Positions 1 through 64,000 of a stretch of 64,000 nt of DNA are shown piece after piece. The stretch lies in contig NZ_JAATJA010000001.1 in NCBI RefSeq assembly GCF_011927665.1, positions 911,019 to 975,018 on the forward strand, written 5' to 3'. Source of the stretch: Desulfobaculum xiamenense. Its GTDB lineage: Bacteria; Desulfobacterota; Desulfovibrionia; Desulfovibrionales; Desulfovibrionaceae. The position numbers were made by a program, and so were the translations under genes. A model generated the notes under the pieces. It was not told where the DNA came from and searched no databases. It worked only from the letters and a program-made list of their open reading frames with translations. Numbering within the stretch: position 1 is the first letter of the stretch; each line of letters opens with the position of its first letter.

Positions 1-259
1 CGGGAACCGGCTCATGCTCCACCACCGCCGACCACTGCCCAGGCAGCGCGGCAAGCAGAGCGTCGGCATCGGGCGGCACCCACGTCTGGACGACCTTTCC
101 GGCGGCCAGCGCCTCGGCGAAGAATTTCGTCAAGGCGAGCGATTCCAGATCGCGCGAGCCACGCGAATCGAGGGCGCGGCATATCCGCCCGCCGCCCGCG
201 AATACCCGGCTCCCCTCCTCCCGGTACGAGCCATCGACAGGGCGCAGGCCCTCAGTCAT
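1..259 (-). CDS. Class I SAM-dependent methyltransferase-like protein, N-terminal part
   Basis: Partial gene; it runs off the left edge, so only about 86 N-terminal residues are visible. The segment (VDGSYREEGSRVF, then GRICRAL and LTKFFAEALAAGKVV) resembles the leader that precedes the Rossmann domain in a family of class I methyltransferases. The catalytic domain is outside the window, so this rests on N-terminal resemblance only. The ATG at 259 overlaps the stop of the upstream small membrane protein gene by 8 bases, so the two are co-transcribed and probably translationally coupled. Confidence 0.5.
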   Translation of the reverse strand, partial: MTEGLRPVDGSYREEGSRVFAGGGRICRALDSRGSRDLESLALTKFFAEALAAGKVVQTWVPPDADALLAALPGQWSAVVEHEPVP

Positions 260-458
260 CACGCTCACCGGGGCGGAACAGCCGCCGGATGCGATGCCAG
301 AACAGCTTGAGCACCACGGCCAGGCCGGCCACTCCGCCAAGCAGCAATTGCAGCAGCATGCTTCCGGTTCCGGGGTCCAGATAGGCCCATGCGCAAGTGG
401 GCAAGGCAAGCTCTGCGACCATCGTCACGGCCACGAGGAACGACGCGAGTTTCAGCAT
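252..458 (-). CDS. Small membrane protein, 68 aa
   Basis: An N-terminal hydrophobic segment (residues 3-25, possibly a signal anchor) is followed by the motif YLDPGTGSMLLQ, a second hydrophobic helix and a basic tail (WHRIRRLFR). This type of tiny two-helix protein with a YLDPGTGS motif is widespread and lacks an assigned function. It overlaps the start of the methyltransferase-like gene by 8 bases. The predicted topology is inner membrane with the basic end in the cytoplasm. Confidence 0.65.
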   Translation of the reverse strand: MLKLASFLVAVTMVAELALPTCAWAYLDPGTGSMLLQLLLGGVAGLAVVLKLFWHRIRRLFRPGERDD

Positions 459-555
459 ATCGCCATCCCGGTGTTTGCGGTTCGCGATTCTCCACCCTCG
501 GTTATACGCGCCACGCCGCCGGATGGACAGATTTTTCCGCCCCGCGCGACGGACG

Positions 556-590
556 CAAAAAGGGCCGGGAGAGCTATGCTCTCCCGGCCC
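556..590 (-). terminator. Rho-independent terminator of the nrdD operon
   Basis: A 12-bp GC-rich stem (562-573 with 579-590, GGGCCGGGAGAG) with a 5-base loop is followed on the minus strand by a TTTTT run. It lies just after the stop of the small gene downstream of nrdD. Confidence 0.9.
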
Positions 591-619
591 GTACAGTCAG
601 CGGATATTCCGGCGGCGCG

Positions 620-853
620 TCAGTCGTCGTCACCACCATTGCGCACTGCGAGATCCCGGATGGCGTCCAGCGCCTCGCCGCGCGCTGTGGCCAGACGCTG
701 CCACTTCTTCTTTTCCTTCTTCAGCGCCTCCACGGTCTGGAGCAGATCGCGGATGGTGTGCGCGGGGTAGCCGTGCTTGGCGTACTGCCCCTTGCGCAGC
801 TCCTCGTCGTTGCGCTGGCGCAGCGCCGTGAGCTGTTGGGAATTGAGAATCAT
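620..853 (-). CDS. Hypothetical protein downstream of nrdD, 77 aa
   Basis: Small, charged, probably helical cytosolic protein starting MILNSQQL and ending in NGGDDD. I chose the ATG at 853 because a GGGAGG site lies 9 bases upstream; the longer frame to 877 has no better signal. The middle (LLQTVEALKKEKKKWQRL) is a likely coiled coil. It lies 40 bases after nrdD and before a strong terminator, so it shares the nrdD transcript. I do not recognise the family. It is not NrdG: there is no CxxxCxxC radical SAM motif. Confidence 0.65.
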   Translation of the reverse strand: MILNSQQLTALRQRNDEELRKGQYAKHGYPAHTIRDLLQTVEALKKEKKKWQRLATARGEALDAIRDLAVRNGGDDD

Positions 854-893
854 GGCATTGCCTCCCCGCAGGTCCACACCGTGCGGATGCGGG

Positions 894-2963
894 CTACGCG
901 CGCACGCAGAAGGAGTTCATGGAGTATTCCTTACGGTCCCGGTACTCCTCCTGCTTGCCCTTGTTCCAACGGTTCACGGGGCGGTAGTAGCCGACCACGC
1001 GGGTGTAGACCTCGGTCTCCTCTCCGCAGGTGGGGCAGGAGAAGTGCTCGCCGTAGATGTAGCCGTGGTCCTTGCACACCGAGAAGGTGGGCGTCACCGA
1101 GATATAGGGAATCTTGGTGTTGCCCATGGCGCGGATGAGGAAGCTCTTCACGCTCTCCTCGCTGGGCGCGGCCTCGCCGAGGAAGGTGTGGAACACGGTG
1201 CCGCCATTGTAGATGGTCTGGAGCTGGTCCTGATGCTCCAGAGCCTCGATGACGTCATCGGTGATGCCCACGGGCAAAAGCGTGGAGTTGGTGTAGTACG
1301 GCACGTCGTGGCCGGAGGTCTGGATGTCCTCGTACAGGCTCTTGTCGATCTTGGCGAGGCGGTAGCAGGTCCCTTCGCCGGGGGTCGCTTCGAGGTTGTA
1401 GAGGTTGCCGGTTTCCTCCTGGAAATCGACGATAAGCTTGCGCAGGTGCTCCAGCGTGCGACGCATGAGCCGCAGGCCGGACTCGGTCTCGATGCCCTTG
1501 CCGAGCAGGTTCAGGCACGCCTCGTGACCGCCGATGACGCCGATGGTGGAGAAGTGGCCCTTGTAGCCATTCTTCAGGTAGCGGCGCGAGAACGGGAACA
1601 TGCCCGCCTCAAGATTAGCGGTGACCAGCTTGCGCTTGAATTCGAGGGAATCCTTGGCAAGGGTGGCGTACTCGGTGACGAGGTCGAGGAAATCCTCCTC
1701 GTTGTTGGCGAGGTAGGCCAGCTTGGGCAGGTTGAGCGTGACCACGCCGATGGAGCCGGTCAGGTCGCCCGCGCCGAAGAGACCGCCGGTCTTCTTGCGG
1801 ATTTCGCGCAGGTCCATCTGCAGGCGGCAGCACATGGAACGCACGTCCTCGGGATTCAGGTCCGAGTTGATGAAATTCTGGAAGTACGGCGCGCCATAGC
1901 GGGCGGTCATCTTGAGCAGCAGCTTGCCAGCCTCGCTCTCCCACGGGAAGTCGTCGGTGACGTTGTAGGTCGGCACCGGGAAGGAGAAGATGCGGCCGTC
2001 GGCGTCGCCCTCGAACATGACTTCGAGGAAGGCGCGGTTGATCATCTCCATCTCCTCGGCATACTCGCCGTAGGTGGAGTCGATGAGCTTGCCGCCAAGG
2101 ATGACGGCCTCGTTGGCCATGTGCTTGGGCGGCACGAAGTCGAAGGTGAAGTTGGTGAACGGGCTCTGCCCGCCCCAGCGCGACGTGGTGTTCAGATTAT
2201 GCAGGAGCTTCTGCATCTGCTGCTTCACGTCGTGGTACGACAGGTTGTCGTGGCGCACGAAGGGAGCGAGATAGGTGTCCACGTTGTTGAAAGCCTGCGC
2301 ACCGGCCCACTCGTTCTGGAGCGTACCGAGGAAGTTCACCATCTGTCCGCACACGGCATCGAAATGCTTGGGCGGGGTCGAGGAACAACGGCCCTTGAGG
2401 TTGAAGCCCTCCAGCAGCAGGTCGCGAAGGCTCCAGCCGGAGCAGTAGCCCGCAAGACCAAAGGACAGGTCATGCAGGTGGAAATAACCGTGATTATGGG
2501 CCTGCCTCACTTCCTCGGGGTACTTCTCCAGCACGTAGCGCGCCTGAACGGAACCGGCCATGTGCAGGATGAGGCCCTGGAAGGAATGGACCATGTTCGA
2601 ATTCTCGTTCACGCGCCAATCGGACCGGTCGAGATAGCTCTCGATCATCTTGGAGATGTCGATGTAGGCCTGATTCTGGTTCCGCAGCTCGCGACGCTTC
2701 TCGCGGTAGATGATGTAGCGCTCAGCCACGCCGTACAGGCGGGCCTCCATGAGCACCTGCTGGACGGTATCCTGCACGTACTCCTGTTCGGGCACCTCGA
2801 CGCCGTCGGCGTCGATCTTCTCCTGCACCTTGCGGGCGAGGCGCTTGGAAAGCAGCGGGTCCTTGATGCCGCTCGAATTGAGGGCTTTGAGGATTGCACC
2901 GGCGATGCGGTCGGTGGACCAGGTTTCAAGACATCCGTCGCGTTTGAGAATCTGTTTGGGCAT
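894..2963 (-). CDS. nrdD: Anaerobic (class III) ribonucleoside-triphosphate reductase
   Basis: Oxygen-sensitive glycyl-radical enzyme that reduces NTPs to dNTPs in the cytosol. The 689-aa product has an N-terminal ATP-cone (about residues 3-95, starting MPKQILKRDG), the ten-stranded barrel core, a zinc site near the C-terminus (C630, H633, C643, C646) and the glycyl-radical loop RVVGYYRPV with Gly658. The ATG at 2963 has GGAG upstream; a longer frame to 3179 would run through the riboswitch and is rejected. A cobalamin riboswitch sits in the 5' leader, so the gene is probably turned down when B12 allows a class II reductase to work. The activase NrdG that installs the radical is not encoded nearby. 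Confidence 0.95.
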   Translation of the reverse strand: MPKQILKRDGCLETWSTDRIAGAILKALNSSGIKDPLLSKRLARKVQEKIDADGVEVPEQEYVQDTVQQVLMEARLYGVAERYIIYREKRRELRNQNQAYIDISKMIESYLDRSDWRVNENSNMVHSFQGLILHMAGSVQARYVLEKYPEEVRQAHNHGYFHLHDLSFGLAGYCSGWSLRDLLLEGFNLKGRCSSTPPKHFDAVCGQMVNFLGTLQNEWAGAQAFNNVDTYLAPFVRHDNLSYHDVKQQMQKLLHNLNTTSRWGGQSPFTNFTFDFVPPKHMANEAVILGGKLIDSTYGEYAEEMEMINRAFLEVMFEGDADGRIFSFPVPTYNVTDDFPWESEAGKLLLKMTARYGAPYFQNFINSDLNPEDVRSMCCRLQMDLREIRKKTGGLFGAGDLTGSIGVVTLNLPKLAYLANNEEDFLDLVTEYATLAKDSLEFKRKLVTANLEAGMFPFSRRYLKNGYKGHFSTIGVIGGHEACLNLLGKGIETESGLRLMRRTLEHLRKLIVDFQEETGNLYNLEATPGEGTCYRLAKIDKSLYEDIQTSGHDVPYYTNSTLLPVGITDDVIEALEHQDQLQTIYNGGTVFHTFLGEAAPSEESVKSFLIRAMGNTKIPYISVTPTFSVCKDHGYIYGEHFSCPTCGEETEVYTRVVGYYRPVNRWNKGKQEEYRDRKEYSMNSFCVRA

Positions 2964-3149
2964 CGGGTCTCCGCTGACAGCACAAGAGGCACGCAAGGCC
3001 GCAAGGGAAGAGTCCGCTGCGGTCACTGCGGCCGAAAAGCCGTCATGCCATGATCTTTGTTCCCGGCGGCACATCCGTGACATGGCCGCGGGCAGGTTGG
3101 ATGGAAACGATTCCCGTTCGGTTCGGCGGACATGCATCCGCCCCGGACG

Positions 3150-3295
3150 GGAACGCTTCAGGCTGGGTGGCTGGCTCATTCCACTTCAAAACGCCCCAAA
3201 AGGACGTATCGAAGACGGATAAATCACAGCGGCGGAACCGCTCCGGACTCGCACCGGATTCCCTCGCGCGCCCGGTCTGGCGCACCTGAAGTCTT
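3150..3295 (-). ncRNA. Cobalamin (B12) riboswitch aptamer in the nrdD leader
   Basis: On the minus strand the leader carries the hallmark core in order: GGTGC, then GAGGGAATCCGGTGCGAGTC, CGGAGCGGTTCCGCCGCTGT, and a downstream B12-box-like GAGCCAGCCACCCAGCC. The ends pair through CTTCAGG (near 3287-3293) and CCTGAAG (near 3157-3163). Riboswitches of this family bind adenosylcobalamin and lower expression. B12 control of B12-independent isozymes such as NrdDG is known in other bacteria. Between the aptamer and nrdD lie strong helices (GGCGGA/TCCGCC and CGTTCCCGT/ACGGGAA), but no clear U-run, so the switching mechanism is not evident. Confidence 0.88.
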
Positions 3296-3299
3296 CAAG

Positions 3300-3799
3300 C
3301 AATCGAGTGCGCGGTACTAGCAAAAACCCCCACCCCATTCAAGGCCGAAATGCCGCGATTTTCGGGGATATCCTCGCATAGCGTCGTACCCTCTCCACCC
3401 CGCGAGGCAACACTGGCAACGCCTCCCCACCACTTCGTCACCACGCGGACACACCCCGCCAAGGCGTTTTTCTCGCGAAAACGCCCATAGGGCGGATTGG
3501 GGGGGGGGCGGGGACGTGAATACTGGCCAACTCACAACTCAGATATACTGGAGGAGTAACCACTTGATGAGATGCATTACAGACGTTTTTGGAAGGCATC
3601 GGATTCGAAAGACATCAAAATATACTTAATAACTTTTTAAAAATATCCAAAACGAAAAGATTACTACTTCCGCAATATTAAATGTGTCCCCTACCGTTTA
3701 GACACTCAATAATATTATTTTATCCCGTAATACAGGAAACACTGGCCGCATTTCCACAATCTACCGTTGAATTCCAAAAAACAAACCAATCCAAGAGGG
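3300..3799. other. Intergenic region entering the AT-rich hxs island
   Basis: No credible gene. The first 230 bases are GC-rich, with C- and G-runs near 3326 and 3500. From about 3540 the composition shifts sharply to AT-rich (for example around 3620-3780), marking the left boundary of the hxs island. The short frame 3317-3535 has no family resemblance and is not called. The promoter for the nrdD leader should lie just above 3300, but I could not assign its elements with confidence. Confidence 0.6.
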
Positions 3800-4360
3800 T
3801 CAAGGTGTTAAGGCTATCGTAGCGTTGATTTTTTCAAGAAGGCTAGAACTAGGAATCCCGTCTGTCGGCAAGCCATGCTCAATTTGAAACAACAAAATCG
3901 CACGTTTTGTCGCAGTTCCAAACTTACCATCCACTTCCCCAACAGGATAGCCGAGTTTTTTTAACCCCCTCTGTATTTGCTCCACTAAATATTGCGCAGC
4001 TTGAGGCGCAGAGACAGGCTTTTCCTTGGCTACCTTGGGGGTGGAATAGATTGGGCTGGGACTCACGGGAGACTTAGGAGCGGGGCTATAATAGTAGCCC
4101 CCAGAGGACGAATAATGGCTTCGATGACTGCTATGGCTCCTGTGACTACTGTGACTTCGATGGCTCCGATGCCCTGCAATCATCAATTTTTGGTCTGGCT
4201 GCGCATAGTCTAGAAAAAAAAGACTATCATCTTGCTGATTGGCTGATGAAATGCCCTCAAGATTAGGCGGCCCCGCATACCCTTGTTCTGCATCTACACC
4301 TATTGAAGAAGCCAAAATTGCGGCTAGCGCAATTTCTTTCATTTTTCCAGCCTTGATCAT
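3800..4360 (-). CDS. hxsA: His-Xaa-Ser repeat protein HxsA, predicted modified and exported target
   Basis: 186 aa. It has an N-terminal signal-peptide-like segment (basic start, then hydrophobic residues 9-20, with Ala-rich cleavage possibilities near 24-29). Seven consecutive His-Xaa-Ser triplets follow at residues 64-84 (HRS, HRS, HSS, HRS, HSS, HRS, HYS), then a Ser/Pro/Tyr-rich linker. The C-terminal peptidoglycan-binding-like domain spans about 122-180 (RGLKKLGYPVGEVDGKFG). This is the architecture of the HxsA family, always found with two radical SAM proteins and HxsD. The inferred role is to be the peptide substrate, modified at the repeat and then exported to the cell wall. It is the last gene of hxsDBCA, 16 bases after hxsC; AGGGTGAG lies before the ATG. 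Confidence 0.88.
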   Translation of the reverse strand: MIKAGKMKEIALAAILASSIGVDAEQGYAGPPNLEGISSANQQDDSLFFLDYAQPDQKLMIAGHRSHRSHSSHRSHSSHRSHYSSSGGYYYSPAPKSPVSPSPIYSTPKVAKEKPVSAPQAAQYLVEQIQRGLKKLGYPVGEVDGKFGTATKRAILLFQIEHGLPTDGIPSSSLLEKINATIALTP

Positions 4361-4376
4361 AATCTCACCCTAATAT

Positions 4377-5483
4377 TTATTTTATAGCCTGAATTCCCCT
4401 GCTATGTTTATCCACACCAGCGAAGAAAATCCCCCCGCATAACTCTTTCTTCATGCAATCTGTGCACATGTCAATATACCTCACTTTCCAATTGCATATT
4501 GATTTAACACAATACTGCCAAAGGACTTCATGAACGACGCAAAGCTGGTGGTTGAATATTGACACAGGAATCCCTGTTCTCACGAAATTTTTAACGGCTT
4601 CTTTCAGTTCATCTTGATAATCCACTGGATCGACCCATAGGGTTTCAATATTCTTTCTTGCCAAGCCAATCGGCTCCATCCCCATTAGAGCCACACGCCC
4701 CACAAAAGGCATATTTTTGGAAACAAAATCTGCCCATTTCTGAAGCCTTGAAACATTGGGGGAGAGAATGACATTTCTCAGTTCAATATTAGCTGACAAT
4801 TTGCCCAGATGATGCAACGCCTCCATCGTTTCCCAAAATGCTCCATTAACACCGACCAACGCATCATGCACAAAAGGAGTATCTGCATACAACGGAACAC
4901 AGAACGTGACGCTATCATCAGAAGCATCGACGATTTCCAATGCTTTTTGCGCATCCTTCAAGACTCGTGCATTTGTCAAAAGCTGTATATTGGCTCCTGG
5001 CAAATACTGCCTGACATACCCAATTAGGCGAACAAAATCATCATAATATAGCAATGGTTCACCACCAGTAATAGCAATCACTTCCGGGACAACATTTACT
5101 AAAGACAATATATCCTTTACTTCTTCATAGAATTTCCTTTGATGCACACAAGGCGGCTGAGGACACATCACACATCTACTATTACAGTTGTCTGTAACCA
5201 AGAAAGCATTCTCATCAGAATTATTTTCAAAAACAACGAACAAATCCCCCACACTATTTATTCTAACTATATCGCCATCTTTCAAAATGATCCGCTGTGT
5301 ACTGTACCACGCCGGACTAGTGAAAACGCCTACATTCGGTTGTCCGCACCTAATCAACCCAAAACCCCTCTCCGCAGGAAAAGCAAGCAAGTATGAAATA
5401 CCTTTATCATCTTCCTTGACTAAATCGACTCTCCCCACCTCGTACCCTTCAATGTTGTAGGCTATTCCACGATATGCTAGCAT
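4377..5483 (-). CDS. hxsC: Radical SAM protein HxsC
   Basis: 368 aa. The radical SAM cluster motif is CNSRCVMC (C100, C104, C107), followed by a TGGEPLL SAM-contact motif and a cysteine-containing C-terminus (CTDCMKKELCGG), which suggests an extra metal site. In the Hxs system this is the second of the paired radical SAM enzymes; it presumably acts on the His-Xaa-Ser repeat of HxsA. I chose the ATG at 5483 because GGAG precedes it and it starts 5 bases after the hxsB stop. The longer frame to 5561 would overlap hxsB. The N-terminal 95 residues form a separate small domain. Confidence 0.88.
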   Translation of the reverse strand: MLAYRGIAYNIEGYEVGRVDLVKEDDKGISYLLAFPAERGFGLIRCGQPNVGVFTSPAWYSTQRIILKDGDIVRINSVGDLFVVFENNSDENAFLVTDNCNSRCVMCPQPPCVHQRKFYEEVKDILSLVNVVPEVIAITGGEPLLYYDDFVRLIGYVRQYLPGANIQLLTNARVLKDAQKALEIVDASDDSVTFCVPLYADTPFVHDALVGVNGAFWETMEALHHLGKLSANIELRNVILSPNVSRLQKWADFVSKNMPFVGRVALMGMEPIGLARKNIETLWVDPVDYQDELKEAVKNFVRTGIPVSIFNHQLCVVHEVLWQYCVKSICNWKVRYIDMCTDCMKKELCGGIFFAGVDKHSRGIQAIK

Positions 5484-5487
5484 AACA

Positions 5488-6939
5488 TTACTCCACGACC
5501 ACGTCGCCCAAAGGGCGTCGGCACGCCCAAGCCCAACACAGGTCAACCACAAAAGAATCATCCGACCGAAGCAGCTCCATCAAAAAATCAAACACTGCTT
5601 TATTTTTTTGGCACTGATGGTCTTTTGGCTTAATGCTAATTCGCCTTCCAAGTTCGAAAAAATTTCTAACGGGGTCAGTACCACAGTAAGGCGAATACGC
5701 ACACCAAGCGCATCCAGGCAGAGATTCGATTACCGAATCTTTAAGAATATCATATAGCTTTTCGCTGACAAACCACTCTTGTCTACTGTCTTCCAAAACA
5801 TTCCCAAGAAAAAAATTCCGTTCCCCTGTCATTCTACAAAGCATCCTAGCTTCATCGGACACAAAAACATCCCCATTTGTCTCGTATACCATCCCACATA
5901 TTGCAGCTCCAGCTGGAGACTGCAAATCGACAAAACCACACGAAAACGGTGTAAGAATCCTTGAAAGAAGAATAGAGGCATATTCTTCAGCGAAGTCCAC
6001 CCCGCCCCTATTAATCTCAATGATATACCGGATTGCATCTATATATGCATCAAGAAATGTTTCAACACTATACGACAGCTCGTTTTTGTTTTCATAAGCA
6101 TATCCATACGGATTCATTGACCGTAAGAATATGGACTTAAATCCTCTAGCAACATATTCATCTACCACATCTTTCAGACGATGAACATTCCCCTTGTGAA
6201 TAGTAAGAAGCGCAGCAACCCTATCAACCCCACCATGTCTAAGCCTATTCACACCGTCTACCACAGATTGATAAGTACCATACCCACATTTTGTGAGACG
6301 ACAGCTATTATGCAGCGCTTCCGGGCCATCCAAAGACGTCGAAATTTCGATATCATGCTCGTTGATGAATTCAATTTGTTCGTCGCTTAACATAGTAAGG
6401 TTTGTACAAATCACAAATCCAACATCCCTACCATTGGGAACAACTTCTTCTGCATATCTTACAGCATGCTTAACTGCATCAAAGTTTAAGAGTGGTTCAC
6501 CTCCTTGAAATTCAATCTTAACATAAGAAGACGGACTCTCAAAAATTGCATCAATTATCCCCTCTACAACCTCCGGTCCCATATCGATTTCGACGGAGCT
6601 ATCATCGCTTGCCGCAGAAGCATGACAATACAAGCATTTCTGATTACACCTATGGGTGACAACCATCATGTGCAAAGATGTAGATTCAAATAGAAACCTC
6701 TTCTTCGTTCTGTACCTCGTTGAATAATGACCAAGTAACGCTTCATTAAATTCTTTACATACGAAAAATTTACTTTCCAAATCAAGAAACAACTCACAGC
6801 TTCTTTCCAACTGCATATTTACAAACTTTTTAAAGTCATAATTGCTTAAAAAATGATATTCGCCAATATCATTAGTAATTAGTACGTGATCTCCCCTTCT
6901 TCGGAAATTAAATGGCAATATTAAATATGGCTCTTGCAT
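5488..6939 (-). CDS. hxsB: Radical SAM protein HxsB
   Basis: 483 aa. Starts MQEPYLILPFNF, typical of the family, and has the cluster motif CNQKCLYC (C98, C102, C105), FQGGEPLL as the SAM motif, and a SPASM-like C-terminus with Cys residues in AAICGMVYETNGDVF, CAWCAYSPYCG and HQCQ. It should use reductive cleavage of SAM, with auxiliary clusters, to modify a peptide. I chose the ATG at 6939, one base after the hxsD stop, because GGAAG precedes it; the upstream start at 6972 would overlap hxsD by 32 bases. It forms the enzyme pair with HxsC. Confidence 0.9.
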   Translation of the reverse strand: MQEPYLILPFNFRRRGDHVLITNDIGEYHFLSNYDFKKFVNMQLERSCELFLDLESKFFVCKEFNEALLGHYSTRYRTKKRFLFESTSLHMMVVTHRCNQKCLYCHASAASDDSSVEIDMGPEVVEGIIDAIFESPSSYVKIEFQGGEPLLNFDAVKHAVRYAEEVVPNGRDVGFVICTNLTMLSDEQIEFINEHDIEISTSLDGPEALHNSCRLTKCGYGTYQSVVDGVNRLRHGGVDRVAALLTIHKGNVHRLKDVVDEYVARGFKSIFLRSMNPYGYAYENKNELSYSVETFLDAYIDAIRYIIEINRGGVDFAEEYASILLSRILTPFSCGFVDLQSPAGAAICGMVYETNGDVFVSDEARMLCRMTGERNFFLGNVLEDSRQEWFVSEKLYDILKDSVIESLPGCAWCAYSPYCGTDPVRNFFELGRRISIKPKDHQCQKNKAVFDFLMELLRSDDSFVVDLCWAWACRRPLGDVVVE

Positions 6940-6940
6940 A

Positions 6941-7279
6941 TTATTCTTCCACTTTGCGGGACAGGCTTCCAAAAGGAAGCTTTAGACTTGATTCTATCGC
7001 CTTAGCGACTAACAAGTCTCTCATTGCCCCAAATTTATTTTCCAAAACAATTCGCAACTGGTTATCCAACACGGCCTCACGAAACTTTTTTTCAATTTCA
7101 GCAGTCACAAGATAGTCATCTTCGACAATTTCGACCCAAATACATTCTTCATCCTGCCCAATATTGCAGGCGAACAAATTACTATGCTCATAAGCCGCAC
7201 GCTGAACGGCTTCCAAGTAAAAAGACCGAAGACAAAAACACATTCGAAATCGCGTCTGCTTTGTCATTTTCTCTTGCAT
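6941..7279 (-). CDS. hxsD: HxsD, small partner of the His-Xaa-Ser system
   Basis: 112 aa, first gene of the hxs operon. Sequence features are YLEAVQRAAYEHSN, a central acidic stretch (EECIWVEIVEDDY) and AVLDNQLR. Size, position and neighbours fit HxsD; a role in recognising or presenting the substrate is plausible but unproven. Two starts are possible, 7279 and an ATG four codons downstream (7267); neither has a strong ribosome-binding site. Like the rest of the locus it is much richer in AT than the flanking genes. Confidence 0.8.
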   Translation of the reverse strand: MQEKMTKQTRFRMCFCLRSFYLEAVQRAAYEHSNLFACNIGQDEECIWVEIVEDDYLVTAEIEKKFREAVLDNQLRIVLENKFGAMRDLLVAKAIESSLKLPFGSLSRKVEE

Positions 7280-7664
7280 TTAATTGCCTACGTAAAGAAT
7301 TTAAAAAACAAAGCAATATAGCAACAAGCGTACAGCCGTTAGCAACGACTACAACCTAAAAACTAATACCACAACAACGCCAACCTAATATAATCCACAA
7401 AGCCAGGCCATGTCACTCCAACCATTACGGAAGAATAAAGTTCTCTGAAAGTCATACCACCGGCAACTTACAAAATGCTCATTCTTGGCTGGAGAGCGTC
7501 CTCAAATAGCCGCAGCGCCTCCACCCCAACAAGCGACAACACGAGAGGACGTGCGCGACTCCAACCTTGGGATACCAGACTTGTTAACACGATCTCTGGC
7601 ACACCTCCAGCACGACTTCTAACTTGGCTAGTGTATCCAGTCGAATAGGGACGTCTCCACACGA
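7280..7664. other. Intergenic region, right boundary of the hxs island
   Basis: AT-rich to about 7470, then returning to normal composition. It must contain the hxs promoter. I see no gene: the minus-strand frame 7468-7677 overlaps the ssb terminator and has no recognisable features. I found no inverted terminal repeats, tRNA or transposase that would show how the island entered. Confidence 0.55.
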
Positions 7665-7700
7665 AAAAACCGCCCACAGGGTGTCCCTGCGGGCGGTTTC
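7664..7700 (-). terminator. Terminator after ssb
   Basis: Stem AACCGCCCGCAGGG pairing with CCCTGTGGGCGGTT (minus strand), followed by TTTTTT. It closes the accC-to-ssb gene run. Confidence 0.9.
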
Positions 7701-7722
7701 GATTGATTCATATCCGAACGGC

Positions 7723-8238
7723 TTAGAACGGCACGTCGTCCATGCCGGACGCCTCGGACGGGAACGCCGGGCCGAGATCTTCATCGGGGAAGGGCTGTTC
7801 GGCGCGCTGCTGCTGGTTGCCGCCGCCCCACGACTGCTGGCCGCCCTGACGGGGCTGCTGCTGGCCGCCGGACTGGCGGGGGCCTTCGTAGCTGCCCTGC
7901 TGGCCGCCCTTGGAATCAAGGAACTGCACGCGCTGCGCCTTGATCTCGGTGGTGTAGCGGTCAGAACCGTCCTGGCCCTGCCACTTGCGGGTCTGGAGGC
8001 TGCCCTCGACGTAGACGAGGCTGCCCTTGCGCAGGTAGTTGCCGCACGGCTCGGCCTGACGTCCGAAGACGGCCACGGAATGCCACTCGGCGCGGTCCAC
8101 GCGCTCGCCCTGCTGGTTGGTGTAGGACTCGTCCGTTGCCAGACGAAGGTTCGCGATGGGCTGGCCGGACTGCGTGTAGCGCAGTTCGGGGTCGCGGCCC
8201 AGACGGCCGATGAGCATCACCTTGTTCAAAGAAGCCAT
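7723..8238 (-). CDS. ssb: Single-stranded DNA-binding protein
   Basis: 171 aa. An N-terminal OB fold (about 1-105) with the usual opening MASLNKVMLIGRLGRDPE and the motif YVEGSLQTRKWQ is followed by a disordered Gly/Gln-rich linker and the acidic C-terminal tip DDVPF, which docks partner proteins at replication forks and repair sites. The ATG at 8238 has GGGAG upstream. It follows a hypothetical gene by 36 bases and ends in a strong terminator. Confidence 0.97.
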   Translation of the reverse strand: MASLNKVMLIGRLGRDPELRYTQSGQPIANLRLATDESYTNQQGERVDRAEWHSVAVFGRQAEPCGNYLRKGSLVYVEGSLQTRKWQGQDGSDRYTTEIKAQRVQFLDSKGGQQGSYEGPRQSGGQQQPRQGGQQSWGGGNQQQRAEQPFPDEDLGPAFPSEASGMDDVPF

Positions 8239-8274
8239 GAGATTCTCCCGATTTTTCGATTCAAGCCCCGGCCA

Positions 8275-8631
8275 TTACGGCTGCGGGGCGATGCGTTCGA
8301 GGGTGTCGAGGGCGTCTTCCAGCTCAACGCTCAACGCGTTGGCATCGCCCGGTTTCCAGTCGCCCAGCGCGGCTTCGAGACGTTCCTTCAGAGCGAGTGC
8401 CCTGTCGAGGTCTTCACGGAGCGCCGCCGTGAGCTTCTTGTCTTTAATGCCAAAACGCACCTGGTCGTCAAGGGCGAGAACGAGTTCCATGACCCCGCAA
8501 GGGCCGCCTCCGGGCGCGACGGGCGTCTTCGTCTCCGGCCATGCCAGCGAGAAAAGGCGCGGCCACGCACGTTTGACGTCATCGGGATACGGAGTCCCCG
8601 CCGAAACGCGAATCTGAAGAATCTTTCCCAT
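8275..8631 (-). CDS. Hypothetical protein, 118 aa
   Basis: A soluble protein I do not recognise, starting MGKILQIRVSAGTPYPDD. It has a DDQVRFGIKDKK segment followed by a helical region (residues 65-110) rich in Leu, Glu and Asp. GGAGG spaced six bases before the ATG overlaps the end of the biotin carrier-like gene, so it is the fourth gene of the carboxylase transcript. Its position between the carboxylase subunit and ssb gives no clear role. Confidence 0.7.
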   Translation of the reverse strand: MGKILQIRVSAGTPYPDDVKRAWPRLFSLAWPETKTPVAPGGGPCGVMELVLALDDQVRFGIKDKKLTAALREDLDRALALKERLEAALGDWKPGDANALSVELEDALDTLERIAPQP

Positions 8632-8640
8632 GGCTACCTC

Positions 8641-9288
8641 CTAGCGCTCTTCCCACTCGCCCTGCACGCGGTTGACCACTTCCTGAATGACGGGAAGCAA
8701 CTCCTCCGGGCAGACGCCGATGAGCGGCTCGCCCGCGGCGACGGACTCGTTGTGCTGGAAGTACACGGCGTAGATGAGTCCCTCGGGTCCGGCGTAGGCC
8801 AGCGGGGTCTCGCGCTTCATGCGGGAGACAATGAACAGATCCATGCCCTCGCGCACGCGCACGCACTTGCAGCCGGAGGCCTTGACCTTGGTGTCGATCT
8901 CCGGGGTGAAGTAGTACTTGGCCTGCTCGGGCGCGTGGAACAGGTGCAGGGTCTTCTTGAGGATGGCGGAAATGACCTCGTCCTTGGTCAGGTAGTGCCG
9001 CAGCGTGAACAGCGTGGTTCCCGCCTCGACGAAGCGACCGGAGTGTTCGAGGAAGACCTTTTCCACCTCGCCCTTGAGGGGCGCGAGAATGGCCTTGGCA
9101 TTGTGCTCGCGGCCAAGCTTGGCCAGCAGCGTTCCGGGCTTCTCGTTCCACACGCCGGTGGTGCCGTGGACCTGGGCTCCCGGTTCGGAGACCACGAATT
9201 CCACGATGCCGGTGTGCGGAGCGCGAACCTCCACCACCTCGAAGGGGGAGGCCTTCATTTCCTCCAATAGGGCCTTGACGTCTATCAC
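8641..9288 (-). CDS. Biotin carboxyl carrier-like subunit of acetyl-CoA carboxylase
   Basis: 215 aa with two biotinyl/lipoyl-like segments. The first (about 20-98) has an APLKGEVEKVFLEHSGRFVE turn but no attachment lysine. The second (about 145-200) aligns with a biotinyl hammerhead as SRMKRETPLAYAGPEGL; Lys158 lies where biotin is attached. The canonical AMKM is RMKR here, so biotinylation is probable but not certain. It starts at GTG 9288, preceded by GAGGAT. It follows the carboxyltransferase and biotin carboxylase genes and would carry CO2 between them. Confidence 0.72.
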   Translation of the reverse strand: MIDVKALLEEMKASPFEVVEVRAPHTGIVEFVVSEPGAQVHGTTGVWNEKPGTLLAKLGREHNAKAILAPLKGEVEKVFLEHSGRFVEAGTTLFTLRHYLTKDEVISAILKKTLHLFHAPEQAKYYFTPEIDTKVKASGCKCVRVREGMDLFIVSRMKRETPLAYAGPEGLIYAVYFQHNESVAAGEPLIGVCPEELLPVIQEVVNRVQGEWEER

Positions 9289-9318
9289 GAGAGTATCCTC
9301 TTGCGTTTCTGCAAGCCT

Positions 9319-9350
9319 GCGCGCCGGGACCGCGCACGGTCCCGGCGCAC
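9319..9350 (-). promoter_or_regulatory. Intercistronic hairpin in the carboxylase operon
   Basis: An 11-bp GC-rich inverted repeat (9321-9331 with 9338-9348, GCGCCGGGACC) lies between the carboxyltransferase and carrier genes. There is no T-run, so it is more likely an mRNA stability or processing element than a full terminator. Confidence 0.5.
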
Positions 9351-9354
9351 GAAG

Positions 9355-11625
9355 CTATCGGTAGTACAGATTCCTGCCGCCCATGGTCAGAAGGGCCTGA
9401 TGCAGATTCTTGCGGATTTCCCGACGGTCCCAGATACCCTGAACGTGCCCGCGCGAGAGCGCCTGATGCACGTCGTGGTAGTTGGGCGGGATGTCCAGAC
9501 CGGTGGTCTCCTTGATGACGCCGCGACCGGCAAAGCCGATGTTGGCCGAACGCACGGCGAACTGGTACGGCGAGCACCCGAGGAAGCTCGCCACCGGTCC
9601 GGCGTAGGAGTTCGTATCATAGAGCACGAGGTACAGACCGCCAGCCTCGATGTAGCGCCGAACGGCCATGGTGCAGCGCGGCATCTGGATGACGCCGTTG
9701 ACGCCCTCCTGAATGCGGATGCCCGCGGTGCCATGGACATAGGCGATGAAGGGATAGTGCTTCTTGCGGGCACGCTCGGCCGCGCGGATGAACTTCTCGC
9801 CCTCCGCCGCGCCCACGGAACCGCCGCGGAAGTCAGCCATGAGCATGGCCACCACGCAGTTCACGCCGTGGATGCGCGCCTCAAATGTAGTGCAGGCGCA
9901 CTTCTTGCCGGTCTTGGCCTTGGCCTGTTCGAGCTTGGCGTCAAGCCCGTCGAAGGACAGGGGGTTGCCGGACTCGATATTGCGGCTGAACTCGTAGATG
10001 GATTCCTGATCGAAAACGTTATGCAGGTACCACTGGTATTCCATGCGGAAATGGTGTCCGCAGGTGGAGCACACGCCAGCGAAGTCTCCGAAGAGATCCG
10101 GTGCCCAGAGGTCCACGCAGCCGTGGGTTGCCGCGTTGGGGCAGGTCACGGCGCGGTCCTCGCGGGCCTGCGGGCTGACGTAGTAGCTGCCGTTTCCGAG
10201 TTCGCAGGAGCCTTCGTCCCAGCAGGACAGCTCAGTCAGGCTCTTTTCGGTCTCGGTCACCACGGCTTCGGTGCTTCCGGCTCCGGCAAGCTTGCGCATC
10301 CATTCGAGCGGTGCGGAGAACTTGTCCTTCACCACCTGAATCTCGCCGCCGATCTCCTCCATGACACCGGATATCTTCTTCTGATGCTTGCGCATGAAGT
10401 CGTACTTGAAGAACGAATAGATATCCCACCACAACTCGCCGAGCACGTTGTTCGCGCGTTCGGAGAACGGAGTGACGTCCATGTAGGCCTTGAGGCTCAT
10501 GCGGCGGAAGCGCTGATAGCGCCGCCAGACCAGCCGCTCCTTAGCGCGGGAGGACAGGCTCCAGCGGACGTAGATGTCCTCTGCGCTCTTGCCCTTCTTG
10601 CGCGCGCGGCGCGAGCTGAGGGTCATGGCGCGGAAGAAGCGCCAGCCCTTGACGTTGAGTACCACGCTGTCCGTGGCGCGGATGACTTCCTGTCGCAGCA
10701 GCTTGAAGAAGTCGTAATGGTTGGGACGCGCGCCGAGCGCCGGCTCGCCGAGAATCTGGTCCACGTAGCCCATGACCCGGTTGTCCTCGGCGGTCATCTT
10801 AAGCTTGCGTGCGCAACTTTCAATAAGCTCCGGCGTGGCGCGCTCGCCCGAGCGCAGGCGGCCTTCAATGGCGGCTGCACCCTCGGGGGAAATGACCGAG
10901 TAGTAACCGTGGGAGAACATCATCCTGTGGTCGGCAAGCGCGATGGCCTCGGCTCCGCCGGAACCGCCCTCGGAAATGCAGGTGATGACCGGAACGGTCA
11001 GCCCCGCCATTTCGTACAGATTACGGGCGATCTGCTGCGCGGCGCCGGGGTTGTCCTCGATGGGGAACGCGCCCGGAGTGAACACGTAGGTGTGGATCGG
11101 GATGTTCTCCGTCTCGGCGACCTTCATGTAGTGCAGGGCCTTGGCGTTGCCCCACGGCTTCACGGAACCGCCGTTGCGGAATTCCTGACCGTGGCCCTTT
11201 TCCTGACCGATGACCATGACGGGCTGGTTGTACACCTTGCCGCCAACGCGACGGGTGATGTAGGCCCGCGCAATGATCATGCTCGGATCGATGTTGTATT
11301 CGTCCTGTCCGCCAAGCTCGGTATAGTTGTCATAGACGTTCTCAAGAATGTCCTTGAGGCAGATGCGCTGGGGATGGCGGACGATGCGCACCTTGTCCAT
11401 GGGGGTCAGATCACGTTCGAGCTTCCTTTCGAGAAACTCGAACAGGTCTTCGAGGGCCGAAAGCTGCTTGGACTTCTCGGACTGCGAAGCGGTCTGCTCG
11501 CGTTCGAGGAAATCATTCAGCTTGGACTGGAGAAGCTGGATATTCGCGTTCTCCTTCGCCCCGAAGATGTCCTGAATATACTGCAACCTGTCGCGCAGGC
11601 CCTGTATTCGCTTTTCAATGTCCAT
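9355..11625 (-). CDS. Acetyl-CoA carboxylase carboxyltransferase, fused alpha and beta parts
   Basis: 756 aa, made of two crotonase-like carboxyltransferase halves. The N-terminal half resembles AccA: a helical start (RLQYIQDIFGAKENANIQLL), GQEKGHGQEFRNGG, and the oxyanion-hole glycine motif SEGGSGGAEAIALADHR. The C-terminal half resembles AccD: a cysteine zinc-finger-like segment near residues 490-525 (CPNAATHGC then CSTC), ADFRGGSVG and GRGVIKETTG. It transfers CO2 from carboxybiotin to acetyl-CoA to make malonyl-CoA. The ATG at 11625 gives the usual MDIEKRIQ start. Order is alpha then beta, unlike the separate accA and accD of most bacteria. Confidence 0.88.
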   Translation of the reverse strand: MDIEKRIQGLRDRLQYIQDIFGAKENANIQLLQSKLNDFLEREQTASQSEKSKQLSALEDLFEFLERKLERDLTPMDKVRIVRHPQRICLKDILENVYDNYTELGGQDEYNIDPSMIIARAYITRRVGGKVYNQPVMVIGQEKGHGQEFRNGGSVKPWGNAKALHYMKVAETENIPIHTYVFTPGAFPIEDNPGAAQQIARNLYEMAGLTVPVITCISEGGSGGAEAIALADHRMMFSHGYYSVISPEGAAAIEGRLRSGERATPELIESCARKLKMTAEDNRVMGYVDQILGEPALGARPNHYDFFKLLRQEVIRATDSVVLNVKGWRFFRAMTLSSRRARKKGKSAEDIYVRWSLSSRAKERLVWRRYQRFRRMSLKAYMDVTPFSERANNVLGELWWDIYSFFKYDFMRKHQKKISGVMEEIGGEIQVVKDKFSAPLEWMRKLAGAGSTEAVVTETEKSLTELSCWDEGSCELGNGSYYVSPQAREDRAVTCPNAATHGCVDLWAPDLFGDFAGVCSTCGHHFRMEYQWYLHNVFDQESIYEFSRNIESGNPLSFDGLDAKLEQAKAKTGKKCACTTFEARIHGVNCVVAMLMADFRGGSVGAAEGEKFIRAAERARKKHYPFIAYVHGTAGIRIQEGVNGVIQMPRCTMAVRRYIEAGGLYLVLYDTNSYAGPVASFLGCSPYQFAVRSANIGFAGRGVIKETTGLDIPPNYHDVHQALSRGHVQGIWDRREIRKNLHQALLTMGGRNLYYR

Positions 11626-11724
11626 AACGTGTCTTTGGATTGGGTGTCGGGACAGCTCACTTCCCCGCAAGGGGACGCCGCACACGCGGCTGGAGCCAGC
11701 ATCGTATCGGATGCTGTGCCGGCA

Positions 11725-13143
11725 TCAGCTGAACTTGAGGAGGTTGGCCGTCTTCTCCCGCAGAAATTCCACGTTCGAGCGCAGGCCATTTCCTGCGGAA
11801 TCCTGCCCCTCGAGCACCAGGTTGTCAAGGAACGCAAAGCCGCGGGCCTTGGCCTCGGCGAGGTCGCGTCCCCAGATGATCGCCAGTGCGAGGTTGGGGT
11901 CGAATTCCGTGGGAATCTGGTACGCCTCGGTGGTGGACACCTGCGTATGCACGGCCAGCCACGGCTCGTCCTTCCACGAGAAACGGTCGATGCGGCCGCA
12001 CCACGGGGAGAACTTGTTGGCCGGGTCCTCCGCGATGAGACGATACTCGATGCCGACGCCGTCGAAGACGATGTCCTTCTGGCCGTAACCGAGCTTCTCG
12101 CCCAGCGCGCAGCGGATCTGCTCCGCGATGAGGTCGGTCCCATCCTGCCCATTCACGCGGGAAATGGCGGCGGAAACGCCGTTCTCCACCTGAATGCGGG
12201 TGTTGACCTCCATGAGGAACGGCTTGCCGTTGGGGGTCACGATCCACTCCCAGGTTCCCACGCTGTCATACCCCGCCTCGCGGGCCATGGACAGGGAGTG
12301 CCCGGTAATCTCGTCCAGCAGCTCCTGCGCCTCGAAACCATAGGACAGCTCGCCGGGCGCAAAACCCGGAGCAACTTCTATGCGTTTCTGCCGACCTGTG
12401 CTCTGAACGGAACAATTGCGTGTGCCAAAATGCAGCGGCTCGCTTCCATGACGGTCCGCAAGAACCTGCACTTCAAGGTGATTGAAGTCGAAGATGCGCT
12501 GTTCGACCAGCACGCCTTCGTCTCCGAACTGGCGTTTTGCATAGTTGCGTATGCGACGATAGATAGCGCGGAAGGTGTCCATGTCATGGATTTCCTCGAT
12601 ACCCATGCCGCCGCCGCCAGCCGACGCCTTGACCAGAACCACGGGGCGCTCCACGCCCTGCTCCGCCTGAAAGGCGAACAGGTTTTCCGCAATCTCCTCG
12701 GCTTCCATCTCGTCGTAGATGGGGCGGTCGGAACCGGGAACCGTAGGCACGCCAAGGCTTCGCGCGAGGCGCTTGGTGTTGATCTTGTCGCCGAGTTCGC
12801 GAATCACCCGCCACGATGGGCCGATCCACTCCAGCCTGGTGCGACGCTGGGTAACGCGCCGCGCGAAGCGGAAGTCCTCGGCGAAGAACCCGTAACCGGG
12901 ATGCACGGCCGTGGCGTGGGATTCGTCGGCCACGGCGAGCAGTTCATTGGCATCGTGATAGGAGGAGATGCGATACAGCGCGCCCTCACCGCCAAGCTCG
13001 CGCGCCAGACGAACATGTCCGGACGCCTCGTCCGCGGCGGTGTATACACAAACGAAATCCAGGCCCAACTTCTGGCAGGCCCGGACAATCCGCATGGCGA
13101 TCTCACCGCGATTCGCCACCAGGACCTTGTGTTTCTTCAGCAC
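11725..13143 (-). CDS. accC: Biotin carboxylase subunit of acetyl-CoA carboxylase
   Basis: 472 aa ATP-grasp enzyme that carboxylates biotin using bicarbonate and ATP. Visible are the N-terminal NRGEIAMRI, HPGYGFFAE, the ATP-grasp Lys120 (ELGDKINTK), the glycine loop KASAGGGGMGIEE (172-184), and the catalytic strand MEVNTRIQVE (311-320). Two usual signatures differ: QVEH is QVEN, and the ERDCSVQRRHQK stretch reads TRNCSVQSTGRQK. The start is GTG at 13143. About 100 bases separate it from the carboxyltransferase gene. Confidence 0.85.
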   Translation of the reverse strand: MLKKHKVLVANRGEIAMRIVRACQKLGLDFVCVYTAADEASGHVRLARELGGEGALYRISSYHDANELLAVADESHATAVHPGYGFFAEDFRFARRVTQRRTRLEWIGPSWRVIRELGDKINTKRLARSLGVPTVPGSDRPIYDEMEAEEIAENLFAFQAEQGVERPVVLVKASAGGGGMGIEEIHDMDTFRAIYRRIRNYAKRQFGDEGVLVEQRIFDFNHLEVQVLADRHGSEPLHFGTRNCSVQSTGRQKRIEVAPGFAPGELSYGFEAQELLDEITGHSLSMAREAGYDSVGTWEWIVTPNGKPFLMEVNTRIQVENGVSAAISRVNGQDGTDLIAEQIRCALGEKLGYGQKDIVFDGVGIEYRLIAEDPANKFSPWCGRIDRFSWKDEPWLAVHTQVSTTEAYQIPTEFDPNLALAIIWGRDLAEAKARGFAFLDNLVLEGQDSAGNGLRSNVEFLREKTANLLKFS

Positions 13144-13147
13144 TGAT

Positions 13148-13540
13148 TTACGTTCCTTGTTTGCTCGCCTTCTTCCGGAGCGCGATCATGCGCTTCTGGA
13201 CTTCGAGAACCAGCTTGTCGAGGCGGGCCTCTTTGCGGTGGTCGTTGTTCTCGAAATTGAGACCAATGATGCCGTTATCCAGCACGCGCATCACTCGGGC
13301 CTTCAGCTCGGGAAGAAAGAGCTTCTTGTTGAGGAGCAGATCGAACTCCAGTTGCTCGCCTTCGGTGAACCCCTTTGTGGCGTCCTTGAAAGCCAGCCCC
13401 ATAGCGCTCAGGTCCAGCACGGTGAAGCGTTTCTCGGTCGGCTTGAGGATGACCTCAAGACCCGGAATCTTCGTCCGGAACGCCCGGCGCTGACCGCCGT
13501 TACCTTCGTCACCCAGAGAAAACGAATAGTCGTCGATCAT
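13148..13540 (-). CDS. PilZ-domain protein
   Basis: 130 aa. The core (about 20-100) has RFTVLDLSAMGLAF, matching the PilZ DxSxxG motif, then strands ending RVMRVLDNGIIGLNFEN. PilZ domains bind c-di-GMP. Directly after motB (stop TAG and start ATG are adjacent), it could act as a c-di-GMP brake on the flagellar motor; that role is inferred from position. The N-terminal arginine part of the binding motif is weak (QRRAFRTK), so ligand binding is not assured. Confidence 0.72.
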   Translation of the reverse strand: MIDDYSFSLGDEGNGGQRRAFRTKIPGLEVILKPTEKRFTVLDLSAMGLAFKDATKGFTEGEQLEFDLLLNKKLFLPELKARVMRVLDNGIIGLNFENNDHRKEARLDKLVLEVQKRMIALRKKASKQGT

Positions 13541-14275
13541 CTATCTGCTCACGATCTTTTCAAGAACCAGCTCAACCCGCCGATTCTTGGCCCTGTTCTC
13601 GGCGGTGTTGTTGGGATAGATCGGCTGAAGATCAGCCAATCCTGTCGCCGTCAACCGTCCCTGGGCGATTCCGAGTTGCATCAGATAGCGCAAAACGTAC
13701 ACCGCACGCAAGCTTGAAATCTCCCAGTTATCCTTGAACCTGCTATTGCGCGAGGGCGGCACGTCATCGGAATGACCCACGATATTTATCTGCTGGTCCA
13801 CATTCTTAACCAGCACATCGCGAAGCGTCGCGACCAGCGCCCGGCCCTGCTCGGAAAGCTCCACCTGCCCGGATTCGAAGAGCACATCGCCCGGCAGGCG
13901 AAGCGTGATCTTGCCCTCCTCCAACACCGCGCCCACCACGCCCTCCACGCCCTTCTTCGTGATGAAGGTCCGCACGTCGGAGAACACCTTGCGCTGCGCC
14001 TCGATAAGCTGCTTCTGCATGCGCACGGTGTCCATGATCACGGCCTCCTCGCTCTTGACCGGCGCGGTCATGAGCTTGTCCTCCTTTTGGCCGAGCGCCT
14101 TGCGCACGGAAAGGAACGAGTCCGTAAACTTCTGCACGTTGAGCGTGGACATGGAGAACAGCAGAATGAAAAAGACGAGCAGCAGGAGCGAAAGGTCCGC
14201 GAATGTCGTTATCCACTCGTTGCTTTCGCCCTCGGATTCGCTTGATCCCAGAGAGTTGAGTTCTTCATCGGGCAC
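13541..14275 (-). CDS. motB: Flagellar motor stator protein MotB
   Basis: 244 aa. One N-terminal membrane helix with the proton/ion-binding Asp27 in TTFADLSLLLL, a plug/linker region, and a C-terminal OmpA-like peptidoglycan-binding domain (about 115-240, NIVGHSDDVPPSR and NRRVELVLEKI). It starts with GTG at 14275, preceded by GGAG, and overlaps the end of motA by 11 bases. It anchors the stator to the cell wall. Confidence 0.93.
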   Translation of the reverse strand: MPDEELNSLGSSESEGESNEWITTFADLSLLLLVFFILLFSMSTLNVQKFTDSFLSVRKALGQKEDKLMTAPVKSEEAVIMDTVRMQKQLIEAQRKVFSDVRTFITKKGVEGVVGAVLEEGKITLRLPGDVLFESGQVELSEQGRALVATLRDVLVKNVDQQINIVGHSDDVPPSRNSRFKDNWEISSLRAVYVLRYLMQLGIAQGRLTATGLADLQPIYPNNTAENRAKNRRVELVLEKIVSR

Positions 14276-15020
14276 TCTTGCGCTCCTTGGGTGGCTCGAA
14301 GGACGAGAGCTTCTCGTAGACCAGTCTGGGGTTGTTGTTCTCCAGAATGGACTTTGCGCCCTCGAAGATAATCTGCAGGTGCAGTTCCTCCTGCGAGGTC
14401 CGGGCCTTCATCTTGCCCGCGAAGGGCAGGAAGATGAGGTTCGCCATGATGGTTCCGTAGAAGGTGGTGAGAATGGCCACGGCCATGGCCGGACCGAGCG
14501 AGGCCGGGTCCTCCAGCTTGGAGAGCATCTGCACGAGGCCGATCAGCGTACCGATCATTCCGAAGGCTGGGCCGAACCCGGCCAGCTTGTGGAAAACCTC
14601 GATGGAAATGCTGTGCCGCCGCTTCATCGTGCCGATCTCGATCATCAGCGTGTCGCGGATGAGCTGCGGGTCGGCGTTGTCGGCGATGAGCTGACAGGCC
14701 TTCTTGAGGATGGGGTTCTCGGTCTGGATGTTCTCCAGCGCGATGAGTCCCTCGCGGCGGCTGATCTCCGCGATGCGGACCATGATGTTCACCACATCCT
14801 CGACCTTGCCCTTCTTTTTCATGAACAGGGACAGAGCGCCCATGTGCGCGTCGAGAACATCCTGCAACGGAAACGTGACGCAAATGGCCGCGAAGGTTCC
14901 GCCGACCACGATCATGAGCCCCGGCAGGTTGATGAACAGCGACATGTCGCCGCCGAGGAGGATAGCTCCGATGACCAGAGCGAAACCGATGATCGACCCG
15001 AGAAGTGTTGCTATATCCAT
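14265..15020 (-). CDS. motA: Flagellar motor stator protein MotA (PomA-like)
   Basis: 251 aa, four membrane helices in the MotA/PomA arrangement: two at the N-terminus (residues 1-50), a cytoplasmic loop with the charged stretch EISRREGLIALE, and two helices near 150-200 (GMIGTLIGLVQML; AVAILTTFYGTIMANL). With MotB it forms the ion-driven stator. First gene of motA-motB-pilZ. Whether H+ or Na+ is used cannot be decided from sequence here. Confidence 0.93.
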   Translation of the reverse strand: MDIATLLGSIIGFALVIGAILLGGDMSLFINLPGLMIVVGGTFAAICVTFPLQDVLDAHMGALSLFMKKKGKVEDVVNIMVRIAEISRREGLIALENIQTENPILKKACQLIADNADPQLIRDTLMIEIGTMKRRHSISIEVFHKLAGFGPAFGMIGTLIGLVQMLSKLEDPASLGPAMAVAILTTFYGTIMANLIFLPFAGKMKARTSQEELHLQIIFEGAKSILENNNPRLVYEKLSSFEPPKERKSAR

Positions 15021-15152
15021 GAGCTACGAAAACCGCCTGAGCTGAGCGGGCGTTGACACGAAGGGGCAAGCCGGACACAATATCCAAAGGCAATGGCCCC
15101 TGTACCTCTACCTACCTTCGTTCGAACCCTTCATAATAATTCGTCAATATTC

Positions 15153-15977
15153 ATGCAAAATCCGCAAAAAGTCCAGCAGGCAGCAGCGTTTATACAGAAA
15201 AGCCTTACGGCCCCGCACGAGGCCGCCACAGGCATCATTCTCGGCACGGGTCTCGGCGAATGGGCAGGCGAACTGAAATGCTCGCAGGCCTTCGATTACG
15301 CCGACATTCCCGGCTTCCCCCGCTCCACCGTTCCCGGCCACGCCGGGCGGCTCATGGCCGCCGAAATCGGCGGGCACAAGGTCTGGCTGCAACAGGGGCG
15401 CTTCCACCTCTACGAGGGCAACTCCCCGGCGGACGTATGCATGGGCGTGCGCACCATGGCCGCGCTCGGCGTGTCGCGCATCATCGTGACCAACGCGGCG
15501 GGCGCGCTCAATCCGCAGTTCGACGCAGGCGGCCTGATGCTCATCACCGACCACATCAATTTCACCGGAGCCAATCCCCTCGTCGGCCCGAATCACGACG
15601 ACTGGGGCGAACGCTTCCCGGACATGAGCCGCGCCTACTGCCCAAAGCTCGGCGCGCTGGCGCTCGACAAGGCCGCAGAGCTTGGTATCCGCCTCGAACG
15701 CGGCGTGTACCTCGGCCTTGTGGGGCCGAACCTCGAAACGCCCGCCGAAACCCGCGCCTTCCGCATCTGGGGTGCGGACGCGGTGGGCATGTCCACGGTG
15801 CTCGAAGTCATCGCCGCCCGCCACATGGGGCTCGACGTCCTCGGCATCTCGTGCCTGACCAACAAGAACCTGCCAGACTGCATGCAGGAAACGTCCCTCG
15901 ACGACGTGCTGGCCATGGCCGGAGCCTCGGCCCAAAAGCTGTCCCGACTCCTCGATGCCGTCGTGACCGCATTGTAG
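15153..15977 (+). CDS. Purine nucleoside phosphorylase
   Basis: 274 aa from ATG 15153; an upstream in-frame ATG at 15093 adds 20 atypical residues, and neither start has a strong ribosome-binding site. Motifs of the trimeric PNP family are visible: GIILGTGLGEWA (phosphate site), GHAGRLM, GRFHLYEG, TNAAGALNPQF and GMSTVLEVIAARHMG (purine/ribose contact). It cleaves inosine or guanosine with phosphate for purine salvage. It stands alone, divergent from motA, and is followed by a strong hairpin. Confidence 0.9.
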   Translation: MQNPQKVQQAAAFIQKSLTAPHEAATGIILGTGLGEWAGELKCSQAFDYADIPGFPRSTVPGHAGRLMAAEIGGHKVWLQQGRFHLYEGNSPADVCMGVRTMAALGVSRIIVTNAAGALNPQFDAGGLMLITDHINFTGANPLVGPNHDDWGERFPDMSRAYCPKLGALALDKAAELGIRLERGVYLGLVGPNLETPAETRAFRIWGADAVGMSTVLEVIAARHMGLDVLGISCLTNKNLPDCMQETSLDDVLAMAGASAQKLSRLLDAVVTAL

Positions 15978-16002
15978 GTCGGAATATTCCGCGCGAAAAG
16001 AC

Positions 16003-16045
16003 GAAAAACAGGGGGAGCCTCCATGGAGACTCCCCCTGATTCTTT
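16003..16045. terminator. Bidirectional terminator between the PNP gene and a hypothetical gene
   Basis: Near-perfect stem CAGGGGGAG...CTCCCCCTG at 16009-16038, with a T-rich tail on the plus strand (GATTCTTTT) and, on the minus strand, TTTTTCGTCTTTT. It serves two convergent genes. Confidence 0.85.
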
Positions 16046-16073
16046 TCTGCGAAACACCCGCTAGCGTAGCGTC

Positions 16074-16400
16074 CTATTCGTGACGGTGCTCGGGGTAGAC
16101 GGGGGTGGCATCGTCCATGTTTATGACACGGGTGCGGAAGCCGTCGTGCTCGATGGCGTAGCGGATGATGGTATTCTCGTCGTGGTCGAGGATGTCCAGC
16201 CCGCTCTCGGCCCCCTCGCGCATGCATTCCATGACGCGGATGACAAGCAGCTCCGCACCGGGATGATAGCCATCATGGGCGATGGTCACCGTGCCGTTCG
16301 CGTACTCGACCTCGTCGAAGGTCAGTTCCGGACGCAACTCCTCATACGCCTCGGGCGAAATGCCATTGAACGTTCCGAAAATCTTCACACCGGTTCTCAT
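16074..16400 (-). CDS. Hypothetical protein, 108 aa
   Basis: Starts MRTGVKIFGTFNGISPEAY; GGAG precedes the ATG at 16400. The sequence alternates strands and helices and ends with a His/Asp-rich tail (PVYPEHRHE). No membrane segment or signal peptide. I do not recognise the family. It lies 74 bases after the MlaA gene and may share its transcript. Confidence 0.65.
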   Translation of the reverse strand: MRTGVKIFGTFNGISPEAYEELRPELTFDEVEYANGTVTIAHDGYHPGAELLVIRVMECMREGAESGLDILDHDENTIIRYAIEHDGFRTRVINMDDATPVYPEHRHE

Positions 16401-16474
16401 TCTGCAACTCCTTCGAATCCAAAGCCGCCACCCAGCATGCACAACCGACGCATGCGGACCAGTGGCGCGCAAAA

Positions 16475-17242
16475 CTACTTGCTCACATCCCATTCGCGCT
16501 TCTTGCTGTAGAGGAAGCGCACCAGATCATACTCGAAAAGCGAGCCGTCCTCGTAATACCGGAAAAGAACCTGCTCGCGGAGCGTTATACACTTGAGGCT
16601 GGTATAACTCATCCGGAAGCCCCACGTGTATTCGGGATCGAGCATATCCATGACGGCATCCTCCTCGATCCACACCACGGTTCCGTCCACGGCAAGGCCT
16701 GCGGCGTCGCGAACGTTGGACGGACCAAGCACAGGCAGGACGAGATACGGCCCGCGAGGGACTCCCCATACGGCGAGCGTCTGCCCGAAATCCTCATGCT
16801 GATGGTACAGTCCGCCCGCGTCGGCTACGTCGAACAGACCGCCCACGCCAAGCACGGTGTTCGTCGCGAAGCGTCCGAACGTATTCGCGGCACCCGCGCC
16901 ATCAAGCTGAAGCAGGCAATTCAAAAACGTCGGCAATTCTCCGAGGTTCGAAAAGAAATTCGAGACGCCTCGGCGCACGGGATGAGGCACGATGCGCTCG
17001 TACGTTTCGACCACGGGCATGAGCACGTAGTGGTCGAGCCGCGCGTTGAAATCGTAGATGCGTCGATTCATCCGCTCCCACGGATCATAGACGTAAAAGG
17101 GGCTGTCCGGTGAAATGTCCACCTTTTCAGGCGCGTGTTGCACCGGCGCACGGAAGTCGGTCACCGGGGTTGGGGCCTTCGCCGCGCAGCCGCTAAGCAT
17201 AAGCACGAAAGCGGCAAGAAGAATGGCTGCTCGCATCCTCAT
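16475..17242 (-). CDS. mlaA: MlaA-family outer-membrane lipoprotein (VacJ-like)
   Basis: 255 aa lipoprotein with lipobox LSGC (Cys19). The family core begins YDPWERMNRRIYDFN and includes GVSNFFSNLGELPTFLNCLLQ, NTVLGVGGLFDVA, FGQTLAVWGVPRGPYLVLP and a terminal GFRMSYTSL. MlaA sits in the outer membrane and extracts misplaced phospholipids for return by the Mla pathway; no other mla genes are in the window. Its ATG overlaps the stop of the upstream hydrolase gene, and AAGGAGG precedes it. Confidence 0.9.
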   Translation of the reverse strand: MRMRAAILLAAFVLMLSGCAAKAPTPVTDFRAPVQHAPEKVDISPDSPFYVYDPWERMNRRIYDFNARLDHYVLMPVVETYERIVPHPVRRGVSNFFSNLGELPTFLNCLLQLDGAGAANTFGRFATNTVLGVGGLFDVADAGGLYHQHEDFGQTLAVWGVPRGPYLVLPVLGPSNVRDAAGLAVDGTVVWIEEDAVMDMLDPEYTWGFRMSYTSLKCITLREQVLFRYYEDGSLFEYDLVRFLYSKKREWDVSK

Positions 17243-18531
17243 CGGCGGACCTCCTTCCCGGCCATGATGGCCAGCATGTCCGCCACGTTCTCGCTATACA
17301 TGATGTTTCCGCAATGTCCGCCACGGGGATAGATGATGGCGCGGGAACCGAAGGTCCGGCGCAGGAATTCGACATCGGTGCCGGACAGGATGGGATCGTC
17401 CGCATTGGTTGCCATGTAAATCTTGTCCGAATCTGCAAGGTAGTCCGCGATGCTCTCAAGACTGCTGCGCCGGATGATCTCCTCCGCCGTCAGCGACGGG
17501 TCGCGATGATGCAGGTACGGCGCGAGGAATTCATCAAAATAGTCGCGAAAATCCAGCTTCACCGCCGCAAGGAGATAACTGCGTAGCGGGTCGGACGGTT
17601 CGAGCTGCACGCCGCGCGGAACGATGTATCCGGTTCCGAGGCAGACATCGGTGGCGAAGATGATGTTCGCCGACGACATGCGAAACGACACGCCCACCAG
17701 CACCCGCAGATCCTTCTCCGGAACCGGGCGGTAGTTGTAGAGCCGGTACAGGAAGTCCCCGCCGAAATCGACCTTCTCGCGGCTGGAGTAATACTCGGAA
17801 ACGACGCCGACGAGTCGGCTGACGGTCTCCTCGGTGCTCTCGCCGGACGCAGCCGCGTCATCGAGCAGCGCATCGAGGCGCAGGGCGGAATCATAAAGGC
17901 TGACGGGCGGATTGAGCATGAGCACGCGCCGGAATCCGAAGGCGCCCCTCTCCTCGTCCAGACGGGCCAAAAAAGCCGCCTGCGCACCGCCAAGACTGTA
18001 TCCCGACAGATAGTAGCCCTCCACACGATCGCCAAGATCAAGGTCCTCATCGATGAGCCGAAGGACTCTGTACAGATCCTCCGTATCGTCCACGATGTAA
18101 CCCGGTGCGCGAGACGTCGAGGCGCTGACGATGAAGTTGGGATGCGTTGGGGATGATACGCACACGGCGTGATAGCCCGCAGCGTAGAAGACCTGCTGAA
18201 GGTAGGCGAGCTTCTGGGAATTGTAGCCCGCACCCGTTCCGGCGATAAGGAATATGAGTGGTGCGCGCCCGGACTGGAGCGCTGCGGAATAGCGCAGCGA
18301 GCGGCTATGCCAGAACAGGTCCGGCACCTCGCGCGTATCGACACGCAGGAAGTGACGCAGAGGCATCACGCGCGCCGCCGGCACGTGCATGAGTTCCCCG
18401 GGAGTGCCCACCACGGTGGACACATAGGGGTCATCGAAGGGATAGCCGTAGCCATCGTCCGCAGCGCTGGCCATTGCCTGCGGAAACAACGCAAGGCAGA
18501 CGTACAGTGTCAAAAGGAGTAAACGCTTCAT
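17239..18531 (-). CDS. Periplasmic alpha/beta hydrolase paired with MlaA
   Basis: 430 aa with an N-terminal signal peptide (residues 1-23, ending ALFPQAMASA). Alpha/beta hydrolase features are the oxyanion strand APLIFLIAGTGAG, the nucleophile elbow GYSLGG, and a late catalytic His in PRGGHCGNIMY; an acid near DADDPILSG is likely. The four-base overlap with mlaA indicates coupled translation. An esterase or lipase role in envelope lipid metabolism fits the pairing but the substrate is unknown. Confidence 0.75.
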   Translation of the reverse strand: MKRLLLLTLYVCLALFPQAMASAADDGYGYPFDDPYVSTVVGTPGELMHVPAARVMPLRHFLRVDTREVPDLFWHSRSLRYSAALQSGRAPLIFLIAGTGAGYNSQKLAYLQQVFYAAGYHAVCVSSPTHPNFIVSASTSRAPGYIVDDTEDLYRVLRLIDEDLDLGDRVEGYYLSGYSLGGAQAAFLARLDEERGAFGFRRVLMLNPPVSLYDSALRLDALLDDAAASGESTEETVSRLVGVVSEYYSSREKVDFGGDFLYRLYNYRPVPEKDLRVLVGVSFRMSSANIIFATDVCLGTGYIVPRGVQLEPSDPLRSYLLAAVKLDFRDYFDEFLAPYLHHRDPSLTAEEIIRRSSLESIADYLADSDKIYMATNADDPILSGTDVEFLRRTFGSRAIIYPRGGHCGNIMYSENVADMLAIMAGKEVRR

Positions 18532-18835
18532 TCGGTCATCCGATCCCGGTTGCAGAATAGTGTGTCGCCCATCACGATTCGAAACGCTCTTCGCGCATGA
18601 TCATGACGTTCACTCTGATACGGATTTCACCGCCCACTGTCGAGAGGGGAAGCGAACCGTCATTTTTCCGTCAGCACTCGGCGGCATATCCATGTCGCAT
18701 CGCGGACCGATTCGGCTGCAAGCCAACATCCACGCCATTCGCACGGACTTGGCAAACTCTTTGCTTAAGGAAAGGCGAACCTGATCACACAACGTTTTCA
18801 CATGGATGGCGCAGCACCAGCCAAGGAGGACTTTC
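18532..18835. other. Divergent intergenic region
   Basis: About 300 bases between the hydrolase gene (minus) and the YbjQ-like gene (plus). It must hold both promoters. I see no convincing gene; short frames here have unlike codon use and no features. Confidence 0.5.
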
Positions 18836-19156
18836 ATGATTTCCCTGCTCAAGAAACCCCACGCCGAGAATCCCAAGCCGGACAATATTTCCATCGCCAA
18901 GGACCTCTTCATCTCCGGCAAGTTCCCGGTCGTCACCACGAAGGACATTCCGGCCAAGACGGTCAAGCGCGTCATCGGGCTGGCCGCATATCGCGGATAC
19001 GACATGGAGCAGGCCTTCTACGGCATGATCACCCGGGCAATCTCCAACGGAGCAAACGCCATCGTGGGCTACAGGGAAAACGTGGCCTTCCATCCCGATG
19101 GCAGCAAGTACATCTCCTGCTACGGCACAGCCGTTCGGCAGATAGACGAAAAGTAG
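18836..19156 (+). CDS. YbjQ-like (heavy-metal-binding domain family) protein
   Basis: 106 aa starting MISLLKKPHAENPK, with AAGGAGG well placed before the ATG at 18836. The segment RGYDMEQAFYGMITRAISNGANAIVGYR resembles the conserved helix and glycine turn of YbjQ/UPF0145-type proteins, which form small pentameric assemblies of unknown function. The C-terminus YISCYGTAV fits the last strand. The call is by resemblance and moderately sure. Single-gene unit. Confidence 0.55.
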   Translation: MISLLKKPHAENPKPDNISIAKDLFISGKFPVVTTKDIPAKTVKRVIGLAAYRGYDMEQAFYGMITRAISNGANAIVGYRENVAFHPDGSKYISCYGTAVRQIDEK

Positions 19157-19190
19157 AAGCCTTCCGACCTGCGCCGGAACATCGCATCAC

Positions 19191-19220
19191 ACGGGGAGCG
19201 CGGCCCAGCCGCCTCCCCGT
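19191..19220. terminator. Possible bidirectional terminator
   Basis: Inverted repeat ACGGGGAG (19191-19198) and CTCCCCGT (19213-19220) around a GC-rich loop that can pair further, between two convergent genes. No T-run follows, so the call is tentative. Confidence 0.4.
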
Positions 19221-19271
19221 TCGCGACGTGCCCCGGCCCGCCCATTCCGCCATGGCCGCCCTTCCGCGGCG

Positions 19272-19796
19272 TCACTTCATGGCCAGCGCAAGGATGTCCC
19301 GATACACCTTGTACCCGGCATAGGGCATGATGTCGTGCCCACGCACGTCCACACCCTCCAGCACTATCGCCTCCAGCGCTCTTCCGTCCACGTCCACCTG
19401 CGTCAGCCGGAGCCGAAACACGATCTCGGAAACGACTTCCTCCGCCAGCAGCAAATTCCGGGCATCATAGCGGAAGCGCCCGCCTCCCTGATAATTGATC
19501 TGCGCCGCGTCGCTCCGGCTTCGGATGAAGGTCTCGAAATCGGCGAAGGTCAGATGCCTGGCGCGTTTCAGAAGCGCGTCCTCCTGCTGCCCTTCCTTGA
19601 CAAGCTTGAGTACGGCCAACCGCATGTCGCGGGCATCCCTGAGCAGAAAGAGCTTCCCGCGCAACGCAGTGAGCGGATCGGCCGACGCGGCGGGCGTCGC
19701 CTTGCCGGGCGTGGTGCGTGCCGCATTGCAGCCCATAACCACGCACAGGGCAGTCACACAGACGACGAACGCCGCAATCCTCGCAATGGCAGTCAT
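19272..19796 (-). CDS. Hypothetical lipoprotein, 174 aa
   Basis: Signal peptide with lipobox VMGC (Cys23), then an Ala/Thr-rich linker and a mixed helical domain. Features include LRDARDMRLAVLKL and a C-terminal YAGYKVYRDILALAMK. No recognised family. It is probably anchored in an envelope membrane. It stands alone between convergent and unrelated genes. Confidence 0.65.
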   Translation of the reverse strand: MTAIARIAAFVVCVTALCVVMGCNAARTTPGKATPAASADPLTALRGKLFLLRDARDMRLAVLKLVKEGQQEDALLKRARHLTFADFETFIRSRSDAAQINYQGGGRFRYDARNLLLAEEVVSEIVFRLRLTQVDVDGRALEAIVLEGVDVRGHDIMPYAGYKVYRDILALAMK

Positions 19797-19930
19797 GCAG
19801 ATTCCTCCGGATTGGTTCTCCTGTCATTCTCTGCATATACCGTCACAGACTTTTTTGCAAAGGGCATAGCGACGCGGCGCGTCACTCTTCCCCAAAGCAC
19901 GCCCGCGATACGTTCCTTCCACGTGGCCCA

Positions 19931-19972
19931 AGAAAAACAAACGGCGGACAAACCGGATGGTTCGCCCGCCGC
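19931..19972 (-). terminator. Terminator of the binding protein-kinase operon
   Basis: A 12-bp stem (19943-19954 with 19959-19970) containing one mismatch and a 4-base loop is followed on the minus strand by TTTGTTTTTC. Confidence 0.85.
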
Positions 19973-20024
19973 AAAATTCCCTTCACGCTCGGATGACACA
20001 GGGCATTTCGCCACCGTTGAGGGC

Positions 20025-21461
20025 TCAACCGTCGGCATCGACGAACTGGAGAGGGAATCGCGCAGTCAACCGCACGCCCTGTGCCGACGACACCTCGAAA
20101 CTGCCGCCAAAGGCATGTGCGCGCTCGCGCATGTTTGCCAAGCCGTATCCCGCTCTGGCCCCCTGCTCCACGTCGAATCCGCACCCATCATCAAAAACGA
20201 TGAGCGTCAATTCGTCCTCGTCGATCTCCAGCACCACGTCCGCATGGCGTGCGCCGCTGTGTCTGACGATATTGTTGAGCGCCTCCTGCACGATACGATA
20301 CAGCGTGCCCTTGAGATCCTCAGGGATGCGCGCCTCGTCGCCCGGCATATCCAAGGAGATGTCCAGGCCATGCGCCTTGCGTATCTGCCGGCACTTCCAG
20401 CGCAGTGTGGACAACAGGCCAATCTCGTCGAGCATGGCCGGACGCAAATCCATGACCAAACGACGGATTTCCTCAAGCACCTTAAGGAGATAGTCGTTGA
20501 CGGCCGTGATCGAGCGCCCCACCTCGATCTCAGAGGGCGACAGCGCATGGACGAGGTTGCCCAGATGCAAACGGATGGCGGTGAGGTCCTGACAGATGCC
20601 GTCGTGCAGTTCCCGGCCGATGCGTATCCGCTCGCGCTCGCCCGCCGCGAAAACGGCACGCTGGGCATCGCGCAGCGAGGCCTCGGCCTTCTTGCGCACC
20701 TGCACCTCGCGCTGCAATTCGTCACGGGAAACCGTCACATCACGCAGGCTGCGCGACATTTCGTTGAAGGCTCGGGCCAACGCACCCACTTCATCCGCCG
20801 AAGCAGGAACGGGCACCTCGCAGCCGAGTTCGCCATCACGTAGCCGGACGACGCCTCGGTGTACAACCTCAAGCGGGGCAAGAATCCCTCGACTCAGAAA
20901 ACGCAGCCAAATGCAAAACATGACCACGGCCACCACGACGATGCCCAAGAGCACGAGGTTGCGCGTGCGCTGCACATCGCCGATCTCGCGCACGGCCTCC
21001 GAGGACACCTTCTTGGCGTTGGCCTCCACGGAAACGAGCACCACGGTGAAATGGGCGAGCAGATTGGCCCGCGCCGCGACAAGCTCCCGGCTTTCGCTCT
21101 GCTGAACCTGCTTCGAAACGCTCACGAACTCGTCAAAAAGACCCTCGGCCTTGATGAACTCACGCATGAATCTGTCAAGGCCGGGGGTTTTCGGGTAGAC
21201 GCTCACAAACGTCGCGATCTCGCGGTTGAGGCTTTCCCAGCGCCTGGTCCACTGGGTTTCAAGGCGCGAAGCATTCGATCCGTCAAACTCGTTGGCGAGC
21301 AGGTTGAGCTCCGTCACGCCGCTGAGTATCGCGTAGGCCCCCTGACTCCTGCAAAGCGCAAGACCGATACCACGTTCGGCCCAGTACAGACATGCCGAGG
21401 CCAACGCGATGAGCAGCGCCGTTCCCAGCGCCAGAAGCCGCAGTTTGGATCGAATGCTCAT
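20025..21461 (-). CDS. NarX-type sensor histidine kinase
   Basis: 478 aa. A membrane helix at 8-27, an extracytoplasmic helical domain (about 28-168), a second helix (168-187) and a HAMP linker (188-242) lead to a HisKA_3 dimerisation domain with phospho-acceptor His286 in GRELHDGICQD and a HATPase domain (LNNIVRHSGA; FDDGCGF; GYGLANMRERA). The HisKA_3 type pairs with LuxR/NarL regulators, and one lies divergently at 22966. It starts four bases after the stop of the binding-protein gene and forms one operon with it, so the binding protein probably supplies the signal. Confidence 0.92.
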   Translation of the reverse strand: MSIRSKLRLLALGTALLIALASACLYWAERGIGLALCRSQGAYAILSGVTELNLLANEFDGSNASRLETQWTRRWESLNREIATFVSVYPKTPGLDRFMREFIKAEGLFDEFVSVSKQVQQSESRELVAARANLLAHFTVVLVSVEANAKKVSSEAVREIGDVQRTRNLVLLGIVVVAVVMFCIWLRFLSRGILAPLEVVHRGVVRLRDGELGCEVPVPASADEVGALARAFNEMSRSLRDVTVSRDELQREVQVRKKAEASLRDAQRAVFAAGERERIRIGRELHDGICQDLTAIRLHLGNLVHALSPSEIEVGRSITAVNDYLLKVLEEIRRLVMDLRPAMLDEIGLLSTLRWKCRQIRKAHGLDISLDMPGDEARIPEDLKGTLYRIVQEALNNIVRHSGARHADVVLEIDEDELTLIVFDDGCGFDVEQGARAGYGLANMRERAHAFGGSFEVSSAQGVRLTARFPLQFVDADG

Positions 21462-21464
21462 TCT

Positions 21465-22445
21465 CTAGCGAATAATGGTCACGCTTTCGGGAAAGACCTT
21501 CTCCAGCGGGTGGTAGTCGACGATGTCCAGCATGTTCCGGGGCGTCTTGCGCTCCACAAGCTCGCTCTCGATGGCCCACATCTCGACATTTTCGAGATTG
21601 AGCAGAACGCTCTGCTCAAGGGAGAGGTTGAAATCGGCCTCGTTGCGCAGGAAAGCGAGCGTCGACTCGTAGGACAGATGACGCATGTCGGCAATGATCC
21701 GGCTCGCCTCCTCCTGATGGTCCGCAATCCACAACTCCGCCTTGCGGATGCCTCGGAACAGCCCCTCAATGACCTTCGGCTCGTTGGCGATCATGTCCCG
21801 CCGGGCCATCAGGGGAACGAGCTTGCGATCAAGCTTGGGGTTGCCGAAAATGATGGCGTCGTCCCCGAGTGCGCTCTTTGCCTGATCGAACGGCGTGCCG
21901 TGCTGGCACATGGCATCGATCTCGCCTGCGACGAGGGCTTCGGGCAACTGCTTCTTCTTGAGGTAGACGACCTTCACGTCCCGAGGCGACACGCCGTTAT
22001 GAATCAGGAACTTATGAAGGTAATAGTGCGCCGTCGTTCCGCGAACGGTGCCAATGCGCTTGCCCCGCAGGTCGGCAGGCTGGGCGATGCCAGCGCTCTT
22101 GCGGCACAGGACCTTGGTCTGGCTGTCCGACGTGGAAAGCGTGGCGATGAAGGCAAATCGGGACGGATCGAAATCCGTCAGCACGACGCCCACCCGGTTG
22201 GTGGACACGAAATCGGCCTCCCCGGCAAGAAAGCCCTCCAGCGCGGCCGAACCGTTGCGATAGATACGAAGCTCCGCGTCAATATCGTTTTCTGCGAGGT
22301 ATCCCTTGGCGATGGCGACGCAGACGGCTCCGTCCATGGCGCCGGATCCGCCGGAGATGACGACCTTGCGCGGCTGCGCATCGGCCGAACCGGCAAGTAG
22401 CCCGACAATCATGATTGCGAGACAAAGAATTCCTGTACGATGCAT
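21465..22445 (-). CDS. Periplasmic NMT1/SsuA-like substrate-binding protein
   Basis: 326 aa with a cleavable signal peptide (ends GSADA). The type II binding-protein fold is recognisable: VVISGGSGAMDGAVCVAIAKGYL, GEADFVSTNR, DLRGKRIGTVRGTTAHYYL and VAGEIDAMC. Such proteins normally feed ABC importers of sulfonates or pyrimidines, but no permease or ATPase gene is adjacent. Its operon partner is a histidine kinase, so it more likely acts as a ligand sensor. The ligand cannot be told from sequence. Confidence 0.85.
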   Translation of the reverse strand: MHRTGILCLAIMIVGLLAGSADAQPRKVVISGGSGAMDGAVCVAIAKGYLAENDIDAELRIYRNGSAALEGFLAGEADFVSTNRVGVVLTDFDPSRFAFIATLSTSDSQTKVLCRKSAGIAQPADLRGKRIGTVRGTTAHYYLHKFLIHNGVSPRDVKVVYLKKKQLPEALVAGEIDAMCQHGTPFDQAKSALGDDAIIFGNPKLDRKLVPLMARRDMIANEPKVIEGLFRGIRKAELWIADHQEEASRIIADMRHLSYESTLAFLRNEADFNLSLEQSVLLNLENVEMWAIESELVERKTPRNMLDIVDYHPLEKVFPESVTIIR

Positions 22446-22730
22446 ACGTCCCTCCGTAAGGACAGTTTATTTTATGAGGGTCGATACACCAAACATAACG
22501 GCCTTTCAATCCGCATGAATCATTGCATTTCTCTCATTGGCACACTTCGGTGCCAACCATGCGTCCCACGTTTTATGCGGGTTCCCACCACTTTCCGGGG
22601 CAAACCCTACCTTTAATTTCTCAAAACCCTACCATGAAAAGGAGGGGCACCTGCATTTACACGAGGCCATTCGGCTCGTATTCACTGTACATAGATTGTA
22701 AACAACTTTACATATTCTTTGGGGGGGACT
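22446..22730. promoter_or_regulatory. Divergent promoter region with an inverted repeat
   Basis: About 285 bases between the binding protein-kinase operon (minus) and the Cys-rich ORF and regulator (plus). It contains the 7-bp inverted repeat TTGGCAC (22537-22543) and GTGCCAA (22550-22556), a candidate operator for the NarL-type regulator. A strong AT-rich stretch with G7 precedes the plus-strand ORF. Confidence 0.45.
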
Positions 22731-23015
22731 ATGTCGTTCGGAGATATCATCGTTGCGTGGTTTCGTGAACAGGAAAGGCTTGGAAAAATTCCAGCAACGC
22801 TGGCACAACGCTGCGAGCTCTGTCAGGATCTGTGCAGTTCCACAGACTCCCTCTGCGACGCCATACACTCGGCAAAGGACGTGACGCCGCTTCGCCTTCT
22901 GGCAGCGCATTTCGGATACGCCCTGCAACCGTTCGAGGACAAGGTCGTCGCACATCCATCCGGCCATGATTCCGGAGATACAAGTGAAGGAATGCACCAG
23001 AATATTCATTGCTGA
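22731..23015 (+). CDS. Cys-rich small protein upstream of the response regulator
   Basis: 94 aa starting MSFGDIIVAWFREQERLGK. The central segment RCELCQDLCSSTDSLC has four cysteines spaced CxxCxxxCx6C, which could bind metal or an Fe-S cluster. The stop overlaps the start of the response regulator by 30-50 bases, so translation may be coupled. A G-rich run before the ATG is an imperfect ribosome-binding site. I know no family; it may be a small sensor or a chance frame, though codon use looks like a gene. Confidence 0.5.
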   Translation: MSFGDIIVAWFREQERLGKIPATLAQRCELCQDLCSSTDSLCDAIHSAKDVTPLRLLAAHFGYALQPFEDKVVAHPSGHDSGDTSEGMHQNIHC

Positions 23016-23637
23016 AGACCATACGCTTCTTCGCGACGGACTCAAGGTCCTCATCAGCGCGAATCCGGACTGGATCGTCGTTGGTGAAGCCTCCGACGGA
23101 ATCGAGACGCTGGAGCAAATCCGCACCTTGGATGTGGATTTGCTCCTCATCGATCTGACCATGCCGCGCATGAGCGGCGTACGGGTCATCGAAGAGTTGC
23201 GCAAGACTCTTCCGAAGCTGCGCATTCTCGTCCTCACCGCGCACAGCGACGAGGAATTCGTCTACTCCGCGCTACGTGCCGGGGCAGATGGCTATGTGGT
23301 CAAGGACTCCACCAACGAGGATCTTGCCACCGCCATCAACAGCGTCATGAACGGCAAGAGCTACCTCAGCCCCACGGTGTCGATGGACGTCATTCACGGC
23401 TATCTGGACGGTCGCAACACCGCCGCCCCCACGAACAAGCTGGACAGCCTCACCCATCGCGAGCGCGACGTGCTGCAACTTGTCGTGGATGGTCACAGTA
23501 ACGCGGAGATTTCCAACCTGCTGTTCATCAGCATCAAGACCGTGGAAAAGCACAAGACCAACATCATGCGCAAACTCGATGCCGCCAATCAGCACGACCT
23601 GCGCAGGCTCGCCCGCGAAACGCCCTTCGTCTTCTAA
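22966..23637 (+). CDS. NarL/LuxR-type response regulator
   Basis: 223 aa. The receiver domain (about 10-130) has the acidic pair in IAEDHTLL, phospho-acceptor Asp63 in LLIDLTMPRMSG, Thr in VLTAHS and Lys in YVVKDS. The LuxR HTH (about 155-218) reads LTHRERDVLQLVVDG and SIKTVEKHKTNIMRKL. A GTG at 22984 with CCGGAG six bases upstream is an alternative start and perhaps better than the ATG at 22966. Its partner should be the divergent NarX-type kinase at 20025-21461. Confidence 0.92.
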   Translation: MIPEIQVKECTRIFIAEDHTLLRDGLKVLISANPDWIVVGEASDGIETLEQIRTLDVDLLLIDLTMPRMSGVRVIEELRKTLPKLRILVLTAHSDEEFVYSALRAGADGYVVKDSTNEDLATAINSVMNGKSYLSPTVSMDVIHGYLDGRNTAAPTNKLDSLTHRERDVLQLVVDGHSNAEISNLLFISIKTVEKHKTNIMRKLDAANQHDLRRLARETPFVF

Positions 23638-23654
23638 GACGGCAGCATCTTGAA

Positions 23655-23702
23655 AAAATAAAGACCGCCGACATGCGCTACGCACATCGGCGGTCTTTTT
23701 CC
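23655..23702. terminator. Bidirectional terminator between the regulator gene and the tail module
   Basis: Stem AAAGACCGCCGA (23660-23671) with TCGGCGGTCTTT (23687-23698), TTTTT on the plus side and TATTTTTT on the minus side. It ends both the regulator gene and the long minus-strand tail operon. Confidence 0.92.
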
Positions 23703-23725
23703 GTCCTCGTTCCAATGCCTGAACA

Positions 23726-24724
23726 TCACACGCACTCGGCATCCAGCGAGGTCACGTACCCCCCGCTGCCCAGCCGATGCTCGGCCCGAGCGATGCTCCA
23801 CGTCCCGTTCACGCCATCGCGGAATCCGCTCAATTCCACGCGGCATTCGGCACGCAAGGCAGGGTCGCCCGGAAGCGTCAGGGAAAGCGTCCGCTTACCG
23901 CTGGAAAACGAGTCGAGCTTCGCACGCGCAGCCTGCTGCGCGGCCTCCCGCGAAGGGTGGGAATGTCTGATGCGAAAGACAGGCTCCCCCTCCCCCACGC
24001 ATTCCTCCACATCCTGCGCGGTGGCGACGTCCCGCCATGTCGCCACCACACTGCGATAATTCTCGCGCCCGGAAATGCTGACGGACCAATTCGTCACATC
24101 CCGCGGCGTCAGCGGCAGTGTCGGCAGTTCCTGCCCGCTGGCCGATAGTCCCTCTCCCTTCCGGACGAAGACGAGCGCCCCACCGTTGGCCTTGGCCACT
24201 GCGCCAAGCCCGGCAGCCACGCGCGTCAGCAGATTCATGCTACTTTCGTTGATCTGATCGAGATGCGAGAGCATGACACGGTCAAGCGCGTCGGCAATGG
24301 CCGCAACGAGTCCATGTTCGGCGGCGATGCACCTGACTAGTTCGCCTACGGATTGCGGCAGCCACGAACGCGTCCGCTGGGTCTGCAACTCGCTGAAGTT
24401 CTCGCTCTTCTCGAATGGTGCGCCGTTCGCCTTGATGCTCATGGAATCCGGCGGCCCACCGATGGTGATGCCATCCACCACGTACAGCCCCATGAATTGC
24501 ACCCGCGTCCCGTAGCCCAGCCACACCCGCAATTCTGCCCCGGTGGGCGGAAGCAGAATGTGCGGCGCGACGTCGGCAAGCGTAAGGCTCAACGCGTCGG
24601 ACTGCATCCCCGCCTCATCCATGACGGACAGGGACACCAGCCGCTCGCGCAGCACTCTGGTTATATCCTTGCCGTCCGCTTCGATGCGAAATGTCGGCGC
24701 GTGCCGATCAGGATCTAATCCCAC
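23726..24724 (-). CDS. Phage late control/tail hub protein, P2 gpD-like
   Basis: 332 aa; features include RVWLGYGTRVQFMGLYVVDGI, LVFVRKGEG and GRENYRSVVATWRD, as in the gpD/gp27-type hub that sits under the baseplate and joins the spike. GTG start at 24724, preceded by GGAGGGGG, overlapping the gpX-like gene by 10 bases. Last gene of the tail operon, followed by a terminator. In P2 the name late control reflects older genetics; the structural role is the hub. Confidence 0.85.
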   Translation of the reverse strand: MGLDPDRHAPTFRIEADGKDITRVLRERLVSLSVMDEAGMQSDALSLTLADVAPHILLPPTGAELRVWLGYGTRVQFMGLYVVDGITIGGPPDSMSIKANGAPFEKSENFSELQTQRTRSWLPQSVGELVRCIAAEHGLVAAIADALDRVMLSHLDQINESSMNLLTRVAAGLGAVAKANGGALVFVRKGEGLSASGQELPTLPLTPRDVTNWSVSISGRENYRSVVATWRDVATAQDVEECVGEGEPVFRIRHSHPSREAAQQAARAKLDSFSSGKRTLSLTLPGDPALRAECRVELSGFRDGVNGTWSIARAEHRLGSGGYVTSLDAECV

Positions 24725-24924
24725 AGGGTCACCCCCTCCTCGATCGCGTGCGGCTCGGAAATCTCCGGCAATACGATGACCAGCCCCGCCGACAGCACCG
24801 GTCCGAAGGCCGCAAGGCCGGGGTTGGCGTCGAGCACGGTCTCCACCACGTCCGCCGTGCGCCCGTAGTGCCGCTGACAGATGAGGTCCAGCATGTCGCC
24901 ATCCTTGGTGCGGTAGCGAATCAT
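24715..24924 (-). CDS. Tail protein X, P2 gpX-like
   Basis: 69 aa LysM-like small protein: MIRYRTKDGDMLDLICQRHY with VLDANPGLA and a final PHAIEEGVTLWD. It belongs to the small tail proteins beside gpD and probably helps tube-hub attachment. The ATG at 24924 overlaps the upstream stop (TGATG), and GGGAGG precedes it. Confidence 0.85.
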   Translation of the reverse strand: MIRYRTKDGDMLDLICQRHYGRTADVVETVLDANPGLAAFGPVLSAGLVIVLPEISEPHAIEEGVTLWD

Positions 24925-25313
24925 CACACCCTCCCGAAATAGCGCAGGTTCAGGGTGAACTCCACGGTCCGCGGCACGCCGTCGTTAAACAGCACGCCAT
25001 GCGTCTCGGCCACGCTCAAAATGACCCAACGCCCCAGCACATTCCCGCGCCCGTCCACAAGGAGCAGCGGTGTGCCGCGCCCGGCCTCACGCCGCATGTC
25101 CGCCACCTGCCCCAGCCCACCACGGAAATGCGGATGAATCACGCCGGAAAGGGAGACCGTCTCGTCGCCCGGACCAAGATACTGCAAGGCGGCCTCGCGC
25201 CCGTGGCGCTCCTGCGCCGCCCAGCGATAGGCGGCCGAACGCTCGAAGCGCCCATACGCCGCAGTATCCACGGAAAACGAATACCGCCCGAGTTTCATCA
25301 TTATCTTCGTCAT
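24924..25313 (-). CDS. Tail protein, P2 gpU-like
   Basis: 129 aa. Features are YRWAAQERHGREAALQYLGPG, LSGVIHPHFRGG and a terminal LNLRYFGRV, typical of gpU, which helps end-capping and tube assembly. The ATG at 25313 follows the tape-measure stop by two bases. Confidence 0.85.
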   Translation of the reverse strand: MTKIMMKLGRYSFSVDTAAYGRFERSAAYRWAAQERHGREAALQYLGPGDETVSLSGVIHPHFRGGLGQVADMRREAGRGTPLLLVDGRGNVLGRWVILSVAETHGVLFNDGVPRTVEFTLNLRYFGRV

Positions 25314-25315
25314 GG

Positions 25316-27385
25316 CTACCTATCGTGCAGGAACCTGCGTTCGCCGTCTCGCCGCAGGGCCTGAAGTTTGCGGATGACGACATCCGCGATCTCATCCGGA
25401 GACATCCCCGGTGCGGCGGCAATCGTGATACCGCCCACGTTCATGGTCATCGCGGCGGCTCCGCCACAGGGCACGGCCCCAGCGCTCCCCTCCATGGCAC
25501 TCGCATTCCCAGGAAGAGGCTGGGCATTCGCCGTCGCAGGCGCGGTATGCGACACGACCGACGCAGCGGGAGCCACCGCCGGAACCGCTGCCGAGGTTTC
25601 CCCCGACGCGGCAGGCGTGGCGACAGGAGCCGCCTTGGCCACGACGGAAGCCGAAGTCGCTTCCGACGCGCCGGCAAGCGCACCCTTTTCCTCGCCTGCG
25701 GCTGCCTGCCCGTCTTTGTTGGGAGCAAACATGCCCCCCAGGAATTCACCAAGGGACTCGCCACCCATGCCGCCCAGGATTCCGCCCACTATCCCGCCAA
25801 GCGCGGTACCGATCACGGGAACGACCGATCCTATGGCCGCACCAGCCATGGCTCCGGCCGCCGAACCGCCAATGCTTCCGAGGCTTCCCCCAACCTTGGC
25901 GGTGTCGCCAGAGCGTACGGCATCGACCATGTCCAAGGCCGAAAGTGCCATCCCCACAGGGCGAAACACCTTGCCTACGGCCCGGCCAGCAGTTTTCAGC
26001 CCGCCCTTGCCGAATACCGAACCAAACGCACGCCCCTTGTCCATAGCCTTGCCAATGATGGATTTCGCCACAACGGCGGGCTTCGTAACCACGGTCCGGA
26101 AATTTTCGACAAGTCCCCCGGCTAACGCACGCTTGGGCCTCCGCACCCTTCTAGGTACACGCGCCCTCTTTTTTTTGCGCCGACCTTTTTTCCCATCCGA
26201 TTCGCCGCCCCCGGACTCGCCCCCGCTCATGGCACCGCCTCCAAGATTGACGACTCGTACGGGAATGGCGAATCCGCCGCCCCCCTTGCCGACAATTGAA
26301 GCCGCAAGCCGCTTCAGCTTGCCCAAGGCAAGTACCGCGGAGAAAACCACAGCGACCACACCGGCAATGGCGACGGCAATGCCAGCCCAATCCCCCATGG
26401 CCGCCGATTGGGCAACGCTTGCGAACCCGTCACGCAGTTGACCAAGCCCAGCGGCAAGGCAATCCGTTCCCATGTCCATGAGCGGAGCCACAGCTCCGCC
26501 CACAAGTCCCGAAAATTCGCTCACCGCACCGCCGATGACGGTGTTCAACCGGTTGTATGCCCCGGCGTAGGCTTCCGCACCGGAGCGGCCCTCATCACTC
26601 AAAATGTTCAACTGGCGCTGACGCCCCAGCAGTTCGTCAACGCCCTCCCGCCGCTTGCGAAGCTGCGCCACGAAGGCCGCGCCATCCGCACCCAAAAGTT
26701 CATTGGCGGCAGCCGTCGCGCCAGCGGCATCCGGCATGTCCTTCAGTGCGGTGGCCACCGCCTGAAACTGTTCCTCGGGAGAAAGCTCCCGAAGTTTTTC
26801 TGCGGAGAGGCCGAGGGCCCGCAGGCTTTCACCTGCGGGCGACTCGCCTCCCGATTCCATTGCCGACTTCAGGCCATTGCCAAGCGCACCGATAAGCTTG
26901 CCCGCGGACGAAGCCTGCATGCCCATGTCGCCAAGAACGCCTTCCCATGCCGCCAGCCCGTCGGCGGACACGCCAAGCGCCCCCGCAAGGACGTTCTGGC
27001 GCACCGTGAGCTGATTCCATTCAGTCACGGCGGCACAGACCCGTGCAACAACATCGGCATACAGTTCCGCAGCGGCCAGCGCTCCATCGACCCGTTCGCC
27101 CTTTTCGGCGCTCTGCCCTCCCAAAGGTGCTCCGCCGTTGTCGGGCTTGCGCTCCCCTGCGGAGCCGGACGCCGGAGCGCCACCTCCGTGGAGCTTCGAA
27201 ACCGGGGCGGGCTCGTTCGTTCCAGCTTCACCAGCCGCCCCCAACAGGCCATCCAAACGGGTGACGATGTCGGGCATGACGACGCGGATGTCCTTGAGAC
27301 ACGCCACGCCCATCTTCACCACTGGCACCATCTGCCCCTGCGCGACAACCCCATCCTGATCGGCGGAAACACCTTGATTGGACAC
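25316..27385 (-). CDS. Tail tape-measure protein, P2 gpT-like
   Basis: 689 aa, Ala/Gly-rich. Helical N-terminal part with MPDAAGATAAANELLGADG and LRKRREGVDELLGRQRQL, hydrophobic helices near 330-355 (GIAVAIAGVVAVVFSAVLAL), a basic cluster (KGRRKKKRARVPRRVRRPKR) and a glycine-rich hydrophobic stretch near 500-560. It sets tail length and may cross the target membrane. GTG start at 27385 overlapping the E' stop by one base. It is shorter than P2 gpT (about 815 aa), which would give a shorter tail. Confidence 0.85.
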   Translation of the reverse strand: MSNQGVSADQDGVVAQGQMVPVVKMGVACLKDIRVVMPDIVTRLDGLLGAAGEAGTNEPAPVSKLHGGGAPASGSAGERKPDNGGAPLGGQSAEKGERVDGALAAAELYADVVARVCAAVTEWNQLTVRQNVLAGALGVSADGLAAWEGVLGDMGMQASSAGKLIGALGNGLKSAMESGGESPAGESLRALGLSAEKLRELSPEEQFQAVATALKDMPDAAGATAAANELLGADGAAFVAQLRKRREGVDELLGRQRQLNILSDEGRSGAEAYAGAYNRLNTVIGGAVSEFSGLVGGAVAPLMDMGTDCLAAGLGQLRDGFASVAQSAAMGDWAGIAVAIAGVVAVVFSAVLALGKLKRLAASIVGKGGGGFAIPVRVVNLGGGAMSGGESGGGESDGKKGRRKKKRARVPRRVRRPKRALAGGLVENFRTVVTKPAVVAKSIIGKAMDKGRAFGSVFGKGGLKTAGRAVGKVFRPVGMALSALDMVDAVRSGDTAKVGGSLGSIGGSAAGAMAGAAIGSVVPVIGTALGGIVGGILGGMGGESLGEFLGGMFAPNKDGQAAAGEEKGALAGASEATSASVVAKAAPVATPAASGETSAAVPAVAPAASVVSHTAPATANAQPLPGNASAMEGSAGAVPCGGAAAMTMNVGGITIAAAPGMSPDEIADVVIRKLQALRRDGERRFLHDR

Positions 27386-27758
27386 TACATGCTCCGTTTA
27401 TTTGACAGATGCGAAAGCCACATCACGAATTCATCGACCGCCAGCCCCAGAATCTCGGCGCGGCTCCAGCCCGTATGCGATGCGAGGGCCAGAACGCCGC
27501 GCCGGGCGTCGTCGGCGTCTAGGACAAAAAACCCGTGTAGCGTTCCTGCACCTTGCGATAGTCCTTCATGTCCAGCCCTTCGAGGACGGCGGGCGGAACC
27601 TCGCACAGCGTGGCGAAGAGGATCAGTTCCTTCTCCAGATCGGTGCCGCCGCGCTTGTCGCCGAGGACCATGTCGCCCACGCGGGGGCGGCGCATGTGCA
27701 GCTCGGCGTAGGTCTGGCCCTTGTGCTCAACGGGATAGTCCAGGGTGATCGTTTCCAT
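27385..27758 (-). CDS. Tail assembly chaperone extension E+E', made by -1 frameshift
   Basis: The E frame and the downstream E' frame together give a product that starts as E and continues past the slip site as FFVLDADDARRGVLALASH, ending NKRSM at the tape-measure start. The slippery heptamer T TTT TTG lies near 27526-27532 on the minus strand, four codons before the end of E (reading GGT TTT TTG TCC TAG). The same heptamer is used by P2. Assembly chaperones of this type coat the tape measure. The E' frame lacks a plausible start of its own, which supports frameshifting. Confidence 0.78.
27519..27758 (-). CDS. Tail assembly protein, P2 gpE-like (unshifted product)
   Basis: 79 aa: METITLDYPVEHKGQTYAEL, with RPRVGDMV and KELILFATLCEVPP, the pattern of the short gpE tail-assembly chaperone. 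It ends TGFLS just after the slippery site. ATG 27758; it lies 10 bases after the tube gene. Confidence 0.85.
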   Translation of the reverse strand: METITLDYPVEHKGQTYAELHMRRPRVGDMVLGDKRGGTDLEKELILFATLCEVPPAVLEGLDMKDYRKVQERYTGFLS

Positions 27759-27767
27759 GTCCGTCTC

Positions 27768-28274
27768 CTACATCCCGCAGGCCTTGCGGATTTCGGCGAG
27801 CTGATCGACGCCGCCGATGATGCGCTTCATGTTCGGCACGTCGATCTCGTGCAGCACCTTTCCACCCTGCTCGCGCTTGTAGTAGGTCAGCGCCACGGTC
27901 ACGGACAGCGTGGACTTCTCGCCCGGCTTCCACGCGCCGGACTCGATCTTCACAACGCAGCCGCGCATCTGGATGGTGACGGGCGTCACCGTGCCGTCGA
28001 GGCTTTCCAGCGCGCCGCGCGCGGTGATCTGCACGCCGCTGTTCTGCGTCACGCCGAAGCTCATCAGCACGTCCGCGCACTGGCGGGTGAGGGTGAAGGT
28101 GCCCTCCAGCTTCTCCATGCCCATGTCCAGCGCAACGGGGGCGTCCATGCCGCCCGCGCGGAAGTCGTCGGTGACGAGGGACAGGCTCGGGGGCTGGACT
28201 TCCTCGCAGTCGCCCACATAGCCGCGACCATCCACGAACAGTGCGAAATTCTTCAGAATATCCTTGGCAGGCAT
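27768..28274 (-). CDS. Major tail tube protein, P2 FII-like
   Basis: 168 aa: an N-terminal LKNFALFVDGRGYVGDCEEV, AGGMDAPVALDMGMEKLEG and TVALTYYKREQGGKVLHEID match the FII tube family. It forms the rigid inner tube of a contractile tail. The ATG at 28274 overlaps the sheath stop (ATGA). Confidence 0.93.
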   Translation of the reverse strand: MPAKDILKNFALFVDGRGYVGDCEEVQPPSLSLVTDDFRAGGMDAPVALDMGMEKLEGTFTLTRQCADVLMSFGVTQNSGVQITARGALESLDGTVTPVTIQMRGCVVKIESGAWKPGEKSTLSVTVALTYYKREQGGKVLHEIDVPNMKRIIGGVDQLAEIRKACGM

Positions 28275-29482
28275 CAGTTGAAGACCTCCTCGATGTAGTC
28301 GTTGACCAGATGCGAACGGAACGTCACGTGCTCGGCCGGGTACGGCGGGGTGAAGTCGAAGTCGAAGTAGACCTTGCCCTGCTGCACCTGATCCGGGGTG
28401 TTGAGTTCAGGGTCGGCCCAGCACTCGCCGCCGAGGATGGCACCCACCGCCGTGAGGTGGCGCAGGTAGGCGTTCACGCCTTCCACCACGTCCTCCACGT
28501 AGGTCTTGGTGATGTTGCGATCCACGGCCCACAGGTGCGCGGCGAGGATGGACTCGTTGATCATGTCCGCCGTACGGCGCACGGACAGGAAGCACCACTT
28601 GGGATCGATGCTGCCGGTGCGGTTGCCCCACAGGCGATAGCCGCCCTCGTTGATGATGGTGGCCACGTTCTTCTCGTTCAACGCGTTGGCGCGGCAGTTC
28701 GTATCGCCGAGGGTGAAGTCCACCGGGCGCGCGGTGCCGGACACGCCAAGCACCTCGCGATTGGAGGGCGACCACCAGAAGCCACGGTCGTTGTCCGTGC
28801 GGGCGATCATGCCTGCCACGCGGGCCGAGGCGGGCTCGTCGTGGTACGCGCCGTCGCGGAACACCTTCACCCACGGGTCCACCATAAACACGCGGGCCGT
28901 GCCGCTGTCGCCAATGGCGGCGATGGCGTCGGCGTCGTTGGTATTCGGGCCGTCGGCGATGACCACCGCGCGCAGCCGTTCGGCAATGCCTTCCAGCTCC
29001 GCCACCACGGGATTCTTGAGGTGCTTGCCGGGGTTCGCCGGGTCCTCGGCGCGCTGGTGCGTGAAGCCCGGGGCGACGAGGATGCGCGGGGTGAAGCCGA
29101 GAACGGACTGGCTGGCCAGAAGTGCCTGCACGCCGGTGTACTGGCCGGTGGTCGCGTCCACGCCGCCGACAATCGCCGTCATGGTGGCGGCCTCATCGGC
29201 CCCCTCGTCCACACGAATCACGACGACCATGGCCCCGCACTGGTCCAGAATGCCGTCCAGCGCGACGGGCAGCGTGCCCTTGCCCGCGCCGGTGGTGTCG
29301 AGCTTTGCGGCCTCGCGCCGGTTACCCGCTACAAGCACCGGGACGTTCAGGGGAAAGACGCTAGCATCGGCGTCCGGAGCCGTGCCCACAATGCCGATGA
29401 CGGAACTCTTCACCGTGCGAATGGGACGCGGACCGGCATCGATCTCGATGACTTCCACGCCATGCAGAAACTGTTCAGACAT
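28274..29482 (-). CDS. Contractile tail sheath protein, P2 FI-like
   Basis: 402 aa: FLHGVEVIEIDAGPRPI at the N-terminus, VIGIVGTAPDAD, ILVAPGFTHQ, WWSPSNREVLGVSGTARPVD, GYRLWGNRTG and FLSVRRTADMINESI. These are clear sheath signatures. It contracts to drive the tube through the target envelope. Adjacent to the tube gene as in all P2-like tails. Confidence 0.95.
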   Translation of the reverse strand: MSEQFLHGVEVIEIDAGPRPIRTVKSSVIGIVGTAPDADASVFPLNVPVLVAGNRREAAKLDTTGAGKGTLPVALDGILDQCGAMVVVIRVDEGADEAATMTAIVGGVDATTGQYTGVQALLASQSVLGFTPRILVAPGFTHQRAEDPANPGKHLKNPVVAELEGIAERLRAVVIADGPNTNDADAIAAIGDSGTARVFMVDPWVKVFRDGAYHDEPASARVAGMIARTDNDRGFWWSPSNREVLGVSGTARPVDFTLGDTNCRANALNEKNVATIINEGGYRLWGNRTGSIDPKWCFLSVRRTADMINESILAAHLWAVDRNITKTYVEDVVEGVNAYLRHLTAVGAILGGECWADPELNTPDQVQQGKVYFDFDFTPPYPAEHVTFRSHLVNDYIEEVFN

Positions 29483-29485
29483 TGA

Positions 29486-30082
29486 TCAAACCTCGTGTGT
29501 TGCGGTTTCGGTTGCAGGTTCAACAGGCCATTCGACACTTTCGGGAAATTTGGACTGCTCGGGGATAGTCTCCAACGCGGAGGCATAGACGTCCCACGCG
29601 GTAAGCTGGGCGTCGATGTCCGTGGTGTCGCCTCCGCTGGCGACAACGGCTCGACGATGCCGCAGGAGCTGCATGGCCGCAGGGTCGTAGACCTCGCGCA
29701 TGCGGCGGTCGCGCTCGGCGCGGATGGTGGCGGCGAGCTGCGCGCCGCGCGCCTCGGCGTCCTCCACCCACTGCATGCCGTCCCATGCGTGATACTCGCT
29801 GGGCGGCGGGGCTATGGTCGCGCCCTCGGGGATGGTATCGCCGATGTCGGTGATCTCGTGGCGCTCGCGGGGGCTGGTCCAGTACGCGGCACCGCGCAGG
29901 TCCGGGACCACGGTCCACGCCTCGCCGCTCCAGCGGGCGATCTCGTCCTCGGCACACACGGGCGGTGCGGCCTCGGTCGCATGCGCGGGGATGAGATACA
30001 CGCCGGGTTCCAGCGGGCTCTCGTCCGCCTCGCCCTGCCCCAGATACACGCCGCTGACCGGATGATAGTGATGGATGATCAT
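29486..30082 (-). CDS. Tail fibre assembly-type protein (P2 G position)
   Basis: 198 aa: YHPVSGVYLGQGEADESPLEPG, LIPAHATEAAPP and a C-terminal helical segment (ERDRRMREVYDPAAMQLLRHR). The N-terminal Y.P..G.YLG opening is typical of tail-fibre chaperones and short fibre-associated proteins. It sits after the fibre gene. It probably helps fold the fibre; a structural role is also possible. Confidence 0.75.
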   Translation of the reverse strand: MIIHHYHPVSGVYLGQGEADESPLEPGVYLIPAHATEAAPPVCAEDEIARWSGEAWTVVPDLRGAAYWTSPRERHEITDIGDTIPEGATIAPPPSEYHAWDGMQWVEDAEARGAQLAATIRAERDRRMREVYDPAAMQLLRHRRAVVASGGDTTDIDAQLTAWDVYASALETIPEQSKFPESVEWPVEPATETATHEV

Positions 30083-30094
30083 GCGTGATGACTC

Positions 30095-31456
30095 CTAGTA
30101 TTTAATGCAGTACATGAGCGCGACGTTGCGGGGGCGGGTTTCTGGACCGCCGGTCATTGATGTCGTGCCACCAAATGCCCCCGGCAAATGACCGCCATCT
30201 CTTGCGCACGAAGTACTATCTCCACTAAAAGCTATACGCTGTTGGTGGTCATGCGCTTTGATTTCATCCCCCTGCGCACTCCCCAGCGCACGCCCGGCAT
30301 CCACACCGCGCCCGTCGTCCCAACCGCGCACGAATTCGCCGCGCAGGTCCGGCAGGTTGAACGTGGTGGAGCCGTCGCCTGCGCCGAAGCGCGTGCCAAT
30401 GGCCGCAAACAGGTTCGCATATGTCGTACGCCCGACCGCCGCGCCGTTGCACTTGAGGTGATGCTTGGGCGCAGTAGCCGTCGCCACGGCGATGATCGCC
30501 CCCACCGGAACCTCGCTGGCTTTCCACGCAAAATCGCTTGCATCGTGCCCATCGAGCGTATCTGCATCCAAGCCGCTCCCCGACCCGTCATTGCCGTGAT
30601 GCCAAACCTTGTGCCCGTTCAGGGTGATATCCAGCGGGAGCGTCTGCCCCTGCGTATCTCTTGCAGTTAGATCAAGCTTTCCATACTTTGGGCTGTAGTA
30701 CCCCCGAACATCCCCCTCTCCATGCGAGGAACTGTAACTATTCCATGTGACATAGCCGCCACTCACCGTCAGCCCATGTCGAGCCCTTAACGTGTCGGCA
30801 TCCACACCCCCGTCAAAACTTCCCCCGGCCTTCGGCACCGCACCCACCTGCGCGGCGGTCACGGAGTGAGGGTTCGACTTGCTCCCCGTGTGGGCGGCAA
30901 GGTCCGTCTGCTCGGCCTTCTTGGCCAGCGTCTGCCTAATGTCCGGATGCGCCTGCGAATCGCGATTGTGCGCAGTCACGGCCGTGGTCGCCATACGCTC
31001 GGCGTACTCACGGCTGGCCAGCACCACCGTGGGGTCCACCTTGAGCGTCACGGACGCAGCGCTACCCACCTCCATGACAAGGCGCACGCGCAGCTCCGCC
31101 GCGCTGCCCTCATCGAGCTTCGGCTTGTAGGACGCGGGCAGGTTGCCCACGGCGAACAGGTTGCCGTCGCTGTCGATGACGCCCGCCTCGCGAATGGTCC
31201 AGCCGCCCACCTCAGACGGAATAACCAGTTCGCCCACGATGTAGTTGGGATTGTCCGGGTCAGTCTCAAGTGTGTTGAGCTGCGCCCGGTACACCTCACG
31301 CACGAGGGCCGTGCGCACCGCATCCGGCGTCACGCTCTCGCCGCCGCCGTCGCCCACGGCCATGTGCGTGAGCGTGATGCTCTGGCCGAGCGCAACGGCA
31401 TTCGCCAGCTTGGCCCGACCAATATCAGTGAGTATGACAAAGAATTCCTTGGCCAT
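30095..31456 (-). CDS. Tail fibre protein with collar domain (P2 H position)
   Basis: 453 aa. The N-terminal baseplate-attachment domain begins AKEFFVILTDIGRAKLANA and includes YIVGELVIPSEVGGWTIREAG. A shaft with HNRDSQAHPDIR and SNPHSVTAAQVGA repeats follows, and then a collar-type tip: VPVGAIIAVATATAPKHHLKCNG, FNLPDLRGEFVRGWD and a terminal RPRNVALMYCIKY. This is the receptor-binding part and decides target range. SD before the ATG at 31456 is AGGGAGC. Confidence 0.9.
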   Translation of the reverse strand: MAKEFFVILTDIGRAKLANAVALGQSITLTHMAVGDGGGESVTPDAVRTALVREVYRAQLNTLETDPDNPNYIVGELVIPSEVGGWTIREAGVIDSDGNLFAVGNLPASYKPKLDEGSAAELRVRLVMEVGSAASVTLKVDPTVVLASREYAERMATTAVTAHNRDSQAHPDIRQTLAKKAEQTDLAAHTGSKSNPHSVTAAQVGAVPKAGGSFDGGVDADTLRARHGLTVSGGYVTWNSYSSSHGEGDVRGYYSPKYGKLDLTARDTQGQTLPLDITLNGHKVWHHGNDGSGSGLDADTLDGHDASDFAWKASEVPVGAIIAVATATAPKHHLKCNGAAVGRTTYANLFAAIGTRFGAGDGSTTFNLPDLRGEFVRGWDDGRGVDAGRALGSAQGDEIKAHDHQQRIAFSGDSTSCARDGGHLPGAFGGTTSMTGGPETRPRNVALMYCIKY

Positions 31457-31466
31457 TGCTCCCTCG

Positions 31467-32081
31467 CTAGGGGTTGACGGTTACGCTTGAAAAGTTCTGC
31501 AACGCACATCCAGCCCACACGGCACCGGTCTCGGAGATGTTCTCGGCCTGCCACGGCACAACGCGAAGCACCGCGCCGGTCTGCAAGGCAACTCCCGCGC
31601 ACACCTCCCCACGCACCTTGCTCGCCACGGTGAACCCAGCAAAATGCGACCGCGTATTCTTGGCGGCGGCGACCACCCGCGTCAGCGAGCCGTACAGCGC
31701 GGCGTCCACGCCCCGGTCGTCCACCTCGATCTCGATGGAAAAGGTGAACGGCTGCCCGGCTGGCTCGGCCTCCCACCACTCGCGGATGCGCACACGGTAG
31801 CCCAGCGAGCCCACGGCCCGGTCCACGGCTCCGCGCGTGCCCTTGTGCCGATGCACCCACACGGCGGCGCGAACGACCTCGCGCTTCTGCTCCTCGCTCC
31901 ACGCGGCATCCCACGCATCCACGGACAGCGCCCACGCCAGCCATGGCAAAAGCTCCGCCGGACAGTCTCCGGGACTCCACACCTCACGCAGAGGCACGGG
32001 CACGGCGGACAGCCGCGCCACCCCCTCGGCCAGCGCCCGCTCCAGGGCCGACGCACTCGGCGGCAAAAGGCTCCTAGACAA
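31467..32081 (-). CDS. Baseplate/tail protein I, P2 gpI-like
   Basis: 204 aa: LLPPSASALERALAEGVARL, PAELLPWLAWALSVDAWD, VHRHKGTRGAVDRAVGSLGY and REWWEAEPAGQPFTFSIEIE are classic gpI motifs. A baseplate wedge component. It overlaps the end of the J gene by 8 bases. Confidence 0.92.
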   Translation of the reverse strand: MSRSLLPPSASALERALAEGVARLSAVPVPLREVWSPGDCPAELLPWLAWALSVDAWDAAWSEEQKREVVRAAVWVHRHKGTRGAVDRAVGSLGYRVRIREWWEAEPAGQPFTFSIEIEVDDRGVDAALYGSLTRVVAAAKNTRSHFAGFTVASKVRGEVCAGVALQTGAVLRVVPWQAENISETGAVWAGCALQNFSSVTVNP

Positions 32082-32961
32082 GGGCCACCTCCAGCGTCAC
32101 GCCCGCGCAGTGCGCAGCCTGATGCGGCAGGCACGCAACATCCGCCGCCGGAGCGACAAGCTTCACACGAGCTACGCCCTCCACCTGCAACGCTGCATAG
32201 AGTTTGGACAACGCCATGCCCGCGCCCAGTACGTGACTGGCCGCTGCCGTGGCAGCCAAGGTCCGGCCAGCCACCACCTTCACGGCCTCGAAACTCGGCC
32301 CCGGCTGCACATAGAGCGTGGCCCGCACCTCGTAGGAAACGATCTCCGCCGCACGCACCTCCACATGGTCCGTGAAAGGCCGCGTCTCTGCAGCCGAGAG
32401 GGCGGCGCGCACCGCGCCCAGCGTAACCTCGTCGGGCGTACCGTTCCCGCCCAGACCAAGCACATGCACCAGCACCTCGCCCGGCGCAGGGCTGGACACT
32501 GCGGCGTCCTTCACTCCCGGCACGTTCAGGGCATGGAACAGGTAGGCCCCGTCCGGCCCCGCCGTGCTGAAGCCCTCGGGTGCAAGCTGCACCCGGCGGC
32601 GAAACTCCGCATCGCTCTCCATGGTCGGCGGCACGGGCGGCAGCGCATCCGGATCACCGGGGTCCACCACCCGCCGCGTCAGCGGCACCAGCGCCGCAAG
32701 GTTGTCCAGATCGCTCCCCACGGCGTGGGCCAGCATCACGGCCCGGGCCGCATCGTTCACGCGCTGGCGCAGAAGCACCTCGCGATAGGCCGCCACCTCC
32801 AACACCTTGAGCGCGGGGTCGGATTCCAAAAGTGCCGTGTAGGCAGGATCGCGAGACACGAGGTCCGCGCGCATCGCGGCGAGCACCCTCTCGAAAGACA
32901 GTGTCTCCACCACGCGGGGCGCGGGTAACCGCGACAGATCAATGTCCGAAAAACCACTCAT
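32074..32961 (-). CDS. Baseplate J family protein, P2 gpJ-like
   Basis: 295 aa: DLSRLPAPRVVETLSFERVL, YREVLLRQRVNDAARAVMLA, GSDLDNLAALVPLTRRVVD, EFRRRVQLAPEGFSTAGPDGAY and VSSPAPGEVLVHVLG. Baseplate wedge protein. It overlaps gpW-like and gpI-like genes by a few bases. Confidence 0.95.
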   Translation of the reverse strand: MSGFSDIDLSRLPAPRVVETLSFERVLAAMRADLVSRDPAYTALLESDPALKVLEVAAYREVLLRQRVNDAARAVMLAHAVGSDLDNLAALVPLTRRVVDPGDPDALPPVPPTMESDAEFRRRVQLAPEGFSTAGPDGAYLFHALNVPGVKDAAVSSPAPGEVLVHVLGLGGNGTPDEVTLGAVRAALSAAETRPFTDHVEVRAAEIVSYEVRATLYVQPGPSFEAVKVVAGRTLAATAAASHVLGAGMALSKLYAALQVEGVARVKLVAPAADVACLPHQAAHCAGVTLEVALV

Positions 32962-33293
32962 ACGATGATCCCCTCCATGCTGATCTCACGTCCGTCCGGC
33001 AGGTAGGTGCCCACCAGATCGAGGCTCACATGCCCGGCCCCTGTGGCTTCGGCGCTCACGCGGGTCAGCCGGAAGCGCGGCTCCCACCGCGCGAGGGCCT
33101 CGGCCGTGGCGGCGTAGAGTTCCACCAGCGTTGCGCCGTTCAGTGGCGCATCCACCAGCTCGAACAGCCGCGAGCCGTAATCCCGCCGCATCACGCGCGA
33201 GCCGATGGGCGTGGTCAGGATGTCGCGCACGGACTGCCGCAGATGCTCAATGCCGGACAACTCCCGGCCCGTGGTCGCGTTCATGCCGCGCAT
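32958..33293 (-). CDS. Baseplate wedge protein, P2 gpW/gp25-like
   Basis: 111 aa: SGIEHLRQSVRDILTTPIGSR then MRRDYGSRLFELVD, the gp25-like signature. I chose the ATG at 33293, which overlaps the stop of the V gene (ATGA). The longer frame extending to 33824 is out of register with the V gene and is rejected. Confidence 0.92.
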   Translation of the reverse strand: MRGMNATTGRELSGIEHLRQSVRDILTTPIGSRVMRRDYGSRLFELVDAPLNGATLVELYAATAEALARWEPRFRLTRVSAEATGAGHVSLDLVGTYLPDGREISMEGIIV

Positions 33294-33955
33294 CACTTCG
33301 GCCCTCCGGTCTCGCCACCGTGCGGGCAGGGATGCACGTGCCCGTTGAGGGACACGGCAGCCGTCACATCGGCATCGGTGGTGATGTCGCCCTTGGCGTG
33401 CAGCGCGGCGTTGAAGATGGCGCTGCCGCCGCCAGAGCCGCCGCCCTGCGTCAACGGACCGTTGAGGAAGATGACGCCGTTCAAGGTGATGCGCGGGGCG
33501 GTGATCTCCACGCCCGCCCCGGCCGTTGCGCTGATGCGGCCACCGGCGCGCACGTTCACATCGCGCGAAACCTCGGCCACCACATCGCCCGGAACAAGGG
33601 CGTGCAGGCGGTGCGCCTCGCGGTCGTACTCGATGACCGCGCCGTCCGCGTACACCCGGCGGTCCACCGTGGGCACCACGGCGGGCGCGGGGTGCGCGGC
33701 CTGAAAGATGCTGCCCAACACCACGCCCTGCGCGGGTTCGCCAGAAGGCGACAGCACGAGCACCTGCTCGCCCACCTCCGGTGCCCACCACGTGCGGTCG
33801 TTCCCGGCGCGAAGGGTCAGCCACGGTAGCCAGTCCGAGACGGCCCCGCCCATGGCCACGCGCACGCGGGCCGCACCATAGTCCGCCTCGGCCACCGTGC
33901 CGAAGCGGATGAGCGACGCCAGCCGCCGCTCCATGTCAGATGCCCGGAAATCCAT
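33293..33955 (-). CDS. Baseplate spike protein, P2 gpV-like
   Basis: 220 aa from ATG 33955, preceded by GGAGG. N-terminal OB-like domain (ASLIRFGTVAEADYGAARVR, GEQVLVLSPSGEPAQGVVLG), then a beta-helix spike region, ending in a His/Cys tip GHVHPCPHGGETGG that could bind a metal at the spike point. It forms the membrane-puncturing spike under the hub. Confidence 0.9.
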   Translation of the reverse strand: MDFRASDMERRLASLIRFGTVAEADYGAARVRVAMGGAVSDWLPWLTLRAGNDRTWWAPEVGEQVLVLSPSGEPAQGVVLGSIFQAAHPAPAVVPTVDRRVYADGAVIEYDREAHRLHALVPGDVVAEVSRDVNVRAGGRISATAGAGVEITAPRITLNGVIFLNGPLTQGGGSGGGSAIFNAALHAKGDITTDADVTAAVSLNGHVHPCPHGGETGGPK

Positions 33956-34478
33956 CGGTGACCTCCACGTACTTGTCCTCGTGCGCCGCGCCGATGAGCG
34001 GCGAGTGCGACACCCGCACCTCCGAGGGCACCACACCCTCGCCGTCCCACACAGACGCCCCAACGAACACCACCTGCTCGAACTCCACGCGCCAGCCGCA
34101 TCCATCCGCGACGTCAGACGCCTGCTCCGCAAGCTGAAATGTCGCGGGATTCCCGGCGACACCGAACCGATTGCCGTCCACGAACGTGAGCACCCGCGAA
34201 ACGAGCGACCGGAGTCGCAAAATATCCTCCGGAGTACGCGAAGCGACCTTCACCCGAGCCACCCATCCGCAACGAAGCGGAAGATGCCCCCCGCAGTCGC
34301 CAATCACGACGCCCCGAGACACCTTCACGAGATTCAACCAAATCACGGGCATTGCGACGGTCTCCCCGCCATCGGAATTGGAAACGACCGTCACGTCAGG
34401 AAACGAAGCGGCAAAGGCCTCGACAACCGCGTCGTGCACGATCGAAATCACATTCTCTTCGCATCCATTGCCGGACAT
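33936..34478 (-). CDS. Tail-module protein of unknown role, first gene of the tail operon
   Basis: 180 aa from ATG 34478, with GGAG seven bases upstream; a longer frame reaches 34544. It opens MSGNGCEENVISIVHDAVVEAF, with a strand-rich middle (WVARVKVASRTPEDILRL) and C-terminal VEVTDGFPGI. It overlaps the V gene by 20 bases. Size and position would fit a tail terminator or completion protein, but I cannot match it to P2 R or S. Confidence 0.6.
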   Translation of the reverse strand: MSGNGCEENVISIVHDAVVEAFAASFPDVTVVSNSDGGETVAMPVIWLNLVKVSRGVVIGDCGGHLPLRCGWVARVKVASRTPEDILRLRSLVSRVLTFVDGNRFGVAGNPATFQLAEQASDVADGCGWRVEFEQVVFVGASVWDGEGVVPSEVRVSHSPLIGAAHEDKYVEVTDGFPGI

Positions 34479-34660
34479 TGCGTTCTCCATTTCTTCACGA
34501 ATCACGCGGCACGACTGCCGCATTCGAAACGAATCACAACCCATGGCCTCTGCAGCCCTTCATCGTTGCGACACGATGTGAGTAGCAGCAAACGGACACG
34601 CCTCGTGTCACATGTGCCAGATGGCAAATCCTCTTCTCGTCGCACAGCAATCCCACAACA

Positions 34661-34693
34661 CAAAAAAGCCGGGCTGATCACTCAGCCCGGCTT
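34661..34693 (-). terminator. Terminator upstream of the tail operon
   Basis: Perfect 12-bp stem AAGCCGGGCTGA/TCAGCCCGGCTT (34666-34677 with 34682-34693), followed by TTTTTTG on the minus strand. Confidence 0.9.
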
Positions 34694-34751
34694 GCGGAAT
34701 GGTTCGACGGATACGCCGCCCAAAGAAAAGCGCTATTATACTATAACAAGG

Positions 34752-34793
34752 CACAAACAAAAGGGCGCGGTGCCATATCGCGGCACCGCACCC
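34752..34793 (-). terminator. Terminator of the deacetylase gene
   Basis: Stem GGGTGCGGTGCC with GGCACCGCGCCC (34763-34774 and 34782-34793), one mismatch, followed by TTTTGTTTG on the minus strand. Confidence 0.82.
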
Positions 34794-34874
34794 CTGCAAC
34801 ATACCAAGAACAAAATTCAAATATTGAAGTCAGAAGATGAACTATCTCCAACTCCGCTCTGCCATCACATGGCG

Positions 34875-35906
34875 CTACTTCGCACGCCCAAGCGTCCCCT
34901 TGCCCTCGAACAACCCATCGAGGTCCAGATTGTCACCAGGATGCTCGAAATAGCCGTCGGTCACCGTCACGGCGGTGCCCAGCGCCAGAAGCTCACTGAC
35001 CGTGACGAACTCGTAGCCGCGCCTGCGCAATTCCGGAACCAGCCTGCGCACCAGATCATTCGTCTTCTGCGGCACGGTGTTGGCGTGCATCAAAACGATC
35101 GCACCCGGTCGAATCTGCTCCAGATTCCACGCCACAAGCTGCTCGATGGTGCGCTCACGCTCATCGTACTCGCCAGTCACGGACCACTGGATCATGGGCA
35201 AGCCCATGGCTGCGAGGATGGCTCCCGTCCGCACGTCGCCACGCCCGTACGGCAGACGCATCACCCGAATCGATGCCGGGACGTGGCAAAATTCATCACT
35301 CAGCCCCTGCGCATCGGCCCGCGTCTGCAACGCTTCGTACAGCAATTCATACTGGGCCTGCGTCCAGTCCATCTGCTGGCGCACCTCGGCCTCATCCATG
35401 ATGGCCAGATTCCCGTGTGTCCACGCGTGGTTGCCCAGCTCGAACAGCGAATCCGCCATAAGCTGCATCGTCTTCTCGGGATGGGAACGCATCCACTTGC
35501 CCCCGGCGAAAAACGTCGCCTTCACACCAGACGCGCGCAGAAAATTGACCACGTCCTTCTGATAGCCCGTTCTGTGAACTGCCCGCTCGCACAGATCGAA
35601 GGTCAGCGCCACGACCTTGCGCCCATCCACAGGCTCCACCCGCCGAATAACGTGCTGCTGCACCGACGGCACAGGCGGCAGGACGCGAAGCGGCTGCGTG
35701 CGTAACGGCGGGGTCAAATCGGGCTGATCAAGTGCAACGCGCCGCAGATCGCCCTCGCTCCCCGCCAATTGCGCGTCGTCCCACAGAGCGTGAAGCAACG
35801 TCGCGGAACCGAACGGCCCGGATGTCGAAACGGCACGCCCGCCACATCCACAGAGAAGGACAAAAGCGAAAAAGAGCGCCAACAGTGCGATTCGAGACGC
35901 GAACAT
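34875..35906 (-). CDS. Polysaccharide deacetylase (NodB-type) lipoprotein
   Basis: 343 aa. A signal peptide with lipobox LLCGC (Cys19 or Cys21) leads to a NodB domain (about 95-325): VVALTFDLCERA in the first motif (the usual TFDDG is altered), FLRASGVKATFFAGGKWMRSH, LGNHAWTHGNLA (metal His pair), MRLPYGRGDVRTG and PGAIVLMHANT. It probably removes acetyl groups from a cell-wall or surface glycan. The altered first motif occurs in a known subgroup and need not abolish activity. GGAGGGAG precedes the ATG. Confidence 0.88.
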   Translation of the reverse strand: MFASRIALLALFFAFVLLCGCGGRAVSTSGPFGSATLLHALWDDAQLAGSEGDLRRVALDQPDLTPPLRTQPLRVLPPVPSVQQHVIRRVEPVDGRKVVALTFDLCERAVHRTGYQKDVVNFLRASGVKATFFAGGKWMRSHPEKTMQLMADSLFELGNHAWTHGNLAIMDEAEVRQQMDWTQAQYELLYEALQTRADAQGLSDEFCHVPASIRVMRLPYGRGDVRTGAILAAMGLPMIQWSVTGEYDERERTIEQLVAWNLEQIRPGAIVLMHANTVPQKTNDLVRRLVPELRRRGYEFVTVSELLALGTAVTVTDGYFEHPGDNLDLDGLFEGKGTLGRAK

Positions 35907-36137
35907 GAATCTCCCTCCAAAAAACGGGCAGCACCCGGAATGAAATCGTCATCCCGTGTACGCCGATGCGGCCTAGCGATCAATGCCAATAATCCCGGAC
36001 CGCAGCATGATTGCATCCAGTTCCACAACGGGGGCATCCCGCCGTGAAACACCTCGCGCATCGCCCTTTCGGGGATTTCAACGGGGGCCAAACAACAAAC
36101 GCGGACCAACGCGCAAATTACGGTGGGCCTGGAATGA

Positions 36138-36227
36138 ATTTTGGGCAAAACAAAAGGGTCTACGGCAACCTGTTTTGTTGCTGTAAACCCTTGTAATATC
36201 AGTGGTAGCCGGGAAGGGAGTCGAACC
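36138..36227. repeat. Left attachment repeat of the tRNA-Leu island
   Basis: 90 bases identical to 55626-55715. It contains the 3' end of tRNA-Leu (acceptor and T-arm, TGGTAGCCGGGAAGGGAGTC) and the hairpin that follows the tRNA. After GAACC the sequences diverge, so only the fragment is here. It marks the distal end of the inserted element. Confidence 0.93.
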
Positions 36228-36929
36228 TGGCAAAAATCACGCAACAGCTCAAAATAACAACACATTTCGCAGTGAATCCTACACCGAGTCAACACCATCG
36301 CGACCATCTGTAACACTGCGAAATCACAACGGACGCTCAACATCGGACGCGAGGCGAATCACATTCGTCTCGCGTCCACACCTTTTTCGCGCTGCATTCG
36401 ACATCCAGCGTACGACTAGGTGGAAAACGCCGATGCCGCGCGCAAAAAATACACGCCAACATATCCGCCTGACTCCACCGACTTCACGCTTCACCCTATG
36501 GATTTTCGATAGAAAACCGAACCGCCGCACGGCTCATCGCTCCTCCACGAAAAAACCCACTTAGCCCCCGCCCCCTCCAACACCAGCCCGCCCTAAAAAC
36601 ACGACCGCAAGCCATTATCAGGGATCGCGATGATAGATTTCTTGTCGGAGACGTTTTGCGTCCGTTGGCTGTCAAATTCTAAAAACGTGTTGAATGTTGA
36701 GGGCGAGTCTGCCTCGTTCATGCATCTCTAAACATGTCTCGATTATCAAGGGCTACACGCCTTGACCATGAAACAGGTTTGAATAATTATGCAGCTCCCA
36801 GTTTCCCATACGCAGAAATGAACCACGCAACACAAAGGCTTCCCAGCCGCACGACAACGACACCTGAAGGTTCATCGCCCCGACGGCAGCGTCGGGGATT
36901 ATTTTTGGCCGCGTGAATAGACGAGGCAA
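36228..36929. other. Non-coding stretch at the left end of the island
   Basis: About 700 bases with no gene I can support. Short frames lack features and differ in composition. It may be the remains of an integrase or recombination module, but nothing is recognisable. Confidence 0.5.
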
Positions 36930-36999
36930 TACTGATCCTGCTACGGAGTTGTGGACACGAAGTTAAGCCACTATCCTGACGAGCAAACAGGAGAAGTGG

Positions 37000-37302
37000 A
37001 TGAGCAGGAATCGCAGGACGTACGATGCGGAGTTCAAGCGGAATGCCGTTCGGATGGTCGAGGAATCAGGACGGGCGGCGTCCGAGGTTGCGCAGAGCCT
37101 AGGGATTGGAGTGGATCTCATCTATCGCTGGCGGCGTGAGATGCTCGGTCAAGGGCAAGTCGCATTTCCAGGCCAGGGCAAGGAGGCCCTCACGGATGAG
37201 CAGCGCAGGATTCGGAAACTTGAAAAGCAGCTCAAGGATGCCGAACTTGACCGGGATATATTAAAAAAAGCATTGGCCATATTCAGCAAGGCACCAAAAT
37301 GA
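37000..37302 (+). CDS. IS3-family transposase OrfA
   Basis: 100 aa. N-terminal HTH of the Tnp_1 type (RRTYDAEFKRNAVRMVEESG; SEVAQSLGIGVDLIYRWRRE) and a leucine-zipper C-terminus (RKLEKQLKDAELDRDILKKAL). It binds the terminal repeats. The run AAAAAAAG near the end would allow a -1 shift into orfB to make the OrfAB transposase. Confidence 0.93.
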   Translation: MSRNRRTYDAEFKRNAVRMVEESGRAASEVAQSLGIGVDLIYRWRREMLGQGQVAFPGQGKEALTDEQRRIRKLEKQLKDAELDRDILKKALAIFSKAPK

Positions 37303-38177
37303 AATTCTGTTTCATCAGGGACCACCGCTCGCAGTTTTCGGTGAAGAGGATGTGCCACGCGCTCAAGGTTTCCAAGAGCGGATATTATGCATGGATAGGC
37401 CGCAGGCCGTCACGACGGACCGCCGAGACGACACGGCTGCGTCATCGAATTTTCCAACTCTACGAAGAGCATTCGGGATGCGTCGGCAGTCCCATGATCA
37501 CTGCCGATCTGCGTGCCGAGACCGAATTCCGGCATGTAAATCGGCAGCGGGTTGCTCGGCACATGCGGCAGCTCGGATTGCGCTGCCAGACCTCTCGCCG
37601 ATTCGTCGTGACGACGGACTCGAAGCATGCCGAACCGATTGCTCCCAATCTGCTCAATCGAGACTTCACGGTATCCGCCCCCAACACCGCTTGGGTCACA
37701 GATATCACCTATCTCAAGGTCGGCCGGAAATGGCATTATCTCACGGTTTTCATCGACCTGTTCTCGCGCATTATCGTTGGGTGGGATTTGAGCGATTCGC
37801 TCGAAAGACATCCGGCCATAAGGGCTTTTCACAAGGCCCTTGCGCGAAGGAAGCTGTCACCCGGCCTTCTGGTCCACAGTGACAGGGGAATTCAGTTCGC
37901 CAGCTACGATTTTCGAGCGGAACTGAAACGGCACGGCTGCGTCCAGAGCATGTGCCGCAAAGGGAATTGCTGGGACAACGCCGTGGCAGAATCCTTCTTC
38001 CACACCCTTAAGACCCACTTCATCCGACATCGGCGGTTTTCAGAGCGTCTTGAGACGGAACTGGCGCTGTTTCAATACATCGAGGCCTACTACAACCGAA
38101 GGCGAAGATATTCCTTAAATGGCTGGATGTCGCCTGCCGAATTCGAGAAACAGCTCGTTATGATGGAAGTGGCTTAA
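37299..38177 (+). CDS. IS3-family transposase OrfB (DDE catalytic part)
   Basis: 292 aa. An HTH_21 segment (RHRIFQLYEEHSGCVGSPMI) and an rve integrase core with the DDE residues in VTDITYLKVG, HSDRGIQFAS and NAVAESFFHTLK. ATG overlaps the orfA stop; production is expected through -1 frameshifting. The frame is intact, so the element may be active and could act on the deleted copy at 39844-40629. Confidence 0.93.
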   Translation: MKFCFIRDHRSQFSVKRMCHALKVSKSGYYAWIGRRPSRRTAETTRLRHRIFQLYEEHSGCVGSPMITADLRAETEFRHVNRQRVARHMRQLGLRCQTSRRFVVTTDSKHAEPIAPNLLNRDFTVSAPNTAWVTDITYLKVGRKWHYLTVFIDLFSRIIVGWDLSDSLERHPAIRAFHKALARRKLSPGLLVHSDRGIQFASYDFRAELKRHGCVQSMCRKGNCWDNAVAESFFHTLKTHFIRHRRFSERLETELALFQYIEAYYNRRRRYSLNGWMSPAEFEKQLVMMEVA

Positions 38178-38397
38178 CTGGTGGTCCACTTTTGTGTGGC
38201 AGGATCAGTAACAGGATCACTTTGTCTGCGCTGTCGTTGACACCTTCGTTGAGTCCCAAGTCGGCTACGGTTCTGTCGTAGGTGTGGCTGACATCGGCTA
38301 GTCGAGGTGGTCTAGCCTTTCAAGCCTTGTTGAAGCAGGGAGTGACGACAAGGCCATAGTCGACATGGGCCATATCCCGATAGGCGCAAGGTGAATG

Positions 38398-39672
38398 CTA
38401 CTCGGAGCCGTCCTTGGGTTTTTTGGTGAAATTTTCTAAGGAGGATGACGCCTTGTCTATGCTTGCTTTGATGCTGTTGGTGAATTCTGATCCCTTGTCT
38501 AATAAATTTTTGAATCCTTTCGAATCAATGAATTCTTGCATTGGGCTTCCGTGGACGGCAGTTTCGATTAATCGCAATGGGGCCTCTTCAAGGCGAGTTA
38601 ATGCTGCATTGAATAATCTAGAATAGAAATCTTTATCGAGGTTGACGGCTTCCTTCCTGTATCCTTCGTATGCTTTTGCTGTAGAGGCCTTGAATGCATA
38701 GTCTTCTGCAACCTTGAATCGTTGGCCGATCTGCTTGGTTGATAGCCATGCTAGCCAAATTGGAGCGCCTACTCCTATTATTGAAAGGATAACATGCATC
38801 CAGACTGTGCCCCAGCTTGGATTAGGAGCGTCTAGTATCGGTTGAAGTGTGTCGAATCTGTTTTTTCCGATAATTACTGCTGTTGCAAGGGAGCATACAA
38901 GACCTCCAACCCACCATCTCATCGATCTCATCAACTCTGTTGCGCGTTGATCAAATGCTGCTGCAAGTCCCTTTGTTGTTGTGATCATGTATGCTTCTTC
39001 GCACTTTTCGACAATTGCATTTGTTTTTTCTTCGCAGTTGCAAACAGTTTCGTGCTTTTTTTCAACTTGATTTGTTTTTTCCGTTACTTCTGCAAGTAGT
39101 TCGACGCATCGCTTGTTGATTTTCTTTATTTCTTCCTGTGCCTCTCTGAGGTCTTGCAGGCTTGTTGGAATGTTTTCTGCGGATTCTGTTGCCTCGCTAA
39201 TAAGAAGTATTTGTTCCTTGAGGCGTTCCTTTTTTGGGGCAATGTCATTTATGTCTGCCTGAATAGACCGAAGTCTGTTTCGTATCTTTGTTGGAAGGTA
39301 TTTACCGTCGTCTATTTCCCATGGATATTGTGGGATCATTATCGTCGTGTAGTAGCCAATTGTGGTCTGTATTGATAATATAATAGGAACCGGGTTCGAG
39401 TTTATTTGAGGTATGGACTGCTGTCTTATGAGATCGAATCGTCTAGCTGCTTCTTGGATAACTTCATTATCCACATTTTCGTTAATGCTGTTTTGGCATT
39501 CGTCGACTTTCCTCCTGAACTCCAAAACAAGACTCTGCAATTCTTTTGCGTTGATTGCGGGTTGATTCCACCCGTGTTTTTCGATGAAAGTGTGTCCGTT
39601 GGAATTTGTAGATTCAATGGCTTCCGCCAGTTCATCTAACGAATCGGCTAAGATGTTAATAGTATCTCCCAT
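38398..39672 (-). CDS. Coiled-coil membrane protein of unknown function
   Basis: 424 aa, AT-rich. Long coiled-coil region (about 145-230, with KKERLKEQILLISEATE and EVTEKTNQVEKKHETV), two membrane helices (about 250-268, WWVGGLVCSLATAVII, and 287-308, HVILSIIGVGAPIWLAWLS), then a cytosolic segment QRFKVAEDYAFKASTAKAYE shared by a group of uncharacterised membrane proteins. It lies between two inverted copies of the same IS, as in a composite transposon. A defence or stress role is possible but only inferred from context. SD is weak. Confidence 0.6.
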   Translation of the reverse strand: MGDTINILADSLDELAEAIESTNSNGHTFIEKHGWNQPAINAKELQSLVLEFRRKVDECQNSINENVDNEVIQEAARRFDLIRQQSIPQINSNPVPIILSIQTTIGYYTTIMIPQYPWEIDDGKYLPTKIRNRLRSIQADINDIAPKKERLKEQILLISEATESAENIPTSLQDLREAQEEIKKINKRCVELLAEVTEKTNQVEKKHETVCNCEEKTNAIVEKCEEAYMITTTKGLAAAFDQRATELMRSMRWWVGGLVCSLATAVIIGKNRFDTLQPILDAPNPSWGTVWMHVILSIIGVGAPIWLAWLSTKQIGQRFKVAEDYAFKASTAKAYEGYRKEAVNLDKDFYSRLFNAALTRLEEAPLRLIETAVHGSPMQEFIDSKGFKNLLDKGSEFTNSIKASIDKASSSLENFTKKPKDGSE

Positions 39673-39843
39673 TGGTGTCTCCTATGCGAAGTATTGCTGT
39701 TGAAAAATTATGATGGAGATATGTCCTTTTGCTTAGAATGGCAACTAGCTTTCCTATTAAAGTATGCTTGCTACAATTATTGCGGCGGCTTTCCCGCCGG
39801 CATCTGGCAGGAGATGAATATACCTCATTGTCGGCTTGATATC

Positions 39844-40629
39844 CTGATCCTGCCACACAAAAGTGGACCACCAGTTAAGCCACTTCCTTCATAACGTGTT
39901 GTTTCTCGAATTCGGCAGGGACATCCAGCCATTTGAGGAATGTCTCCGCCTTCGGTTGTAGTAGGCCTCGATTTATTAAAACAGCGCCAGTTCCGCCTCA
40001 AGACGGCCTGAAAACCGCCGATGTAGGATGAATTGGGTCTTGAGAGTGTGGAAGAACGATTCTGCCACGGCGTTGTCCCAGCAATTCCCTTTACGGCTCA
40101 TGCTCTGGACGCAGCCATGCCGTTTCAGTTCCGCTCGAAAATCGTAGCTGGCGAACTGAATTCCCCTGTCACTGTAGACCAGAAGGCCGGGTGACGGCTT
40201 CCTTCGCGCAAGGGCCTTGTGAAAAGCCCTTATGGCCGAATGTCTTTCGAGCGAATCGCTCAAATCCCACCCAACGATAATGCGCGAGAACAGGTCGATG
40301 AAAACCGTGAGATAATGCCTTTTCCGGCCGACCTTGAGATAGGTGATATCTGTGACCCAAGCGGTGTTGGGGGCGGATACTGTGAATTCTCGATTGAGCA
40401 GTTTGGGAGCAATCTGGTCGGCATGTTTCGAGTCCGTCGTCACGACGAATCGGCGATAGGTCTGGCAGCGCAATCCGAGCTACCGCCCGTCCCGATTCCT
40501 CGACCATCCGAACGGCATTCCGCTTGAACTCCGCATCGTACGTCCTGCGATTCCTGCTCATCCACTGCTCCTGTTTGCTTGTCAGGATAGTGGTTCAACT
40601 GGTGTTTCACTTTTGTGTGGCAGGATCAC
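39844..40629 (-). pseudogene. Deleted copy of the IS3-family element
   Basis: About 786 bp with both ends preserved (TGATCCTGCCACACAAAAGT on the left). Relative to the complete copy it lacks some 495 bases, joining orfA residue 25 directly to the middle of orfB (GRAV then ARIALPDL). It also has two adjacent stop codons in place of the codons for Gln-Tyr before IEAYYNRRRR, and a one-base deletion near the end. It cannot make transposase but its ends could still be mobilised by the intact element. Confidence 0.88.
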
Positions 40630-40727
40630 TGGATTCGTCATAATCTAAAAGATTGACTGGCATACATTCGGCGCATATTCTATAATCAAAATACTTCATA
40701 AAATTGGCATATTACAAGAGATGCGCC

Positions 40728-40979
40728 ATGACTCGACACGATTTACAAAAACTCATTATCGAAGCTTTAGAAGCTCTGAACAGAAAGGCTTTTATCTTAG
40801 ATATCTGTAAGTATATCTGGGACAATCACAAAAATGAACTCCAATCGTCCGGAAACCTGTTTTATACTTGGCAATATGACGTTCGGTGGGCCGGACAGCA
40901 GCTGCGTAACAAAGGCATTTTGCAGCCTGCCGACAAGAATAATCGTGAATGGAAGCTTTCACCAAGCGAAACAAAATAA
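40728..40979 (+). CDS. Small winged-helix-like protein, 83 aa
   Basis: Starts MTRHDLQKLIIEALEAL. The pattern DICKYIWDNHKNEL, YTWQYDVRWAGQQLRNKGILQ and WKLS resembles the Mrr N-terminal winged helix. AAGAG lies before the ATG at 40728. It lies 300 bases upstream of a nuclease-like gene on the same strand and may act with it. Family assignment is tentative. Confidence 0.55.
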   Translation: MTRHDLQKLIIEALEALNRKAFILDICKYIWDNHKNELQSSGNLFYTWQYDVRWAGQQLRNKGILQPADKNNREWKLSPSETK

Positions 40980-41288
40980 GAGTCAACTCCAGGATCCAAA
41001 TCGTCATAGCTGCATCGCCATGGGTCATAATGCCGCATTTGGATGTACAAACTTTTTCATTCGCCAACAGATTCAAAACACGACGGAAGCTTAAGCACAA
41101 CCATCCACTTTGTTTTGTCTGTTTTCTATCAGATCTATTACCGGTGTTGACCGCCTTTACCTAACGCACAAGTTTGCACCTTAAGAATCGTCATTTATTC
41201 CATTGCATACACGAATGTATAGTGTCATCCAAAAATAAAAAAGACAATTGAACCGTACAAATCCATTATCAACATACAGGTTCATTCC

Positions 41289-42218
41289 ATGAGCGATATT
41301 AAACTTTTTCAAGTCAGCGATCAGACAGCAACAGCCTTAGAAGCACGAAGTGTGGACATAGAAAAGCGTCTTCAAACCATCATTGAACGCAACATGGTGA
41401 CGTTTCTAGGCATATTTTTTCTTGCAACGGAGTACTCAACAGGACTCAAGACGCGCGGGCGCATCGACTCGCTCGGAATTGATGAAAACGGATGTCCCGT
41501 CATCATAGAATACAAACGAAGCATGAACGAGAATGTAATAAATCAGGGTTTATTCTATCTCGATTGGCTTATGGATCATAAGGCGGAATTTGAACTTCTG
41601 GTTCACCGGAATCTTAGCAAAGATAAAGCCGAAGGCATTGAATGGTCTTCACCTCGACTCATATGCATCGCTCGAGATTTCACGCGCTATGACGAACACG
41701 CAGTTGAACAGATCAACAGAAACATCGAGCTCATCCGCTACCGCCATTATCATGAAGGCTTCTTACTGCTTGAAATGGTAAATGCGACTACTGCATCACC
41801 ATCAGAATACATATCGACCGGCAAGAGCCACGATGAAGCCTCGAGTGGGAAAAAGCACATCTACAAACATGTGACACAAATTCTCGAAGAGTCCACACCC
41901 GAATTACAAGCACTCTACTCTGCACTTGAGAGCTATCTCCTCAGCATTGGCGACGACATACAATCCCGCACGCTCAAATTCTACTTCGCTTTCACTCGCA
42001 TCAAAAATTTCGCCTGCGTGGAACTTCGCCCGCAAAAAAAATGTCTCCTTGTCTACGTCAACCTTGTCCCAGAGGCGCATCCTGAACAACCCGGTTTCCT
42101 TCGTGACGTAAGCAAAATCGGGCATTTCGGAACCGGCTCAATGGAAATAACTATCCGCAACGAAGAAGACATCGCACACGCAAAGCCGCTACTACTGCAA
42201 AGTTATGAGGCAAGCTAA
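41289..42218 (+). CDS. DUF5655-like protein with a PD-(D/E)XK nuclease-type N-terminus
   Basis: 309 aa. The N-terminal half has RGRIDSLGIDENGCPVIIEYKRS followed by GLFYLDWLMDH, a NucS/DUF91-like nuclease core with Asp, Glu and Lys in the right order. The C-terminal half (about 195-305, QALYSALESYLLSIGDDIQ, and KIGHFGTGSMEI) matches the DUF5655 type. Such proteins are often seen in variable loci and are thought to act on DNA; the substrate is unknown. AT-rich for the host. Confidence 0.72.
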   Translation: MSDIKLFQVSDQTATALEARSVDIEKRLQTIIERNMVTFLGIFFLATEYSTGLKTRGRIDSLGIDENGCPVIIEYKRSMNENVINQGLFYLDWLMDHKAEFELLVHRNLSKDKAEGIEWSSPRLICIARDFTRYDEHAVEQINRNIELIRYRHYHEGFLLLEMVNATTASPSEYISTGKSHDEASSGKKHIYKHVTQILEESTPELQALYSALESYLLSIGDDIQSRTLKFYFAFTRIKNFACVELRPQKKCLLVYVNLVPEAHPEQPGFLRDVSKIGHFGTGSMEITIRNEEDIAHAKPLLLQSYEAS

Positions 42219-42239
42219 ACGTGAGCTACTAGGCCCCCC

Positions 42240-42479
42240 TCACACCAACTCCTCCGGCAGTCCCACGATTTCCACGAGCTGACGCCGTCGTTCCGGCGTC
42301 AGCTTTTCCGTTTTGGCGACGAGGACCTTGCCGGGCCAAGTGTGATGGACGCCGAGTTGGGCGGCGATGTCCTTAAAGGTCAGGCCGTGGTCGCGCATCC
42401 AGAGTTCAAGGCGTTTCTCCCTCGGGACTCCGGGGCCGAAGTCGAGGGGAAGGGTTGGGCGTATTATCCTGCGTCCCAT
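42240..42479 (-). CDS. Small HTH-like phage protein, 79 aa
   Basis: Starts MGRRIIRPTLPLDFG with GGGAG eight bases before the ATG at 42479. The middle (RLELWMRDHGLTFKDIAAQL then GVHHTW) looks like an HTH; the rest is basic. It overlaps the end of the large phage protein gene by about 75 bases. Probably a phage regulator or DNA-binding protein. There is no homologue I can name. Confidence 0.6.
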   Translation of the reverse strand: MGRRIIRPTLPLDFGPGVPREKRLELWMRDHGLTFKDIAAQLGVHHTWPGKVLVAKTEKLTPERRRQLVEIVGLPEELV

Positions 42480-45400
42480 GGGCATTCTCCCTGATCGGCG
42501 GCTTGCCGATGCCCTCGCGGGCGATGTTGATCATCTGGATATGGATGGCGTCGAGCGCCTCACGCTTCGCCTCGGGCGACGCGCTCCGGTCCTCCTCGAT
42601 GCGCCACGCCATGCGCCGCAGGAGCGTCAAGGCTCGCGCGGCCCTGTCCATGGTCTGCAGGTCGGCGGGCATCGCCACCCGCACGCCGCTTCCGCATAGC
42701 CCGGCGCGCTGTTTGGCGCTTTCGATCGTTCGCCTCCGCTGGTTGTAATGCCGATAAAAGACCTCCATCGACCGCGATCCCGACGCCGGAAACTCACGCA
42801 CCAGCCCTCGGATTCCGGGGATGTCCTGCCAGCTGCGGCGCGGCTCGGGCGGGATGTCCGCCACGCCGGACGCCTCAAGTAGCGCATCCAGCCCCTCCAG
42901 CGTCAGCCGCCCCAGCCCGCCCGTGAGCGAGCGTACCAGATTGTCCAGCTTGGCCGGAGAGCCTATCTCGCGCAGGCCCGGCACCTCGTGCATGGCCCTC
43001 GCCAGTAGCTTCAGCGTCTCCGGCGTGTGCGCACCGTACTGCAGCACCGGCTCCAGTTCCTCCTTGCCGCGCGGCACCGTCGGGCGGTCGAAAAACCAGT
43101 TCCGCCCGGCCCACCACTCCACGAACGGCGTCAACCCCGTGGGCATGATGCCCGGCCACATGCTTTCCAGAAACGCCCTGCCAGCCTCGGCCAGCCCCTC
43201 AGGATCGTCCCGATCCATCCAGTCCAGCACCATTTCCGGGAAACTCCCGAACAGAATCCCCGGCGCGTGCGGCTTGGGTAGGCTCAGCACATAGGGCTTC
43301 GCGCCCTGCGGCCGCACCACGACGTTCCAGAACAGAATCCGCCGCCACGCCTTGAGTTCCTGATAGACCGGGTCGTCCTTCTGCGCGAGCCAGAGCAGAA
43401 TGCTCGGCAGGGTGATGCCCATGAACGCCCGCGCGGCGTAGCGTTTCGGATTCGAGCGCATGGCCCGCACCATCCGGTCCGTACCGCCCACCGTCGCGCG
43501 CCAGAACGCCACCAGCATGTTCATGGCCAGCGTCTTCGCCCCACCGCGCGAGAAATCGATGGTCAGATCCCTCGCAGCGATGGCCGCCTTCAGGTGCCCT
43601 GCCCCGCTCGGATCGCGCCGGGTCCGCGCCTCGAAATCGGCAACGCGCGTCGCCTCCTCCGTGGCCTCGGAAAACGCGCGCAGCACATCCAGCGGATGCC
43701 GGACCAGACGCCCCACCCGGCGCGACCGCTCGGCCAGCAGGTCTTCCAGATTTCTGGAAAGATAATCCCGATCCAGCGATACAAGCGCCCCGTGCGCCCC
43801 GCCGCTGGCGTAGAAGCGCTTGTAGGCCTCGTCGCGCCGCAGGACGTGAAACAACCCGCGCATCATGGAAAAATACGGAACGTGCAGTTCGTCGGAATTG
43901 AGGAAGGCCTCGAAGGTGTCGCGCCCGGGATTGCGTAGCGCGAACTCCGGCGCGAGCGTCGCCCCGGCGCGCAGGATGGACGCAGGAAGCGAGAGAATCC
44001 GCAGGAGCAGGCTCGGCGCTTCGGGATTCAGCCCCTGCACGGCGCGGTAAAGCGTCGAATCAAGCTCCACAAGGTATGGGCGCCCCCGGTGGTAGAAGAG
44101 GACCTCGCCCGGCCCCGTGCGGTGGAAATCCGGCCGGAAAGTCTGAAAGAAAGTCGCCAGACGCTGAAGATCCTCGACACGCAGGCCGTTCTTCTTCAGC
44201 ACTGCCTCCACCCCCGGCAGGCCTTCCTCGCGCAGGAAGGCGGGGTCGGTCACGATGGTGAGCACCCGGTCCACGGTCGCCACGTCCGCCACGAGCGACG
44301 CGACGACCTCCGCATAATCCCCGAGCTTCCCGCCCATGCCCGAAAGCATCTGCACCAGCTGGTCCAGCGCCTCGCGGGTGGTGACGCGGTTGACCTTCAG
44401 ATGCAGCGGCTTGGCCTCGATCATGCCACCAAGCCCTTCCACGCGCGTCAGTTCGATGAGAGCGGTCCCGACGCGATTGCGCTCGGCGACGTTCATGAAG
44501 GCGTAGGTGTTGCGAAGGATGGATTCCGTGGGCGGGATGATGTCGCGCGAACTTCCGCGCAGCCGCTTCACCGGCGAAAAAAGGTTCCCGAAACGCCGAC
44601 GCGATGTGCCAGCCGCGGATGGCGTCTCGTGCTCCACCACGCGGTGCAGCGGCGTATAGAAGAGGTTGTTTCGACGGATGAAATCCGCGCTCTCCACGGA
44701 AATTCGCCCGCTGTCCACCAGCAGTTCCAACAGCGCGTCGCAGTACCCGCCAAGCTGATCTGCGGCGGTGACCACGTCCGGATGCGCGGCACCGATTTCC
44801 TCGACGACATTCCCCCAGACCTCCTGCGGGACGATGCTCCTGAATCCGCCGGACACCCGAGAATCCGTGCGGGCGCGTCTGGCCACGAGAAATGCGTCCA
44901 ACTGGCGGCGCAGGCCCTGACGCTCGATGGGCAACAGGATTTCGCGCAGGGACGGTCCCGTCACCTCGTAGCCCTCACTGCCGATGCGAAACGTGCCCCA
45001 CTTGAGGAAATGCTCCGCCTTGCCCACCCAGCCGCGCAGCGCCCATGCCAGAAGGTACGGATTGCGCTCCGCAGCGAGGCTGCCGCCCCGACGCTCGGCC
45101 GCCATGTCGGCCAGCACCTTGAACGGACGCAGCTCGTCCACCACCTGCGTATAGATGTCGTTGAACGTCGGGAACCAGCGCCGTCGCCTGCCGCCGTCAT
45201 GATCGATAAGGGACAGGACCTTTGCCACGTCCGGTTGCGCCAGCCATTCCTCCCACTGCTGCCGAACGCGCGAGAGCAAATCCATCAGCTCCGGACGCTC
45301 GGCAAGGCTACGCTCGAACAGCGGACAGAAATTCGGAGCGGCCTCCCGCACCATGGCCTCATTCGTGATCCACAACCGCACGAATTCCGCGAAACCCTCG

Positions 45401-45671
45401 CTGTCTAGATCCGTGGCCCCGGCATAGGCCAACCGCCGCACCTCCTCCGGCATGACCGACGGCAGGGGCATAAGCCCCTGCTCCTGAATGTGGTGGGCAA
45501 TCTCGTGCGCGGCGACCTCGACATCGTTGGCCTGTCGCAATCGGACGACCTGCGGACGAATCTTGTACAGCCCGGCCAGCTTTCCCCGCACCCCGCCCAC
45601 GCACCAACGGCACGCGAAAAGCCGGGCCGACCATTCAGCCAGACTTCTAGCACGGAGTTTTCAGGGGGCTA
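42406..45671 (-). pseudogene. Truncated large phage polyvalent protein with metallopeptidase-like motif
   Basis: The frame is open from a stop near 45671 and continues for about 1088 codons. The only early start is GTG 45600 (1064 aa), yet the codons upstream also look coding (EWSARLFACRWC), so the true N-terminus seems lost. Features are a zincin-like AAHEIAHH near residue 31, a long helical body, and a C-terminal region (about 600-1000) resembling the large polyvalent protein domain 38 of phage. Such proteins are packaged virion or ejection proteins. A shorter product from 45600 could still be made. Confidence 0.6.
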
Positions 45672-45862
45672 TCGACGAAGACCGCCAGAGAACGCTGGAA
45701 TGCGCAGATAGGGGCTTGACATGGTTCAGGAATCGCAACCGGAACGCAGAACGCGCACCGGCTAGGTGGGGGAGGTGGAAATGGGGAAAAAAGGAGGGAA
45801 AGGGGGAATGCCGAACTCAGCGGCTAGACGAAGCGAATCCTCACCGCCTCTCGGCGATGGGG

Positions 45863-46993
45863 TTACCACACCAGATCATAGGCGACACTCCGGCCTCCGG
45901 CTTCACGCGGCGCAAGGACGCCCTTCTCGACCAGATCGGCAATTTCCCTGTACGCGGTTGCCCGCGAGGTCTTGGTCATGCCGCCGTACTTGCGGTTGGT
46001 GAGTCCGCCCTCGAATCCGCCGGGGCCTGCATCCAGCAGCCTGTTGACGACCTTGCGTTGACGGTCCGACATCGGCGTCGAAACGTGCCGACGCCAGAAC
46101 TCGGCCTTGAGCAGAACCCGCTCCATCGTCCGCTCGGCGTTGTCCACGGATGAACCGACCTGTTCGACGAACCAGAGAAGCCACGCGGTGACGTCGCACC
46201 CGCTCTTCTGCGTCCGTTCGAGGACTTCGTAGTAGTCCTTGCGACAGCTCATGATCTGCGCGGAAAGGCTGTAATGCCTGAATGGGCGATTCTCGTCCTG
46301 CGCGAGAGCCATGTCTGTGAGCGTACGGGCGATGCGCCCGTTTCCGTCATCAAAGGGATGAATGGTCACGAACCGCAGATGCGCCAGCCCCGCACGGAGA
46401 ACCCCGTCCAAGGTCGTCCTGCTGCCGTTCCACCACGCAATGAATGATGCCATCTCGGCTTCAAGCGCTTCCGGTGGCGGCGCGACATAATGCACCCGAG
46501 GCCGATTGATCGGTCCGGACACAACTTCCATGCGCTCCTGTCGCCACGCCCCGACCACGATGCGCCCAAGCCCCGACTGACCCGTCGGAAACAACGCCGC
46601 GTGCCAAGAGCAGATACGCTCCGCCGTCAGCGGTTCGCCGTGGTTTCTGGTCGCGTCCAGCAGGACCTGCACCAGTCCGTCCGTAGCCCGATCCGCAGGC
46701 CGCAGACCGCCCTGCTCCAATCCCAGATGCGTCGCCACGGAAGAACGGACCATTTCCCGGTCGAGCCGCTCCCCTTCGATCGCCGCCGTCTGAACGGCGT
46801 CCTCTTCGAGCGTCTCGGCCTGCGCCTTGAGATCCTCCGCCAGTCCCGAACTCTCAAACCGAGCCTGCAACCGCCCCTGCCGCCTTCGGCACTCGGAAAG
46901 CGGCCCAAGCAACTGCCCGGAATCCCACGTCAAATCAGGCCATCCATCCTGTTCCCAGATATACCGAGGCATTCCCCACTCCAATCGCTTCAT
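45863..46993 (-). CDS. Fic-domain protein with inhibitory helix and C-terminal winged helix
   Basis: 376 aa. Class II Fic architecture: inhibitory motif TAAIEG (69-74), then the catalytic HPFDDGNGR (212-220) with complete residues for AMP transfer and the flap SGPINRPRVHYV. The C-terminus (about 300-376, NRLLDAGPGGFEGG, SRATAYREIADLVEKGV) is a winged helix, so it may bind DNA. Fic enzymes AMPylate target proteins and are held inactive by the inhibitory helix. An operator array sits at its start codon, which suggests autoregulation. It lies between phage relic genes. Confidence 0.9.
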   Translation of the reverse strand: MKRLEWGMPRYIWEQDGWPDLTWDSGQLLGPLSECRRRQGRLQARFESSGLAEDLKAQAETLEEDAVQTAAIEGERLDREMVRSSVATHLGLEQGGLRPADRATDGLVQVLLDATRNHGEPLTAERICSWHAALFPTGQSGLGRIVVGAWRQERMEVVSGPINRPRVHYVAPPPEALEAEMASFIAWWNGSRTTLDGVLRAGLAHLRFVTIHPFDDGNGRIARTLTDMALAQDENRPFRHYSLSAQIMSCRKDYYEVLERTQKSGCDVTAWLLWFVEQVGSSVDNAERTMERVLLKAEFWRRHVSTPMSDRQRKVVNRLLDAGPGGFEGGLTNRKYGGMTKTSRATAYREIADLVEKGVLAPREAGGRSVAYDLVW

Positions 46994-47026
46994 ATTTTGA
47001 AGCGATTATGACGGATAATCGCTTCA
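46983..47026. promoter_or_regulatory. Operator array at the Fic start codon
   Basis: Three copies of a 10-11 base element in alternating orientation: AATCGCTTCA (46983-46992), TGAAGCGATTA (46998-47008) and TAATCGCTTCA (47016-47026). The last two are a perfect 11-bp inverted repeat with a 7-base spacer, and the first two form a second palindrome with a 5-base spacer that includes the ATG. The Fic winged helix is the likely binder. Confidence 0.75.
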
Positions 47027-47147
47027 GGCGCAAGGGGGGATATCTGTCCGAGGACTAACCGAGTAACCCTAATAACCTATCAGGTCACATTGACGAGTAT
47101 CTCTATTTGATCGCCCCATAATACGCAACAATGTTGATACAAATGGA

Positions 47148-48989
47148 TTATGCTGCCGAGATAACCTCCTCTGGATTTAAGGAAGCCTTGCGCAACACCT
47201 CTGATTCTTTATACTGCGACGCCTCAGCATGCATAGTCCAATGGGCTTCTACGCCCATCCGCTCAACAGCCTTTCGTATCTGAGTTATCCCAACCTTGAA
47301 AAATTCCTTTCGATTATTAACAAGATTGATCTGTTCAGCTTTGAATACATGGTGCAAAGCATTTTCAAGTGCCGGAGCATCATCGCTGAACAGCATGGCG
47401 TGAACATCAAATGGGAATGGAACACTGGCATCACCAAGCTCGCGCACACGATCAAGAGGTTCAAGACGACGTGTCATTCCGATTTTGTATATATCTTCAC
47501 CGAATGAACCAATATTCGAGATAACATAGACATGACCACACCGTGTCTGTTGAGCCATGGAAAGTGCCCGAGCATTCTTGGCTTCCGCCTCTGCCAACTT
47601 TTCCTGCAACTCTTGCAGCTGTTGCTCAAACACCTCACGCTGCTCTTCGTTCGCTTGTTCGAGTGCCTTTTGCGTCTTCATCATCTTGCCAATGATACTT
47701 TTTTCTTCTTTCTCTGCCTCCTTCTTTGCTTTTTCATATTCTTGTCGTGCTTTCTCTTCTTCACGCATTATTTCGTTGATACGACGTTGCTCTTCATTCG
47801 CTTCAAGCTTAAGTTCTTGCGTCGTCACTGCCCAACGCAATTCATCAAGGCGCGCTTTAAGATATTGAGGTTCAATGCGCGCATTTCGAAAGGCTTCCCC
47901 TGTGCGGTTGACCAAATTAAATGCGTCTAAAATTTCTTGCTTAAGCTTACCAAGATTATCATGCCGAACTTTTGAAAGTGCAGTATCCACCCTACCGTTA
48001 AAGGCATCAAGCACGAACCTAATTGCGGTTTCTCTCTTATATTTTTCTACATACTCACATGTAGCGGCAAGCCCCTGTTTAATCATTTCCCGTGTATGCT
48101 TGCGTGCTTTCTTCAGTTCTTCTCCGGCCTGCTTATACTCAAACTCATCAGCAAGGATATCGAGCACACTCCGGTTCGGCACAAGGTATTCGTCGCCATA
48201 ACCATTAATCATATTGCGCATGGCCTGCACAGTCTTCGCATACATTTCGGCCTTGCCTTTCGCCTTGTATGCATCTCCTGCTATACGTTCAGCCTCGTCT
48301 TTGGCCTCGGCGACGATGCGACGCGCAGTTTCAGCTGCCTGCTCCAGACGTATCTGTTCTACCTCACGCAATCTCTTCGTTTCTGCTCTAGTTTCCGCAA
48401 GTAGTTCTTTTTTCTTGAGTGCAACGTCTTGATTGATTCGACGCGCATTTTTCCTAGCCTGATCCAACTGCCCTTGCCCTTTATCCCGTAGCCGTTTTGC
48501 CTCGTCGGCTGCATCTGATAAAATTCTATTTTTATCTACCTCTGCGTCTCTTCGCATGGTTTGAATCTGTTTTTTCGCATCATCAAGTTGTGATCGACAA
48601 ATATTGCGCGATTGCTCCGCTTCTTCTTTCGCACCTAATAAAATCTTTTGCTTATCAGATTCAATCTCTTGCACCATTCTTAAAGACTTTTCCTTCGCTT
48701 CTCTCAAAACATCCTGTGCTTCTCGTTTAATGCGCAAAGATTCAGCTTCTGCGCTTAGTATCCCCTTATATTTACGTAGGATTTTTAACTCTTCGCAATC
48801 TACCAATGCCTGTTCAGATTTTACAATTAATTCATTTTTTACCAAATTCAATTCATCAAATATTACAGAAACTTTTTGCTCTGCCTCTTTCAAAGCTTTG
48901 TTCAATCTTTTCCTCTCACCAATAAAGAATACAAGCAATCCAATGGTGATCACTAAAACCGAACAAAGCATGCCAAACTGATCGCTCAT
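47148..48989 (-). CDS. DUF4041-type coiled-coil protein with a T5orf172 (GIY-YIG-like) C-terminus
   Basis: 613 aa, AT-rich. N-terminal membrane helix (about 5-24, MLCSVLVITIGLLVFFIG), very long coiled coil (25-470), then a GIY-YIG-like domain: VYVISNIG (487-494) and IYKIGMTRR (500-508), with ALENALHHVFK. This matches the DUF4041 plus T5orf172/MUG113 arrangement. Proteins of this type occur in phages and genomic islands; nuclease activity is inferred only. The catalytic Tyr and Arg of GIY-YIG are present. Confidence 0.82.
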   Translation of the reverse strand: MSDQFGMLCSVLVITIGLLVFFIGERKRLNKALKEAEQKVSVIFDELNLVKNELIVKSEQALVDCEELKILRKYKGILSAEAESLRIKREAQDVLREAKEKSLRMVQEIESDKQKILLGAKEEAEQSRNICRSQLDDAKKQIQTMRRDAEVDKNRILSDAADEAKRLRDKGQGQLDQARKNARRINQDVALKKKELLAETRAETKRLREVEQIRLEQAAETARRIVAEAKDEAERIAGDAYKAKGKAEMYAKTVQAMRNMINGYGDEYLVPNRSVLDILADEFEYKQAGEELKKARKHTREMIKQGLAATCEYVEKYKRETAIRFVLDAFNGRVDTALSKVRHDNLGKLKQEILDAFNLVNRTGEAFRNARIEPQYLKARLDELRWAVTTQELKLEANEEQRRINEIMREEEKARQEYEKAKKEAEKEEKSIIGKMMKTQKALEQANEEQREVFEQQLQELQEKLAEAEAKNARALSMAQQTRCGHVYVISNIGSFGEDIYKIGMTRRLEPLDRVRELGDASVPFPFDVHAMLFSDDAPALENALHHVFKAEQINLVNNRKEFFKVGITQIRKAVERMGVEAHWTMHAEASQYKESEVLRKASLNPEEVISAA

Positions 48990-49169
48990 TACGCCTTCTC
49001 CATGCCGCTTAGTAGCTTATCGAAACAAAAAACGACAAACAGATATCTAACGAGCGCGCTTAATGCAACCAATCAGAGCACCCCACAATTACAACTCACT
49101 ATCGACACAAATGCACAAAAGCACCAAAGGCCATAAATTTCTCAAAGGTGATACCCACGCACTCCCAAT

Positions 49170-49355
49170 TCACCGCCTTTGAAATGTTAAACGATACCAG
49201 CTCGCCAAATCCCCGCTCCACGCGCGGTAGCGGCCCTGTTCGTCGGGGTAGGCGGGGCAGTTGTATTCGCGGATCCAGCGCATGAGCTTCTTTTCGCCGA
49301 TGCCGAAGAACTTCATGAGTTCGCGTTTTCCGCAGATCATTCTCGGCTGCTGCAT
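49170..49355 (-). CDS. Small HTH phage protein, 61 aa
   Basis: MQQPRMICGKRELMKFFGIG followed by EKKLMRWIREYNCPAY and a WYRL end: a MerR-like/Nu1-like HTH typical of small terminase partners or phage excisionases. The ATG overlaps the stop of the upstream gene (TGATG) with GGAGG upstream, so it is a real member of the terminase operon. Confidence 0.65.
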   Translation of the reverse strand: MQQPRMICGKRELMKFFGIGEKKLMRWIREYNCPAYPDEQGRYRAWSGDLASWYRLTFQRR

Positions 49356-50008
49356 CAGTACCCTCCAACTGCGTCTGCCGGGCCTGCGGACCTGCCGCGC
49401 CGGATTGCTGGTCTGGGGTGGGTGAGGTCGAGGGCGGCGACGGCGCAGAAGAGTGCGGCCGCCGGGGGGTGGTCGTCGAAATCCACTCCGGAGAGGTCCG
49501 GCGGAAACGTCGCGAGGTCATTCGGGATGAGGCTTTCGCCGAAATGGAGCGTCTTCTGGGTGGCCACGCGCTTTCGGACCATGGCGTTGTAGAGCACGAG
49601 CGCGTTGCCGTCGTAATAGTGCGGCGGCGCGACAACCCGCACCCGCGCGCCCCGGTCGCGCTCCAGCTGCGCGTTCAACTCGCGAAGCGCTGTGCGCTCG
49701 AAGATCGACTGTGGAGCATGCCAGACGGGCACAAGCCACTGCCGCGACAATTCGAGCGCACAGCGAAGCAGCGGCTCCGGATGCATGAAGGATTCGCCCT
49801 GCCACTGCGCACTCTCCGCCAGACGATGCAGGTGCCGCACGCCAAAGTCCGCGTCCTCGTGCAGGTCCTCGCCCACCACCACGAGAAACCCCGGCCTGCC
49901 GCGTCCGGGCCACGCCAGACCGCCCGCCACCCGCCGATAGCGCCGACCGTCCGCCCCTTCGAAGAACACGCCGGTCATGGCCGATTCCCTGCGCGTCATG
50001 TGCCGCAT
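49355..50008 (-). CDS. Phage protein adjacent to the terminase, 217 aa
   Basis: Starts MRHMTRRESAMTG; GGGGTGAG lies before the ATG at 50008, which is four bases after the terminase stop. It has GGLAWPGRGRPGFLVVVGEDL and HAPQSIFERTALRELNAQL, then ALVLYNAMVRKRVATQKTLH. No recognised domain. Its length, tight spacing and high GC mark it as part of the packaging operon. Confidence 0.65.
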   Translation of the reverse strand: MRHMTRRESAMTGVFFEGADGRRYRRVAGGLAWPGRGRPGFLVVVGEDLHEDADFGVRHLHRLAESAQWQGESFMHPEPLLRCALELSRQWLVPVWHAPQSIFERTALRELNAQLERDRGARVRVVAPPHYYDGNALVLYNAMVRKRVATQKTLHFGESLIPNDLATFPPDLSGVDFDDHPPAAALFCAVAALDLTHPRPAIRRGRSAGPADAVGGY

Positions 50009-50011
50009 CGC

Positions 50012-51592
50012 TCACCCCATGTCGCAGTCGCCATAATAGCTTCCCTCGCAACGCCGCATGGCCACGGTCATGTAGTTCATGGCGTGGCGGAAATGGTCCT
50101 CGGGCGAGAGCTTGACGTAGACGTAGCGCCTGCTCCCGTCCTCGCGCTCCTCCAGCTTCTTCGCGAGATTGTTGCAGTGCGCGGCAAAGGTCTCCACCAC
50201 CCCGCACACCCGCGGCAGCGCCACGGTCCCCTCCAGCAACACATGCTGCGAGTCGTCGAGGCTTTCGGTCCGATTGACCGTCACCACCTGCTTGCCCTCA
50301 TTCCACGCGTACCCGCCGCGTTGCTGCTCCGAGTAGAAGCAGCAGAACACCTTGCCCGGATGCCGCTGGGCAAAGGCGCGGGCCGGACGCATCTCCGGCT
50401 GCGCGTCCACCACGCAGCACGCCACGTTGAAGCTGACCATGAGCCGATCCAACTCCTCCCAGTCGCCGCAGGTCCCGAGGTAAACCACGCTCGCCGGGAA
50501 ACGCCGCGCTACGACGACGTGCAGCGTGCGCCCCTGATCCACGCCCATCACGCACGGTCCGCGGTCCGACGGCTCCACCCCGTGCGTCCCGCACAACGCA
50601 AGAATCTGCTCGCGCGACAGACGATTCTCGGCCTCGATGTACGGCTGCCCGAGGACGTAGTTGTAAAAGTCCCCTGGCTTCTTCGTGGTGCGATAGCCAT
50701 GCAGGATGTCCGCCGGATCCACGAAGGACGAGAAGAGCTGCGAATAATGGTAGCCGCGAAGCTCCGTGACGCTCGGATACTTCGCCACCCATCGCCCCCG
50801 CGTGACGTCCAGCGCCGCGTCCCGGCATGCGGGGCAGAGACGGATGACGCCGTCGCCCGTCTCCCACAGAATTTCCTCGAGCGGATGGTCCTCCATGCAC
50901 GCCTCGCCGCCGCATTTCGGGCACGTGACCAGCCAGTGGCGCTGGTCCGAGAGCTGAAAAAGCCGGTCGATGCCGTAGTCCGGGATGGTCGGGTTCGAGA
51001 GATAGCGCTCCCACTTGAAATCCGAATGGCCAAGGCGGCCCTTGGCGGCCTCCTCGACGCCCGCGGGCATGAGATCGTACTCGTCGTAGAGCACCATGTC
51101 GCAGGGGTCGGAGCGCAGGCCCTCGGGCGATTTGGTGCCACGGAAGATGAGGTTCGTCCCGCACATGCGCTTGAGGCCCACGCTGTCGGTGTCACGCATG
51201 CGGACGCCGATCTCGTCGGGATTCTCCTCCACCAGCGGGTTCACGCGCGAACGCACGAAGTCGCCCACGCCGGACTTGGACGGAAACAGGTACAGGATGC
51301 CGACGAAGGGCATGAACCGCGCGCAGTAGAACGTGGTCAGCATGGCCTTCACGCTGTTGCCCATCTGGGCGCACTTCATCTCCACCTGCCGGGGATGCGC
51401 ATCCGAGTACGGCTCCCGCAGGTACTCGTGCCGCTCGAAAGTGAACCGGCCCCGGTCCAGCCGAATCCCGCCGCGTTCGGCCCACAGGCCCACGCTCTCC
51501 GGCCGAGTGCCGAAATCATGATGCCCCGTCGCCTCCTGCAGACGGCTGGTGAACTCCCCGAGCAGACTGCTGCCGCCATATCCGCCGCGCAT
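50012..51592 (-). CDS. Phage terminase large subunit, GpA type
   Basis: 526 aa. ATPase with the deviant Walker A CAQMGNSVKAM, coupling motif region, Walker B CDMVLYDEYDLMP, a zinc-ribbon-like CPKCGGEAC...CPACR, then a nuclease half with GVDQG (metal Asp) and LVHQ-like strand replaced by MVSFNVACCVVDAQPEMRPA. It packages phage DNA into proheads. The start is ATG 51592, GGGGAG upstream (GTG 51598 is an alternative). There are no portal, capsid or tail genes for it in the island, so it is a relic. Confidence 0.9.
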   Translation of the reverse strand: MRGGYGGSSLLGEFTSRLQEATGHHDFGTRPESVGLWAERGGIRLDRGRFTFERHEYLREPYSDAHPRQVEMKCAQMGNSVKAMLTTFYCARFMPFVGILYLFPSKSGVGDFVRSRVNPLVEENPDEIGVRMRDTDSVGLKRMCGTNLIFRGTKSPEGLRSDPCDMVLYDEYDLMPAGVEEAAKGRLGHSDFKWERYLSNPTIPDYGIDRLFQLSDQRHWLVTCPKCGGEACMEDHPLEEILWETGDGVIRLCPACRDAALDVTRGRWVAKYPSVTELRGYHYSQLFSSFVDPADILHGYRTTKKPGDFYNYVLGQPYIEAENRLSREQILALCGTHGVEPSDRGPCVMGVDQGRTLHVVVARRFPASVVYLGTCGDWEELDRLMVSFNVACCVVDAQPEMRPARAFAQRHPGKVFCCFYSEQQRGGYAWNEGKQVVTVNRTESLDDSQHVLLEGTVALPRVCGVVETFAAHCNNLAKKLEEREDGSRRYVYVKLSPEDHFRHAMNYMTVAMRRCEGSYYGDCDMG

Positions 51593-52187
51593 CGCCACTC
51601 CCCTCGCCGCCCCCGCCTACGGGCGGCACTCTCGTTTGCAGGCCCTTCCGCCGCATTGCGTCCGGGATGGCCAGAAAAATCCGGGGAAAAATTCCGAGCG
51701 GCCCTCACCCTCGCCGAACAATCACCCCCGGGGGGATGGCGCGGCGGGTACCGGCGCGCTCGGGTGGGGTGGGTCGCCGTCCTGCGCCCAGTCGCCGTCC
51801 GGTCGCCTCTGCGCCCGCGCGCACGCACACACGCCTGCCCACGTCCCGCCGCTGCCTCGCCGCCGCCTCTTCGCCCGGACACCTGCCCTGCCTCTTCGCC
51901 CACTCACCTGCCCACTCGCCTACCCACGTCCATCGCCCTTTCCGCCGTCCGCACGCCTCGCGCCACGGCGAATTCCGCCTGAAAATCAGCGCCCGGCCGT
52001 GCTATCCGGGACTGCTCATTGTCTCATAATGGTCATTCAGTTAACTTTGAGATTGCTCAATACGCCTTGCGATTCGGCATGTTGTACGCATCAACCGCCG
52101 CGCTCCTCGGCGCGCCCTGTTATTTCGGGAGAATTTCGCCACCGCGTAACACGGTTTCGCCAAACCCCGAGCCGCCAGACCATACGA
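51593..52187. other. Low-complexity GC-rich region upstream of the terminase
   Basis: About 600 bases. Between about 51770 and 51960 the plus strand is rich in imperfect CCTGCC, CGCC and CCCAC units, which create long open frames without meaning. Nothing else is recognisable apart from the presumed terminase promoter. Confidence 0.5.
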
Positions 52188-52403
52188 TCACATGCCGCAG
52201 CCAGCCCTGAACTCCAGGGCGCTTCTCGCCGCGTTGACCTCCACCAGCCGCTCGGTGATGCGCCGCTGCACCTCCGGTGCCGCCTTCCCGATCTCCTCCA
52301 GCACCACAGTCTGGAATTCCTGCACCTGCCGCAGATCGTAGATGCGGGCCTTCATGCTGAAGTCCAATTCCAGCTGCTTGCGAAGCTCGCCCTGCAGCTT
52401 CAC
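52188..52403 (-). CDS. Possible small phage protein, about 71 aa
   Basis: Frame with a GTG at 52403 (VKLQGELRKQL) and an ATG at 52355 (MKARIYDLRQVQ). The sequence QEFQTVVLEEIGKAAPEVQR and ITERLVEVNAARSALEF looks like a helical phage protein of the packaging region, but no ribosome-binding site is clear. It is upstream of the terminase on the same strand. The frame continues to 52490 but there overlaps the toxin remnant on the other strand. Confidence 0.45.
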   Translation of the reverse strand: MKLQGELRKQLELDFSMKARIYDLRQVQEFQTVVLEEIGKAAPEVQRRITERLVEVNAARSALEFRAGCGM

Positions 52404-52483
52404 GCACGCCGAAAGCAGAATTGCTCTCTTGACTTTGTACCATTCTTTAGTACGCAAACAAGGAAACAACGACGGCGTAGCGC

Positions 52484-52708
52484 ATAACATGGACGGTGGT
52501 CATTCCGAAACGGACAAAGAGGAATATCAGACAGTAGCCCAAACGCGTTCAAAGCGCCTTGGCCCTTCTGGTGACGGAAATCGAGATAGCGGGACCGACC
52601 AGAGGAAACTGGCCGAATTATGGCAAGCTGGTCCGGCTCACCCACCACGGCCACCTCAAGAAGGGAAACCCCACCTACGTGGCGGTGTGGCAGGAAGTGG
52701 ACGGATAA
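52484..52708 (+). pseudogene. RelE-like toxin remnant
   Basis: The frame reads TWTVVIPKRTKRNIRQ, then a TAG stop at 52535, then PKRVQSALALLVTEIEIAGP and NWPNYGKL...CHLKKG-like GHLKKGNPTYVAVWQEVD. This is the pattern of RelE-family toxins with LP at the stop position, so a TTG to TAG change is likely. The codon at the expected start is ATA (52484), with an in-frame stop just upstream, so the start is lost too. The partner antitoxin downstream is intact. Confidence 0.7.
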
Positions 52709-52730
52709 ATCAAACTGGTGGAGGTGACAT

Positions 52731-53072
52731 ATGTCGGCACTCACGAAAAAGCTCTCTACTGAACAGACCGCATTTTACGTCGTCTGCCCGGCGGGGGTGG
52801 ATACCACGCACGCCAAGGCAACCCTTGAGCGCATGGGCTGCCACGTCTCCGACACGCTCACCCCGAACGAGGTCTTCCCGAATCGCCACCCCGGCACCCT
52901 CCTCTCCGGCGCTCGCTACCGCGAGGGCCTGACACAGGCCCAGCTCGCCGAGAAGACAGGAATCAACCGCCGCCATATCTCGGAGATGGAAAACGGCAAG
53001 CGCCCCATCGGCAAGGCCAACGCCAAGAAGCTGAGTGATGCGCTGGGGGTGGATTACCGGGTGTTGCTGTAA
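52731..53072 (+). CDS. Xre-family antitoxin (HigA-like)
   Basis: 113 aa. The C-terminal HTH_3 domain (about 55-113) reads LLSGARYREGLTQAQLAEKT, GINRRHISEMENGKRPIGK and AKKLSDALGVDYRVLL. The N-terminal segment would contact the toxin. GGAGG precedes the ATG at 52731, 22 bases after the toxin remnant. With the toxin dead it is probably left as a free regulator. A 59-bp part of the HTH region (52914-52972) is duplicated at 55336. Confidence 0.88.
   Translation: MSALTKKLSTEQTAFYVVCPAGVDTTHAKATLERMGCHVSDTLTPNEVFPNRHPGTLLSGARYREGLTQAQLAEKTGINRRHISEMENGKRPIGKANAKKLSDALGVDYRVLL
52914..52972. repeat. 59-bp direct repeat, copy within the antitoxin gene
   Basis: Differs from 55336-55394 by a single base (CAGGCCC here, CAGACCC there). 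The two copies bracket the RloB-ATPase cassette. Confidence 0.9.
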
Positions 53073-53170
53073 CGCACAAAGGCTAACTGCGCTAATCCAC
53101 ACAGCCCTCAACTCAACCGCTTGTTACTGAGGCAATCCGAACGACAGGCCTGCGAATTCTTTTCTCGCCC

Positions 53171-53222
53171 AAAACAACATGATGCCCGACAGGATAAAAC
53201 CTGCCGGGCATCATGTTGTTTT
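53171..53222. terminator. Bidirectional terminator between the antitoxin and rloB-like genes
   Basis: AAAACAACATGATGCCCG pairs with CGGGCATCATGTTGTTTT, extended by CAGG/CCTG around an ATAAAA loop. A/T flanks on both sides give T-runs in both directions. It separates two convergent genes. Confidence 0.93.
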
Positions 53223-53242
53223 GGAAATCAATGACCCCAAAA

Positions 53243-53851
53243 TCATTTTATTAACGTCGCGCGGTAATCCATCAAATCATCCACAAGGATATCGACGTCT
53301 GTATAACATTCATATTCATACACAGGTTTACTACCATTTACATCATTATTATATCGACGAAGATGCCGCGCATTTTCTTTAGCATCTTTCATTCGAGACT
53401 TAACGCATTGATACAATCCATCCATTTCCTTTGCATATCCTGCAATATGCTCCCGCAGTAGCAGGGAGCATATATCATGGCATGCGTCATATACTCGCAC
53501 ATTTTTACAAAAATGCAAAAGAATCCACAACTCAAAACACACAGAAGACAATACTATCTTTATATTTTCTCTCTTTGCCAACTCAAAAGCTTTATCAAAC
53601 TGATCAAAATTATCTTTATCAATGACGACCCAAACATCATCCTGTTTATCTTCTCGCACTTTCATCGCATATTTAACGACGCTGACAGGATCACCCCTTC
53701 TCGTTTTCCTAACTTTCACCTCAACCATACGTCCTGGAAAGCACAAATCTCTCACCAAGTCTTCTAAATACTTCGGCTCTGTCTTCTCAGCGCCGCACAC
53801 CAAAAAAATTCTTTTTTTAGTTTTACGCTTTCCAATCTTACGCCTCGCCAC
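53243..53851 (-). CDS. RloB-like protein, partner of an AAA ATPase
   Basis: 202 aa, AT-rich. The RloB family signature is present: KKRIFLVCGAEKTEPKYLEDL (toprim-like Glu), DDVWVVIDKDNFDQFDKAFE (acidic DxD), SSVCFELWILLHF, and ARHLRRYN. RloB-type proteins are thought to be nucleases or effectors that act with an ATPase; AbiL-type abortive infection pairs have this composition. ATG at 53851 overlaps the ATPase gene by 14 bases, so the pair is translationally coupled. Confidence 0.85.
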   Translation of the reverse strand: MARRKIGKRKTKKRIFLVCGAEKTEPKYLEDLVRDLCFPGRMVEVKVRKTRRGDPVSVVKYAMKVREDKQDDVWVVIDKDNFDQFDKAFELAKRENIKIVLSSVCFELWILLHFCKNVRVYDACHDICSLLLREHIAGYAKEMDGLYQCVKSRMKDAKENARHLRRYNNDVNGSKPVYEYECYTDVDILVDDLMDYRATLIK

Positions 53852-55157
53852 AACCTACCTCTTCTTTATGTTTGATAAACTTTTCAAACTTTTCTTTCTG
53901 CAAAATGGGCACGGCACCAAAACGGCCATTCAGATACCATTTATCAAAACGAGTCTCATTCCTAATCGCACTAGACTCAAATTCAACCAATGAATACATA
54001 GCGGTCGCCCCCTTCCTGTCCTTATTACAAAACCACACCTGATCGCGCCTAAAGTTTTCCGGCGTCAGCAGCGCGACATCGTGTGTCGTAAAAACAAGCT
54101 GTGCGTTTTTTTGATTATGCGCATTTTTATTAAACAGCTCAACAATATACTCTGAAATCAACGTATGAATACTATTATCCAATTCATCAACAACAAGAAC
54201 CAAGCCATCGCTCAAAGCTTTCAAGACAGGACTTGCAAGTTCAAAAATTTTGTATGTCCCAGCAGATTCGAAGAAACGCAAATCAAATCTTTTTTCACCA
54301 ACCACCTCATCTCCGCGGTAAACATCGTGATGCCCGTACGGCACATACATCTCGTTCTCGATTACCATCTCACGCACTTCATCGGGCAGTTTTTCTAAAA
54401 ACTTAAATTTCTCAACATCTTGAGTCTCTAGGCTGACGTTTTTCACACCTACATCTGCAGCAGACAGTAGCCCGGCAACTAGCGTCTCATACCGTTTGTC
54501 AACATCATCCCTCAGCAAACCTATTGTACTTTTCATTGCGCTGCGGAACCGAATATTGGCATTCGCAAAGATAACAATCTTGTTCTTAATGTAATCAAAC
54601 ACCTCTAACAGCTGTTCATTTCCAGCATCAGCGCCTCGAGATAAAAATAAATTGTAACTTCGTGTTGACTTTTGTACTATTTTTTTATCTCCCCTTAAAT
54701 TACCAAACGTAATTGTTCCATCTTCAGACCGCTCAAAGAGCTTTGCTTTCCGAGAAGGATAAAAATACAAAGCCTCACAAACCACACGCTCTTTGCAATA
54801 TGAGAAAGAATATTCATAGCGCATTTCGTTCGAAACGAACTCTAAACGAAAGGACGTCGGCTTCCCAGCCCACTCTTCATCCAAAGAAAACGGGAGGTAG
54901 GACCCAACCACGTCCTCTGCCTGATCGCGCAACGAAAAACACACAAGAGACTGAAACAAGGATAAGGCACGGATTAACGTAGTTTTTCCCGATGCATTTG
55001 GCCCATAAATAGCTGAAACTTTTAAAAGTTTATCTTGTGTCATCGCAGGAGTCTCAAACGTATGCTCCTCAAACTTTTTCAAATTTGCAGCAACCATACT
55101 CAATGTTTGACGCTCTTTGATGGAGCAAAAATTTTCAACCGAGAATTCAACTATCAT
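53838..55157 (-). CDS. AAA ATPase (RloA/AbiLi-like, OLD/SMC-type)
   Basis: 439 aa, AT-rich. N-terminal MIVEFSVENFCSIKERQTLS, Walker A GPNASGKT (52-59), the late Walker B DGLVLVVDELDNSIH and a THDVALL switch, as in the ABC/SMC-like AAA_15/AAA_21 ATPases of defence systems. It probably senses phage and licenses RloB. The start is ATG 55157, GGGGGTGG upstream. It is followed by an overlapping rloB-like gene and by no other subunit. Confidence 0.87.
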   Translation of the reverse strand: MIVEFSVENFCSIKERQTLSMVAANLKKFEEHTFETPAMTQDKLLKVSAIYGPNASGKTTLIRALSLFQSLVCFSLRDQAEDVVGSYLPFSLDEEWAGKPTSFRLEFVSNEMRYEYSFSYCKERVVCEALYFYPSRKAKLFERSEDGTITFGNLRGDKKIVQKSTRSYNLFLSRGADAGNEQLLEVFDYIKNKIVIFANANIRFRSAMKSTIGLLRDDVDKRYETLVAGLLSAADVGVKNVSLETQDVEKFKFLEKLPDEVREMVIENEMYVPYGHHDVYRGDEVVGEKRFDLRFFESAGTYKIFELASPVLKALSDGLVLVVDELDNSIHTLISEYIVELFNKNAHNQKNAQLVFTTHDVALLTPENFRRDQVWFCNKDRKGATAMYSLVEFESSAIRNETRFDKWYLNGRFGAVPILQKEKFEKFIKHKEEVGCGEA

Positions 55158-55625
55158 ATCCACCCCCACAAATCTCTAAAGATGACTTTATGCATTTTTT
55201 TTGCACAAATTTTGAATTCAAGCAATACGTGTTCGCTAAAATCCCATCGAAAAACTGTCAACCCATATTTTTTATTTTCTCCGCCTGCGGCCATATTTGC
55301 CAATTCCAACTCAGAGCAATTATTTATCATTTAAACGCTACCGCGAGGGCCTGACACAGACCCAGCTCGCCGAGAAGACAGGAATCAACCGCCGTACCGG
55401 GGAGGCTCTAGGAAGGACCCGTACCCAACGAAACCGCGAAACCGGCCCATAGGACCATCTGGCGTGCTTCTCTGAGAGAGGGGGAAGGGGGGAACGGCGG
55501 CAAACGCGCCAAGAGCCGCGCAGGGGCGCGGCAAGAAAACGGACTGCAAATAGTGAAGGATCCCTCTTCAGCGCGCCGCCTTGATGCGACCGCGCAAATG
55601 GGGGACAATAGGGGGACAAATCCTG
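55158..55625. other. Region between the ATPase gene and the right attachment repeat
   Basis: First 170 bases are AT-rich and should hold the promoter of the ATPase operon. Then comes the 59-bp antitoxin duplicate, and about 230 bases of GC-rich DNA without a gene I can support. No integrase, although this is where one would be expected next to the tRNA. Confidence 0.5.
55336..55394. repeat. 59-bp direct repeat, antitoxin fragment
   Basis: 58 of 59 bases match antitoxin codons at 52914-52972. Flanks differ on both sides, and it has no start, so it is a fragment and not a gene. It is a probable scar of the event that brought in the RloB-ATPase cassette. Confidence 0.88.
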
Positions 55626-55715
55626 ATTTTGGGCAAAACAAAAGGGTCTACGGCAACCTGTTTTGTTGCTGTAAACCCTTGTAATATCAGTGGTAGCCGG
55701 GAAGGGAGTCGAACC
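55626..55715. repeat. Right attachment repeat, overlapping the tRNA-Leu 3' end
   Basis: Identical to 36138-36227 over 90 bases. It includes the last 25 bases of tRNA-Leu and its downstream hairpin. The element therefore inserted at the 3' end of the tRNA and restored it. Confidence 0.93.
55640..55680 (-). terminator. Terminator after tRNA-Leu
   Basis: On the minus strand GGGTTTACAGCAAC pairs with GTTGCCGTAGACCC (one mismatch), followed by TTTTGTTTTG. A copy lies in the left attachment repeat. Confidence 0.8.
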
Positions 55716-55777
55716 CTTAAGCCCTCGCGGGCACCGGATTTTGAGTCCGGCGCGTATACCAATTTCGCCACCCGGCC
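55691..55777 (-). tRNA. tRNA-Leu (anticodon CAA)
   Basis: 87 nt with encoded CCA. Acceptor GGCCGGG pairs with CCCGGCT; the anticodon stem CCGGA/TCCGG encloses the loop CTCAAAA, so the anticodon is CAA and the codon UUG. It has the long variable arm of class II tRNAs (GCCCGCGAGGGC) and a standard T-arm GGTTCGACTCC. It is the integration target of the island. Confidence 0.95.
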
Positions 55778-55874
55778 ATGTTGGTGGTCATGTCCGTTTC
55801 GAACATGATGCAGGAAGAAAAGAACAGAAAACCGTCGAAAACTCAAGTGTCCCGACGGACTGGGAGCACGGGTC

Positions 55875-56276
55875 TTACATCAACGATGTCAGACGGTCAA
55901 GCGCGAACTCACCGTCCGAATCGCCGTCGTCGATGATCGCCGAAAGGCGCAGGGCGAGAGCTTTGCCGCGCGGGGTGAGGCGCAGGTTCTTGCGTCTGCG
56001 TTCGCGCGGGTCCTCCTCGGCCACGATGAGGTCGTAGCCGGGGCGTCCACGGTTGGTGGCGTGCCGAGGGCCAAGCGTCGTCACCGTGCGCGACGCCGTG
56101 GACTGCGCCATGCCGAGGAATTCCGCCAACGCCGCCATGGAGCATCCGCCGGACGCCGCCACATACAAAAAGGCCGCAATCTGCTGCGAGGGCATGGTAT
56201 CCACGCCCGTCTCGTGGCGAATGGCCTCGACAATGGCCAGCGCCTTCTGCAAATTCACCAGATTTCCGCTCTTCAT
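55875..56276 (-). CDS. MarR-family transcription regulator
   Basis: 133 aa from ATG 56276 (GTG 56282 is possible). A MarR winged helix: ETGVDTMPSQQIAAFLYVAA, CSMAALAEFLGMAQSTASRT as the recognition helix, and a wing EEDPRERRRKNLRLTPRGKAL. The end is acidic. Such dimers repress nearby genes until they bind a ligand; the divergent DUF554 gene is a natural candidate target. Confidence 0.85.
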   Translation of the reverse strand: MKSGNLVNLQKALAIVEAIRHETGVDTMPSQQIAAFLYVAASGGCSMAALAEFLGMAQSTASRTVTTLGPRHATNRGRPGYDLIVAEEDPRERRRKNLRLTPRGKALALRLSAIIDDGDSDGEFALDRLTSLM

Positions 56277-56435
56277 CTCCACACGCCCATACGAAATTGG
56301 GGGCCACCGCGCCGTGCGCCACGGCTTGTGCTCCCCGCACCTTCCCTATGGGGCAAGGCGCATTTCGTCAAGAACCTTCTCCCACGCCGCAGAATGCGCT
56401 TGTTCGCCGAAACCATTTGCACTATTGCTTTTTGC

Positions 56436-57125
56436 ATGATCATGCCAACCGGGACCATCGTCAACGTCGCGGCCGTTCTGGCCGGAGGCACCGCCGGACT
56501 TCTCCTGCGTTCGAGAATGCCCGACGGCATCCGCACCATCGTCTTTCAAGGCCTCGGCCTGTGCACGCTGGCCATCGGCATCGGCATGTCCATGAAAATG
56601 CAAAATCCGCTGGTGGTCATCTTCAGCGTGGTCCTCGGCGGCATCATCGGCGAGCTTGCACATCTGGAAACCCAGCTGGAACGCGCCGCAGCCTTCCTCA
56701 AGGCCCGCGTGCGCTCCGGTAACGAAATGTTCATCGACGGCCTGATCACAGCCTTCCTGCTCTTCTGCGTCGGCTCCATGACCATCCTCGGAGCATTCGA
56801 CGAGGGCCTGCGCGCGGACCCCACCCTGCTGTTCACAAAATCCATGCTCGACGGCTTCGCGGCCATCGCCCTGACCGCCACCTACGGCATCGGCGTTCTG
56901 TTCTCGGTCATCCCGCTGTTCATCTTCCAGTACAGTCTCACACTGTTCGCCGGCGTCCTCAGCACGTGGCTCACCGAGGCCGTCATTGCCCAGCTCACCG
57001 CCACCGGCGGCATACTCATTCTGGGCATCGGCCTCACCCTGCTCGATATCAAGCGCATCCGCCTCTCCAACCTACTCCCCGCACTGGTCATCGTCGTCGC
57101 CCTCTCCCTTCTGTTCCCGGGCTGA
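56436..57125 (+). CDS. DUF554 family membrane protein
   Basis: 229 aa, six to seven membrane helices, starting MIMPTGTIVNVAAVLAGG. It has RTIVFQGLGLCTLAIGIGMSM, GELAHLE and GAFDEGLRADPTLLFTKSML, the recognisable DUF554/YdfK pattern. Its function is unknown; it is possibly a small-molecule transporter. ATG 56436 or 56442; neither has a good ribosome-binding site. The longer frame to 56061 runs through the MarR gene and is rejected. Confidence 0.85.
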   Translation: MIMPTGTIVNVAAVLAGGTAGLLLRSRMPDGIRTIVFQGLGLCTLAIGIGMSMKMQNPLVVIFSVVLGGIIGELAHLETQLERAAAFLKARVRSGNEMFIDGLITAFLLFCVGSMTILGAFDEGLRADPTLLFTKSMLDGFAAIALTATYGIGVLFSVIPLFIFQYSLTLFAGVLSTWLTEAVIAQLTATGGILILGIGLTLLDIKRIRLSNLLPALVIVVALSLLFPG

Positions 57126-57234
57126 CAGCCTCCCGCGCGGTTTACAATGCAGCCCGAGACACATACAGTGTGAAATGGTTGCATGGTCTGCCGTACGCAT
57201 TCCGGCTTCACCCCCTCGAACGGAACGGTGCACA

Positions 57235-58779
57235 GTGACGAACGACAACCCCACATCGAACGAGCTGCAAACGCTGAATGTGCAGGGGGCAACATCGCGA
57301 AACATCATACTAACGGGCCTCGTCTGCCTGAGCGTACTCGGGTTGACACTCGCCCTGCTCTACCAGATATCCGCTTCGAACCGCCATGGCTTTATTGATC
57401 GCGCCAACAACGACGTCACGCTCATATCGAGACTCATCGCGAACCAGACGAGCAAGACGCTCTTCGGCCTGCGCCAACTCCTGCAAGGCCTGAACGACGC
57501 GACGGAAACGCTGCTTCCCAAAGACAAGAGCTATCCGAGCAGCATCCAGCAGCTCCTCTTCCGTCTCAAGGAAGCGAACCCATACATCCTCGATCTGCTC
57601 ATCCTCGACCGCACCGGCAAGATCATCTTCTGGACAGGGGAAGGCACCCCGCCAGCAGTCCGCGACCGGGACTACGCCGCGGCGCACCTCTCCAAGGGGC
57701 ATCAGGGCTTCTTCGTCGGCTCGCCGCACCTGTCCAGAACACGCGACGCGACGTGGTTCTTCGGCTCCAGCATTGCCATCCGCGACAATGACGGACTCAT
57801 CAACAGCATCATCGTGGCCACGGTTTCCATCGCCTATTTCGAGGCCGCGTTCGCGAATCTCACCCGCCCCAACGAGTTGACCCTAGGCCTCGTCGACGAC
57901 AGCGGCACCATCGTGTTCCGCCTTCCCACCATTCCGAAGGATGCCAATGCCCGCATTGAGCAGATGCGCATCCTTGCCCGTCAGGGCTTGCCCGAGACCC
58001 CGTTTACCATCGCGTCCTCGCTTGATGATCGCACACGCATCGTCGCGGCCACGCGCATCGCGGACACGCCGCTCATCGCCTACGCCTCGTTCACCGAGGA
58101 AAGCATCCTCGCCCCGTGGCGCACGGAACTCCGCATGCATATCGTCATCGCCACGGTGGCGACGCTGTTCATCCTGTTCGTAACGGCCTGGCTGATCCGA
58201 GGGCAGATGCTCATGGAACGCACACGCCACGAGCTAGCGCGGCTCGCCGCCGTCGACCCGCTGACCGGGCTTCGCAATCGCCGTATGTTCATGGAACTGG
58301 CCCGCCGCGAATTCGACAAGGCCAAGCGCTACGATACGCCGCTTGCCTGCGTCATGATCGACGTGGACAGATTCAAGGACATCAACGATACCCACGGCCA
58401 CGAGGCAGGAGACCGCGCGCTCAAGGCCATCGCAACGGAGCTGGCGCGCCATGCCCGCCGAACGGACATTCTCGCACGGCTGGGTGGCGAGGAATTCATT
58501 CTCCTGCTTCCGGAAACGGGGCTCCACGGCGCGTTCGTCTCTGCGGAGCAACACCGCCAGCGCATCGAGGAGCTTTCAATTCCACTCGCGCCGGAGCCAC
58601 TGGAGATCACCATAAGCCTCGGCGTCACGGAACTCGACGAAGCGGACTCCTCGCTCGACGCGCTCATGAGCCGCGCGGACCACGCCCTCTACGCAGCGAA
58701 GGCCAAGGGCCGCAACAGAACGGAGTGCCTGCCGCCCTGCACCGACGCACAGCCCAATGCCGACGTTCCTGCGGATTAG
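57235..58779 (+). CDS. Membrane diguanylate cyclase with periplasmic sensor domain
   Basis: 514 aa from GTG 57235. A membrane helix (about 23-43), a double-Cache-like periplasmic sensor (about 45-300, with LLILDRTGKIIFWTG and LGLVDDSGTIVFRLP), a second helix (about 302-322), and a GGDEF domain (about 345-500) with intact GGEEF (417-421) and an inhibitory RRTD site (408-411). It makes c-di-GMP from GTP with product feedback. The PilZ protein beside motB at 13148-13540 is a possible effector. ATG alternatives would lose the first helix. Confidence 0.9.
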   Translation: MTNDNPTSNELQTLNVQGATSRNIILTGLVCLSVLGLTLALLYQISASNRHGFIDRANNDVTLISRLIANQTSKTLFGLRQLLQGLNDATETLLPKDKSYPSSIQQLLFRLKEANPYILDLLILDRTGKIIFWTGEGTPPAVRDRDYAAAHLSKGHQGFFVGSPHLSRTRDATWFFGSSIAIRDNDGLINSIIVATVSIAYFEAAFANLTRPNELTLGLVDDSGTIVFRLPTIPKDANARIEQMRILARQGLPETPFTIASSLDDRTRIVAATRIADTPLIAYASFTEESILAPWRTELRMHIVIATVATLFILFVTAWLIRGQMLMERTRHELARLAAVDPLTGLRNRRMFMELARREFDKAKRYDTPLACVMIDVDRFKDINDTHGHEAGDRALKAIATELARHARRTDILARLGGEEFILLLPETGLHGAFVSAEQHRQRIEELSIPLAPEPLEITISLGVTELDEADSSLDALMSRADHALYAAKAKGRNRTECLPPCTDAQPNADVPAD

Positions 58780-58814
58780 CCCGCATCCCACGCGCTTCAC
58801 ACTAAACACAAACG

Positions 58815-58855
58815 CAAAAGGCGGCCCGGTTCGCGAGAACCGGGCCGCCTTCATT
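58815..58855. terminator. Bidirectional terminator between the cyclase and the TRAP operon
   Basis: Perfect 13-bp stem GGCGGCCCGGTTC/GAACCGGGCCGCC (58820-58832 and 58837-58849), loop GCGA, with CTTTTG on the minus side and TTCATTTG on the plus side. It ends two convergent units. Confidence 0.9.
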
Positions 58856-58871
58856 TGCCTTATCCCATGGT

Positions 58872-60203
58872 CTACATCATGCGTTCAGGCAGAAAGAAGA
58901 CGATGTCCGGAAACGCCGTCACCAGCACCACCATGAACACCATGATACAGAAGAAGGGAAATGTCGCCTTGAGAATGGTCTGCACATCCTCGCGGGCGAT
59001 GTGCTGAATGACGAAGATGGAAAAGCCCACCGGCGGCGTAATCTGCGACAGTTCCACCATGAACACCACAAAGATGCCGAACCACAGCGTCTCGAACCCT
59101 GCGCTCTGCACGATGGGTAGCACGATGGGCAGAGTCATGACCACAATGGATATACCATCGAGAATCATGCCGAGGAAGAGATACATGAGGCCGAGCACGA
59201 AGATGAGCGTGTACGGCGACAGGTCCAGCGAGGCGATGAACGAGCTGAGAGCCCGCGCAATGCCCACGAACCCCACCACCTGCGAGAGGAAGGCCGCTCC
59301 GGCGATGATGAAGCAGATCATGGCGCTGGTTTTCACTGCGGAAAGTAGCGCCGCGCGCAGATTGCGAAGCGTGAGGTTGCGGAAGTACAGAGCGAGCCCC
59401 AACGCGCCGACGACGCCAATGGCCGCAGCCTCGGTGGGCGTGGTCAATCCGGCGTAGATGCCACCCAGCACCAGCAGGATGAGCAGAAAGACCGGGCCGA
59501 GATCGCGCAGCGCCGCAATCCTATCGGCCCACGTGTATTCCTCGCGCCGATCAGGAACGCACCCCGGCTCCAGCCGCGCCCGCAGAGCGATGTAGAGGGA
59601 ATACATGCAAGCCAGCATGATGCCGGGGGCGATGCCCGCGATGAACAGCTGCCCGATGGAGGCATCCGCCAGCACGCCATAGATGATCATGATGAGGCTC
59701 GGCGGAATGAGGAATCCGAGGGTTCCCGCCCCGGCGAGCGAGCCAATGGCGAGGCTCTTGTGATAGCCGCGCCGCGTGAGTTCATCGAGGGTGATCTTGC
59801 CAACGGTGGCGGTGGTCGCCGCGCTGGAACCGGACACGGCGGCAAACAGCGAACAAGCCACCACGTTGATGTGATACAGCCGCCCGGGCACGTTGGCGAG
59901 CCACGGTACAAGGCCATTGAGCAGACGCGTGGATATGGCGGTGCGATAGAGTATCTCGCCCATAAGGATGAACAGCGGCAAGGCGGTCAGCGCCCACGAA
60001 TTGAGCGTATTCCAGACGGAATTGGCCATCAGGTCGCCGATTTTGTCCCATATGGATATGGTCGGCGGCAGGTTCACCTTGTACAGCAGCATGCCGGCAA
60101 CGCCGGAGGCCATGAGGGAAAAGCCTATCCACTTGCTGGACAGGAGCAGAAGCATCATGACCGCCACGAGAACGACGGCCAGCAGAAGCGGATCGGAGAT
60201 TAT
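58872..60203 (-). CDS. dctM: TRAP transporter large permease DctM
   Basis: About 440 aa, 12 or more membrane helices. DctM motifs are ALPLFILMGEILYRT, VSGSSAATTATVGKITLDEL, GFLIPPSLIMIIYG, TTPTEAAAIGVVGALG, GMILDGISI and ITPPVGFSIFVIQ. It moves the substrate with Na+ or H+. The N-terminus (ISDPLLLAVVLVAVMM) has no ATG, GTG or TTG at the expected place: near-cognate ATA 60203 or ATC 60200 lies eight bases after GGGAGG, overlapping the dctQ stop. GTG 60167 or ATG 60158 would cut the first helix. Confidence 0.9.
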   Translation of the reverse strand: MISDPLLLAVVLVAVMMLLLLSSKWIGFSLMASGVAGMLLYKVNLPPTISIWDKIGDLMANSVWNTLNSWALTALPLFILMGEILYRTAISTRLLNGLVPWLANVPGRLYHINVVACSLFAAVSGSSAATTATVGKITLDELTRRGYHKSLAIGSLAGAGTLGFLIPPSLIMIIYGVLADASIGQLFIAGIAPGIMLACMYSLYIALRARLEPGCVPDRREEYTWADRIAALRDLGPVFLLILLVLGGIYAGLTTPTEAAAIGVVGALGLALYFRNLTLRNLRAALLSAVKTSAMICFIIAGAAFLSQVVGFVGIARALSSFIASLDLSPYTLIFVLGLMYLFLGMILDGISIVVMTLPIVLPIVQSAGFETLWFGIFVVFMVELSQITPPVGFSIFVIQHIAREDVQTILKATFPFFCIMVFMVVLVTAFPDIVFFLPERMM

Positions 60204-60682
60204 TTTCGCACCCTCCCGGCAATGAACGCCGCAAACTGGAACAGGAACAGCACAAGGCCGACGGGAATGACGACCTGCGGAATCCACAGGGGAGTCTCGG
60301 AAATGGTGTCGGCGGTCATCTCAAGGGCGCGCGTCTCATAGACCATGAGCACCGCGTAGACGAGGATGAAGGCGGTCATGACCATGGACGACAGACCGAC
60401 CAGCACGTCCACCCGTCTGCGCCACCTGCGCGGCAGCCGCGAATGCACGAGGGTGATGCGGATGTGCGCCTCCTCGCGAAGGGTGTAGGCCAACCCCAGT
60501 ACCACCACTGCCACGAGGAAATAGCCGCTGTACTCGCTGGCCACGAAGGTGGACGCCCCGGCGACGGTGCGCAGCGTAATCTCCACGACGATGAGCAGGA
60601 CGATGAGTCCCATGAACAAGGCAGAAAGGAAGGCCCCCCCGAGGGAGAGACCTTCCGCCATTCTCACGAATCGTTCGGACAT
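60200..60682 (-). CDS. dctQ: TRAP transporter small permease DctQ
   Basis: 160 aa, four membrane helices: a DctQ pattern with VVEITLRTVAGASTFVASEYSGYF, LREEAHIRITLVHSRLP and TPLWIPQVVIPVG. It supports the large permease. ATG 60682, eight bases after the binding protein gene. The frame continues to 60877 but that region is inside the binding protein gene. Confidence 0.92.
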   Translation of the reverse strand: MSERFVRMAEGLSLGGAFLSALFMGLIVLLIVVEITLRTVAGASTFVASEYSGYFLVAVVVLGLAYTLREEAHIRITLVHSRLPRRWRRRVDVLVGLSSMVMTAFILVYAVLMVYETRALEMTADTISETPLWIPQVVIPVGLVLFLFQFAAFIAGRVRK

Positions 60683-60690
60683 GACGATGC

Positions 60691-61662
60691 CTATTTGCCG
60701 TAGGCGGCCAGCGCGGACAGGGACCCCTTCTTCGCGCCCTTCTTGAACTCGTCGAGCATCTGCGCGGCAATGCGGTGCAGATCGTCGGAGAGTGCGGGAT
60801 TCAAGTCGGTGATCACGATGCCCTGCTTGGCGAGGATGGCGAGGGAGTCCTCGACGGCCTTGCGCGAGGCGGCCCACTGCTCGGTCTCGGTCTCAGCAGC
60901 GGCGCGAAGAAGAGCTTCCTGCTGCGCTGCGTCGAGAGCGTTCCAGTAGTCCAAGTTGATGGTAAGCATGTTCAGAGGATAGGCGTAATTGACCTTGGTG
61001 AATTGGCCGAGCACTTCCCAGAACTTGCCGTCCACGCCGGACACGGCGGAGGTCAGCACGGAATCGATGAGGCCGGTGGACAGCGCGGAATAGACCTCGC
61101 CCCACGGAAGCGACTGGGGACTACCGCCCGCGCGCTTGAGGAATTCTGCGCCGTTCTTGTCGTAGGTGCGGATCTTGAGGCCATGGATGTCGCCCAGCGC
61201 CTCGAAGGGGGCCTTGGTGAACAGGCCACTGCACGGCCACGGCGCGGCGTAGAGAAGCTTCTGGTTCCACTTGGCGCAGGCCTTGTCGTAGAAAGGACGG
61301 CATGCGTCGTAGTAGGCCTTGGCCTCGTCGTAGGAATTCACGATGAGCGGAATGGTGGACAGGCCGAAGATTTCGTCGCTTCCGGCCACCACGCCCATCA
61401 GGATGTCGGACATGGGCACGGTGCCGTCCTTGACGGCCTTGAGCAGTTCAGGCCCTTTGAAGCCGAGGCTGCCGCCGGGGTGCACTTCGATGACCACGGC
61501 ACCCGAGGTATACTCGGCGGCCTTCTGCGCGAAGTTGACCGCACCCTTGGTATGGAAGTTACCGGGTCCGTAGATGGCGTTGCAGTTCATCCGGACGGTC
61601 TCGGCCGAGGCGGGAACGGCAAGCAGGAAGAAACAGAGGACAAGCAGTATCCGTGCGAACAT
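60691..61662 (-). CDS. dctP: TRAP transporter substrate-binding protein DctP
   Basis: 323 aa with a cleavable signal peptide (ends AVPASA). It has a DctP pattern: FHTKGAVNFAQKAAEYTSGAVVIEVHPGGSLG, DGTVPMSDILMG, KIRTYDKNGAEFLK and GEVYSALSTGLIDSV, then FTKVNYAYPLNMLTINLDYW. It captures an organic-acid-like solute; the conserved arginine (KIRTY) would bind a carboxylate. AAGGAGG precedes the ATG. The divergent hydantoinase gene suggests the ligand. Confidence 0.93.
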   Translation of the reverse strand: MFARILLVLCFFLLAVPASAETVRMNCNAIYGPGNFHTKGAVNFAQKAAEYTSGAVVIEVHPGGSLGFKGPELLKAVKDGTVPMSDILMGVVAGSDEIFGLSTIPLIVNSYDEAKAYYDACRPFYDKACAKWNQKLLYAAPWPCSGLFTKAPFEALGDIHGLKIRTYDKNGAEFLKRAGGSPQSLPWGEVYSALSTGLIDSVLTSAVSGVDGKFWEVLGQFTKVNYAYPLNMLTINLDYWNALDAAQQEALLRAAAETETEQWAASRKAVEDSLAILAKQGIVITDLNPALSDDLHRIAAQMLDEFKKGAKKGSLSALAAYGK

Positions 61663-62129
61663 GAAGGCCTCCTTGCGAATGAACCTGTTGAGGCAGGATC
61701 AGGGGGTCACCGCACGGGGAGTGGCGGGACCCCCTGATTGCCGATCGAGGGAGTGTTGCGATGCTCCAGCCGGACATCGTCCGGCCGTTTCCCCATGAGC
61801 AAGGAGCATGCCACGCGGCGAACAAAGCGCACGCCGTCGCACCAGCCCTGCATCCATGGGAATCGCCACGCCGAAAGCATACCCGCGATCCACCCAATAG
61901 CCTGACAAATTTGATAAAAGCACCTTGCTCTTTGACATTATTGTCCTTTCGAGTCAATAGTCATTCGGCTTTCCGATTTTGACAAAGGGCGACGAACCGT
62001 TGCCACCCCAACGTCCGCGCGACAACGCCACGTCCCGTTCGCCGTGGAATGCATCTTGCTCCCCACGCCTGGAACGAGGGGCCTGTCGGCCCATCAGCAT
62101 TGACAATGTTGGAAAAACCGGAGGATTCA
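61663..62129. promoter_or_regulatory. Divergent control region between dctP and hyuA-like genes
   Basis: 467 bases without a gene. Within the dctP leader lies a perfect 11-bp inverted repeat, ATCAGGGGGTC (61698-61708) and GACCCCCTGAT (61728-61738), with an inner helix. It lacks a T-run. The AT-rich segment 61900-61960 is the probable shared promoter zone. No regulator gene is adjacent. Confidence 0.5.
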
Positions 62130-64000
62130 ATGCTCATCATCGGTGTAGACACCGGCGGAACCTTCACGGACTTCATCTACCGCGACGGCGACCGGTGGGG
62201 GGTGCACAAGCGCCTGTCCACTCCGGGCAACCCGTCCGAAGCCGTCATCGCGGGCATCCGCCATATCTGCGGCGGCGACATCGCCCCCGCATCCATGCAG
62301 ATCGTGCACGGCTCCACCGTGGCCACGAATGCCATTCTCGAACGCAAGGGCGTGCGCACGGCGCTCATCGGAAATACTGGTTTTACGGATGTCATCGAGA
62401 TCGGCCGCCAGAACCGGGCCGAACTGTATAACCTCGCCTACCGCCGCCAGCCCCCCATCGTCCCCGCGGACCTGCGCTTCGGCGTGGGCGGACGCATCGG
62501 CTCGGACGGCTCCGTCATAGAGGACTTCAACGAGACTGCCGCCCGCGCGGCGGTGGACGCCATCCGCCAGTCCGGCGCGCAGTCCGTGGCCGTATGCCTG
62601 CTGTTCTCCTTCCTCGACCCCAGCCACGAGCTGCGCATGCGCGAACTGCTGGAAGGGCTCGACGTCCCGGTCTCGCTCTCCCACGAAATTCTCTCGGAAT
62701 TCCGCGAGTTCGAGCGCACCTCCACCACGGTGGTCAACGCCTACGTCTCGCCCAAAATGCGCGCCTACCTGACGGACCTCAAGAACGCCACAGCGGGCAA
62801 CACGCTGCGCGTCATGCAGTCCAACGGCGGCTCCATTTCCGTTGAAACGGCCATGAGCGAATCCGTGCGCACCATCCTCTCCGGTCCGGCCGGGGGCGCG
62901 GTGGGTGCCATGGAAATCGGCCGCAACGCGAGCTTCGACAAGCTCATCACCTTCGACATGGGCGGCACGTCGTCCGATGTCGCCCTGCTCGACTCCACCC
63001 TGCCACTGACCATGGAATCGACCATCTCCGGCTATCCGGTGAAGGTACCCATGATCGACATCCACACCGTGGGCGCGGGCGGCGGCTCCATCGCCGCGCT
63101 GGACGAGGGCGGTTCACTCACCGTCGGCCCCGAGAGCGCGGGCGCAGACCCCGGCCCCATCTGCTACGGCAAGGGCGAGCGCATCACCGTCACGGACGCC
63201 AACCTCTTCCTCGGCCGGCTGGTGGCGGATCACTTCCTCGGCGGCGACATGCGCCTCGACACGAAACGCGTGGCGACGAAGATGCAGGAAATGGCCGATG
63301 CGGCGGGCCTTACCCCCACACAGCTCGCCGAGGGCATCCTCGACGTGGCCAACACGAACATGGAGCGCGCCATCCGCGTCATCTCCGTGGAACGCGGCTT
63401 CGACCCGCGCGAATTCACGCTGTTTTCCTTCGGCGGCGCGGGCGGCATGCACTGCGCCTTCCTCGCCCGCCTGCTGAACATGCCGCGCGTGTTCATCCCG
63501 GTGAATCCCGGCATCCTGTCGGCGGTGGGCATGCTCATGGCCGACGTCATCAAGGACTACAGCCTCACCGTCATGCGCACCCAGCACAACTCCACTGCGG
63601 CAGAGATCGCCAAACTCTTCGCCCCACTGGAGGAACAGGGCCGCGCCGACCTCGCGAGCGAGGGCTTCACCGGCGCGGACGTCGCCTGCGAGCGTTTTCT
63701 GGACATGCGATATCAGGGACAATCCTTCGAAATCATTGTACCCTTCTCCGAAGACTTCGTGGAAGGCTTCGAACGCATGCACGAGCGGAGCTACGGCTAT
63801 CGCAACCCCGGCCGCACGGTGGAGATCGTGAACATCCGCCTGCGCGCACGGGGCATACCGCAGAAGCCGGAGCTTTCCGCCAGCGGCGACATGGTGCGGG
63901 ACATCACGCCAGAAGCGATTCTCGGCGAACAGGACGTGGTGTTCAGCGGTACGTCGCGCAGAACGCGCATCGTCTCGCGCGAGGCGTTAAGGCCCGGCAA
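62130..64000 (+). CDS. Hydantoinase A / 5-oxoprolinase-type protein, partial
   Basis: The first 623 residues are visible and the gene runs off the right edge. HyuA features: IIGVDTGGTFTDFIY (ATP-binding Asp-Thr-Gly loop), VHGSTVATNAILERKG, LSHEILSEFREFERTSTTVV, GPAGGAVGAMEIG, FDMGGTSSDVALL and GAGGGSIA, then FSFGGAGGMHC. Such ASKHA-fold subunits, with a HyuB partner, open hydantoin or oxoproline rings using ATP. GGAGG lies 6 bases before the ATG. HyuB is expected just beyond the window. Divergent from a TRAP transporter that may import the substrate. Confidence 0.9.
   Translation, partial: MLIIGVDTGGTFTDFIYRDGDRWGVHKRLSTPGNPSEAVIAGIRHICGGDIAPASMQIVHGSTVATNAILERKGVRTALIGNTGFTDVIEIGRQNRAELYNLAYRRQPPIVPADLRFGVGGRIGSDGSVIEDFNETAARAAVDAIRQSGAQSVAVCLLFSFLDPSHELRMRELLEGLDVPVSLSHEILSEFREFERTSTTVVNAYVSPKMRAYLTDLKNATAGNTLRVMQSNGGSISVETAMSESVRTILSGPAGGAVGAMEIGRNASFDKLITFDMGGTSSDVALLDSTLPLTMESTISGYPVKVPMIDIHTVGAGGGSIAALDEGGSLTVGPESAGADPGPICYGKGERITVTDANLFLGRLVADHFLGGDMRLDTKRVATKMQEMADAAGLTPTQLAEGILDVANTNMERAIRVISVERGFDPREFTLFSFGGAGGMHCAFLARLLNMPRVFIPVNPGILSAVGMLMADVIKDYSLTVMRTQHNSTAAEIAKLFAPLEEQGRADLASEGFTGADVACERFLDMRYQGQSFEIIVPFSEDFVEGFERMHERSYGYRNPGRTVEIVNIRLRARGIPQKPELSASGDMVRDITPEAILGEQDVVFSGTSRRTRIVSREALRPG

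Follow-up and report, generated by a model that had tools for sequence, protein, structure and literature searches.

What do two radical SAM enzymes do to the His-Xaa-Ser repeat protein encoded beside them, and where would the product act? We investigated a locus of this kind in Desulfobaculum xiamenense, within a stretch of 64,000 nucleotides that we call the window and to which all positions refer. Haft and Basu gave the His-Xaa-Ser (Hxs) system its name (cited in PMC9062424). No report of an Hxs chemistry or product was found in the open literature searched, and in NCBIfam (June 2026) the term "cyclophane-forming" occurs in the names of other characterised families and not in that of HxsB. 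An earlier note on this DNA had called the chemistry and role unsettled, in agreement with both the open-access literature searched and NCBIfam.

The locus consists of four intact frames in tandem on the minus strand, namely hxsD (6941..7279, 112 aa), hxsB (5488..6939, 483 aa), hxsC (4377..5483, 368 aa), and hxsA (3800..4360, 186 aa), with intergenic gaps of 1 to 16 bases. The hxsDBCA locus is complete, as the earlier note had claimed. That note named failure of the two radical SAM proteins on the Hxs models as one refutation. Using the curated NCBIfam cut-offs of June 2026 as family thresholds, we found both to be well above them, with HxsB at 522 bits against TIGR03978 (cut-off 370) and HxsC at 323 bits against TIGR03977 (cut-off 267.9). 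The other two proteins match their models below the cut-offs. HxsD lies slightly under its cut-off of 50 (TIGR03976, 47.1 bits, E 2.3e-12), with a fitting operon position. HxsA lies clearly under its cut-off of 121.65 (TIGR03979, 83.5 bits, E 1.8e-23), yet its C-terminal domain and all seven HxS triads are in place. Apart from these two scores, the locus is like the described Hxs system (TIGR03976-TIGR03979) in its four components, D-B-C-A order, HxS repeats, and C-terminal peptidoglycan-binding domain, and we are all but certain that it belongs there. The hxsB start is most likely at 6939, giving 483 aa rather than the 494 aa of the mechanical ORF, because the hxsD stop and an ATG together form TAATATG. 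The hxsC start is most likely at 5483, just 3' of the hxsB stop, which gives 368 aa rather than 394 aa. These shorter gene starts go beyond the earlier note, as do the horizontal origin, the leader motif, and the Ala/Asn variants described below. A candidate sigma-70-type promoter, GTGACA-18-TATATT (7387..7416, minus strand), lies upstream of hxsD by consensus scan only; promoter and terminator scans of the region gave no more sites than shuffled sequence.

The operon sits in a low-GC insert with approximate borders at 3540..7480, flanked on one side by the riboswitch region of nrdD and on the other by ssb. The insert has a GC content of about 0.41 (0.38-0.45), compared with about 0.62 (0.60-0.65) on either side, and the nrdD-ssb gap of a congener holds a different insert with a HipBA-like pair. 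An hxs operon is present in 6 of 99 relatives and in 12 of 395 genomes across the phylum. The operon, with its foreign base composition and patchy distribution, is horizontally acquired. The family as a whole occurs in many phyla and on hundreds of plasmids, for the most part conjugative ones of Klebsiella. A search of the hxs neighbourhoods for a conserved fifth gene found none shared by all, but an assortment of tyrosine recombinases and, in some cases, a methyltransferase. A PADLOC scan also recorded defence-type genes near hxs, as presence only and with no enrichment claimed.

HxsA, the predicted substrate, has an ordered architecture of signal peptide, leader, HxS core, a Gly/Ser/Tyr/Pro linker, and wall-binding domain. 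The signal-peptide-like N-terminus, read from the sequence, covers residues 1-24 (4289..4360, minus strand, as are all HxsA features) and is likely cut after VDA. The core spans residues 64-84 (4109..4171) and reads HRS HRS HSS HRS HSS HRS HYS, so the seven H-x-S triplets reported previously are real. In 20,000 shuffles of the HxsA protein, the longest tandem triad run was 2. The 9-nt units that encode the triads use mixed codons, with a mean nucleotide identity of 60%, and this synonymous variation points to selection at the protein level. A motif search placed the leader motif SLFFLDYA at residues 46-53 (4202..4225), 10 residues ahead of the core. The corresponding family motif is [TS]PL[VYI]Lxx[ASG], about 11 residues ahead of the core, and has an information content of 10.8 bits over 77 non-redundant HxsA leaders, against 6.5-6.7 bits in 8 shuffles. 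The C-terminus, previously described as peptidoglycan-binding-like, matches PG_binding_1 at residues 126-177 (3830..3985; PF01471, 54.4 bits, E 1.5e-14), and PF01471 is also present in HxsAs from distant bacteria. This architecture suggests an envelope role for HxsA. The HxsA of the window contains no Cys residues.

Both radical SAM motifs, CNQKCLYC in HxsB and CNSRCVMC in HxsC, were found as claimed. HxsB keeps the CX3CX2C cysteines and the AuxII ligands C410/C413/C419/C443, and its AuxI ligands are absent family-wide in a comparison of 69 homologues. Of the cysteines previously called "SPASM-like," the AuxII half of the domain thus stands and the AuxI half does not, making HxsB a half-SPASM rather than a full SPASM protein. 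The Cys pattern and D362 are conserved in the 69 homologues, and D362 aligns with D277, the base of anaerobic sulfatase maturases (anSMEs). Outside the Hxs families, HxsB scores best against the thioether-forming ranthipeptide maturase PapB (NF047865, 128 bits), then against anSME (TIGR03942, 102 bits, under its cut-off of 349). Scores against the cyclophane formers are lower and all under the cut-offs given in brackets: YhhB 73.9 bits (445), GrrM/OscB 67.1 bits (310), and AmcB 63 bits (425). The bonds made by PapB join Cys with Asp or Glu (PMC9413430), whereas HxsA here is Cys-free. HxsB shares with the solved enzyme anSMEcpe (PDB 4K36-4K39) the radical SAM core, the ligands of AuxII, and the position of the catalytic Asp. 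In contrast to anSMEcpe, the HxsB of the window lacks every AuxI ligand, has an extra N-terminal domain of 90 residues, and would act on another substrate. A search with 23 sequences of this N-terminal domain gave no match in solved structures or Pfam, known RiPP recognition elements (RREs) and PqqD-like domains included; either it or HxsD may serve as an RRE.

HxsC is a second radical SAM enzyme with an N-terminal beta domain and an auxiliary cluster motif, C315-X24-C340-X2-C343-X5-C349; its Cys residues are invariant across 72 homologues, and its AlphaFold2 model has a pLDDT of 94.6. By profile, the best-scoring solved relative is the sactipeptide maturase SkfB (PDB 6EFN), followed by viperins and, weakly, the epimerase EpeE. 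SkfB is also among the best fold matches (Z 19.5, rmsd 3.6, 231 residues). HxsC differs from SkfB in its own N-terminal beta domain, which the fold matches barely cover, and its four-Cys tail motif; within the radical SAM core the two are 15% identical. HxsD is predicted to be a ferredoxin-like beta-alpha-beta-beta-alpha protein (AlphaFold2 mean pLDDT 89.6), and one genome encodes it as a fusion with HxsB. Its model gave generic ferredoxin-like and KH-like matches only, the best being VIA (Z 8.4, rmsd 2.3, 73 residues), and Foldseek returned no match below E 0.001. As these matches are generic, we rejected assigning an HxsD function from its fold. No HxsB, HxsC, or HxsD was found among the solved structures searched.

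Comparison of about 100 related hxs loci shows which parts of the system vary. The D-B-C-A gene order occurs in 41 of 94 loci, and either D-B-C-A or A-D-B-C in most. The two radical SAM enzymes are conserved together with the substrate across phyla. Within the cores, His is substituted in 0 of 634 triads, and the third position is Ser in 618, Ala in 8, and Asn in 5. H-x-A or H-x-N accounts for seven of the nine triads in a Desulfobacca-like lineage in which hxsB, hxsC, and hxsD are all present; the HxsB of this lineage reads YPCDE where anSME has YPCD, which supports the alignment of D362 with D277. A His that is never replaced, next to a position 3 that can be Ala or Asn, suggests that the core chemistry depends on His and not on the Ser hydroxyl. 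Triceptide maturases offer a precedent for such triads. HaaB, ScaB, YhhB, and MscB are likewise radical SAM enzymes that act on aromatic-x-residue triads, and there is precedent among them for His in the first position and for Ser or Ala in the third (PMC11002830). Accepted third positions include Ser in Phe-x-Ser for MscB, Ala in His-x-Ala for HaaB and ScaB, and Asn for XncB/OscB, and HaaB, ScaB, and YhhB make use of C2 of the His (PMC11002830). Their sequence kinship to HxsB is weak, as the YhhB match covers the N-terminal half only. Unlike triceptide precursors, HxsA carries seven consecutive triads in a wall protein, and HxsC and HxsD are standing partners.

We consider radical SAM modification of the triads highly probable. 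The best explanation for the locus, to which we give a probability of roughly 0.47, is leader-guided crosslinking followed by export and wall anchoring. HxsB and HxsC, with HxsD as the HxsB accessory, would recognise SLFFLDYA and act on successive H-x-S triads one by one. HxsB would take a hydrogen from the beta-carbon of the third triad residue, and the carbon radical would join the imidazole ring of the His that lies two positions earlier, closing an (i, i+2) three-residue cyclophane, with 2.016 Da lost from each triad. A second step, or some of the triads, may fall to HxsC. Directed out of the cell by its signal peptide, the modified HxsA would then be anchored by its PG_binding_1 domain, which would keep the stiff, Arg-rich segment at the peptidoglycan. 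That the modification is specifically a His-to-C-beta crosslink is a tentative proposal, with odds a shade short of even. Speaking for the explanation as a whole are the scores of both enzymes on the Hxs models, the never-replaced His, the H-x-A/N lineage with its whole operon, the triceptide precedents, the retained AuxII ligands and D362, the leader motif, the HxsD-HxsB fusion, and the wall domain. Against it, PapB and anSME are nearer to HxsB by profile than the triceptide enzymes, and adjacent triads would require many strained rings in direct succession, for which we know of no precedent. The Ala/Asn triads, which come from one lineage and single cases, may also stay unmodified, and the crosslink model does not account for what HxsC and HxsD each contribute.

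The anSME-type Asp would likewise fit oxidation of Ser to formylglycine. An anSME-like HxsB could oxidise each triad Ser at its C-beta to formylglycine or beyond, with a neighbouring His or HxsC using the aldehyde. Formylglycine would bring the same mass change as a cyclophane, -2.016 Da for each triad and up to -14.1 Da here. The standing of anSME as second-best non-Hxs family and as the solved relative with the longest alignment, the invariant D362, and the prevalence of Ser at position 3 all agree with this. We nevertheless think it improbable, as the H-x-A/H-x-N lineages keep the whole operon while Ser oxidation is impossible at most of their triads. Ser oxidation also gives no account of the His invariance, and HxsB lacks AuxI, unlike anSME. 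Somewhat better placed, if still doubtful, is another His- or backbone-centred radical change, such as epimerisation, His-His (i, i+3) linkage, hydroxylation, or another ring size, possibly with HxsC as the main catalyst. The invariant His at every third residue, the profile neighbours of HxsC, and a pair of radical enzymes, which suggests at least two steps, are consistent with such a change; the limit of position 3 to Ser, Ala, and Asn is left unexplained, and a His-His (i, i+3) link needs no such limit.

Two further readings would make the modification incidental or the operon idle. A His at every third residue of an exported, wall-bound protein, as HxsA is predicted to be, would suit a mainly metal-binding (HxxH-like) envelope sequence. 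We hold this to be very unlikely, since metal binding would not call for two radical SAM enzymes that stay with the substrate from one phylum to another, and explains neither the position-3 restriction nor the leader motif; furthermore, the neighbourhood comparison found no recurrent gene for metal transport or metal regulation next to hxs operons. The low GC, patchy presence, and exchangeable insertion site would also fit an operon that a mobile element carries along in decayed or silent form, and in another genome hxsB is split by an IS21-like insertion. The four closely spaced frames are intact here with every invariant residue, and the synonymous codon variety in the core indicates selection on the protein, so a decayed or silent operon is the least credible reading of all.

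Within the crosslinking proposal, a bolder version is conceivable and, in our view, unlikely. HxsB and HxsC would tie all triads of the run into fused His-to-C-beta rings, producing a stiff, polycyclic, cationic rod on the peptidoglycan, with an Arg-alternating core where the protein is wall-anchored, as a mobile envelope module of plasmids, phages, and islands. The comparison makes the Hxs chemistry testable through an untouchable His, tolerated replacement of Ser by Ala or Asn, a retained anSME Asp, a lost AuxI, and a leader motif. If the consecutive crosslinks prove true, the Hxs system would be an unusual genetically encoded means of building stiff polycyclic peptides at the cell surface.

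The ORFs of the window bear out the placement of four hxs genes in the earlier note, all on the minus strand: hxsD (7279-6941), hxsB (6939-5488), hxsC (5483-4377), and hxsA (4360-3800). Corrected starts place the hxsB ATG at 6939, 1 base past the hxsD stop, and the hxsC ATG at 5483, directly past the hxsB stop. The longer hxsB and hxsC ORFs overlap the upstream gene, and their extra part has no coverage by the NCBIfam profiles. The same note had assigned all four proteins to the Hxs families. In an NCBIfam profile search, this stood at full strength for HxsB (TIGR03978) and HxsC (TIGR03977), which passed their cut-offs, but not for HxsD and HxsA, which matched their own models significantly yet below the curated cut-offs. 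The proposed peptidoglycan-binding-like C-terminus of HxsA is a clear PG_binding_1 domain. These matches make the locus an Hxs system whose small components have diverged somewhat.

The seven H-x-S triads reported for HxsA are present, in frame, at residues 64-84, and shuffling the protein never produced a tandem run of more than 2 triads. The core codons are mixed (CAT/CAC, AGC/AGT/TCG, and three different Arg codons), and mean identity between the 9-nt units is 60%; the repeat is thus maintained as protein sequence and did not arise by recent expansion of the DNA. Cores hold 4-9 triads among 87 HxsAs. Across 634 triads from 98 cores, every position 1 flanked by triads within a core is His, and position 3 is Ser in 618, Ala in 8, Asn in 5, and another residue in 3 at core edges. 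The middle residue is chiefly Ser, Tyr, Arg, or a small residue; Pro, Asp, Leu, and Ile are absent there. The core of a Desulfobacca-like locus (L150), where hxsD, hxsB, and hxsC are all present, reads HWN HYS HRN HSA HWA HYA HRA HYS HYN. In 77 non-redundant leaders, a motif, [TS]-P-L-[VYI]-L-x-x-[ASG], lies a median of 11 residues ahead of the core; the window version is SLFFLDYA. The information of the motif is 10.8 bits versus 6.5-6.7 in shuffles, the sole control for a motif derived from these same leaders.

HxsA proteins fall into a short class, with no more than a few residues after the core, and a long class, in which a low-complexity linker leads to an extracellular-type domain. This domain is PG_binding_1 in Desulfovibrio, Lachnospiraceae, Klebsiella, Aeromonas, Agrobacterium, and selenomonads, bacterial Ig/cadherin-like repeats in locus L077, and PKD repeats in locus L098. 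The window HxsA is a typical long-class protein. The sub-pattern HRS-HSS-HRS occurs in 19/22 long versus 3/55 short HxsAs (Fisher p 4e-12, for a pattern picked post hoc and ignoring kinship among the sequences). Class changes at least ten times along the HxsB tree; in independent pairs, the sub-pattern tracks class 4.6 times on average and never opposes it (median sign-test p 0.06), so the link is suggestive. Two loci, L098 and L085, carry a short and a long HxsA beside a single maturase set.

We compared HxsB with the anaerobic sulfatase-maturating enzyme (anSME), taking the ligand and D277 roles from anSMEcpe structures. In 69 non-redundant HxsB sequences, the three radical SAM Cys and C410, C413, and C419 are 100% conserved, and C443 97%. 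With anSME added to the alignment, its AuxII ligands C317, C320, C326, and C348 align to HxsB C410, C413, C419, and C443, while its AuxI ligands C255, C261, C276, and C330 align to Ala, a gap, Ser361, and Pro423. The SPASM-like cysteines noted earlier thus comprise the AuxII set without the AuxI set, and HxsB is a half-SPASM enzyme. anSME D277 aligns to D362, invariant within D362-E363-x-R365-M366; the alignment is supported by YPCDE at this segment in the Desulfobacca-like lineage, which resembles YPCD of anSME.

HxsC has invariant Cys at C100, C104, and C107 and at C315, C340, C343, and C349. The radical SAM core of its model (pLDDT 94.6) is near viperin, SkfB, SuiB, and anSME (Z about 18-20, rmsd 2.6-3.6, 222-254 residues); a beta-rich domain N-terminal to this core is barely covered by structural matches. 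The HxsD model (pLDDT 89.6) is ferredoxin-like, beta-alpha-beta-beta-alpha with a long final helix, and fold searches gave no informative match. A 598 aa protein from a Synergistales locus (L044) joins HxsB to a preceding HxsD-like domain, which the HxsD profile matches after iteration at E 2e-28; this fusion suggests that HxsD and HxsB work together.

All observations are consistent with leader-guided radical modification of each H-x-S triad. Among candidate chemistries, we favor a crosslink joining His and the i+2 beta-carbon over Ser oxidation because His is fixed while position 3 tolerates Ser, Ala, or Asn. His-x-Ala and Phe-x-Ser triceptide enzymes form such bonds, from position 1 to the beta-carbon of i+2 (PMC11002830). 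Against triceptide chemistry, however, PapB and anSME outscore triceptide enzymes in profile scores for HxsB. A methyltransferase-like (SAM-dependent) gene lies shortly 3' of hxsC (median 118 bases) in L044, L057, L071, L072, L079, and Pseudomonas loci, apparently in frame with an hxsC tail in L071, and is possibly an optional further modification step. The modified HxsA would probably be exported and wall-bound. The view that Hxs chemistry and role are unsettled agrees with the open-access literature to which our search was confined: we found no report of Hxs chemistry there and just two papers dealing with the Hxs proteins in context. One (PMC9062424) regards the maturation as putative, citing Haft and Basu, and the other includes hxs genes in a list from a Pseudomonas aeruginosa genome.

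GC is 0.38-0.45 in the hxs segment and about 0.62 in the window. HxsB exceeds the cut-off in 6/99 relatives, the congener lacks it, and 12/395 genomes of the phylum have matches (E 1e-60). The congener's 2.3 kb nrdD-ssb gap carries a HipB-like HTH regulator and a HipA-like protein (4100-5773 of its locus, L131) where the window has hxs; this gap is a cargo-swapping site, filled differently in the two genomes. A cobalamin riboswitch (RF00174, 56 bits; 3144-3304, minus strand) lies just upstream of nrdD, the anaerobic ribonucleotide reductase gene, between it and the insert. Elsewhere in the window, two IS3-type transposase ORFs, one truncated, within 37299-40473 flank a low-GC ORF (38398-39672). 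ORF reading alone names a prophage-like stretch (42400-55777) that includes a Fic-like ORF, a large terminase subunit-like ORF (50012-51598), and an RloA/RloB-like AAA ATPase and small partner (53243-55169) adjoined by tRNA-Leu (55691-55777).

The HxsB tree is not congruent with species; the window HxsB clusters with Halodesulfovibrio, another Desulfovibrio, and Lachnospiraceae and Moraniibacteriota bins whose labels may reflect mis-binning. In one related genome (G136; L157:4138-8148), an IS21-like transposition gene pair interrupts hxsB, leaving hxsC and hxsA intact. Relatives occur on 409 plasmid records (316 Klebsiella records with hxsB; the majority conjugative), in a Leptospira phage, and in IMG/VR contigs. 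In one plasmid case, Klebsiella pneumoniae NZ_CP020109.1 (L134; IncFII/IncFIB), which also has resistance genes, a divergent hxsDBCA lies beside repA. In a Leptospira phage and plasmid (L133 and L136), hxsC is followed by an annotated "mobilome CxxCx(11)CxxC protein." In 13 lineages, hxs has tyrosine recombinases of various types no more than 8 kb away. These mobile-element settings suggest a putative conditional benefit of the Hxs system.
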